Shown in pieces: positions 1-36,977 of a stretch of 36,977 bases of DNA; within the stretch, counting starts at the first letter, position 1; every line of letters begins with the position of its first letter. Made by a program: the position numbers and the translations under genes. The stretch comes from Thioalkalivibrio sp. (GTDB taxonomy: Bacteria; Pseudomonadota; Gammaproteobacteria; Ectothiorhodospirales; Ectothiorhodospiraceae). The notes beneath the pieces are model-generated. The model was not told where the DNA came from. It saw only the letters and a list, made by a program, of their open reading frames with translations, and made no database searches. The stretch is from contig SKJG01000172.1 of the NCBI GenBank assembly GCA_007116035.1, positions 1-36,977 of the forward strand. The letters run 5' to 3'.

Positions 1-153
1 CACCGCGCCCAGCAGGGCCACCATGTTCTGCAGCGAAGGCTCGATCACGATCGGCACGACCCAGATCGCGGCCGCCACCAGGATCAGCAGGCGCGCGAGC
101 GGTATCATCGCAAACACCAGGGAGCGCGCGGAGATCCTTTTCTGCTTTCGCAT
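1..153 (-). CDS. Membrane protein, 5'-partial frame (possible MscS-type channel), cut by window edge
   Basis: This frame runs from an ATG at 153 off the left edge of the window. About 51 residues are visible. They begin with a basic stretch (MRKQKR), followed by a strongly hydrophobic segment rich in Leu, Ile, Val and Ala, then a short polar turn and a second hydrophobic stretch. The pattern resembles the last helices before the pore of small-conductance mechanosensitive channels, but too little is visible to be sure. The ATG may not be the true start. A second open frame ending just upstream (up to 313) reads like this protein's N-terminus in another frame, joined at an A-rich tract (TTTT on the plus strand at 138-141). 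If so, this is the downstream half of a frameshifted gene and the last member of the operon that starts at 9233. Confidence 0.5.
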   Translation of the reverse strand, partial: MRKQKRISARSLVFAMIPLARLLILVAAAIWVVPIVIEPSLQNMVALLGAV

Positions 154-313
154 ATGCTTCCATCGGCTCTCGCGAGAGCCGGAACAGGTTCCTCAACGAG
201 CGCCATTTTTTTCTCGCCGCATTCAATTGGGTGTCTGACGGGAGTGTGAAATCCCCGATGGGCACGACCTCCCAAAGCGGGGCATTCGATCCTTCCTGCG
301 TCTCGGTGGTCAT
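142..313 (-). pseudogene. Upstream open frame, probable displaced N-terminus of the membrane protein at 1-153
   Basis: An ATG at 313, 19 bases after the stop of the preceding operon gene, opens a frame that stays open to the window edge. The first ~57 codons look protein-like: an acidic start, a short motif ending in GDFTLPSD, then a basic helix with AARKKW and SLRNLFRLSREP. After about position 140 this frame turns into low-complexity Gly/Arg/Asp-rich sequence, which is typical of a shadow. At that point the neighbouring frame becomes a convincing membrane protein. Removing one A from the A-tract (plus-strand TTTT, 138-141) would join the two smoothly. This could be a real mutation, a sequencing error or programmed slippage. 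No good ribosome-binding site is visible upstream of 313. Confidence 0.35.
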
Positions 314-332
314 GATCTGGGTGGGCCGCCGC

Positions 333-1016
333 TCACCTGTCTTCCCCGGTATGTGTTAACGGATGCGTCCCATCGGAGGAAGGACTCCCGGATTCGAGTT
401 GCTCCCGGATACGCCGTATGTCACGCCAATACTCCAGTTTTGCGATGAGCACTTCAGCGAAAAGGTAGGCACCGAAGAGGAAGAAGCCACCCGCCACCAG
501 GCCGGCCACCGGCCATAGGAGTGCGGTGATCGCGGCGAGCCCGTAGGTCGTGGGCTCGACAATCTCCGCTCGCAGGTCCAGCCAGGTCAGGGCGGTCTCC
601 GCGGCAAGATCTGCCGCAACCAGGGACGAGATCGAAAAAGCGAGGGAGCTGAGCACGAACAGGATGGCGATCAATTCACCCAGAAGGCGCATGCAGAGGG
701 CCGTGCAGGTCATGACAGGATAGTCCTGCGCGACGAGGTTTCGCAGCATGCCGGCGCGACGCCAGAGCAACCCGAACCAGGAGACGATCGCCACCGCGAA
801 GAGGATCTGCAGCAGGATGACGGCGGCGAGCGGCCAGGGAAGTGGCGGCGTCTGCCATTCGACGATCCAATAGATCGCCGATACCAGGAGGCCCCCAACG
901 AGGATCATGACCGCGAGGACCCGAAGCCCGGCGGCGGCGAGCCGATGGATCGGAATGGTCTGATCGCGCGCCACAATACTGGTTTGGTCCATCGCGCCCT
1001 TTTTCGTAGCCGTCAT
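333..1016 (-). CDS. Four-helix integral membrane protein of unknown function
   Basis: A 227-residue protein that I do not recognise. It has four predicted transmembrane segments, at about residues 30-52, 62-86, 108-135 and 155-190. The soluble N-terminus is short, and the polar C-terminal tail is rich in Arg and Glu, then Ser, Pro and His. No catalytic or binding motif is visible. Its ATG overlaps the stop of the LigD polymerase gene by four bases (ATGA), so its translation is probably coupled to that gene. It is the penultimate gene of the RND-LigD operon. A second possible start, M9, lies eight codons in. Its place between a DNA-repair module and a likely channel gene suggests an envelope role, but that is only inference from context. 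Confidence 0.75.
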   Translation of the reverse strand: MTATKKGAMDQTSIVARDQTIPIHRLAAAGLRVLAVMILVGGLLVSAIYWIVEWQTPPLPWPLAAVILLQILFAVAIVSWFGLLWRRAGMLRNLVAQDYPVMTCTALCMRLLGELIAILFVLSSLAFSISSLVAADLAAETALTWLDLRAEIVEPTTYGLAAITALLWPVAGLVAGGFFLFGAYLFAEVLIAKLEYWRDIRRIREQLESGSPSSDGTHPLTHTGEDR

Positions 1017-1924
1017 AATCGGTCCAGTCGTTCGGGATCGATGGCAATGCCCCGTTGACCGATCGCCTTGAAAGGATCCTCCCTCTGGGCGAGTCGCCGG
1101 AAGATGTTGCCAAGGGTCCAGCGGTCGGGACGCAGACGCGGATTCAGTTCATTCCATTCAAGCGGGGCCGCGACCGGGGCGCCATTCAGCGTGCGTAACG
1201 AGTAGGGGGCGATCGTCGTCTGACCGTAGGCATTACGAAGGTAATCCAGGAATACGCGACCCTTCCGCGCCTTCTTGCGCTGTTCGACCGTCAGCCGGTC
1301 CGGATATCTGGCCGCCAGTTCCTCGGCCAGTCGCCGCGCGAAGTCCCTCGACTCGTCAAAGGTTGCCGATCGATCCAGGGGAACCACCACGTGCAGCCCG
1401 CGGGAACCGGTGGTCATCAGGAGACTGGGCATCTCCATGGTATCAAAGGCCCGGCGCAGGACTCCCGCCGCCCAGCGGACCGGGCTGAAGTCGTCGTTCG
1501 ACGGATCGAGATCGAAGACCAAGCGATCGGGGTATTCGGGACGATCGACGCGCGATAGGCCCGTGTGCAGCGCGATGGCCGCCTGATCGGCGATGTACAA
1601 CAGGGTCGGGAGGTCCTGAACCGCCAGATATTCGACCGTCTTCCCTTCGGCTGGCAGGTTCACCCGGGCGATCCATTCGGGGAAATGATCGGGCACGTTC
1701 TTCTGGAAAAAGCAGTCATCGATTCCGTCGGGGCAGCGCTGCAGGCTCACAGGGCGCCCATCCAGGTGGGGCAGCAGGGTTTCGGCGATCCGTCGATAGT
1801 AGTCGACTACCTGACCCTTGGTCACCGCATCCATCCCTCGGTGTGATGGGAACAGGGTCTTGTCCGGACGCTTCACCGTGATGGTGTGCGGACCAGGCCG
1901 GATCCTGCGTTCATCCGCGCCCAT
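1013..1924 (-). CDS. ligD: LigD polymerase domain (primase-polymerase) as a stand-alone protein
   Basis: A 303-residue archaeo-eukaryotic-primase-type polymerase, the domain that extends and fills DNA ends with (ribo)nucleotides during bacterial end joining. The metal-binding Asp pair is in FDLDP (D138, D140) and the third acidic residue is in VFLDYLRN (D227). The nucleotide-binding SRGLHVVVPL lies at 174-183 with H178. The frame could extend upstream to 2017, but that would run back into the ligase gene. The ATG at 1924 sits two bases after the ligase stop (TAG-CG-ATG), with GGGAGG about ten bases upstream. In most bacteria this domain is fused to the ligase and phosphoesterase in one LigD chain; here it is a separate protein. 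It is the third member of the split set, followed by a four-base overlap with the next gene. Confidence 0.93.
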   Translation of the reverse strand: MGADERRIRPGPHTITVKRPDKTLFPSHRGMDAVTKGQVVDYYRRIAETLLPHLDGRPVSLQRCPDGIDDCFFQKNVPDHFPEWIARVNLPAEGKTVEYLAVQDLPTLLYIADQAAIALHTGLSRVDRPEYPDRLVFDLDPSNDDFSPVRWAAGVLRRAFDTMEMPSLLMTTGSRGLHVVVPLDRSATFDESRDFARRLAEELAARYPDRLTVEQRKKARKGRVFLDYLRNAYGQTTIAPYSLRTLNGAPVAAPLEWNELNPRLRPDRWTLGNIFRRLAQREDPFKAIGQRGIAIDPERLDRL

Positions 1925-1926
1925 CG

Positions 1927-2928
1927 CTACGGGGCCTCCCGCACCACGTCTTTCGGTTTCTTGTCCCGTCTGAGGCCGAGAAACCGTGGATGGCGTAATC
2001 GGCCGTCTCGGGTCCACTCGGTGAAGCCGATTTCGCCCACCAGCGTGGGTTCGATGAAGTGTATGCCCTTTTCGGGAACCTCGTCAGCGAACGGCGATGG
2101 CTCCTGCCGCAGTTCGTCCATGCGCTCGCGCAGGTCCCGCAGCAAGCGATCGTCGAAACCCGTGCCCACCTTGCCCGAATAACGCAAGCGTTCGCCTTCG
2201 TAATAGCCGACCAACAGGGCCCCGAATCCCTTGCGGCTGCCCTTGGGGTCGGTGAAGCCGCCAATGACCATCTCCTGCCCCCGGCTGCACTTGAACTTGA
2301 GCCATTTGCGCGATCGACCGTGTTGATAACCTGCGTTCGCGTCCTTGGCGATCAGACCCTCCCAGCCCTTGTCGCAGGCCTCGCGCAGGAGCGCCTTCCC
2401 GTCACGGTTGCGATGCGGCAGAAAACGCAGCGGGCCCCCGAATTGCAGGGCCTTGCGTAGCAATTGCTTGCGCTGGCGCAACGGGATTGCGGTCACGGCG
2501 AAGCCGTCGAGGTTGAGGATATCGAACACATAGACGAATACCGGGATGTCGCTTTCACGCGCCTGTTCGGGATCACCGACCTGCATGCGTTGCTGCAATC
2601 GCGAGAATGATGTCAACGAGCCCTCGAAGGCAACTACCTCGCCATCGACAGCGAATTGTTCCGTCGTTTGCTGGCTCAGAGCGTCCATCAGTTCCGGATA
2701 CGTCCCGCTGGCATTCTTGTCGTTGCGCGTCAACAGACGTAAGCGGTCGCCATCCTTGATCGCAAGGATCCGCTCCCCGTCCAGCTTCCGTTCGTAAAGC
2801 CAGTCGGAGTCTGAAAACGGCTCGTGTGTGAGCGTTGCCTTCATCAGGTCGCCACCGACGGGCATGTCCGCCGGCTGGACCCGCTTTTTGAGATCCCCGT
2901 CGAGTTTCTTCAGCCAGGCCGGTTCCAT
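1927..2928 (-). CDS. ligD: LigD-type ATP-dependent DNA ligase as a stand-alone protein
   Basis: A 333-residue ATP-dependent DNA ligase of the LigD/LigC type, which seals nicks and breaks through a lysine-AMP intermediate. The adenylation motif is ERKLDGER with K48 as the nucleophile. FAVDGEVVAF (residues 92-101) matches motif III, EGLIAK (190-195) motif IV, and RKWLKFK (207-212) motif V. The C-terminal OB fold (from about 218) ends with RHPRFLGLRRDK, typical of motif VI. Nucleotidyltransferase plus OB domain account for the whole length, so nothing is missing from the ligase itself. Its ATG shares one base with the stop of the phosphoesterase gene (TGATG), so the two are probably translationally coupled. 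It may act with the neighbouring polymerase and phosphoesterase as a trans-assembled LigD. Confidence 0.95.
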   Translation of the reverse strand: MEPAWLKKLDGDLKKRVQPADMPVGGDLMKATLTHEPFSDSDWLYERKLDGERILAIKDGDRLRLLTRNDKNASGTYPELMDALSQQTTEQFAVDGEVVAFEGSLTSFSRLQQRMQVGDPEQARESDIPVFVYVFDILNLDGFAVTAIPLRQRKQLLRKALQFGGPLRFLPHRNRDGKALLREACDKGWEGLIAKDANAGYQHGRSRKWLKFKCSRGQEMVIGGFTDPKGSRKGFGALLVGYYEGERLRYSGKVGTGFDDRLLRDLRERMDELRQEPSPFADEVPEKGIHFIEPTLVGEIGFTEWTRDGRLRHPRFLGLRRDKKPKDVVREAP

Positions 2929-3512
2929 CAGGTTTCGTCCGCCGCGACCTCGTCGATCGTGCGGTCGCTCTGTACGGACTTTGGTTCTGTGTTCACCGGG
3001 TTTCGGCGTCGGTCGGCCTGATCGTCGTCCATCTTGATCAGCAGCCAGTTGCCGTCGCTGCCTCCGGTGCGATGCAGGGCGTATCCGCCCCGGATCTTTT
3101 CGCCGTCAAGCCATGCCAGCAGGTGGCCCTGTTCGAGGGCCTCCTCGGCGGATCGGGTCTCTCCGTCCTTTTCGGTGATGTTGGTCCAGGTGCCGCGATC
3201 CCAGATCAAGACGGTGCCGGCGCCATACTCGCCCTCGGGAATCCTGCCCTCGAAGTCCGCATAGTCCAAGGGATGGTCTTCCGTAGGGATCGCCATACGC
3301 CTGTCGCCGGGATCCGTTGACGGCCCCTTGGGCACGCTCCAGGATTTGAGGACTCCGTCGATCTCGAGCCTTAGATCGAAGTGGTGGGACGAGGCGTCGT
3401 GCTCCTGGATGACGAAGATGGGTTTTGTACCCGGCTCAGCGTCCGGTTCCTGGCCACGCGGCTCGTCGGTCTTGCGAAAGTCGCGTTTATCACGGTACTT
3501 GTTCAGGCTCAT
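2928..3512 (-). CDS. ligD: LigD 3'-phosphoesterase domain as a stand-alone protein
   Basis: A 194-residue protein matching the N-terminal phosphoesterase domain of LigD, which trims 3'-terminal ribonucleosides and removes 3'-phosphates to leave a clean 3'-OH. The residues known as essential in the Pseudomonas enzyme are all present: H38 (EHDA), H44, D46 and R48 (HFDLRLE), and H80 (EDHPLDY). The conserved SWSVPKGPS (57-65) and GEYGAGTVLIWDRG (94-107) blocks are also intact. The C-terminal ~35 residues are polar and probably disordered; in fused LigD proteins this is where the linker to the ligase begins. The open frame reaches far upstream, but that part is a shadow of the pump gene. The ATG at 3512 overlaps the RND stop by four bases (ATGA) and is the natural start. 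Confidence 0.93.
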   Translation of the reverse strand: MSLNKYRDKRDFRKTDEPRGQEPDAEPGTKPIFVIQEHDASSHHFDLRLEIDGVLKSWSVPKGPSTDPGDRRMAIPTEDHPLDYADFEGRIPEGEYGAGTVLIWDRGTWTNITEKDGETRSAEEALEQGHLLAWLDGEKIRGGYALHRTGGSDGNWLLIKMDDDQADRRRNPVNTEPKSVQSDRTIDEVAADET

Positions 3513-6500
3513 TGGCTGGTTTCCTCCTCGCGTTCCGGGGCCCTTGCGGTACTCGACCCGGTTCCGAATACGTGGAAGTACAGGCTCGGGATCAGGATCA
3601 GCGTGAGCACGGTGGCGACAACGACACCGCTGACCAGCGTCAGCCCGAGCGGCTTCAGGGCCGGTTCGAAGATCAAGGCACCGCTGCCGAATGCGACCGT
3701 CCCTGCAGTGAGCAGGATGGGACGCGTACGCAGCGCGCCGGCACTGATCAGGGCATCCTGGATGTCCATGCCCCTCTCGATGCGCCGCTGGGTGAAGTCC
3801 ACGAGCAGCACGGCGTTGCGCACCACGATCCCCGCCAGCGCGATGACGCCCAGCACGCCGAGCCCGGCAATGTCCAACCCCATCACCCAGTGGGCCGGGA
3901 TGACGCCGATGAAGACCAGCGGGATCGGCATCATGATCAATAGTGGAATGACATACGAGCCGAACCAGGCGGCGAGTAGCGTGTAGATCACCAACAGCAC
4001 GCCAATGCCGGCCAGGGCAAGGTCGCGGTAGACCTGCTGGGTCATCTGCCACTCGCCGCCCCAGAACAGCGTGGTCTCCAGTTCGCTTTCGGGCGGGCTG
4101 AACCAGCGGACGTCGGGTGGTTCGATCTCCTGGTCGCGCAAGGTTCCGCCGATGTCGCGCTGGACCGACACGGGTTGGCTTCGGTCGCGATTGATCTGGG
4201 CTGCGACATACACGACCGGAAGCTGATTCTTGCGGTGACGGTGGGCCGTGGTCTCGCCTTCCGTGAAATCCAGCACATCGCGCAGAGGCACCGGCTGGCC
4301 GGCCTCGTTGTGGATGTAGAGGCCAGCAAGATCCTCGACCCATTGTCGTTCGGTCTCGGGCAGCCGCACGACGATCGGGATCGGCTGACGTTCGTGGGGC
4401 AGGTCCAGGTCGGTTGCCGTACGGCCAGTGAGTGCCATCTGCACCGCAGCGGCTGCCCGTGCAGGGAGCACGCCCTGCGCCGTTGCGCGTGTCTGGTCAA
4501 CGGTCAGGCGGAGCTCGGGGGCTGGAGGCTTGGGGAACCGCTCGATCCCCACGGCGGCTTCGTGCTCCTCAAGGAGACGTGCGAGCATATCGGCCAGGGC
4601 CTGTTGTCGGTCGCGGTCCGCTCCATGGATTTCCGCCTGTACGTCGTTGTCGTTGGACGGCCCGGAGGGTATGTGGCGGGTCCAGGCGCGGCCGTCGAAG
4701 GGCGCCAGGAGTGCGGGCAGGCGGTCCATCAGTTCACGGCCGAGTTCGTAACTGAGCCGGACGCGCTGTTCCTTGTGCGGCAACTGCACATAGATGCTCG
4801 CTCGGTGCGAGGATGCGCTGGGCAGATCGGGCGGTCCAGGCCTCGCCATCAAGAGCGGGCCGTCGGTGCCGGCAAAGACTGTGTAGGCCTCGATTTCCGG
4901 GTACTCGCGCAACGCCCGGCCCACTGCTGCGCTTGCCTGCAGGGTGGTCTCCAGCGGGCTGCCGGGCGGCAACTCCATCTCGATCACGAAGACCTCGCGA
5001 TCGAGAAACGGAACCAGCGTCAACTGCACCGCACGGAACGCGACCATGGCAATGCTGGCGACCAGCAGGATCGCGAGTACGGCGTAGAAGATCCAGCGCA
5101 GCCAGGCGTGGTTGAAGAAGGGTTGCAGCAATAGCCGGTAGGCGTCCGCCAGTCGACCCGATGGCATCCGCTCCTCGCCCTGGCGGGCTGCCTGGTCATT
5201 TTCGGTGCCTTCGTCCTGTCCTTCGTCCCGGCGATCCCCGGCGCCATCGCCCGTGGGCGACCGCAGCAGGCGGAAAGCGACGAAGGGCGTGACGGTCAGG
5301 GCGATGACCAGCGAAAACAGGATGGCCAGCGACGCGCCGATGGGGATGGCGCGTGTGTACTGGCCCATTTCGCCCGAGATGAAGGCGGTGGGCAAGAGGG
5401 TGGCGACGATCAGAAAGACGGCCAGTATCGTGGGGTTGCCCACCTCGTCGACTGCGCGGATCACCAGTTCTCGGCTGCGTTCGCCGGCCTCGCGGAAATG
5501 GCGCCCGATGTTTTCCATGATGATCACGGTATCGTCTGCAACCAGGCCGATTGCCAGGATCATGGCGGCGATGGATACCGGATTGAGACTGAAGCCGATC
5601 CAGAGGTAGGCGAAGGGCACGATCGACAGGATGGCAGGGAGCAGCAGCGAGACCCCGACGGCTTCGCGCCAGCCAAGTCCGACCAGGATGATGATCACCA
5701 CCACCACCGTGGCAATGAAGAAATTCTCCAGCACGCTCATGACCGTCTCGGTGGCGGCCCGACCGGCATCGTAGGCAATGCTCACCTGGACGTGCGCGGG
5801 AATCATCTGCGGTTTCAGCGTCTCCAGGCGCTCCAGGGTGCGCGCCGTCACCGCGCTGATGTTCCGGTAGGGGATACTGGTGACCGCCAGGCTGACTGCC
5901 GCGACCTCGGTTGCCCCACCGCGTTGCCAATGCAGGCTGTAGGAGTCGTCGGGGGAGGGTCCGTCGATCACGTCGGCGACATCGGCAAGTTGAATGACAC
6001 CCGCCGGTCCGGCTCCCACCTGGATTCGCTCGACGTCCGCGACGGAGGCCGGCCAGGCGCCCACGCGGACCTGCCGGGTGATGTCACCACGCAGCGGTTC
6101 GGTCGGGAGACGCAGGCTTGCCGCTTCGATGGCCTCGTACATCTGTAGCAAACCGACATCGTACGCCGCCAGATCGCGCGGGCGGGGCAGTACCTGCAGT
6201 TCCCGCGGCTGGCCCCCATGCACGATAACGGCGCGCACGCCGTTGACCGCTTCGAGGCGCGCCGCCAGTTCCGAGGCCAGGCGCCGCAGTTCGTAGCCGC
6301 CCCAATCCGCGCTCGAGAGCGTCAGCATCAACCCCGTGAACAATTCGTCGCCCACGGTGCGGATCGATTCGGGCCCGACTCCCGGCGGCAGCCGGCTCCG
6401 ATGGCTTTCCATCAGTTCCTTCAATTCGCCGTAGGCCTGGGCGTCGCTGATCCCGGTCGAGAACTCGACCTCGATCAAGGCTGCATCGGCCGCAGCAACC

Positions 6501-6763
6501 GTCTTCACCTCGACGACGCGTTCGAGCTGACTGGCCCAACTGCCCACCGGCCGCGCCACCAGCTCATCGACGCGTTCGACACCGGCACCGGGGAACGGAA
6601 TCGTGATCAGCGCCGTAGGTATTTCGATGTCCGGCCGGTCCTCGCGCGGGGTCATGGTCAACCCATACGCCCCCATCACCAGGGCAGCCAGCACGATGAG
6701 CGGGACCAGCGGTGAGTCGATCAGTCGCTTTGCCAGATGACCGGCGAGGCCTGGCCTGTCCAT
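3509..6763 (-). CDS. RND family efflux pump, inner-membrane subunit
   Basis: A 1084-residue proton-driven RND exporter, the inner-membrane engine of a tripartite efflux system. It has the usual duplicated layout: an N-terminal helix, a periplasmic porter loop, a helix bundle with the acidic pair D410-D411 (GLVADDTVIIMEN), a second porter loop from about 570, and a C-terminal bundle. A charged Gly/Asp/Glu-rich linker lies at about 500-540. In the second bundle, where AcrB has the proton-relay Lys (K940), this protein has Arg: GIVVRNAVLLVDF, R982. The substrate cannot be read from sequence; the motifs fit the hydrophobe/amphiphile branch better than the heavy-metal branch. Its start shares one base with the adaptor stop, and its stop overlaps the LigD phosphoesterase start. 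Confidence 0.93.
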   Translation of the reverse strand: MDRPGLAGHLAKRLIDSPLVPLIVLAALVMGAYGLTMTPREDRPDIEIPTALITIPFPGAGVERVDELVARPVGSWASQLERVVEVKTVAAADAALIEVEFSTGISDAQAYGELKELMESHRSRLPPGVGPESIRTVGDELFTGLMLTLSSADWGGYELRRLASELAARLEAVNGVRAVIVHGGQPRELQVLPRPRDLAAYDVGLLQMYEAIEAASLRLPTEPLRGDITRQVRVGAWPASVADVERIQVGAGPAGVIQLADVADVIDGPSPDDSYSLHWQRGGATEVAAVSLAVTSIPYRNISAVTARTLERLETLKPQMIPAHVQVSIAYDAGRAATETVMSVLENFFIATVVVVIIILVGLGWREAVGVSLLLPAILSIVPFAYLWIGFSLNPVSIAAMILAIGLVADDTVIIMENIGRHFREAGERSRELVIRAVDEVGNPTILAVFLIVATLLPTAFISGEMGQYTRAIPIGASLAILFSLVIALTVTPFVAFRLLRSPTGDGAGDRRDEGQDEGTENDQAARQGEERMPSGRLADAYRLLLQPFFNHAWLRWIFYAVLAILLVASIAMVAFRAVQLTLVPFLDREVFVIEMELPPGSPLETTLQASAAVGRALREYPEIEAYTVFAGTDGPLLMARPGPPDLPSASSHRASIYVQLPHKEQRVRLSYELGRELMDRLPALLAPFDGRAWTRHIPSGPSNDNDVQAEIHGADRDRQQALADMLARLLEEHEAAVGIERFPKPPAPELRLTVDQTRATAQGVLPARAAAAVQMALTGRTATDLDLPHERQPIPIVVRLPETERQWVEDLAGLYIHNEAGQPVPLRDVLDFTEGETTAHRHRKNQLPVVYVAAQINRDRSQPVSVQRDIGGTLRDQEIEPPDVRWFSPPESELETTLFWGGEWQMTQQVYRDLALAGIGVLLVIYTLLAAWFGSYVIPLLIMMPIPLVFIGVIPAHWVMGLDIAGLGVLGVIALAGIVVRNAVLLVDFTQRRIERGMDIQDALISAGALRTRPILLTAGTVAFGSGALIFEPALKPLGLTLVSGVVVATVLTLILIPSLYFHVFGTGSSTARAPEREEETSQ

Positions 6764-7881
6764 CAGTCTTGCACCGTGGCATCCACGGTGACAGGCTGAT
6801 TGTCGGTCAGTTGATCCAGTGGATCCCCGACGACCACCCTTTCACCGCCGGAAAGGCCGCGTTCGACTTCCACCCAGTTGTGTGCGTCGGCGGGTCCGGC
6901 AGCCAGGACCAGCCAGCGCAGGCGCGCCCGCAGCTGACCATCGGCGTCGGGTTCGACCACGAAGACCCCCTCCATCTGACCGCGGCGGACCAGCGCGGCC
7001 TCGGGTATCGCGACACGGGGTCGCGACGGCTGCGTGGTGGGTACGGCGACCTCGGCCACCATGCCAGGCTTCAGTGCAGAGGGAGGATCCTCGATCGTCA
7101 GGCGCAGGCGCAGACCGACGCCGGCGCCCTCGAGGGCCGGGAGCACCGCCTGGACGCGCCCGTCGATGGTCTCTTCAATGCCGACGAATGCCATCGGCAG
7201 CGACTGCCCGATCTGGATCTGCATCGCGCTGGCTGCATCGATGCCGGCGTCCACCTCAAGGCGGCTGCGGTCTTCGAAGATCACAAGGGGAGGGCCCGGG
7301 GCGACGAACGAACCCGTCTCGGCCAGGATTTCGCTGATGACGCCAGTGAAGGGTGCGCGCAGCGTGGCGTAGTCCAGATTGATCTCAGCAGCGGCCAGCT
7401 CGGCTTCGGCCTGTTCGAGCAGGCCGCGTGCCTGTTCAGCCTTCACCGCGGCCTCTTCCATGCGGATGCGGGCCACGAGTTCCTGTTCGTACAGCCGTCG
7501 GAAGCGGCCTTCATTCTGCACGGCCTGTTCCCAGGCGGCCCGAGCCGCCTGGCGTTGCAGGCGTGCCGCGGTGCGTGCCGCCTCCAGATCACGGGCATCG
7601 ACGCGCAGAATGGGCTGATCGGCCTCGACGTGGTCACCGGCTTCGACCAGAACCGATTCCACTCTCCCCGCCTGCCGCGTGCCCATCTGCGCGCGTCGAT
7701 CGGGCTGTACCACGCCGGCGATACGCGCAACCGGCTGGTGCTCCCTGACCTCGGCCGACGCCACCTTTATGGCCAGGGTTGGGAGCGGTTCGGGGGCTTC
7801 GGGTGCCTCGGTGCATGCAAGAGACAGCAGGGCTATGAGCATCGACCCGATCGAAAGCCATCCTGTCCGTCGGCGAGTCAT
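6763..7881 (-). CDS. RND efflux periplasmic adaptor (membrane fusion protein), probable lipoprotein
   Basis: A 372-residue membrane fusion protein linking the RND pump to the outer-membrane factor. A basic N-terminus and hydrophobic helix end at a likely lipobox with Cys23 (SLAC), so it is probably lipid-anchored in the inner membrane. The residue at -3 is Ser rather than the usual Leu, which makes the lipobox slightly weak. A first lipoyl half-motif (GRVESVLVEAGDHVEADQPI, about 73-92) is followed by an Ala/Glu/Arg-rich alpha-hairpin (about 95-170). The second half-motif (LRAPFTGVISEI, about 174-185), a beta-barrel domain and a membrane-proximal domain follow. The ATG overlaps the upstream TolC-type gene by four bases, and its stop shares one base with the pump start. 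Confidence 0.92.
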   Translation of the reverse strand: MTRRRTGWLSIGSMLIALLSLACTEAPEAPEPLPTLAIKVASAEVREHQPVARIAGVVQPDRRAQMGTRQAGRVESVLVEAGDHVEADQPILRVDARDLEAARTAARLQRQAARAAWEQAVQNEGRFRRLYEQELVARIRMEEAAVKAEQARGLLEQAEAELAAAEINLDYATLRAPFTGVISEILAETGSFVAPGPPLVIFEDRSRLEVDAGIDAASAMQIQIGQSLPMAFVGIEETIDGRVQAVLPALEGAGVGLRLRLTIEDPPSALKPGMVAEVAVPTTQPSRPRVAIPEAALVRRGQMEGVFVVEPDADGQLRARLRWLVLAAGPADAHNWVEVERGLSGGERVVVGDPLDQLTDNQPVTVDATVQD

Positions 7882-9233
7882 GGCGAAATCACCGCAGGAT
7901 CGCCGGCCTCGATCGCCAGGCGGTAGCGTTGCGCGGCGACCAGGGTGTTGAAGCGGGCGTTGATCTCGCGGGTGAGTGCACCGAGTTCTTCCGCCTGGGC
8001 CTGCAGGAGAGAGGTGATGTCGTCCAGCCCCTCTGCGTAGCGAGCTTCGGTGAGTGCCAGTGCCGCTTCGGCATCCTCAACCCCGCTGGATGCGCGGTCC
8101 CAGCCCAGCAGTTCGGCCTCCCAGTCGGCGCGTGCCTCCTGTACCTCGCCGCGGGCAAGCAGCCGCAGGGCGCGCAGCTCGGCGTCGGCCTCCTGTGCAA
8201 CTGCGCGGGCCTCGTCGACCGCACCAGCCTGGCCAAGACCGGCGAAGGGGGTCCAGCGGAGATTCACGCCGACCATCCAGCCGCTCTCGGCAAGATCCAG
8301 CGGCCGATCCGTCTCCACGTGCTGGTAACGCAGCAACAGGTTGACGTCCGGAACGTACGCGGCACGGGAACGCCGTACACCGTAGCGGGCTGCGCTCACC
8401 GTCTCCTGCAGAGCCTGCAGATCATTGCGGCGCGCCAGGATCTCGGATTCGGCAGGTTCCGGGGGAAGCGCTCGGGGTGGCTCCGGCACCGCATCGGTGA
8501 GTTGCAGCGGGTCCTGGCCTTCGATACCGAGCACCTGCCGCAGCAGGGCGTGAGCGGCTACGACCTGACTCTTGGCCGTGGCGACCCGTGCCTCCATTTC
8601 CAGCACCCGGGATCGGGCACGCAGCACGTCGACCGGCGGGATCAGCCCTTCGTCGAAGCCCGCCTCGGCCTGACGCAAGGCGCGCTCGGCCGTTGCCAGG
8701 CCGCGCTGTTCGGCCTCGACCCGGCGCTCGGCCGTGCGCGCGCCAAAATAGCTCTCGATGACGGCGAGTGCAACTTCATCCCGGGTCCGCCGCAGCACCG
8801 ATCGGGCGGCATCGGTCTGAAGTTCGGCCTGTCGTCTGGCGTTCCAGGCGCCAACATTGATGAGCGGTTGAACGACCTGGACGGTCGCGATGCGGGCATC
8901 GACGGGTCCGAGATCCCGCCGGGTCAGGATCGGCGGGAAGCCGGGCTCGAGCACCGGGATATCATCGAGCAGCGAGGTGTCCAGACGCAGGTAACTGGCG
9001 TCGAAACTCAGTGTCGGCAAGGACCCCTGCAGCGTCTGCCGCCGTACTGCGTCGGCTCGGGCGATGCGTGCCCGGCGGAGCAGCAGCTCCGGGTTTTCCG
9101 CCTGCGCCCGACTCAGCGCGTCCTCCAGGGACCATCTCCCATGCGCAGGTTCGTGCGCAGCGGGGCTGGCCGACACCAACAGCATGGCCAGCCCAAGCGC
9201 AGCAGAGACCCTTTGCAAGACAGCTGTTTTCAC
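7878..9233 (-). CDS. TolC-family outer membrane efflux protein
   Basis: A 451-residue outer membrane factor, the exit duct of the tripartite pump. An N-terminal signal peptide (hydrophobic core about residues 8-22, Ala-rich cleavage region about 22-27) precedes two outer-membrane-efflux repeats. Each begins with the family's long amphipathic helices (WSLEDALSRAQAENPELL near 34, and RRNDLQALQETVSAAR near 268). The residues between them are Ala/Arg/Glu-rich coiled coil, as expected for a periplasmic tunnel. The start is a GTG preceded by GGGGAG a few bases upstream. This is the first gene of the operon; its stop overlaps the adaptor start by four bases (ATGA). The 205-base gap upstream separates it from the sulfur oxygenase reductase gene and should hold the operon promoter, though I cannot pick a convincing one. 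Confidence 0.92.
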   Translation of the reverse strand: MKTAVLQRVSAALGLAMLLVSASPAAHEPAHGRWSLEDALSRAQAENPELLLRRARIARADAVRRQTLQGSLPTLSFDASYLRLDTSLLDDIPVLEPGFPPILTRRDLGPVDARIATVQVVQPLINVGAWNARRQAELQTDAARSVLRRTRDEVALAVIESYFGARTAERRVEAEQRGLATAERALRQAEAGFDEGLIPPVDVLRARSRVLEMEARVATAKSQVVAAHALLRQVLGIEGQDPLQLTDAVPEPPRALPPEPAESEILARRNDLQALQETVSAARYGVRRSRAAYVPDVNLLLRYQHVETDRPLDLAESGWMVGVNLRWTPFAGLGQAGAVDEARAVAQEADAELRALRLLARGEVQEARADWEAELLGWDRASSGVEDAEAALALTEARYAEGLDDITSLLQAQAEELGALTREINARFNTLVAAQRYRLAIEAGDPAVISP

Positions 9234-9346
9234 CCATCTCCCCGAGTAGCCCGGAAGAGCCCTTCACACCTGGACGTTCCGAATGCGCCCAACGCCAGGA
9301 TATCCATACAGCATAAGCCATTTTTCACAGGACTAGCCGGAGGTTT

Positions 9347-9376
9347 GGGGCGCAGTCGGTCTTCAGACGGCGCCCC
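9347..9376 (-). terminator. Hairpin downstream of the sulfur oxygenase reductase gene
   Basis: GGGGCGC and GCGCCCC form a 7-base-pair stem around a 16-base loop that itself can pair (GTCT/AGAC). It lies about 60 bases after the stop at 9439 and before the efflux operon. No T-run follows on the minus strand, so it is only a possible terminator or RNA 3'-end stabiliser. Confidence 0.35.
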
Positions 9377-9438
9377 GATCGGGCTGGTGTCGCTGCGCAG
9401 TCTGCGCTGCGCGATACGGATTCGCGCACTCGCGGCCC

Positions 9439-10428
9439 TCAGTGGAAGAAGACCATGTCCTCCATCGCCGGAGCGAAGACCCGGTAGTAGGGTGGCAGCC
9501 GCGCAAGGTGAGCCAGCACGCCTTCGTCATGGACCTTCCGTAGTTCCGGGTTCACCCCGGTCAGGGCCAGGCCGAAGGTGAGCGTGTCTGGACTTTCCCA
9601 CTCCATGTGCACCAGGTACTCCTTCGGCCCCCCGATCGGAATCGGTGGCCCCGTATAATCCTTGCCGAATTCCCCGTAATTGGTTTGACGGGACTTCGGC
9701 GGGTTTGCGCCCAGGGTCTGCAGTGACTCCCAGAAGGCAGGGGGCGCCAGTTGAAAGGTGCTCAACGCCGCCTCGCCCTGCTTCTCGAGGATCATCCAGC
9801 CGATCATGCCGGGCGCACTTTCCTTCAGCATCTCCAGAGTGCGGATGGTACCCTCCAGAAAGGCCTGTTCCCTGCCTTCCATCACATGGTGCTCTCCGAG
9901 CGCCACCAGGCGCTTCATGGCAAGACGGACCTTGGGCACCGGTTTCTGCTGGGCGAATGCAGCGCCCATGACCTGCGGTACATCCGTCAGCCCCACGAGT
10001 CGTGGCATGTCCGCTTCGACGATCGTGTAGACCGGCTCGCAGGGGCCATCGACGACCATGTCGAGGCAGCCTGCGCAGAGTTCGAAGATCCGATCGAACT
10101 GCTCGTAGTGCATGCGCTCATGCGACTCTGCGTCTTCCCAGACCGTGTACTGCCATAAGTTGAGCGGATTGAGCCGCAGGTTGGTCGGTGACTCCATCAC
10201 GGCCTCCAGGCTATCCGCAGTCACCACCTGGGCGGCTCCGTAGCGTCCGCCCAGCGGGTGTGTTCCCGTTTGCAGAAACGCATGGAAGCCCAGGAATCCC
10301 GGCTCATTGGCCGTGGTCAGGCAGACCTTTGGCCCGATCTTCGACATTTTCTCAAAGCTGCTTGGGTCGTTTACAACGGCTGATTTGTTGATGGCCAGGG
10401 CTGCGCCTTTCTTGATTCCCTGAATCAT
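9439..10428 (-). CDS. sor: Sulfur oxygenase reductase
   Basis: A 329-residue cytoplasmic sulfur oxygenase reductase, which disproportionates elemental sulfur with oxygen into sulfite, thiosulfate and sulfide without cofactors beyond iron. The residues known from the Acidianus ambivalens enzyme are all in place: C36 (GPKVCLTTA, equivalent to C31, the persulfide site), C118 and C121 (CAGC, equivalent to C101/C104), and the iron ligands H103, H107 (HERMH) and E131 (CEPVYTIVEAD). An insertion of about 12 residues near 73-88, before the iron site, accounts for the extra length over the archaeal 308-residue form. An upstream in-frame start at 10545 is rejected because AAGGAGG lies about eight bases before the ATG at 10428. 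The HiPIP gene is 176 bases upstream on the same strand. Confidence 0.95.
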   Translation of the reverse strand: MIQGIKKGAALAINKSAVVNDPSSFEKMSKIGPKVCLTTANEPGFLGFHAFLQTGTHPLGGRYGAAQVVTADSLEAVMESPTNLRLNPLNLWQYTVWEDAESHERMHYEQFDRIFELCAGCLDMVVDGPCEPVYTIVEADMPRLVGLTDVPQVMGAAFAQQKPVPKVRLAMKRLVALGEHHVMEGREQAFLEGTIRTLEMLKESAPGMIGWMILEKQGEAALSTFQLAPPAFWESLQTLGANPPKSRQTNYGEFGKDYTGPPIPIGGPKEYLVHMEWESPDTLTFGLALTGVNPELRKVHDEGVLAHLARLPPYYRVFAPAMEDMVFFH

Positions 10429-10604
10429 GATGGGTGCCTCCTTTTGCAAGCTGTCAAGGGTCGTGCGGGTGGCATCGCCGGCAGCATGGCTGTGGGGACT
10501 GATGATCCACGTTGCGCGTCGGATCGCGGTCGTCGCCACAGACATCGCGGGCGGTGCGGCCCACCGTTAATAGAGAACCGTCCGTTCGGTTCGACCTGTT
10601 GCGA

Positions 10605-10931
10605 TCAGCTGCGCGGAACCCAGGCGTTACACCAGCCAGCCGCCGCGACATGCCTGCCTCCGAAGGCCTCACAGGGCCCCCAATCAGATGCATCGGGGTC
10701 GGTGTACAGGAGACAGTTGGCGCAGGTTTGTCCCTCCTCGTAGGCTTCGTGATCCACATCGGCGGCGTCGTGCCGATAATGAAGGGCCTGCGCCTCGGGA
10801 TCATCCTCGCTGACGCGGTCGTTCGCCGCTACCGGAGCGAAGAGCAGTGGTGCGGCAGGGATCGCAACGATGCCGGCGACACCCATGCGCAACAGTCGGC
10901 GGCGCGACGGATTGGGGTTTTGCTTTCTCAT
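10605..10931 (-). CDS. High-potential iron-sulfur protein (HiPIP), Tat-exported
   Basis: A 108-residue precursor of a small periplasmic [4Fe-4S] electron carrier. It starts with a twin-arginine signal (SRRRLLRMGVAG, residues 9-20), a hydrophobic core, and a likely cleavage after PVAA (about residue 37). The mature part holds four cysteines with HiPIP spacing: C70 and C73 (CANC), C87 (WGPC) and C101 (GWCNAW). The ATG at 10931 is chosen over the one at 10949 because GGAGAGGAG lies seven bases upstream. HiPIPs carry electrons to terminal oxidases or photosynthetic reaction centres in purple and sulfur-oxidising bacteria. Its neighbour, sulfur oxygenase reductase, needs no electron carrier itself, so HiPIP more likely serves oxidation of the products, which is inference. 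Confidence 0.92.
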   Translation of the reverse strand: MRKQNPNPSRRRLLRMGVAGIVAIPAAPLLFAPVAANDRVSEDDPEAQALHYRHDAADVDHEAYEEGQTCANCLLYTDPDASDWGPCEAFGGRHVAAAGWCNAWVPRS

Positions 10932-10967
10932 GACGGCTCTCCTCTCCATTGAACGAAGCCTCTTTTG

Positions 10968-10996
10968 AGCGTAACAAGCGTGACGGTCGGTTTGAA
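10968..10996 (-). promoter_or_regulatory. Candidate sigma-70 promoter for the HiPIP gene
   Basis: On the minus strand, TTCAAA (-35, 10996-10991) and TACGCT (-10, 10973-10968) are 17 bases apart. Transcription would start about 30 bases before the HiPIP ATG. Both boxes are only partial matches. The -10 hexamer is identical to the one proposed for the MBL/rhodanese gene. Confidence 0.35.
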
Positions 10997-11020
10997 GGGC
11001 GGGTCAATACGCCCCGTTTT

Positions 11021-11271
11021 GCGCGACCTGATGATCACGGAAGCTCCGCAGAAGATCCCCTCGCGCGCAAGGCGCGCTACGAGCCCGGTACTGTAGGAGC
11101 GGTCTCCGACCGCGATCCAGCGAGGTGTCCGGGCCATGATCGCGAGCAGAGGTCGCTCCTGCGCGTTCTTGTCCTGGTAGGGACCTGCCTTGCAGGCGAA
11201 TATTTTGGCGTTTTTTTGCGGCCCATGCGATTTTCCCTGGCTGCCGAGGATTCGGGATCATCAGGTCGCGC
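11021..11271. repeat. Composite REP-like element with terminal inverted repeats, copy A
   Basis: The ends are a perfect 16-base inverted repeat: GCGCGACCTGATGATC at 11021-11036 and its complement at 11256-11271. Similarity continues weakly for about 15 more bases. Inside are two opposed REP-like palindromes, starting GTAGGAGCGGTCTCCGACCG at 11093 and ending GGTCGCTCCTGC at 11162. There is also a degenerate CGCGCGCAAGGCGCGC unit near 11061. It has no coding capacity. It sits in the 443-base gap between the HiPIP gene and the end of the transporter gene. A diverged, inverted, shorter copy lies at 14964-15134. The head-to-head palindromes and tips resemble REP/BIME elements mobilised by REP-associated tyrosine transposases; no such transposase is present here. 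Confidence 0.75.
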
Positions 11272-11374
11272 GACGCTGCGGATCCGTATGGCCCACCGGG
11301 CAAATGTTCCTTCGGGCTGTCAATCCGGGGAGCGAGCCTTCCGCCAACCGCGGGCGCAGCGTGGCGGCATGGAT

Positions 11375-13228
11375 TCAGAACAGCAGGTTGATCACCATCA
11401 ATGCGACTCCAAGATAGAGCAGGGTGAGCAGGCCGCCGGCGCGCAGGAAGTCGATCACGCGGTAGCCCCCCGGATCCAGAATCAGGGCGTTGACCTGATG
11501 AGTGGGGAGCAGGAAGGCATTCGAGGCGGCGATGGCGACGATCAGCGCGAAAACGCGGGGGTCTGCGTCGATCCCATTGGCCTGCGCGACCAGAGCGAAG
11601 CTCACCGACAGCGGTACCAGGAGTACGGTGGCTCCGACGTTGGAGATGAACAGCGTGAAGAACGTGACCAGCAGGAACAGCATCGCCTGCATGACCCACA
11701 CCGGAACGTCGCCGATCAGGTGCATGCCGTTGACCGCGAGCCACTCCGCCGCGCCGGAATTCTGTGCCGCGAGGCCCAGGGGAATCAGGCCGGCGAGCAG
11801 GAATACCGTCTTCCAACTCACCGCGCGGTAGGCGTCGTCCATGTCGAGGACGCCGGTCAGCACCATCCCGAGGGCGCCACCCAGCAGCGCGAGGGCAAGC
11901 GGTAGATCGGAGAAGAACACGAGACCGAGGGCAAAGGCCAGCGAGGCCAGCGCGGGCCAGAGCTTGCAGGGCGCTTCGGGTTTTCTTGGCTTTGGATAGC
12001 GGCTGGTCATGACGATGAAATCGCGATCGTCCTCGAGCTCCATCAGGCGTTCCCAGCGTGTATGCACAACCAGCGTGTCGCCGGCCTGGAATTCGACACT
12101 GCTGAGCTCGTCGCGGAGGATTTCGTCGCCTCGCTGGATGCGAAGCACGGTCACCCCGTAACTGCGCCGCATGTGCAGTTCCCCGATGCTTTCGCCGATC
12201 AGGGAAGATCCCGGCGGGATGATCAGTTCCGCGATCCCGGAATGCCGCGGTGACATGCTGCGGGCAAAGGCATCGAGTCGGTCCCGAAGTTCGATATTGT
12301 CCCGATCACTGGCCGTTTCGATTTTCTCGATCGGTCCCAGGATCGCAAGGTGGCCGCCGGCCGTGATCTCGGCACTACGACGTGGCTCGATCTGTCGTTC
12401 ATCGCCGTCGTCGAGCCCAATCACGAACACGCCGTACTCCTTCTCGAACTCCCCGATCGAGGTTCCCGCCAGCCGGCTTTCGTCACCGACACGCACCTCG
12501 CGAATCGCATAATCGATGCCGTAGAGATCCTTGAAATAGTCCGAGGTGCTGCGTGCCCTGGATGCATCCTCGGAGGTTTCCGGGGCCTTGGGCAGTACCC
12601 AGCGGCCCAGGAGCCAGAAGTACGCAATGACCATGGCCAACAGGGCCAGGCCGATGGGCGTCACGTCGAACAGGCCGAAATCCTCCAGGTCGCCGGGCAT
12701 CAGGTCATTCAGCAGGATCAGGGGGCTGGAGGCGACCAGGGTCAGTGTGCCACCGGTGATGGCCGCAAAGCCCATCGGGATCAGCAGCCGCGATCGTGGG
12801 ATGCCGACGTCGCCGGAGACGCGGTTCAATACGGGCATGAACAGAGCCGCGGCTCCGATGTTCTGCATGAAGCTGGTGACCAGTCCCACGGCGCCCGAGA
12901 CGACCGCCATCACGCGTTGCTCGGTGCGGCCGGCAAGCTGCAGTATCAGCCTCGCGACGCGCGTCATCACGCCGGCTCTGTCCAGCCCGCTGCCAATGAT
13001 CATCACTGCGATGATTGCAACGACCGCGTTGGACGAGAGACCGGAAAACAGTTCGTCGGCCGCCACAACCGGTTCGATGCCGGGAATCAACCCGACCACG
13101 CCAATCAGAAACAGGATGACCAGTGCGCCGATGTCGATACGGACGATCTCGGTGACGAACAGCACGATGGTCAGGCCCAACAGACCGAAGACGATCAGGA
13201 TCTCGGCAGTGAGGGCAACGTTGTCCAT
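11375..13228 (-). CDS. SLC13/DASS-family anion transporter with two RCK_C (TrkA-C) domains
   Basis: A 617-residue inner-membrane transporter of the ion-transporter superfamily. An N-terminal half with about six helices is followed by a cytosolic insert of about 200 residues. The insert contains two RCK_C/TrkA-C-like domains, roughly 215-300 and 315-390. A second membrane half then carries SNVGATVLLVPLS and ASNAFLLPTHQVNALI, the hairpin/ligand-binding type motif of this family. Plant and algal sulfate transporters of the SAC1/SLT type share this layout, so sulfate or another sulfur oxyanion is a plausible substrate, supported only by context. The ATG at 13228 lacks a clear Shine-Dalgarno. An upstream in-frame start at 13366 would overlap the preceding gene by about 30 bases and cannot be excluded. 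Probably co-transcribed with the MBL/rhodanese gene. Confidence 0.88.
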   Translation of the reverse strand: MDNVALTAEILIVFGLLGLTIVLFVTEIVRIDIGALVILFLIGVVGLIPGIEPVVAADELFSGLSSNAVVAIIAVMIIGSGLDRAGVMTRVARLILQLAGRTEQRVMAVVSGAVGLVTSFMQNIGAAALFMPVLNRVSGDVGIPRSRLLIPMGFAAITGGTLTLVASSPLILLNDLMPGDLEDFGLFDVTPIGLALLAMVIAYFWLLGRWVLPKAPETSEDASRARSTSDYFKDLYGIDYAIREVRVGDESRLAGTSIGEFEKEYGVFVIGLDDGDERQIEPRRSAEITAGGHLAILGPIEKIETASDRDNIELRDRLDAFARSMSPRHSGIAELIIPPGSSLIGESIGELHMRRSYGVTVLRIQRGDEILRDELSSVEFQAGDTLVVHTRWERLMELEDDRDFIVMTSRYPKPRKPEAPCKLWPALASLAFALGLVFFSDLPLALALLGGALGMVLTGVLDMDDAYRAVSWKTVFLLAGLIPLGLAAQNSGAAEWLAVNGMHLIGDVPVWVMQAMLFLLVTFFTLFISNVGATVLLVPLSVSFALVAQANGIDADPRVFALIVAIAASNAFLLPTHQVNALILDPGGYRVIDFLRAGGLLTLLYLGVALMVINLLF

Positions 13229-13334
13229 TCGTGAAGGATTGTCGCTGTTGCGGAATCGGTCGGTCGTTCGGCCGGCGAAAGGCGCAGGATCGTGTCTGCC
13301 GTGCCCCTTGTCATATCGGCCGCTTGCAATGCCG

Positions 13335-14735
13335 TTATTTAGCGGCCTCGATATCGTAGCCTGCACTTTGCCAGCCGGTCATGCCGCCCAGCACATTGAA
13401 GACCGGTCCGCGTCCCTGCCTTTTCAGCAAACTGGCCATCACCGACGAGCGATAGCCGCTACCGCAGATGACCGCCAGCGGCCGGTTCGTCGGGATCTCG
13501 TCCAGACGTCGAGGCAGCTCGCCGCCGCTGATGTGGCGGGCGCCGGCGATGTGGCCTTCCGACCATTCTGCGGGTTGGCGCACGTCCAGGATCACCAGCT
13601 CCCGGTCATGCTCCGCAGCGTGACGTAGTTCATGAACGGTCCATTGAGGCAGGATGTCGATTTCGCGCCCACTGGTGCGCCAGGCCAGCATGCCGCCCGA
13701 CAGCCAGGCGGCCGGAAGGTCATAGCCGATGCGCAGGAGTTGCCAGTAGATATCCTCGAGATCGCCCGGCTGTTCCACCACCAGCAGGATCCGGGCATCC
13801 TCGGGCAGCACGGTTCCGGCCCAGGTACTGAAGGAGGTGCCGGCCGCAACGTTGAGAGCGCCGGGGATGTGCGCTGCAAAGGCCTCCGGCGACCGGCAGT
13901 CCACCACGAAGGTATCGTCCCGGCGGCTCATGCGCGCGAAGTCGTCGGGCTGCACGGCAGGCGGTTTGGGCAGGACGCCCAGTGGTTTCGGTCCCTCGGT
14001 GTTCTGGCTGCGCATACGGCGCCAGTAGGGAGGTACCGTGGGCAGATCCTTGAGTTCGAGACAACGCTCGACGAAGCCCTCGCTATCGTCGAGATCCACG
14101 AGCATCCGGTTCATGCGGCGTTCGTAACCGATCGTGGTCGAGAGCATGCTGCCGATATTGCCGCCGCAGAGCGAGCCGGCCACGTGCGTTGGATAGACAG
14201 GGACGTGGTCGGGAAGCTTCAGGATCTTTTCCTGCAGCGTGTGACAGAACTCACGAGCGCTTGACCGCGTTTCCTCATCGCCACCCAACAGGTCGGGTCG
14301 GGCAATGTCGTCGACCAGAAGCGCGCCGCCGGAGAGAAGCAATGCCGGGGCCCGGCCACGTGAGTGGTCGTAGACGAGCAGCGAGATGTGCTCCGGCGTG
14401 TGTCCCGGTGTATGCACGACCTCGAATTCGATCTCACCCATGCGCAGGCGTTCGCCGTCATCCATGTAATGGACGGGATATCCCAGCTGGGCCCGAGCAC
14501 CCGCCAGGAGCTGCACATCGGCTCGTGCCGGCAGCTCACAGATCCCGGAGAGGTAATCGTTGTGCTGATGGGAATCGGCGGCATAACGCAGCCGCATCCC
14601 GCGCGCCTGGGCCTCCTCGAGATAGTCATCCACATCTCGACGCACGTCGAGGACCAGAGCCTCGCCCGTTTCTTCGGAGCCAATGAAATACGACGCGTGT
14701 CCGAGGCTTTCAAGGTAGAACTGCTTGAAGATCAT
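13335..14735 (-). CDS. MBL-fold persulfide-dioxygenase-like protein with two C-terminal rhodanese domains
   Basis: A 466-residue protein with an N-terminal metallo-beta-lactamase domain (1-240) and two rhodanese domains (about 265-355 and 365-466). The family oxidises glutathione or protein persulfides to sulfite, and rhodanese domains move sulfane sulfur. The metal motif is SHQHNDY (H56, H58, D60, with Y61 where most have His). H112 in GHTPEH and H184 in PTHVAG are present. The Asp that ligates iron in human ETHE1 (in FTGD) is Gly137 here (SGGALL). The first rhodanese domain has no Cys in its active loop, while the second has C424 in CGSGYRS. So only one rhodanese site looks active, and the iron site is non-canonical. 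GGGAGAG lies five to six bases before the ATG. A candidate promoter with a palindrome is upstream. Confidence 0.88.
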   Translation of the reverse strand: MIFKQFYLESLGHASYFIGSEETGEALVLDVRRDVDDYLEEAQARGMRLRYAADSHQHNDYLSGICELPARADVQLLAGARAQLGYPVHYMDDGERLRMGEIEFEVVHTPGHTPEHISLLVYDHSRGRAPALLLSGGALLVDDIARPDLLGGDEETRSSAREFCHTLQEKILKLPDHVPVYPTHVAGSLCGGNIGSMLSTTIGYERRMNRMLVDLDDSEGFVERCLELKDLPTVPPYWRRMRSQNTEGPKPLGVLPKPPAVQPDDFARMSRRDDTFVVDCRSPEAFAAHIPGALNVAAGTSFSTWAGTVLPEDARILLVVEQPGDLEDIYWQLLRIGYDLPAAWLSGGMLAWRTSGREIDILPQWTVHELRHAAEHDRELVILDVRQPAEWSEGHIAGARHISGGELPRRLDEIPTNRPLAVICGSGYRSSVMASLLKRQGRGPVFNVLGGMTGWQSAGYDIEAAK

Positions 14736-14803
14736 CGCGCTCTCCCATCTTGATGCTCCGCATTTGCAGGTATCCGGAGGACGGTGCCTGGTGGATTGTT
14801 TTC

Positions 14804-14832
14804 AGCGTAAATCGTGAGAACGTATTTGACAA
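14804..14832 (-). promoter_or_regulatory. Candidate promoter of the MBL/rhodanese-transporter operon
   Basis: On the minus strand, TTGTCA (-35, 14832-14827) and TACGCT (-10, 14809-14804) are separated by 17 bases, about 70 bases upstream of the ATG at 14735. The region around it is noticeably more AT-rich than the flanking genes. Confidence 0.5.
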
Positions 14833-14835
14833 TAC
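14822..14835. promoter_or_regulatory. Palindrome over the -35 box, possible operator
   Basis: GTATTTGACAATAC has 5-base perfect arms (GTATT/AATAC) around four bases and covers the -35 box of the MBL/rhodanese promoter. Persulfide dioxygenase operons are often repressed by ArsR-type sulfide sensors (BigR/SqrR) that bind AT-rich palindromes. No such regulator gene is in the window. Confidence 0.35.
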
Positions 14836-14963
14836 ACATGGGTATGACAGGGAGTCGGCCCTGAATATGGAGCATAAGAAAAACGTTATTTTACGATTTG
14901 GGAAATGCTCTATCCCCATTGCAGGTGTTTCCGGTCCATGCGCGAAAAGAGACCGGTGAATCT

Positions 14964-15134
14964 GCGCACCTGATGATCACGAATCCTCCGTAGGCCGGGA
15001 ATATCGCATTGACCGCATCGAAACCGCCAAAACCTTCGCCTGAAGGGTAGGATCCTAAAAGGGCAAGGACCTGTGGGAGTGCGCCTTGCGCGCGAAGGGG
15101 TCCTCTGCGGAGCTTCCGTGATAATCAGGTATTC
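14964..15134. repeat. Composite REP-like element with terminal inverted repeats, copy B
   Basis: This is an inverted and shorter relative of the element at 11021-11271. Its ends are ACCTGATGATCACG (from 14968) and the complement of ACCTGATTATCACGG (ending at 15130). Between them, the blocks matching copy A in reverse orientation are AATCCTC-GGGAATATCGCAT, CGCCAAAACCTTCGCCTG and CGCCTTGCGCGCGAAGGGG. One REP-like unit, GTGGGAGTGCGCCTTGCGCG, begins at 15073. The pair of opposed palindromes present in copy A is missing, which accounts for about 80 bases of length difference. The element lies between the candidate promoter region of the MBL/rhodanese gene and the first DUF2189 gene. Confidence 0.7.
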
Positions 15135-15389
15135 GCATGGAGGGTTTTCCCCCATGTCAGCGGATTTTGGATGCTGCTAAAATGTTGGTGGCAATAAAAC
15201 AATTTCAAGCCTCGGTAAGCGACTTTCTGGTGCGCAAGGAAAAGGTTTGTTTCTGGAACATGGCTGTGCGTTGGCATGTCTGGAAACTCAAGTTGCACAT
15301 GCAGCGTGTCTCGAGCGTCAAGGGAAGCGTCCGCGTGACCCACCGACCGAACATTTACGTACAGGGAGAACAGCGAAAGGGAGAGCATC
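15135..15389. other. Intergenic region upstream of the first DUF2189 gene
   Basis: These 255 bases are lower in GC than the surrounding genes. A TAAAAT -10-like box is present near 15178, but no matching -35. A short open frame (15137-15421) exists but shows no protein-like features. I see no RNA gene. Confidence 0.4.
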
Positions 15390-16253
15390 ATGAAGAGAGC
15401 GCAAGAAGTTCTGTATCCTGAACATCCCGACAAGGTCGAACCCAAACAGACCCTTGACACCGGGACTCCGCCCATCCGCTCGATCTCTGCTCCGGGCGAT
15501 CTGGGGCAGTGGCTTTCAAGGGGATGGCAGGACCTGATGAAAGTGCCGTCCGTACTGCTGCACGGTCTCGTTGTGGCGGCTGTCGGCGCAGTCATTCTGT
15601 TTCTGAGTTGGGAGCAGCCGGTCGTCAGCCTGATGTTCATCTCCGGCTTCCTGCTGGTGGGTCCGATCCTCGCGGTGGGAGTGAATGAGATGGCGCGGAG
15701 GTTGGAGCAGGGAGGGCCAATCCGCTTCAGTACCGGCCTAAGCGCGATCCGCGAGTTGGGTTGGGCGGTTTGGCTCTATGCCGCGATCCTGATCATCATG
15801 TTTGCCTTGTGGGCCGGTATCGTGTGGCGCTGGATCGGCGTCCTGACGATGGGCGAGCTCGGCACGCCGGCAAGCATGGGTGAAGTGTTCGCTGCAATGC
15901 TGGCGAGTCCACAGGGCATCGTGGCCTTGCTGGGCCTGATCGCCGCGGGAGTGGTTTTCGCGCTGGCGGTCTTCGCCATCAGTCTCGTGACGCTGCCGGC
16001 GATGCTGGATCGTCAGCGGGGGTTGGTGGATGCAGTGGCCATCAGCCTGAAGGCGCTGAAGACCAACCTGGGTCCCCTGTTGCTGTGGGGCCTGCTGATC
16101 ACCGTCCTGTTCGCGGTCTCCGCAGCAACCGCCTTCATTGCTCTGATCGTCATTTTCCCGTGGCTTGGCCTGTCCATGTGGCATGGTTATCGGGATTTGG
16201 TGGGTCCGAGCAATCGGGCGTCGACTGCCAAGCCACATCCCACACATGGTTGA
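15390..16253 (+). CDS. DUF2189-family integral membrane protein
   Basis: A 287-residue membrane protein of the DUF2189 family, function unknown. A polar N-terminus of about 45 residues leads into six or so transmembrane helices. Typical family features are a Trp-rich first segment (GWQDLMKVPSVLLHGLVVA), FLLVGPILAVGVNEMARRLE, and the C-terminal FPWLGLSMWHGYRDLVG. The start ATG has AAGGGAGAG nine bases upstream. It is about half identical to the gene at 18483-19304 by eye, so the two are paralogs. The two differ mainly in the first 40 residues and in a 15-residue tail present only here. Some DUF2189 genes lie next to respiratory-oxidase genes in other bacteria; there are none here. Confidence 0.85.
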   Translation: MKRAQEVLYPEHPDKVEPKQTLDTGTPPIRSISAPGDLGQWLSRGWQDLMKVPSVLLHGLVVAAVGAVILFLSWEQPVVSLMFISGFLLVGPILAVGVNEMARRLEQGGPIRFSTGLSAIRELGWAVWLYAAILIIMFALWAGIVWRWIGVLTMGELGTPASMGEVFAAMLASPQGIVALLGLIAAGVVFALAVFAISLVTLPAMLDRQRGLVDAVAISLKALKTNLGPLLLWGLLITVLFAVSAATAFIALIVIFPWLGLSMWHGYRDLVGPSNRASTAKPHPTHG

Positions 16254-16303
16254 TGCGACACGGTTGCGCGTAATCGCTGTGCGCTTCCGGACGGCATGAC
16301 AAG

Positions 16304-16337
16304 CGGCAGCCGGTGTTGATCGTCGCACCGGCTGCCG
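16304..16337. terminator. Strong bidirectional hairpin between convergent genes
   Basis: CGGCAGCCGGTG and its exact complement CACCGGCTGCCG form a 12-base-pair perfect stem with a 10-base loop. It lies midway between two convergent stop codons (16253 and 16424). No U-tract follows on either strand, but position and stability fit a shared terminator or 3'-end barrier. Confidence 0.7.
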
Positions 16338-16423
16338 TGATTCAGGGACGCATGTCGACGTGCTTTGCCGCGGTGGGCTGCCCGGCTCGCGACAGAAGGG
16401 AAGGCAGGCCAGGGCCCACTGGC

Positions 16424-17179
16424 CTACTCCAATGCTTCCAGTGACTCGGGCAGTACTTGGCCGCCATCCACGATCAGCGTCTGGCCCGTGATGTAACGCG
16501 CCTCGGGCGAGGCCAGAAAGCACACGGCATGCGCGATGTCCTGAGGTTCGCACAACTTCTTGGTGGGAATGGACGCCGCCATCTGGCGGAGATAGTCATC
16601 GCCCTGTTTTTCCAGTCCTTCGGTCAGCACGTTGCCCGGCATGACCGCATTGATGGTGATGCCGTCAGACGCGCACTCGAGAGCCGCAGAGCGCATGAAG
16701 CCCAGTTGACCGGCCTTGCTGGCGCCGTAATGCGCCCAGCCCGGGAAGCCGGTAATTGGCCCCGTGATCGAGGAGGTGAGCACGATCCGGCCGTAGCCGC
16801 GCTCCCGCATGCCCGGCAGGACTGCCTGCGTCATGAAGAAAGCACCCCGAAGATTGATCCCGATCATTTCTTCCCAGTCTTCCTCGCTCATCGTGTCCAA
16901 GGCAGCTTGAGGAAAGATCCCCGCGTTGGAGCAGAGGATGTCTATGCTCTGGTGGCGATCCTGTACTGCCTTCACCGCTTGCTGGCAGGACGCTTTCGAA
17001 CGGACGTCCAAAACCTCGAATTCCGCGCCCAACTCTTCGGCAGCCGCTTTTCCATCGGCCTCGTCGATGTCCGTGATGACTGCGGTCGCACCAGCTTCGA
17101 TCACGGTTTTTGCAATGGCCCTGCCGATGCCATTGGCGCCTCCGGTAATGATGGCGACCTGGTTCGTTAATGCAAACAT
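16424..17179 (-). CDS. Short-chain dehydrogenase/reductase, FabG-like
   Basis: A 251-residue classical short-chain dehydrogenase with an NAD(P)-binding Rossmann fold. The cofactor motif TGGANGIG lies at 12-19, and an acidic residue (D37) after the second beta strand suggests NAD(H) preference. NAG at 85-87 and the catalytic set N109, S136/S137, Y151 and K155 (YGASK) are present. The C-terminus has the usual VDGG signature (ITGQTLIVDGG). Length is normal for the family. AGAGGAG lies seven to eight bases before the ATG. The substrate cannot be inferred; automatic annotation would likely call it 3-oxoacyl-ACP reductase, but no fatty-acid genes are nearby. It is divergent from the MBL hydrolase at 17518 and convergent with the DUF2189 gene at 15390. 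Confidence 0.9.
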   Translation of the reverse strand: MFALTNQVAIITGGANGIGRAIAKTVIEAGATAVITDIDEADGKAAAEELGAEFEVLDVRSKASCQQAVKAVQDRHQSIDILCSNAGIFPQAALDTMSEEDWEEMIGINLRGAFFMTQAVLPGMRERGYGRIVLTSSITGPITGFPGWAHYGASKAGQLGFMRSAALECASDGITINAVMPGNVLTEGLEKQGDDYLRQMAASIPTKKLCEPQDIAHAVCFLASPEARYITGQTLIVDGGQVLPESLEALE

Positions 17180-17345
17180 GAAAATCTCCTCTTGTTCCGT
17201 CCTGTTCGTTCCTTATTCAGGCGATCCAGATCCATCATGTCAATGGGGCTGAATCCGCCGATGCGATGGTCACTCTACCGGCCACTGCTTGACGGCTGAG
17301 CGATGATGCGCTTGATCAAAAGCGTGGTACCTCTATTCGGAGGCT

Positions 17346-17364
17346 GTCAATGCGTATGACTGCG
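17346..17364 (+). repeat. 19-base dispersed repeat, copy 1
   Basis: GTCAATGCGTATGACTGCG lies in the intergenic region upstream of the MBL gene promoter. It matches 19600-19618 in 18 of 19 bases, in the same orientation. Flanks are unrelated. Confidence 0.55.
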
Positions 17365-17452
17365 CCCCGCGCAGGTAAAAGGCTCGCGCTCCTGAGCGTT
17401 CCGCCAGCGCGAATGTGTCGATAGGATTCCGTTGGAATGCGGAACCGCAGCC

Positions 17453-17481
17453 TTGACCGTTGGCCGGATGGCGACTAGGTT
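17453..17481 (+). promoter_or_regulatory. Candidate sigma-70 promoter of the MBL hydrolase gene
   Basis: TTGACC (-35, 17453-17458) and TAGGTT (-10, 17476-17481) are separated by exactly 17 bases. Transcription would start about 30 bases before the ATG at 17518. The -35 box is a good match, the -10 only fair. Confidence 0.45.
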
Positions 17482-17517
17482 TTGATGCTGTGTGGTTTTC
17501 TTGAAGAGGAGCGAATC

Positions 17518-18435
17518 ATGATTGTTCCCGAGAATCCTTATCCCCGCGTCACCGTCGACACTGCCGCGCACAAGGTGGAAGAGGCCGATGCCTGGTACAT
17601 GATCGGGCTCTCCGGAATCCCGAGCGCCGAGAATCAGGGCCACACCTCGAATGCCGGATTCGTGACGACCGGCGAGGGGGTGGTGGTGTACGACGCCCTT
17701 GGAACGCCCGCGCTCGGCTTCGAACTGATCCGGCGGATACGGGAAGTCACGGACGAGCCGATCCGCTACGTGATCGCAGGGCACTACCATGCCGATCATA
17801 TCTATGGCCTGCAGGCCTTCGCCGATCATACCGATGCCCGGATCATCGCCCAGAGCCGCGCGCAAGGTTATCTGGACAGTGACACGGCCCGCCAACGGCT
17901 CCAGCAGCGTCGGGAGGTGCTGTTTCCCTGGGTGGACGAAACTACTCGTGTCATCCACCCCGATGAGTTCTTTGACGACGAGCACCGCGTTGAACTCGGT
18001 GACAAGACCTTCCGCCTGCTCCACGCAGGACCCGCCCATTCGCCCGATGACGTGCTGATGGTGGTCGAGGAGAGCCGCGTGGTATTCGCCGGTGACATCG
18101 TGTTCGATGGCCGCCTGCCATTCCTCGGTGACGACGAGGTCAACACCGCAAACTGGATCGACCGCCTCGATCGGGTTCAGGAGATGAGCCCCTCGTTCCT
18201 GATCCCCGGGCACGGGGCGGCAACATCCGAGGCAGTGCGTGCGGTGAGTTTCACCCGTGGATATCTGCAGGATCTGCGCGAGCATATGGGTGAGGCGGTG
18301 GAGGATTTTTTGTCGTTCGAAGAGGCCTATGCCCGGGCCGACTGGTCGAAGTACGAGGGTGTGCCGGCCTTTGCGGAGACACACCGCCGCAACGCCAATG
18401 CCGTGTTCCTGGAGATGGAGGCGGCAATGTTCTAG
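17518..18435 (+). CDS. MBL-fold metallohydrolase, SoxH-like
   Basis: A 305-residue metallo-beta-lactamase-fold hydrolase with a complete two-metal site. It has H89-Y-H91-A-D93-H94 (HYHADH), a further His near 179 (AGPAHSPDD), the bridging Asp in FAGDIVFDG, and a final His in IPGHG. No signal peptide is obvious, so a cytoplasmic location is likely, although several SoxH relatives are exported. The closest type is the SoxH or quinoprotein-relay zinc hydrolase group found in sulfur and methylotrophic gene clusters; the substrate is unknown. The ATG at 18-20 of the 17501 block (17518) is preferred over 17482 because GAAGAGGAG lies six bases upstream. It stands alone, convergent with the second DUF2189 gene 47 bases downstream. 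Confidence 0.85.
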   Translation: MIVPENPYPRVTVDTAAHKVEEADAWYMIGLSGIPSAENQGHTSNAGFVTTGEGVVVYDALGTPALGFELIRRIREVTDEPIRYVIAGHYHADHIYGLQAFADHTDARIIAQSRAQGYLDSDTARQRLQQRREVLFPWVDETTRVIHPDEFFDDEHRVELGDKTFRLLHAGPAHSPDDVLMVVEESRVVFAGDIVFDGRLPFLGDDEVNTANWIDRLDRVQEMSPSFLIPGHGAATSEAVRAVSFTRGYLQDLREHMGEAVEDFLSFEEAYARADWSKYEGVPAFAETHRRNANAVFLEMEAAMF

Positions 18436-18454
18436 TCGTGTTCCGCTGCGGGGT

Positions 18455-18472
18455 TCCGCTTGTGGACGCGGA
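18455..18472. terminator. Weak hairpin between convergent genes
   Basis: TCCGC and GCGGA pair across an 8-base loop in the 47-base gap between the MBL stop (18435) and the DUF2189 stop (18483). The stem is short and no T-run follows, so this is a weak candidate. Confidence 0.25.
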
Positions 18473-18482
18473 TGACTGCGGC

Positions 18483-19304
18483 TCAGTGGCCTCCCACCAG
18501 GTCACGGTACCCGTGCCACATCGCGAGCCCGAGCCAGGGGAAGATGACGATCAGCGCGACGAAGGCCGTGAGCACGGAGACCAGGAACAGTGCCGTGATC
18601 AGCAGTGCCCAGAACAACAGGGGTACGGGGTTGCGCTTGAAGGCCTTCAGGCTGACAGCCACTGCGTCGACGAGACCCGAACGCTGATCCAGCATAGCTG
18701 GCACCGTGATCACGCTCATCGCGAACGCGACAAGAGCAAACGCGGCGCCGATGATGAGCACACCGACCAGTGACACGATGCCTCCCGGGCTGGCAAGCAT
18801 CGCGCTCAGCAGTTCACCGATGTGTGCAGGCAGGCCCAGTTGCCCGACATTCATCACGGCAATCCAGAGCCAGGTGTAGGCGGTCCAGACCGCGAAGATG
18901 CCCAGGAGTATGGCGGCAAAAAGCCATAGCGGTGCGCCAATTTCCGTAATGGCTCCCAGGCCGGCCGGAGCCTTCGCGGGCTGTCCCGCTTCCAGATTCC
19001 TGGCTGTCGCATTCAGACTGACCGCGAGCGCTGGCCCGACGAGCAGGAACCCGATGACCAAGGCCAAGCTCAGCCAGGGCTGCGCCCAGGTCGCCCAGAC
19101 CAGTACCACGCCGGCAACGCTGAATACGAGCCCGTGAAGCAGAGCGGATGGTGCCCGCAAAAGATCCCGCCAACCTTGACGAAGCCAGCGAAGGGGCTGT
19201 CCGAACGAGATGGACTGGATACTGCGCGTGCCACCCTCCAGTGTCCTCTCGGGACGGATTTCTCCGGGATCCTCAGGATACCGACGCTTGATCAGGTCGA
19301 CCAC
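18483..19304 (-). CDS. DUF2189-family integral membrane protein, paralog of 15390-16253
   Basis: A 273-residue DUF2189 membrane protein with the same layout as the gene at 15390: polar N-terminus, about six helices, and a nearly identical C-terminal block ending FPWLGLAMWHGYRDLVGGH. Shared segments include PSALLHGLV, GFLLVGPALAVSLN, AAMLASP/SAMLASP-type and TVPAMLDQRSGLVDAVAVSLKA. The start is a GTG at 19304, chosen because AAGGAGG lies seven bases upstream; the open frame extends further but without a start signal. The gene faces the first paralog across the dehydrogenase and MBL genes. The arrangement suggests an old inverted duplication or independent recruitment. Function unknown. Confidence 0.85.
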   Translation of the reverse strand: MVDLIKRRYPEDPGEIRPERTLEGGTRSIQSISFGQPLRWLRQGWRDLLRAPSALLHGLVFSVAGVVLVWATWAQPWLSLALVIGFLLVGPALAVSLNATARNLEAGQPAKAPAGLGAITEIGAPLWLFAAILLGIFAVWTAYTWLWIAVMNVGQLGLPAHIGELLSAMLASPGGIVSLVGVLIIGAAFALVAFAMSVITVPAMLDQRSGLVDAVAVSLKAFKRNPVPLLFWALLITALFLVSVLTAFVALIVIFPWLGLAMWHGYRDLVGGH

Positions 19305-19599
19305 GATGACACCTCCTTGCGTTGGTTGTCGCTTGTATGTCGGGCAACAGGAGTCTGCGCATTTCGAACGCCAGAGGAACGCCTTTGCGCTATTGCCCGG
19401 GACAGCCTGGGGGAGGCGGGGTCTTCCGGGAGTCCCGCCATGCGGTCCCTGCTGGATCGGCTCGGTCGGATCGCGTCCTTGGCCGGTCCTGGAATTGCGA
19501 CTGGGACCTTGGCATTCGGCCGACTGTCCCAACGGGCAAGCGCGCATCAGCGACGAAAAATTTCATCTATCGTCAACCATTGCACCGCAGGTTTAGCGC

Positions 19600-19618
19600 G
19601 TCAATGCGTATGATTGCG
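19600..19618 (+). repeat. 19-base dispersed repeat, copy 2
   Basis: GTCAATGCGTATGATTGCG differs from the copy at 17346-17364 by one base. This copy contains TATGAT, a good -10-like hexamer, but no -35 box lies at the right distance. Confidence 0.55.
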
Positions 19619-19778
19619 ACTTGAAGGCACGAGATGAACCCTCTGCAATAGATGCTGGATATTTGGCGACGAGCGGGCGCGTCGAAGCGGAAGCATGCGA
19701 GCGGTGACCGGTCCGCCATCGTCCAGAGACCCGTCAGGCGTTGCCCCGAGGGATGCAGGGATGAACAAGGCGATTGCG

Positions 19779-19851
19779 CGTGCGTCATCCTTTGTCCGGG
19801 CCTGAAAGATTCACAGCGTGGGTTTTTTGCCTTGCGCGCCGATGACGCACG
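19779..19851. promoter_or_regulatory. Long-spaced perfect inverted repeat upstream of the fusion-enzyme gene
   Basis: CGTGCGTCATC (19779-19789) and its complement GATGACGCACG (19841-19851) are separated by 51 bases and lie 64 bases before the gene start. It could be a pair of half-sites for a DNA-looping regulator, a stem in the leader RNA, or chance. Confidence 0.3.
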
Positions 19852-19914
19852 ATCCCACTCTCGGTGGAAGGTCTGCCGGGATCCCAGTGACCAACGACAT
19901 CATCGGAGACCCAA

Positions 19915-22900
19915 ATGTCCGAAGAGGCGAGATTCCGGTCAAAGGTGAAGGCCGTGCTGTTCGATATGGACGGGGTGGTGACGGATACCGCGCGCGCGCA
20001 CGCCGCTGCATGGAAACGCCTGTTCGACGAATTTCTCGAGGCGCGCGCAAACCGCCTCGGCGAGGCGTTCCGGCCGTTCGACCCCCGCGATGACTATCGC
20101 CGCTTTGTCGACGGAAAACCTCGCGCCGACGGCATCCGGAGCTTTCTCGCTTCGCGGGGTATCGAACTGCCGGCCGGCAGCAGGGACGATGGTCCGGACG
20201 AAGACACTGTTGCTGGTCTTGGCTATCGCAAAAACCGATATTTCCGAACCTGGCTGGACGAAAATCGCGTCGAACCGTACCCGGGAACCCTGAGGCTGCT
20301 TGAGGCACTACGCAATGAGGGCGTGGCGACGGCTGTGTTCTCCTCGAGCCGCAATGCCGAGGCCGTGCTGGAAAGCGCCGCGTTGCTCGATCGATTCGAC
20401 GCCCGGGTCGACGGGAATGACCTGCTTCGGTTGGACATCCCCGGCAAGCCCGACCCTGCGATGCTGCTGGAGGCGGCCCGACAACTGGATGTCGCTCCGG
20501 CGGAGTGTGCGGTCTTCGAGGATGCGCGCAGCGGCATCGAGGCCGGTGTCCAGGGCGGGTTCCGCCCGGTGATCGGTGTCGCCCGCGAAGATCACGGCGA
20601 TCGATGGAAGGAGGCGGGTGCCGACCTTGTGATTCGCGATCTGGCCCAACTCCGCTTCACCCCCGCGGACGGTCTAACGCTGCGCACGCTCGCCAATCTG
20701 CCGTCGGCCCTGGATCGCGAGAACGAGATGCTCCCCCGTCTGAAGACCGGGGAGCCTGCGGTGTTTCTGGATTACGACGGCACGCTGACGCCGATCGTCG
20801 ACGACCACACGAAGGCGCTGCTGGCCGACGATATGCAGGCGACGGTGGCGGCTCTCGCCCGGCGTTGCACGGTGGTGATCGTGAGCGGCCGTGATCTGGC
20901 GAAGCTGCGTGAGTTGGTTGGGCTGGACTCCGTGTGGTTTGCGGGCAGCCATGGTTTCGAGATCATCGGCCCAAAAGGTGCTGCCCGGGGCCTGGAGAAA
21001 GGCGAAGAATTTCTTCCGGAACTCGATGAACTGGAGCGTGGCTTGAAGGATGAGTTGGCCGGCATCGACGGGCATTCGCTGGAGCGGAAGAAATTCTCGA
21101 TCGCGGTGCACTATCGCGGTGTCGCGTCCACGGACGTGGAGTCCCTGAAGGCCATCGTTGACAAGGTGTTGCAGGAACACCCGAGTCTGCGCCTTGGTCG
21201 TGGCAAGAAGGTCCTGGAGATCGGCCCCGATATCCATTGGAACAAGGGCGAAGCGGTGCGCTGGGTGTTGCAGGAGCTGGAGGCAGATCACCCGGACCTC
21301 GTTCCGGTCTACGTTGGCGATGACATCACCGATGAGGATGCTTTCCAGGCGCTTGCGGGGCAGGGGATCTGCATTGTCGTGCGCCACGACGAAACCCGGG
21401 CGACCGCCGCCGACTACGCCGTCGACGACACGCTGGGCGTGAAACGCCTGCTCCAGTCCTTGACCGGCATCATTGCCGCGCGGGAGCGCGGTGCCGCGGC
21501 GATGCGCGACCGGGGTGCATGGTCGCTGACCTACTCGGGTTACCGGCCCACGCAGGAAGGTTTGCGCGAGGCCCTGTGCACGCTCGGCAACGGCTACTGC
21601 GCGACCCGTGGCGCCTCGCCCGATGCGCGGGCGGACGACGTGCATTACCCGGGGACGTATCTGGCTGGCGGCTACAATCGGCTGATCAGCGAAGTGGCCG
21701 GACGGAAGGTCGAAAACGAGGACCTGGTCAATCTGCCGAACTGGCTGCCGCTGACTTTCCGGATCGATGACGGCGACTGGTTCCGGCTCGATGATATGGA
21801 GATTCTGTCCCTGGATCAGGAACTCGATGTCATCCACGGTCTGCTGCACCGTACCCTGCGCTTTCGCGACGCCGAAGGTCGCACGACCCACTGGCGGGAA
21901 CAGCGGCTGGTCAGCATGGACACCCCCCACATTGCCGGTCTTTGCGTGGAGCTGACGGCCGAGGACTGGTCAGGCCGGATGACAGTGCGGTCGTCCCTCG
22001 ACGGCAGCGTGGTCAATGACGGCGTTGCCCGCTACCGCGGTCTGGCGAACTGTCATCTCGAGGTCCTGGCCGCGGAGCATCGGGGCGAGGACACGATCTT
22101 TCTTCATTCGCGCACCAACCAATCCCTGCTCGGGATCGCCCAGGCGGCACGGACCCGCGTGTATGGGGGCGGCACCGAGATGGCTGCCGAACGGCGGACG
22201 ATCCGCGAAGACGCGGGCATCGCCCAGGAGCTGGCCTTTGCCCTGGCCGAGGGCGAAGCGGTCCGGGTCGAGAAGATCGTCGCATTGTACTCGTCGCGCG
22301 ACTGGGCGATCTCCGAACCGGGGCTGGAGGCACTGCGGGGGCTGGGCCGCACCGGTGGCTTCGATGCGATTCGAGCGCGGCACGAACGGGCCTGGGCACA
22401 TCTCTGGAACGAGTGCGACATCGCCCTCGACGATGACGGGGCGCCAACGACGGAACTGAAGCTGCGCGTACACATCTTCCACCTGCTGCAGACGGCGTCG
22501 CGGCACTCGGTCGATCTCGACACCGGTGTGCCCGCACGCGGTTGGCACGGCGAGGCGTACCGTGGTCACATCTTCTGGGACGAACTGTTCATCTTTCCCT
22601 TCCTGAGCCTGCGCATGCCCACGCTGACCCGTGCCCTGTTGCGCTACCGCCATCGTCGTCTCGGCGAGGCGAGGCAGGCGGCTGCGGATGCCGGCTACCG
22701 GGGAGCCATGTATCCCTGGCAAAGCGGCAGTGATGGCCGGGAAGAAACACAGCGGGTGCACCTCAACCCGGATTCGGGGCGCTGGCTTCCGGATACCTCG
22801 CACCGGCAACGGCACATCAACTCGGCCATCGCCTACAACGTCTGGCAGTACTACCAGACGACCGATGACCAGGAGTTCATGCATTTCTACGGCGCAGAGA

Positions 22901-24000
22901 TGCTGCTGGAGATCGCCCGCTTCTGGGCCAGTGCCTCGGTGTACAACCCGGCACTGGATCGCTACGAGATCAGCGGTGTGATGGGGCCGGACGAATATCA
23001 TACCGCCTATCCGGACACCGACCCGGAGGCCGCTGGGGGTGTGGACAACAACGCCTACACCAATGTGATGGCGGCCTGGGTGCTGACACGGGCGCGGGAC
23101 GTCATCGACCTGCTTCCCGAGATGCGCTGGCGGCAGCTGCGCGAGCGGATGGAGCTGAGTGATGAAGAGCTCGAGCTCTGGTACGACATCAGCCGGAAGC
23201 TCCGCGTGCCCATGCAGGACGATGGCATTATCAGCCAGTTCGAGGGCTATGAGGACCTCGAAGAGTTCGACTGGGACGGCTATCGCAAGAAGTACGGCGA
23301 CATTCATCGCCTGGACCGTATCCTCGAGGCCGAGGACGACACGCCGAACCGGTACAAGGTCTCCAAGCAGGCAGACGTGCTGATGCTGTTCTTTCTCTTC
23401 TCGGCGGAGGAGTTGGCGATGCTCTTCGAACAGCTCGGCTACCCGTTCGCTCCGGAGACGATTCCGCGGAATGTCGAATACTACCTCGCGCGCACCTCAC
23501 ATGGCTCGACCCTGAGCCAGGTCGTGCATTCGTGGGTACTGGCACGATCGGACCGCTCGCATTCCTGGAATCTCTTCCAACGGGTTCTGGACAGCGATAT
23601 CGCCGACATTCAGGGTGGCACGACGCCCGAAGGCATTCATGTCGGTGCGATGGCCGGGAGCATCGACCTGGTCCAGCGTTGCTACCTGGGCATCGGAATG
23701 CGTGGCAATGTGCTGCACTTCGATCCGGCATTCCCTTCCGAACTGCATTGCGTCAAGGTGCGGTTGCACTATCGCAACCAGACGCTGGAAGTGGAGTCCA
23801 ACCACGATACGCTGGAGATCCGCAGCGGGGCATACACCACGCGGTCGATCACCGTTGCGTACCGCGGGCATTATCGTGAGATGGCACCCGGTGACAGCTG
23901 CCAGTTTCGTTTGCTCAAGCCGGAAGAGCGCGTGCGCGACGAGAATCGTCGCGCAGGGGAGCCCTCCGGGGCACCGGCTTTGGAGCAGCCATCGTCATGA
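19915..24000 (+). CDS. Trifunctional fusion: beta-phosphoglucomutase, trehalose-6-phosphatase, GH65 phosphorylase
   Basis: A 1361-residue cytoplasmic protein with three enzyme domains. Residues ~12-245 are a HAD domain of beta-phosphoglucomutase type (LFDMDGVVTDTA from 15). Residues ~275-510 are a trehalose-6-phosphate phosphatase (VFLDYDGTLTPI near 284; GDDITDED from 468). Residues ~530-1330 are a GH65 phosphorylase: GHIFWDEL 884-891, general acid E1027 in GVMGPDEYH, and phosphate-binding SHGSTLS 1195-1201. This is the layout of Mycobacterium tuberculosis OtsB1 (Rv2006, 1327 residues). All key residues look intact. Together the domains could make trehalose from its phosphate, cleave trehalose (or a related disaccharide) with phosphate to beta-glucose-1-phosphate, and convert that to glucose-6-phosphate. 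GH65 specificity is not proven by sequence. CGGAG lies about seven bases before the ATG. Confidence 0.93.
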   Translation: MSEEARFRSKVKAVLFDMDGVVTDTARAHAAAWKRLFDEFLEARANRLGEAFRPFDPRDDYRRFVDGKPRADGIRSFLASRGIELPAGSRDDGPDEDTVAGLGYRKNRYFRTWLDENRVEPYPGTLRLLEALRNEGVATAVFSSSRNAEAVLESAALLDRFDARVDGNDLLRLDIPGKPDPAMLLEAARQLDVAPAECAVFEDARSGIEAGVQGGFRPVIGVAREDHGDRWKEAGADLVIRDLAQLRFTPADGLTLRTLANLPSALDRENEMLPRLKTGEPAVFLDYDGTLTPIVDDHTKALLADDMQATVAALARRCTVVIVSGRDLAKLRELVGLDSVWFAGSHGFEIIGPKGAARGLEKGEEFLPELDELERGLKDELAGIDGHSLERKKFSIAVHYRGVASTDVESLKAIVDKVLQEHPSLRLGRGKKVLEIGPDIHWNKGEAVRWVLQELEADHPDLVPVYVGDDITDEDAFQALAGQGICIVVRHDETRATAADYAVDDTLGVKRLLQSLTGIIAARERGAAAMRDRGAWSLTYSGYRPTQEGLREALCTLGNGYCATRGASPDARADDVHYPGTYLAGGYNRLISEVAGRKVENEDLVNLPNWLPLTFRIDDGDWFRLDDMEILSLDQELDVIHGLLHRTLRFRDAEGRTTHWREQRLVSMDTPHIAGLCVELTAEDWSGRMTVRSSLDGSVVNDGVARYRGLANCHLEVLAAEHRGEDTIFLHSRTNQSLLGIAQAARTRVYGGGTEMAAERRTIREDAGIAQELAFALAEGEAVRVEKIVALYSSRDWAISEPGLEALRGLGRTGGFDAIRARHERAWAHLWNECDIALDDDGAPTTELKLRVHIFHLLQTASRHSVDLDTGVPARGWHGEAYRGHIFWDELFIFPFLSLRMPTLTRALLRYRHRRLGEARQAAADAGYRGAMYPWQSGSDGREETQRVHLNPDSGRWLPDTSHRQRHINSAIAYNVWQYYQTTDDQEFMHFYGAEMLLEIARFWASASVYNPALDRYEISGVMGPDEYHTAYPDTDPEAAGGVDNNAYTNVMAAWVLTRARDVIDLLPEMRWRQLRERMELSDEELELWYDISRKLRVPMQDDGIISQFEGYEDLEEFDWDGYRKKYGDIHRLDRILEAEDDTPNRYKVSKQADVLMLFFLFSAEELAMLFEQLGYPFAPETIPRNVEYYLARTSHGSTLSQVVHSWVLARSDRSHSWNLFQRVLDSDIADIQGGTTPEGIHVGAMAGSIDLVQRCYLGIGMRGNVLHFDPAFPSELHCVKVRLHYRNQTLEVESNHDTLEIRSGAYTTRSITVAYRGHYREMAPGDSCQFRLLKPEERVRDENRRAGEPSGAPALEQPSS

Positions 24001-24008
24001 CGACCGAC

Positions 24009-24031
24009 CCGGTTCGGCTTGCAGCCGCCGG
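24009..24031. terminator. GC-rich hairpin just after the fusion-enzyme gene
   Basis: CCGG-TT-CGGCT / AGCCG-CCGG pair around a TGC loop with a two-base bulge, nine bases after the stop. No T-run follows. It may partly attenuate transcription into the rest of the cluster or stabilise the upstream mRNA. Confidence 0.35.
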
Positions 24032-24116
24032 TAGGAAACACCCAGGGCGCCTGTGCGAAGGGCAATTGGATCGCGGACACCCATAATGGACGGTAACGAA
24101 GAAGAGGATAAGACTC

Positions 24117-24434
24117 ATGGAAAACGGAGTGACTGTGATCGTCTGGCTGGTCTGGCTAGCGATTTTTCTGCTTGCCATACCGCTGGTTTTGCGAATCCGC
24201 CATCCTGAACAGCGCGCATTCGCCGCCTATCTGATCTTCGTCAGCATCTTTACCGTCGTGGCCGGGGTGCTGTTCTGGCTGTTGTCCTGGCTGGCGCTCG
24301 CCTTGGGGCTTGCGCCGATGCTGGAACGGGTGATTCCCGCGATCGCATTTCTGCTGCTGATCTTTGTCCCCGCGTTTGCACTCGCGTTCTGGCAGGCACG
24401 CAAGCCGCGGTGGAGGAAAGCGCCACCCCCTTGA
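24117..24434 (+). CDS. Small three-helix membrane protein of unknown function
   Basis: A 105-residue membrane protein that I do not recognise. Three hydrophobic helices lie at about residues 6-25, 36-62 and 70-92, followed by a short basic tail ([10 protein letters not shown]). The ATG at 24117 has AAGAGGA about nine bases upstream. It stands between the fusion enzyme and the branching enzyme in a cluster otherwise made of soluble enzymes, and could be an unrelated passenger. Codon use is like its neighbours. No motif suggests a transport or enzymatic role. Confidence 0.75.
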
Positions 24435-24478
24435 ACGTTCGCCGGCGTCGCGATGTACTGCATACGGCCTCCGTTATG

Positions 24479-24495
24479 GCGGGGGCATGCCCCGC
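24479..24495. promoter_or_regulatory. Hairpin in the glgB leader
   Basis: GCGGGG and CCCCGC pair around a GCATG loop, ending 57 bases before the glgB start. It could be a terminator for the small membrane-protein gene or an attenuator; no T-run follows. Confidence 0.3.
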
Positions 24496-24552
24496 AATCC
24501 GCCATCTGTGCCGCTCCGAGCAATGAAAGACATGGAAACCCGGGAGCGATCG

Positions 24553-26481
24553 ATGAATAACCCTGCGCAATCCGTCTGGCATGACGTCCCGATGCTGACC
24601 GAGCACGATGTCTACCTGTTCAAACAGGGTCGACACACCAGGCTTTACGAGAAGATTGGGGCCCATGTTCGGGAGGTCGATGGCGTCGCGGGCGTGAGCT
24701 TCGGGGTCTGGGCACCCAATGCCAGGGAGGTTTCGGTCATCGGTGATTTCAACCACTGGCGTGCCGGCAGCCATCCGCTGCAGGTCCGCGAGGACGACTC
24801 CGGGATCTGGGAGGGCTTCGTTCCGGGCCTCATGCCGGGCACTCAATACAAATTCCACATCGTGTCCCGGGTCGGGCAGTACGCCGTGGACAAGGGAGAC
24901 CCACTCGCGTTCTCCTGGGAGGAGCCGCCGGCGACTGCCTGCCGGGTCCAGGAACTGGATTACCCCTGGGACGATACCGCATGGATGGAACGGCGCCACC
25001 GGGCCAATGGCCTGGATGCCCCCTGGTCCGTCTACGAGATGCACCCAGGCTCGTGGCGGAGGGTCGCGGAGGAGGGCAACCGCGTGCCCACGTACCGCGA
25101 ATTGGCGGAATGGCTGCCCGCCTATCTGGGCGAACTGGGCTACACCCACGTGGAGTTGATGCCGATCACCGAACATCCCTTCTACGGGTCATGGGGGTAC
25201 CAGACGACCGGCTATTTCGCGCCGACCGCCCGTTATGGAACGCCGCAGGACTTCATGCACCTGGTGGACCGACTGCATCAGTCGGGAATTGGCGTGATCG
25301 TGGACTGGGTGCCCTCGCATTTTCCGGACGATGAGCACGGGTTGCGGTATTTCGACGGCACCCACCTCTTCGAACACGCCGATCCCAAAAGCGGTTTCCA
25401 CCCCGAGTGGCAGAGCTACATCTTCAACTACGGGCGGCACGAGGTCCGTTCCTTTCTGCTCAGCAGTGCGCTGTTCTGGCTGAAGCAGTACCACCTGGAT
25501 GGGCTGCGCGTGGATGCCGTGGCCTCGATGCTCTACCTCGACTATGGCCGGCAGGCGGGTGAATGGATACCCAACGAGCACGGCGGCAACGAAAACCTGG
25601 CGGCGGTGGAGTTTCTGCGCGATCTGAACGAGGCGATCTACCGGGATCTGCCCGACACCCAGACCATCGCCGAGGAATCCACTGCGTGGCCCATGGTCTC
25701 GAGACCAACGTACCTGGGCGGCCTGGGTTTCGGCATGAAATGGAACATGGGCTGGATGCACGACACGCTGGCGTATTTTGCGAACGACCCGCTGTACCGC
25801 AAGTACCATCACGACCAGCTGACCTTCAGCCTGGCCTATGCCTTCAACGAGAATTTCATGCTCGCCCTCTCCCACGACGAGGTGGTGCATGGAAAGGGTT
25901 CTCTGATCAACAAGATGCCAGGCGACGACTGGCAGAAGTTCGCCAACCTGCGGGCACTGTTCGGATACATGTACGGACACCCGGGCAAGAAGCTGACGTT
26001 CATGGGTGACGAGTTCGGCCAGTGGCGCGAATGGAGTCACGACCGCGGATTGGACTGGGAGCTGCTGGAACAGCCTGCGCATCGCGGCCTCCGGCATTGG
26101 CTTGGCGATCTGAATCACTTCTACCGGAACCAGCCCGCGCTGTTCGAGCAGGACTTCGTCGCGGCCGGCTTCGAATGGATCGACCGCCAGGACGTCGAGG
26201 AGAGCACCCTGAGCTTCCTGCGGAAAGCCAGAAACCCGGACGACATGATTCTCGTGATCTGCAACCTGACGCCGGTCCCGCGTGACAACTACCGCATTGG
26301 GGTCCCGCGAGGCGGGTGGTGGCGGGAGATGCTGAACAGTGATGCCCAGACCTATGGCGGTAGCGGACGCGGTAACCGGGGCGGCGTGGAGAGTGCACCG
26401 GTGGGTGCGCACGGCCACTACCATTCGCTGGTCCTCGACCTGCCGCCGCTGGCGGTGCTGTTTCTGAAGCCGGGGGGCTGA
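24553..26481 (+). CDS. glgB: 1,4-alpha-glucan branching enzyme
   Basis: A 642-residue GH13 branching enzyme that forms alpha-1,6 branch points in glycogen-like glucan. An N-terminal CBM48-type domain (about 45-130, [16 protein letters not shown]) precedes the catalytic barrel and a C-terminal all-beta domain. The catalytic triad is visible: nucleophile D321 (DGLRVDAV), acid/base E374 (IAEEST) and D442 ([10 protein letters not shown]). It is the short form, lacking the extra N-terminal domain of E. coli GlgB (~728 residues). The ATG at 24553 follows GGGAG by six bases; upstream in-frame starts at 24523 and 24364 are less likely. GlgE follows after six bases, so the branching enzyme is co-expressed with the polymerase whose product it branches. 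Confidence 0.95.
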
Positions 26482-26487
26482 GAGCGC

Positions 26488-28485
26488 ATGACACGCATCT
26501 TTCCCGAGGAAGGCAGGCAGCGGGTGATGATCGAAGCGGTCAGCCCGCAGGTGGATGGCGGACGCTTTCCCATCAAGCGAACGGTGGGCGAATCGGTGGT
26601 GGTCGAAGCCCGTGCTTTCGCCGATGGCCATGATCGCCTAAGGTGTCTCCTGCGCCATCGACGGGAGGATGGCGCGCTGTGGCACGAGACGCCGATGGTG
26701 CCGATGATCAACGATCGCTGGCGCGCCGAGTTCACGGTTCCGGATCTGGGCCGCTATCTCTACACCGTGACCGGCTGGGTCGATGGTTTCCTCTCCTGGC
26801 TCCACGATCTGGAACGACGCACCGACCCGGAGGATATTCGCGTGGCCCTCTTGATGGGCGCGGAACTGGTGGCTCGGGCGGCGGACCGTGCGGTTGGCGA
26901 TGATGCCCAAACCCTGGCCCGTCTGGCGGAAGCGCTGCGCTCGGAAGAAGATCTGCAGACGCGCGTTGCCGTGGCCATGAGCACCGAGCTCGGTGCTCTG
27001 ATGGAACGCTATCCCGACCGCAGTCTGGCCAGCGTCGAGCAGCGCGAGCTGGTGGTGACGGTGGAGCCGGAACGGGCTCGTTTTGGCGCCTGGTACGAGG
27101 TCTTTCCCCGCTCCTGTAGCATGATCCCCGGAACCCATGGGACCTTCAGGGATTGCGAAAAGTGGCTTCCGTACATTGCCGGGATGGGTTTTGACGTCCT
27201 CTATCTCCCGCCGATCCACCCCATCGGGCGCAGCAGGCGCAAGGGACCCAACAACGCGCTCATGGCGGGCGTCGATGACCCGGGGAGCCCCTGGGCAATC
27301 GGTTCGGCCGAGGGCGGCCATCTCAGCGTTCATCCGGCGTTGGGAACGCTGGAGGACTTCCGCAGCCTTGTCGTCTGCGCCCGCGGCCATGGTCTGGAGC
27401 TCGCCCTCGACATTGCCTTTCAGTGTGCGCCCGACCACCCCTATGTGGCGGAACATCCGGCGTGGTTCCGCCACCGGCCCGATGGCAGCGTGCAATACGC
27501 GGAGAATCCACCGAAGAAATACCAGGACATCTACCCCTTCGATTTCGAAACCGCCGACTGGCAGGGCCTTTGGACCGAACTCGAGGGCATCTTCCGGTTC
27601 TGGATCGAGCAGGGCGTGCAGATTTTCCGGGTCGACAATCCCCACACCAAGAGCTTCGCGTTCTGGGAATGGGTCATTGCTGAAATCAAGCGGGATTTTC
27701 CCGGGACCATCTTTCTGTCCGAGGCATTCGCGCGTCCCGCCGTGCTGCACGGGCTCGCCAAGCGCGGTTTCAGCCAGTCCTACAATTACTTCCCGTGGCG
27801 CAACACCAAACAGGAATTGACCGCGTATTTCACCGAACTCACCCGAGGCGAGGGTAAGGAATACCTGCGCCCCAATCTCTGGCCTGCGACGCCGGATATC
27901 CTGCCCGAATACCTGCAGTTCGGAGGGCGGCCCGCGTTCATGATCCGCGCGACACTGGCGGCGACCCTGGGCGCGAGTTACGGCATTTACGGCCCCGCCT
28001 TTGAACTGGTCGAAAACAGACCCCAGCGGCCCGGAACCGAAGAATATCTCGATTCCGAGAAATACCAGATCAGGCACTGGGATCTCGGACGGCCGGACAG
28101 CCTCAAAGACTACCTCGCACGTCTGAACCGCATCCGCCGCGAGAATCCCGCGCTGCAGTTCGACAAAGGCCTGCGTTTCCACGCGGTGGACAATGACGAA
28201 ATGCTCTGCTTCAGCAAAGCGACGGACGACGGTGGCAATGTCGTGCTGGTGGTGGTCAACCTCGATCCGGTGCATGTGCAGTCGGGTTACGTGCAGCTCC
28301 CGGTCGAGGAATTCGGTCTCGATCCCGGGCATCCGTACCAGGTGCATGACTTGCTGAGCAACTCCCGGCATCTATGGCATGGCGCGCGTAACTACGTGGC
28401 ACTCGATCCGCAGGCCGGGCCGGCGCACATCTTCCGCCTGCGACGCCGGCTGCGGTCCGAGCACGACTTCGACTATTACCTGTAA
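26488..28485 (+). CDS. glgE: Alpha-1,4-glucan:maltose-1-phosphate maltosyltransferase
   Basis: A 665-residue GH13_3 enzyme that transfers maltose from maltose-1-phosphate to the end of a growing alpha-1,4-glucan. The N-terminal beta-sandwich and helical insert (about 1-195) are followed by the catalytic barrel beginning GAWYEVFPRS. Nucleophile D383 sits in IFRVDNPHTKSF and acid/base E412 in FLSEAFARPAV, both in the contexts known from Streptomyces GlgE. The barrel is followed by a C-terminal beta domain ending near the stop. Start is six bases after glgB. The enzyme's donor is made by the TreS-maltokinase protein encoded 12 bases downstream, so the pathway is complete in adjacent genes. Confidence 0.95.
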   Translation: MTRIFPEEGRQRVMIEAVSPQVDGGRFPIKRTVGESVVVEARAFADGHDRLRCLLRHRREDGALWHETPMVPMINDRWRAEFTVPDLGRYLYTVTGWVDGFLSWLHDLERRTDPEDIRVALLMGAELVARAADRAVGDDAQTLARLAEALRSEEDLQTRVAVAMSTELGALMERYPDRSLASVEQRELVVTVEPERARFGAWYEVFPRSCSMIPGTHGTFRDCEKWLPYIAGMGFDVLYLPPIHPIGRSRRKGPNNALMAGVDDPGSPWAIGSAEGGHLSVHPALGTLEDFRSLVVCARGHGLELALDIAFQCAPDHPYVAEHPAWFRHRPDGSVQYAENPPKKYQDIYPFDFETADWQGLWTELEGIFRFWIEQGVQIFRVDNPHTKSFAFWEWVIAEIKRDFPGTIFLSEAFARPAVLHGLAKRGFSQSYNYFPWRNTKQELTAYFTELTRGEGKEYLRPNLWPATPDILPEYLQFGGRPAFMIRATLAATLGASYGIYGPAFELVENRPQRPGTEEYLDSEKYQIRHWDLGRPDSLKDYLARLNRIRRENPALQFDKGLRFHAVDNDEMLCFSKATDDGGNVVLVVVNLDPVHVQSGYVQLPVEEFGLDPGHPYQVHDLLSNSRHLWHGARNYVALDPQAGPAHIFRLRRRLRSEHDFDYYL

Positions 28486-28497
28486 CGAGGGGGCGGT

Positions 28498-31827
<3,330 letters not shown>

Positions 31828-31829
31828 GC

Positions 31830-31898
31830 ATGTGGCTGCACGGCACCGAATGGGGCACGTGGTCGTGGCCGTTGTCTTTCTTCGCGGTTCGCGCATGA
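31830..31898 (+). CDS. Possible 22-codon leader ORF, coupled to the GH77 gene
   Basis: An ATG two bases after the treS stop, preceded by a G-rich GGGGGGTGAGC, opens a 22-residue frame. Its TGA overlaps the ATG of the GH77 gene (ATGA). Four of its residues are Trp (positions 2, 8, 11, 13). It could be a translational-coupling leader, since the GH77 ATG at 31895 has no Shine-Dalgarno of its own. Alternatively the GH77 gene really starts at the overlapping GTG at 31832, which would make this frame a chance product. Confidence 0.3.
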   Translation: MWLHGTEWGTWSWPLSFFAVRA

Positions 31899-34108
31899 GC
31901 CACCCGGGACTCCTCGATCGATTGTGTGAGTGCTACCACATCGCGCCCGCGTATCGCGATATCTGGGGCAACCGTCATCAGGTCTCCGAAGAGACCCAGC
32001 GCGCCCTGCTGGGTGTCATGGGCGTGGCGACCGACAGCGACGAACACATGCAGCAGGCCCTGGAACGGGCCGAGGCCGAGAATTGGGGCCGTCCCTTGCC
32101 GCCGGTACGCGTGGCACGGGAGGGCGAGGATTGCATCCGCCTGGACATTACGGTGCGTGCGCAAAGCGTCGGTCACTGGCACCGCTGGACGCTCACGGAA
32201 GAGGACGGTGGTCGCCGGGAGGGTCGGTTCCGGCCTGTGGATCTCAAGCAGGAGGGCCAGCGGATGCTGGACGGCGAGGTCCGGGAACGCCGCAGGCTTC
32301 TGCTGCCGAACGACCGGCCGGGCGGCTGCCACCGACTCGAACTCGAGGACCTGGAGATGCCTGACGCGGGGATTTCGTCCGTGTCGCTGATCGTGGTTCC
32401 GGCGGATTGTTACCGGCCGCCGGCGGTGTCGGGCGGCCAGCGTGTGTGGGGGCTCAATATCGCGCTGTATGCCCTGCGCTCGAGCCGGAACTGGGGCATT
32501 GGCGACTTCACGGACCTGATCCGGGTCGTCGAATTCGCGTCCGCGGCTGGCGCGGACCTGGTCGGCCTGAATCCACTGCATGCCCTGTTTCCGCACAACC
32601 CCTCCCACGCGAGTCCCTACAGTCCCTCCAGCCGGCAATTCCTGAATGTGCTGTACCTGGACGTGGAGGCGTTGCCCGAATTCGCCGAGTGCGATGCAGC
32701 ACAGCATCAGGTAAGAGACCGCGCCTTCCAGCAGCGCTTGGATCAACTCCGGAAGTCGGAACGGGTCGACTATCCCGGGATTGCCGGGGCGAAGATGACG
32801 GTGCTGGAGACCCTGTACGAACATTTTCGAAAGGAACATCTGGACCGTGGCGATGAACGTGACGAGGCCTTTGCCCGTTTTCGACGGTTACGCGGCGATG
32901 CGCTGCATCTGCATGCGCTGTACGAGACGATTCAGGAATCGCTGCATCGGGCGGATCCGTCGGTCTGGGGCTGGCCTGCATGGCCGGAGCCCTATCGACA
33001 TCCGGAATCCGAGGCCGTGGCGGCGTTTGCGGCCGAAAACGCCGAACGAACGGGCTTTTACGAATACCTGCAATGGCAGGCCCATGCCCAGCTCCAGACG
33101 GCCGGCCATCGCGCCGTAGAGCTGGGTCTTGGATTGGGGCTGTACCAGGACATTGCAGTCAGTGTGGATGTGGGCGGCGCGGAAGCCTGGGCGAATCAGG
33201 AACTGTATGTACTCGAGGGTCGGATCGGTTCCCCGCCGGATGACTTCAATCTGGAGGGTCAGGACTGGGGGCTTCCGCCCTGGAACCCCGAAATGCTGCG
33301 GCGTTGCGCCTATGCGCCGTTCATCAAGACGCTGCGCGAGAACATGAGTACCGCCGGGGTTGTGCGCCTCGATCATGTCATGAGTCTGATGCGGCTCTTC
33401 TGGGTGCCGGCAGGGATGCCTCCGCGCGAAGGCGGCTACGTTGCGTATCCGTTCGAGGATCTGTTGGGCATTCTCGCGCTGGAGAGTCACCGCAACCGCT
33501 GCCTCGTCGTCGGCGAGGATCTGGGCACGGTGCCCGAAGAGGTCCGTGAGGCGCTGCGGCCGATGGGCGTGCTCTCTTACCGCCTGCTCTACTTCGAGAA
33601 AGCGGACGACGGCCATTTCAGAACGCCCGGGGATTTCGCCACGCAGGCCCTGATCGCCACCAGCACGCATGACCTGCCCACGCTGTCCGGCTACTGGGAG
33701 GGTCTGGATCTGGCGTTGCGCGATCGTCTGCATCTTTTCCCCACCGCGAAACACCGCGAAGACCAGATCATCGGGCGCGCGGAGGACCGGGCCCGTCTGC
33801 TCGTCGCGCTGGAAAAGGAGGGGCTGCTGCCCGCGGGCCTGAGCGTGCAGGCGGTTCCCGAGGGGGAAATGACGGTGGACCTCGCGGTGAGTATCCACCG
33901 CTTCCTTGCCCGTACCCCCGCGGTGGTGATGATGGCTCAGATGGAAGACGTACTGGGGCAGCGCGAACAGATCAATCTTCCAGGAACCACGGAAGAGCGT
34001 CCGAACTGGCGCCACAAGTTGAGGCTGGATCTGGAGCAGTGGGAACGGGAGGCGCGGGTTCAAGCCATCCTGAGCGCGCTGAGGCAGGAGAGGTCTGTTA
34101 TCTCGTGA
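31895..34108 (+). CDS. malQ: 4-alpha-glucanotransferase (GH77), canonical type
   Basis: A 737-residue amylomaltase that transfers alpha-1,4-glucan segments between chains and releases glucose or maltose. After an N-terminal beta domain (about 1-150) comes the GH77 barrel. Nucleophile D493 sits in VRLDHVM, acid/base E541 in GEDLGTVPEEV, and D593 in STHDLPTLSGYW. The 250-type motif NPLHALFPHNPSHASPYSPS is present. Length is close to E. coli MalQ (694). The start is uncertain: ATG 31895 matches the family N-terminus but lacks a ribosome-binding site, while GTG 31832 has one and would add 21 residues. The stop overlaps or abuts the next GH77 gene. Its likely role here is trimming and recycling of glucan made by GlgE and GlgB. 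Confidence 0.93.
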   Translation: MSHPGLLDRLCECYHIAPAYRDIWGNRHQVSEETQRALLGVMGVATDSDEHMQQALERAEAENWGRPLPPVRVAREGEDCIRLDITVRAQSVGHWHRWTLTEEDGGRREGRFRPVDLKQEGQRMLDGEVRERRRLLLPNDRPGGCHRLELEDLEMPDAGISSVSLIVVPADCYRPPAVSGGQRVWGLNIALYALRSSRNWGIGDFTDLIRVVEFASAAGADLVGLNPLHALFPHNPSHASPYSPSSRQFLNVLYLDVEALPEFAECDAAQHQVRDRAFQQRLDQLRKSERVDYPGIAGAKMTVLETLYEHFRKEHLDRGDERDEAFARFRRLRGDALHLHALYETIQESLHRADPSVWGWPAWPEPYRHPESEAVAAFAAENAERTGFYEYLQWQAHAQLQTAGHRAVELGLGLGLYQDIAVSVDVGGAEAWANQELYVLEGRIGSPPDDFNLEGQDWGLPPWNPEMLRRCAYAPFIKTLRENMSTAGVVRLDHVMSLMRLFWVPAGMPPREGGYVAYPFEDLLGILALESHRNRCLVVGEDLGTVPEEVREALRPMGVLSYRLLYFEKADDGHFRTPGDFATQALIATSTHDLPTLSGYWEGLDLALRDRLHLFPTAKHREDQIIGRAEDRARLLVALEKEGLLPAGLSVQAVPEGEMTVDLAVSIHRFLARTPAVVMMAQMEDVLGQREQINLPGTTEERPNWRHKLRLDLEQWEREARVQAILSALRQERSVIS

Positions 34109-36075
34109 CGATGACCCAGAACATCGCCTCCAACCCCTTGCCCGACCCCGCGATTGCGGAGGGGCTGCAGCTGCTTGGGAAGCGGCGTTTGGCACTGGCC
34201 ATCCATGATCCCTGCTTTCCGGGACTGTCAGCCGAGGATATCGGGCGGGGCTCACCGTACAGTCGTGGCGCCAGGCAATTCGTCGCCTTTGTACGCAGCC
34301 TGGGTTTCGACACGATCCAGCTGGGGCCCATGGGGCAGACGCCTCGCGATGACCCTTCTCCCTACAACGGAACGGTGTTTTCCCGAAACGTGCTGAACCT
34401 CGATTTGGCAAGCCTGACGGGGGAAGGCGGTTCCAGCAATGTTTCCGGAGGCTGGCTGCATGCGGACACCCTCGAACGTCTGGTCGGGGAATGCCCGTGT
34501 GATGACGGCGCGCGCAGTGTGCATGGCTACGCTTTCGATGCCTGTCACAAGGCCCTGGAAGAGATCCATCAAAACTTCAAGGCGGCCCGCGCCCGAGGCG
34601 ATTCCCGCGCCCTGAAACTCGATGCAGAGCTGAACCATTTCGCCGAACGCAATCGCGACTGGCTCGCACCCGACGCCCTGTATCACGCGCTGTCGGGGCG
34701 TCATGGAGAACGACATCACCGGCAATGGCCGGTAACCGATGCCGTCTGCCCCGATGCTGCACTGTACCGGCATATCGGCCAGCGATCGGATCCATGCACC
34801 TCGCGCCGGAGCGTACTTTTCGATACCCATCACGATGAACTCGAACGCTATCGGCTGGGACAGTTCCTCGTTCACCGCCAACATGCCACGTTCCAGGCCG
34901 CGTCGAAGGATTTGGGGTTGCGCCTTTACGGCGACCTTCAGGTGGGGCTCTCGGCATGCGATGAATGGAGCCGTGGCGGTATGCACCTGGTGGGTTACCG
35001 CATGGGTGCGCCGCCCAGCCGCACCAATCGCGACGGACAGCCGTGGGGCTACGGGGTGTACGACCCGGATCAGTACCTCGATGGTGACGGTGCGCCGGGG
35101 CCGGTGCTGCGTTTCATGCTCGCGCGGATCCAAAAGATGTTGGAAGAGTTCGATGGGCTGCGCATCGATCACCCGCACGGTCTCGTGTGCCCGTGGGTAT
35201 ACCGTAGCGACGACCCCGACCCCAGCCATGCGGTGCAGCATGGTGCGCGGCTGTTCTCGTCGCCGCATCTCGCAGACCATCCGGACCTTGGCCGTTTTGC
35301 CATCGCCGGGGTGGAGCAGCTGAACCCGGCCGTTCCCCGCTATGCGGACGAATGGGTACGGTGGCTGCGGCCGGATCAGGTCGGGCGCTATGCCCTGCTG
35401 CTGGATACGGTCGTGAGCGTGGTGCGCGAGCATGGGGGATCGAGCGAGGATATCCCCTGCGAGGTCCTGAGCACGTTGCCTTATCCCCTGGCGAGTGTCA
35501 TCAGGCGCCAGGGTCTGGGGCGGTTTCGGGTGACGCAGAAGGCGGATCTGTTCAACCGCGACGACGTCTACCGCAGTGAGAACGCCGAAGCCCGGGACTG
35601 GATCATGGTGGGCACGCACGACACGCCCCCGATCTGGCATCTGGCCCGCCAGTGGGTGGAGGAGGGTGTGCGGGCCCGTCAGGAGGCGAACGTTCTTGCC
35701 GCGCGACTCGTCCCCGCCGGGGAACGTGAGGCATTCGCGCGCGAGTTGTCCGGGAATCGCAACAAACTGGTGCATGCGAAGCTGGCGGATGTGTTCGCCA
35801 GTCCCGCAGAACAGGTCATGGTGTTCTTCGCCGATCTCCTCGGTCAGGAACAGACGTACAACCGGGCCGGCTTCGTTGATCTGGAAAACTGGACCCTGCG
35901 CGTGCCCCGCGACTATGCCACTTCGTTTCCGCGCGCGGCGGCGCGGGGGGACGCCCTGAATCTGCATTGCGTGCTGGCGCTGGCGTTGCGCGCGCGAGGC
36001 GATGATTTCGCGCGGCTCCACGGCGATCTGATCAGGCGTCTGCGCGAACAATCGGGGTGGTGGTGTGGTGAGTGA
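34105..36075 (+). CDS. Second, divergent GH77 4-alpha-glucanotransferase
   Basis: A 656-residue GH77-type protein very different from its neighbour. The nucleophile is clear (D355 in GLRIDHPHGL), as is the third acid (D506 in GTHDTPPIW). The acid/base Glu is in an altered setting, E453 in IPCEVLSTLP, where canonical enzymes have GEDLGT. The N-terminus has the family's IHDPCFP and LGFDTIQLGPMGQTPRDDPSPY, in which the loop that usually reads ASPYSP is DPSPYNG. It lacks the N-terminal beta domain of the first enzyme. A GTG at 34105 overlaps the upstream stop (GTGA) and has GAGAGG about eleven bases upstream; an ATG two codons later is the alternative. It is the last gene of the glucan cluster. 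Substrate preference is unknown. Confidence 0.88.
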   Translation: MTMTQNIASNPLPDPAIAEGLQLLGKRRLALAIHDPCFPGLSAEDIGRGSPYSRGARQFVAFVRSLGFDTIQLGPMGQTPRDDPSPYNGTVFSRNVLNLDLASLTGEGGSSNVSGGWLHADTLERLVGECPCDDGARSVHGYAFDACHKALEEIHQNFKAARARGDSRALKLDAELNHFAERNRDWLAPDALYHALSGRHGERHHRQWPVTDAVCPDAALYRHIGQRSDPCTSRRSVLFDTHHDELERYRLGQFLVHRQHATFQAASKDLGLRLYGDLQVGLSACDEWSRGGMHLVGYRMGAPPSRTNRDGQPWGYGVYDPDQYLDGDGAPGPVLRFMLARIQKMLEEFDGLRIDHPHGLVCPWVYRSDDPDPSHAVQHGARLFSSPHLADHPDLGRFAIAGVEQLNPAVPRYADEWVRWLRPDQVGRYALLLDTVVSVVREHGGSSEDIPCEVLSTLPYPLASVIRRQGLGRFRVTQKADLFNRDDVYRSENAEARDWIMVGTHDTPPIWHLARQWVEEGVRARQEANVLAARLVPAGEREAFARELSGNRNKLVHAKLADVFASPAEQVMVFFADLLGQEQTYNRAGFVDLENWTLRVPRDYATSFPRAAARGDALNLHCVLALALRARGDDFARLHGDLIRRLREQSGWWCGE

Positions 36076-36078
36076 AAT

Positions 36079-36094
36079 GCGTCGTTTGCGACGC
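36079..36094. terminator. Short hairpin after the glucan cluster
   Basis: GCGTCG and CGACGC pair around TTTG, three bases after the stop at 36075. There is no T-run, so this is a weak terminator candidate before the AMP-ligase gene. Confidence 0.3.
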
Positions 36095-36195
36095 GCCTCC
36101 AGCGGTCGTGTGCGTCGACCGGCCTGGGGGGCGAGATCAGGTGATGCAGGGAAAGTCCATACTTAGGTCGTTACTTCTTCCGGAGGCGCCACGCT

Positions 36196-36977
36196 ATGAG
36201 TGCTGAAACCATCGACGAACTCCTCTCTTCCCGGTCCGTATCGGAGGATCAGGCGGCTGTCGTGACGATGAGTCGCGACGACCTCGACACCACTTCGCGA
36301 GCGGATCTCCTCGCGCGTGCGGGTCGTTTGACGGCTGGTCTGCAGGATGCCGGTCTGGAGAAGGGGGATCGGGTCTTGATTCTCGCGCCCAACAGCGCGG
36401 ACTGGGTGGCATCGGCGCTGGGCGTGATGAATGCCGGCGCTGTGGTGGTGCCCCTGGATACGCAGATGCCGGGTGAGGATCTGGAACATGCGTTGTCGGA
36501 TTCCGAGCCGCGATTCGTCTTCACGACCTCCTCGCTGAAGGATCGTCTTCCCGATGAAATGGACGACGTGCGGATTTATCTATTCGACGCCGAGTCGGAT
36601 GCCTCGGACAGTTGGGTCGGCCTGCTCGCGGACGAACCGGCGTCGGCCGTGGCCGAGAAGGATGACGTGGCCGCGATCTTCTACACCTCCGGCACGACGG
36701 GACCACCGAAGGGGGTGCCGTTGACGCACAAGAACCTGAGCAGCAATGTCGAGGCTCTGTGCGCCCAGGAACTCGCGGACGACAGCGACCGGGTGCTGGT
36801 GCCCCTGCCGTTTCATCACGTCTACCCCTTCACTGTGGGTATCCTGATCCCGCTGACGCTGGGAACCCCGATCATTGTGCCCTTCTCGCTGGTGGGTCCG
36901 CAGATCGTCCGGGCCCTTCGCGAAGGCGAGGCCACGGTGATGCTGGGCGTACCGCGCCTCTACGAGGCCGTGTGGAA
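36196..36977 (+). CDS. AMP-forming acyl-CoA synthetase/ligase family protein, 3'-truncated by window
   Basis: The first 260 residues of an adenylate-forming enzyme (ANL superfamily). The phosphate-binding loop FYTSGTTGPPKGVPLTHKNL is at 162-181. Earlier hallmarks GLEKGDRVLILAPNSADWV (near 54-72) and GAVVVPLD (near 79-86) are present, and PLPFHHVYPFTVGILIPL fits the acyl-CoA-synthetase A5 region. GGAGG lies ten bases before the ATG. The frame is open to the window end, so the substrate-defining C-terminal half is not visible. It may be a long-chain acyl-CoA synthetase or a fused acyltransferase/ligase. The 120-base gap after the glucan cluster suggests a separate transcription unit. Confidence 0.9.
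   Translation, partial: MSAETIDELLSSRSVSEDQAAVVTMSRDDLDTTSRADLLARAGRLTAGLQDAGLEKGDRVLILAPNSADWVASALGVMNAGAVVVPLDTQMPGEDLEHALSDSEPRFVFTTSSLKDRLPDEMDDVRIYLFDAESDASDSWVGLLADEPASAVAEKDDVAAIFYTSGTTGPPKGVPLTHKNLSSNVEALCAQELADDSDRVLVPLPFHHVYPFTVGILIPLTLGTPIIVPFSLVGPQIVRALREGEATVMLGVPRLYEAVW

What the first reader, a model, noticed from the sequence alone, without database searches (positions are those of the whole stretch)
1013..9233. LigD split into three genes inside a tripartite RND efflux operon
Phosphoesterase, ligase and polymerase, normally one LigD chain, are three separate complete proteins here. All have intact catalytic residues (H38/H44/D46/R48/H80; K48; D138/D140/D227). They are translationally coupled to a TolC-adaptor-RND set through overlaps of 1-4 bases or a 2-base gap at every junction. 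Split LigD modules are known in archaea and some bacteria, but a seamless join to a multidrug-type pump is not something I know of. It might link repair of broken DNA with export of a genotoxic agent, or simply share a promoter.
Basis: partly seen in the sequence, partly recalled or inferred. Interest (0 to 1): 0.75.

Follow-up and report, generated by a model that had tools for sequence, protein, structure and literature searches.

The report
Ku-less split LigD behind a pump
Three separate DNA-repair genes that together equal the repair enzyme LigD sit right behind an ordinary efflux pump in a few sulfur bacteria; the tie to the pump looks like chance, but the repair set has no sign of its usual partner Ku, which is the more interesting point.

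Summary
On the minus strand TolC, adaptor, RND, phosphoesterase (PE), ligase (LIG) and polymerase (POL) follow with 4-, 1-, 4- and 1-base overlaps and a 2-base gap, catalytic residues intact. A seventh gene, M227 (all-helical, probably membrane), overlaps POL by 4 bases. The pump link is lineage-specific: the intact order is in 2 of 30 genus genomes (Thioalkalivibrio); a third keeps PE but has lost LIG and most of POL. In three others the next same-strand gene after RND, 0.8 kb on, is an SLC13-like gene and the repair genes are absent from that spot. None of 75 loci checked outside the genus has an adjoining pump gene. Between the two intact genomes cassette dS is 0.36 against 0.75 for the pump, so the two have different histories. 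PE and POL are nearest, among solved structures, to the archaeal separate-gene type. No Ku above cut-off in 30 of 30 genus genomes; in a PE tree 3 of 16 tested genomes of the window's clade have Ku, 21 of 25 tested rows on the other side. Best reading: an acquired, probably Ku-independent gap-repair cassette that borrows the pump's transcript. Transcription and activity are untested.

The parts
7878..9233 (-). TolC-family outer membrane efflux protein, 451 aa (GTG start)
   Evidence: PF02321 2e-47; orthologue 75% in G004, 93% in G025
6763..7881 (-). RND periplasmic adaptor (membrane fusion protein), 372 aa; ATGA overlap with TolC
   Evidence: TIGR01730 200.6 bits, over its cut-off of 94.9; junction
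3509..6763 (-). RND permease, 1084 aa; TGATG overlap with the adaptor
   Evidence: PF00873 3e-137; orthologues at 74-97% in 5 other genus members plus a fragment in G027
3512..3550 (-). 13-residue RND C-terminal extension (residues 1072-1084), absent from the four pump-only RNDs compared; it contains a Shine-Dalgarno-like AGGAGG (3523-3528) in front of PE
   Evidence: RND 3' ends of 7 genomes compared; upstream sequence
2928..3512 (-). LigD-type 3'-phosphoesterase (PE), 194 aa; ATGA overlap with RND
   Evidence: PF13298 1.3e-42, TIGR02777 over cut-off; best PDB match 5dmp
1927..2928 (-). LigD-type ATP-dependent ligase (LIG), 333 aa; TGATG overlap with PE
   Evidence: TIGR02779 279.8 bits, over its cut-off of 227.75; K48 in KLDGE
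1013..1924 (-). LigD-type primase-polymerase (POL), 303 aa; 2-base gap after LIG
   Evidence: PF21686 2.7e-90, TIGR02778 over cut-off; best PDB match 5dmu, 295 bits
333..1016 (-). M227: 227-aa hydrophobic (probably membrane) protein of unknown function, ATGA overlap with POL
   Evidence: no Pfam/NCBIfam match; homologues in 9 of 30 genus genomes, the query genome included; low-confidence all-helical model, pLDDT 57
2..313 (-). start of a further same-strand ORF, 20-base gap after M227, cut by the contig end
   Evidence: no Pfam match

Best explanation
An ordinary Thioalkalivibrio tripartite RND pump operon, whose next same-strand gene in relatives is an SLC13-type transporter gene about 0.8 kb on, received a block made of a separate-gene LigD cassette (PE-LIG-POL) and a small membrane-protein gene (M227) in place of that spacer. 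The block starts within the last residues of RND, whose new tail carries a ribosome-binding site for PE, so the cassette is probably transcribed with the pump and translated by re-initiation (inferred). The cassette is of an archaeal-like, horizontally spread type and has no detectable Ku partner in this genome. Most likely it works as a Ku-independent end-cleaning and short-gap repair set: PE removes 3' phosphates or ribonucleotides, POL fills the gap, LIG seals. Shown by comparison: gene content, the occupied and empty sites, the separate history, the lack of a detected Ku. Inferred: direction of the change (gain, not loss), shared transcript, enzyme activities, Ku-independence. No functional link to the pump's substrate is proposed.
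For: Empty site: in G019, G026 and G027 RND is followed, about 0.8 kb on, by an SLC13-like gene 86-88% identical to the one after M227 in G025; nucleotide similarity with G025 stops 50-70 bases before its RND stop and resumes 12-20 bases before its SLC13 start. Own history: G000-G004 dS is 0.36 for PE+LIG+POL against 0.75 for the pump and 0.75 and 1.08 for two RND paralogues; 0 of 2000 codon permutations reach the pS difference. Constraint: dN/dS 0.14-0.22 for the cassette between G000 and G004. Spread: three-gene relatives in Pseudidiomarina and in Trueperaceae and Bacteroidetes MAGs; in the POL tree G026 groups with Pseudidiomarina (100/100), G027 in another group, window and G004 nearest to G423 of another class. 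Type: PE best to Methanocella 5DMP, POL best to 5DMU at 295 bits against 136 for M. tuberculosis. Ku: 0 of 30 genus genomes over cut-off; 3 of 16 tested genomes of the window's PE clade have Ku against 21 of 25 tested rows on the other side. Ku and LigD-type ligase both undetected: G025, G186, G262, G358.
Against: No expression data. Three genomes of the PE clade do have Ku (G198, G209, G341); in G198 and G209 Ku lies near a second, non-clade LigD, but G341 has no second LigD_N match. Collapsed to genera the Ku contrast is weak when every tested row is counted (3 of 8 against 16 of 19, p 0.03). Being split does not by itself go with lack of Ku: five rows on the other side with short or broken frames have Ku. 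The Methanocella system is described as having the same core components as the mycobacterial one (PMC4797286, passages), so the enzyme type is not evidence against end joining. Polarity is inferred: loss of the block and its replacement by a 107-aa opposite-strand gene, which stands there in all three empty sites, is not formally excluded. G019 and G024-G027 are fragmented assemblies, so some losses could be assembly faults.
Confidence: 0.6

Rival explanations
1. Functional coupling: the pump exports a genotoxic compound and the repair set mends the damage it causes, so the seven genes are one resistance operon.
For: All junctions are tight and the arrangement is intact in two genomes whose RNDs are 84% identical.
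Against: Pump without cassette at the same spot in G019, G024, G026 and G027, and PE and POL on other contigs in G026 and G027; LIG lost and POL gutted behind an intact pump in G025; 0 of 75 loci outside the genus with an adjoining pump gene; the cassette's divergence between G000 and G004 is half the pump's.
Confidence: 0.1
2. Ordinary end joining: the split LigD works with a Ku that is too divergent, or missing from the assembly, or replaced by another end-binding protein.
For: All three enzymes are of the end-joining families, and three genomes of the PE clade do carry Ku.
Against: Assembly 99.67% complete; no Ku above cut-off in 30 of 30 genus genomes, the two sub-threshold hits scoring 20-21 bits, the own one inside an ORF that reads like a MinD/ParA ATPase; the same search finds Ku in 28 of 45 other genomes. 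No gene common to the split-cassette neighbourhoods was seen by eye, save within one genus.
Confidence: 0.2
3. Passenger: the cassette is a transient mobile module with no steady function in this genus, kept only until it decays.
For: Present in 5 of 30 genomes; LIG is gone in G025 and broken in G027 (adenylation part missing plus two stops).
Against: dN/dS 0.14-0.22 in the two intact copies, like the pump's 0.14-0.21; PE open in 4 of 5 genomes, the fifth cut by a contig end.
Confidence: 0.2

Closest known systems
Archaeal end-joining operon of Methanocella paludicola (separate PE, Pol, Lig; PDB 5DMP, 5DMU; PMC4797286, passages seen)
   Same: Separate PE, POL and LIG genes in one operon; best solved relatives of window PE and POL
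   Different: No Ku found in this genome; sits behind an RND pump with M227 at the end
Bacterial LigD with Ku (PMC8656161, passages seen)
   Same: Same three enzymatic domains and catalytic residues
   Different: Three chains instead of one; no Ku found; PE falls outside the side of the tree that holds the fused LigDs (98/96)
'LigD only' and 'nonconventional' classes of Sharda et al. 2020 (PMC7719229, passages seen): 619 genomes with LigD and no Ku among 5,973; split domains are counted as nonconventional when Ku is present
   Same: Ku-less and domain-split genomes are already counted there
   Different: The passages I saw do not describe a mostly Ku-less split clade or a pump linkage
Mycobacterial LigC/Prim-PolC gap repair (PMC5663958, passages seen) and the 5'-dRP lyase and possible excision-repair role of B. 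subtilis LigD (PMC4770248, passages seen)
   Same: Model for short-gap filling and sealing by LigD-like enzymes
   Different: LigC and Prim-PolC were not compared with the window proteins here; the window set adds PE
Tripartite RND efflux systems (TolC-adaptor-RND)
   Same: All three families present side by side
   Different: RND carries a 13-residue tail that overlaps the ribosome-binding site of PE; best NCBIfam match for RND is far below its cut-off (358 of 1250 bits)

Membership tests
Bacterial NHEJ (Ku + LigD) | Ku gene in the genome | tested here: not met
   PF02735 best 20.3 bits against a cut-off of 25, inside an ORF that reads like a MinD/ParA ATPase; 0 of 30 genus genomes over cut-off
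Bacterial NHEJ (Ku + LigD) | PE, LIG and POL domains encoded | tested here: met
   TIGR02777, TIGR02779 and TIGR02778 all over cut-off; catalytic residues
Conventional LigD | three domains in one chain | tested here: not met
   three ORFs with stop codons between them
Split (archaeal-like) end-joining cassette | separate adjacent PE, LIG, POL genes on one strand | tested here: met
   same order in L069, L071, L104-L106, L112, L155
Split (archaeal-like) end-joining cassette | PE groups with other split PEs, apart from fused LigDs | tested here: met
   23 rows against 26, support 98/96, bootstrap not fully settled; 5 split or lone PEs lie on the other side; no archaeal row was in the tree
Split (archaeal-like) end-joining cassette | joins broken ends in vitro | not testable with these tools
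   needs protein assays
Tripartite RND efflux pump | outer-membrane channel, adaptor and RND permease genes together | tested here: met
   PF02321, TIGR01730, PF00873
Tripartite RND efflux pump | proton-relay residues of AcrB-type permeases (Asp-Asp and Lys; recalled) | tested here: inconclusive
   GLVADD is present; the place recalled for the Lys reads GIVVRNA, Arg instead of Lys (sequence; not aligned residue by residue)
Tripartite RND efflux pump | substrate | not testable with these tools
   no family assignment above cut-off for the permease beyond PF00873

The most novel reading that the evidence does not exclude
There is a horizontally spread, separate-gene LigD clade in bacteria that mostly works without Ku, and in which even the ligase is optional (PE-POL pairs, or PE alone, in genomes with no detected Ku or LigD-type ligase). 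It would be a gap-cleaning and gap-filling repair system rather than an end-joining system; in Thioalkalivibrio one copy has come under the expression control of an efflux pump.
Probability: 0.35. Interest if true: 0.6.

Novelty: new variant of a known kind. Interest (0 to 1): 0.35.

Why it matters
LigD and Ku are usually treated as a pair. A clade of split LigD cassettes that moves between distant bacteria and is mostly found without Ku, sometimes without its own ligase, allows a direct test of whether LigD-type PE and POL act outside end joining. The pump link itself matters less: it is a reminder that a seamless operon need not be a functional unit, since here an empty site, a different age and a decayed copy can all be seen.

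Tried and rejected
Pump-repair coupling as a conserved theme: I looked for pump genes next to LigD_N or LIG at 75 distinct sites outside the genus: 30 class loci (30 of the 49 or so matches), 16 longer class loci of which 10 repeat sites of the 30, 30 phylum loci (of 114 genomes with a match) and 5 longer ones, 4 named loci. None adjoins. One, the Bacteroidetes MAG L068, has an RND gene about 3.4 kb upstream with an opposite-strand ORF between; with 13 RND matches in G000 (5-16 per genus genome) such a neighbour is expected now and then. 50 of the 75 sites were seen with at most about 1.5 kb of flank, and a very divergent RND could be missed by tblastn at 1e-3.

Internal promoter or terminator between RND and PE: promoter-like and terminator-like sites are not above shuffled expectation (1 against 1.4, 5 against 5.2), and the minus-strand ones lie inside RND; such scans cannot exclude a promoter.

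Foreign composition: GC of PE, LIG, POL 0.61-0.63 against 0.66-0.68 for the pump, GC3 similar (0.74-0.78 against 0.75-0.81); too weak to use.

Mobile carrier: no PE match in 50,697 phage records; plasmid records hold LIG relatives only below 60% identity, the top-ranked at 43%.

M227 as a repair partner: in G029, G006 and G016 its homologue lies beside what reads by eye like a chemotaxis receptor, not beside LigD. Its structure model came at last with low confidence (mean pLDDT 57, pTM 0.31, long helices) and was not used for a fold search.

A Ku contrast by 'split or fused' alone: my first count (16 of 16 fused rows against 3 of 16, p 3e-6; by genus 14 of 14 against 3 of 8, p 0.002) left out the five short-frame rows with Ku and the four lone-PE rows without Ku. 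With every tested row counted it is 21 of 25 against 3 of 16 (p 6e-5), by genus 16 of 19 against 3 of 8 (p 0.03).

Literature: one paper holds RND, efflux, LigD, operon and DNA ligase together and by title and abstract is about phenazines (listing); none holds Thioalkalivibrio, RND and DNA ligase; Thioalkalivibrio, genome, efflux and DNA repair gave five listings that look unrelated.
Full report
WHERE IT IS. The window is the whole of contig C112 of an unnamed assembly (G000: 3.03 Mb, 186 contigs, 99.67% complete). Two loci found in the named collection are from a MAG labelled Thioalkalivibrio sp. SH-MAG144 (L072, L073) and match in length contigs C82 and C142 of genus member G027, so I call the genus Thioalkalivibrio.

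OBSERVATION. The operon does not end at POL: a 227-aa hydrophobic protein (M227) overlaps POL by an ATGA, and another ORF starts 20 bases later and runs off the contig. M227 has no Pfam or NCBIfam match and a low-confidence, all-helical model. Only one LigD_N domain is in the genome.

DISTRIBUTION IN THE GENUS. LigD_N is in 5 of 30 genus genomes held (G000, G004, G025, G026, G027) and in the same 5 of 47 genomes of the order. The pump's RND has orthologues at 74% or more in six genomes (G000, G025 97%, G004 84%, G024 76%, G019 75%, G026 74% with one TGA) and an 83% fragment in G027; the next matches are at about 33%. G004 has the full order TolC-adaptor-RND-PE-LIG-POL-M227 with the same junction spacings. 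G025 has pump, PE and M227, but LIG is absent and POL lacks residues 70-266 and has a one-base-type gap that shifts the frame. G019, G026 and G027 have no LigD genes behind RND; in G024 only 297 bases after RND are held and hold no PE. So the intact order is in 2 of 30 genomes.

EMPTY SITE. In G019, G026 and G027 the next same-strand gene after RND is an SLC13-like gene (CitMHS/Na-sulphate symporter families in G025) about 0.8 kb on; between them stands a 107-aa opposite-strand ORF, 89-93% alike in the three. The SLC13-like gene that follows M227 in G025 is 86-88% identical to theirs. Nucleotide similarity between G025 and these three stops 50-70 bases before the RND stop of G025 and resumes 12-20 bases before its SLC13 start. 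So the block takes the place of the 0.8-kb spacer; the 107-aa ORF is not found in the G025 or G004 stretches, while the window has a 70% relative at 24114-24428. That the block was gained and not lost is inferred from the cassette's different history and its distant relatives. In the linked genomes RND has a 13-residue extension that the pump-only RNDs lack; the bases coding for it carry a Shine-Dalgarno-like AGGAGG in front of PE. The window itself does not reach an SLC13 gene on this side (contig end), and G004 has other genes after M227.

AGE AND CONSTRAINT. Between G000 and G004 dS is 0.87, 0.71 and 0.72 for TolC, adaptor and RND, but 0.37, 0.36 and 0.37 for PE, LIG and POL and 0.46 for M227. 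Two unlinked RND paralogues give 0.75 and 1.08. Pooled, pump against cassette pS is 0.474 against 0.288; 0 of 2000 codon permutations reach this difference. Lower values may begin in the last 200 or so codons of RND, though single windows elsewhere in the pump are as low. The simplest reading is exchange of the block between these lineages after they parted, so the two genomes are not independent witnesses of a conserved linkage. dN/dS is 0.14 (PE), 0.22 (LIG), 0.18 (POL) and 0.14-0.21 for the pump genes: both are under purifying selection. Between G000 and G025 PE (dS 0.23) is not younger than RND (0.13) or a paralogue (0.24), so the effect is seen in the G004 pair.

OTHER COPIES. G027 PE is 57% and POL 45% identical to the window's; G026 PE (cut by a contig end) 72%, POL 44%. 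In the POL tree G026 groups with Pseudidiomarina salinarum (100/100), G027 with seven other rows (97/98), and window plus G004 with G423, from another class of the phylum (90/78): three origins in one genus. The PE tree agrees for G027 but puts G026's PE next to the window group (95/89), so G026 is a mosaic or its two contigs are two loci. In G027 LIG lacks most of its adenylation part, including the catalytic lysine, and has two stops; the two contig ends overlap exactly by 127 bases.

OUTSIDE THE GENUS. Relatives with PE, LIG and POL in separate frames (LIG 48-56% identical) are in Pseudidiomarina salinarum and in MAGs of Trueperaceae and Bacteroidetes; a Salinisphaera MAG has LIG with a PE piece before it. 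In an even draw of 370 genomes of the class 42 have LigD_N; in 396 of the phylum 114 have it. Pump genes adjoin none of the 75 distinct sites that I looked at (limits in Tried and rejected).

KU. None of 30 genus genomes has Ku above cut-off; G000 and G020 have sub-threshold hits of 20-21 bits. Of 45 other genomes with LigD_N tested, 28 have Ku. Of 23 class genomes with an open frame of 800 aa or more around LigD_N, 22 have Ku, G136 being the exception. In a PE tree of 49 rows (a choice of loci, not a random sample; the 30 phylum loci with fused frames were left out) a 23-row clade that holds the window and the close split cassettes is parted from 26 rows with support 98/96, the bootstrap not fully settled. 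Of the 23 rows 16 are from genomes tested for Ku: 3 have it (G198, G209, G341), 13 do not. On the other side 25 of 26 rows are tested: 16 fused and 5 short-frame rows have Ku, 4 lone PEs (G389, G321, G128, G193) do not; one split locus there (G598) is untested. Fisher p 6e-5 by genome and 0.03 collapsed to genera. In G198 and G209 Ku lies near a second LigD that is not of this clade.

LIGASE OPTIONAL. In G262, G358, G186, G283, G209 (second locus), G423 and G537 PE and POL stand together without LIG between them. No LigD-type ligase was found in G025, G026, G186, G262, G358, G485 and G537; G283 has one elsewhere. G026's case is open: its cassette is cut by contig ends, and the first bases of its contig C110 still read as the C-terminal end of LIG (read by eye). 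G025, G186, G262 and G358 thus have PE (with POL in the last three) but neither Ku nor a LigD-type ligase detected. G485 and G537 were not tested for Ku.

MECHANISM. Shown: gene content, junctions, residues, occupied and empty sites, own history, constraint, lack of detected Ku. Inferred: gain, co-transcription with the pump, translational coupling, Ku-independent repair. The model follows from the families: PE turns 3'-phosphate ends into 3'-OH and is also a ribonuclease (PMC8656161, passages), the polymerase fills short gaps and LIG seals. LigC and Prim-PolC of mycobacteria fill short gaps with ribonucleotides and associate with excision-repair enzymes (PMC5663958, passages), and B. subtilis LigD works in a reconstituted base excision repair reaction (PMC4770248, passages). 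A pathway of this sort would explain why Ku and even LIG can be missing, since the cell's replicative ligase could seal the nicks (inference).

KNOWN OR NEW. Separate, co-operonic PE, Pol and Lig are known 'in many organisms' (PMC4797286, passages; also PMC5663958, and PMC5124664, passages), and 619 of 5,973 bacterial genomes were counted as having LigD and no Ku (PMC7719229, passages). What I did not find in print is the pump linkage or a split, mostly Ku-less clade. The pump linkage is in my view a lineage-level accident; the split, mostly Ku-less clade deserves the second look.

Noticed in passing
window 9439-10545 (-): Sulfur oxygenase reductase gene (PF07682, 418 bits) directly upstream of the pump operon, with a HiPIP gene (10605-10949) next to it; both are also next to the pump in G025.
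   Followed up: partly
window 19915-24000 (+): A 1361-aa ORF that reads like three joined enzymes (a phosphoglucomutase-like HAD part, a trehalose-phosphatase-like HAD part, a GH65-like part), at the head of what looks like an alpha-glucan/trehalose gene cluster up to 36 kb. Names are recalled from the sequence; no search was run.
   Followed up: no
window 13335-14735 (-): ORF with a rhodanese part in its C-terminal half (PF00581); the N-terminal half looks like a metallo-beta-lactamase fold to the eye, but no such Pfam family was reported.
   Followed up: no
window 24114-24428 (+): A 70% relative of the 107-aa membrane-like ORF that stands between RND and the SLC13-like gene in the pump-only genomes G019, G026, G027; in the window it lies far from the pump.
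   Followed up: partly
window 3509-6763 (-): RND permease keeps the Asp-Asp of AcrB-type pumps, but where a Lys is recalled it reads Arg (GIVVRNA). Recalled motifs, not aligned.
   Followed up: no
L107, L108, L110, L111, L114, L156, L158: PE and POL genes side by side without a LIG between them in other proteobacteria; some of these genomes (G186, G262, G358) have no detected Ku or LigD-type ligase.
   Followed up: partly
L055-L059: M227 homologues (49-53%, one partial at 75%) elsewhere in the genus; in L056-L058 next to a gene that reads like a chemotaxis receptor: a small membrane-protein family of unknown function.
   Followed up: partly
L068 911-4054: Bacteroidetes MAG: an RND permease-like gene about 3.4 kb upstream of a PE-LIG-POL cassette, with an opposite-strand ORF between.
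   Followed up: partly
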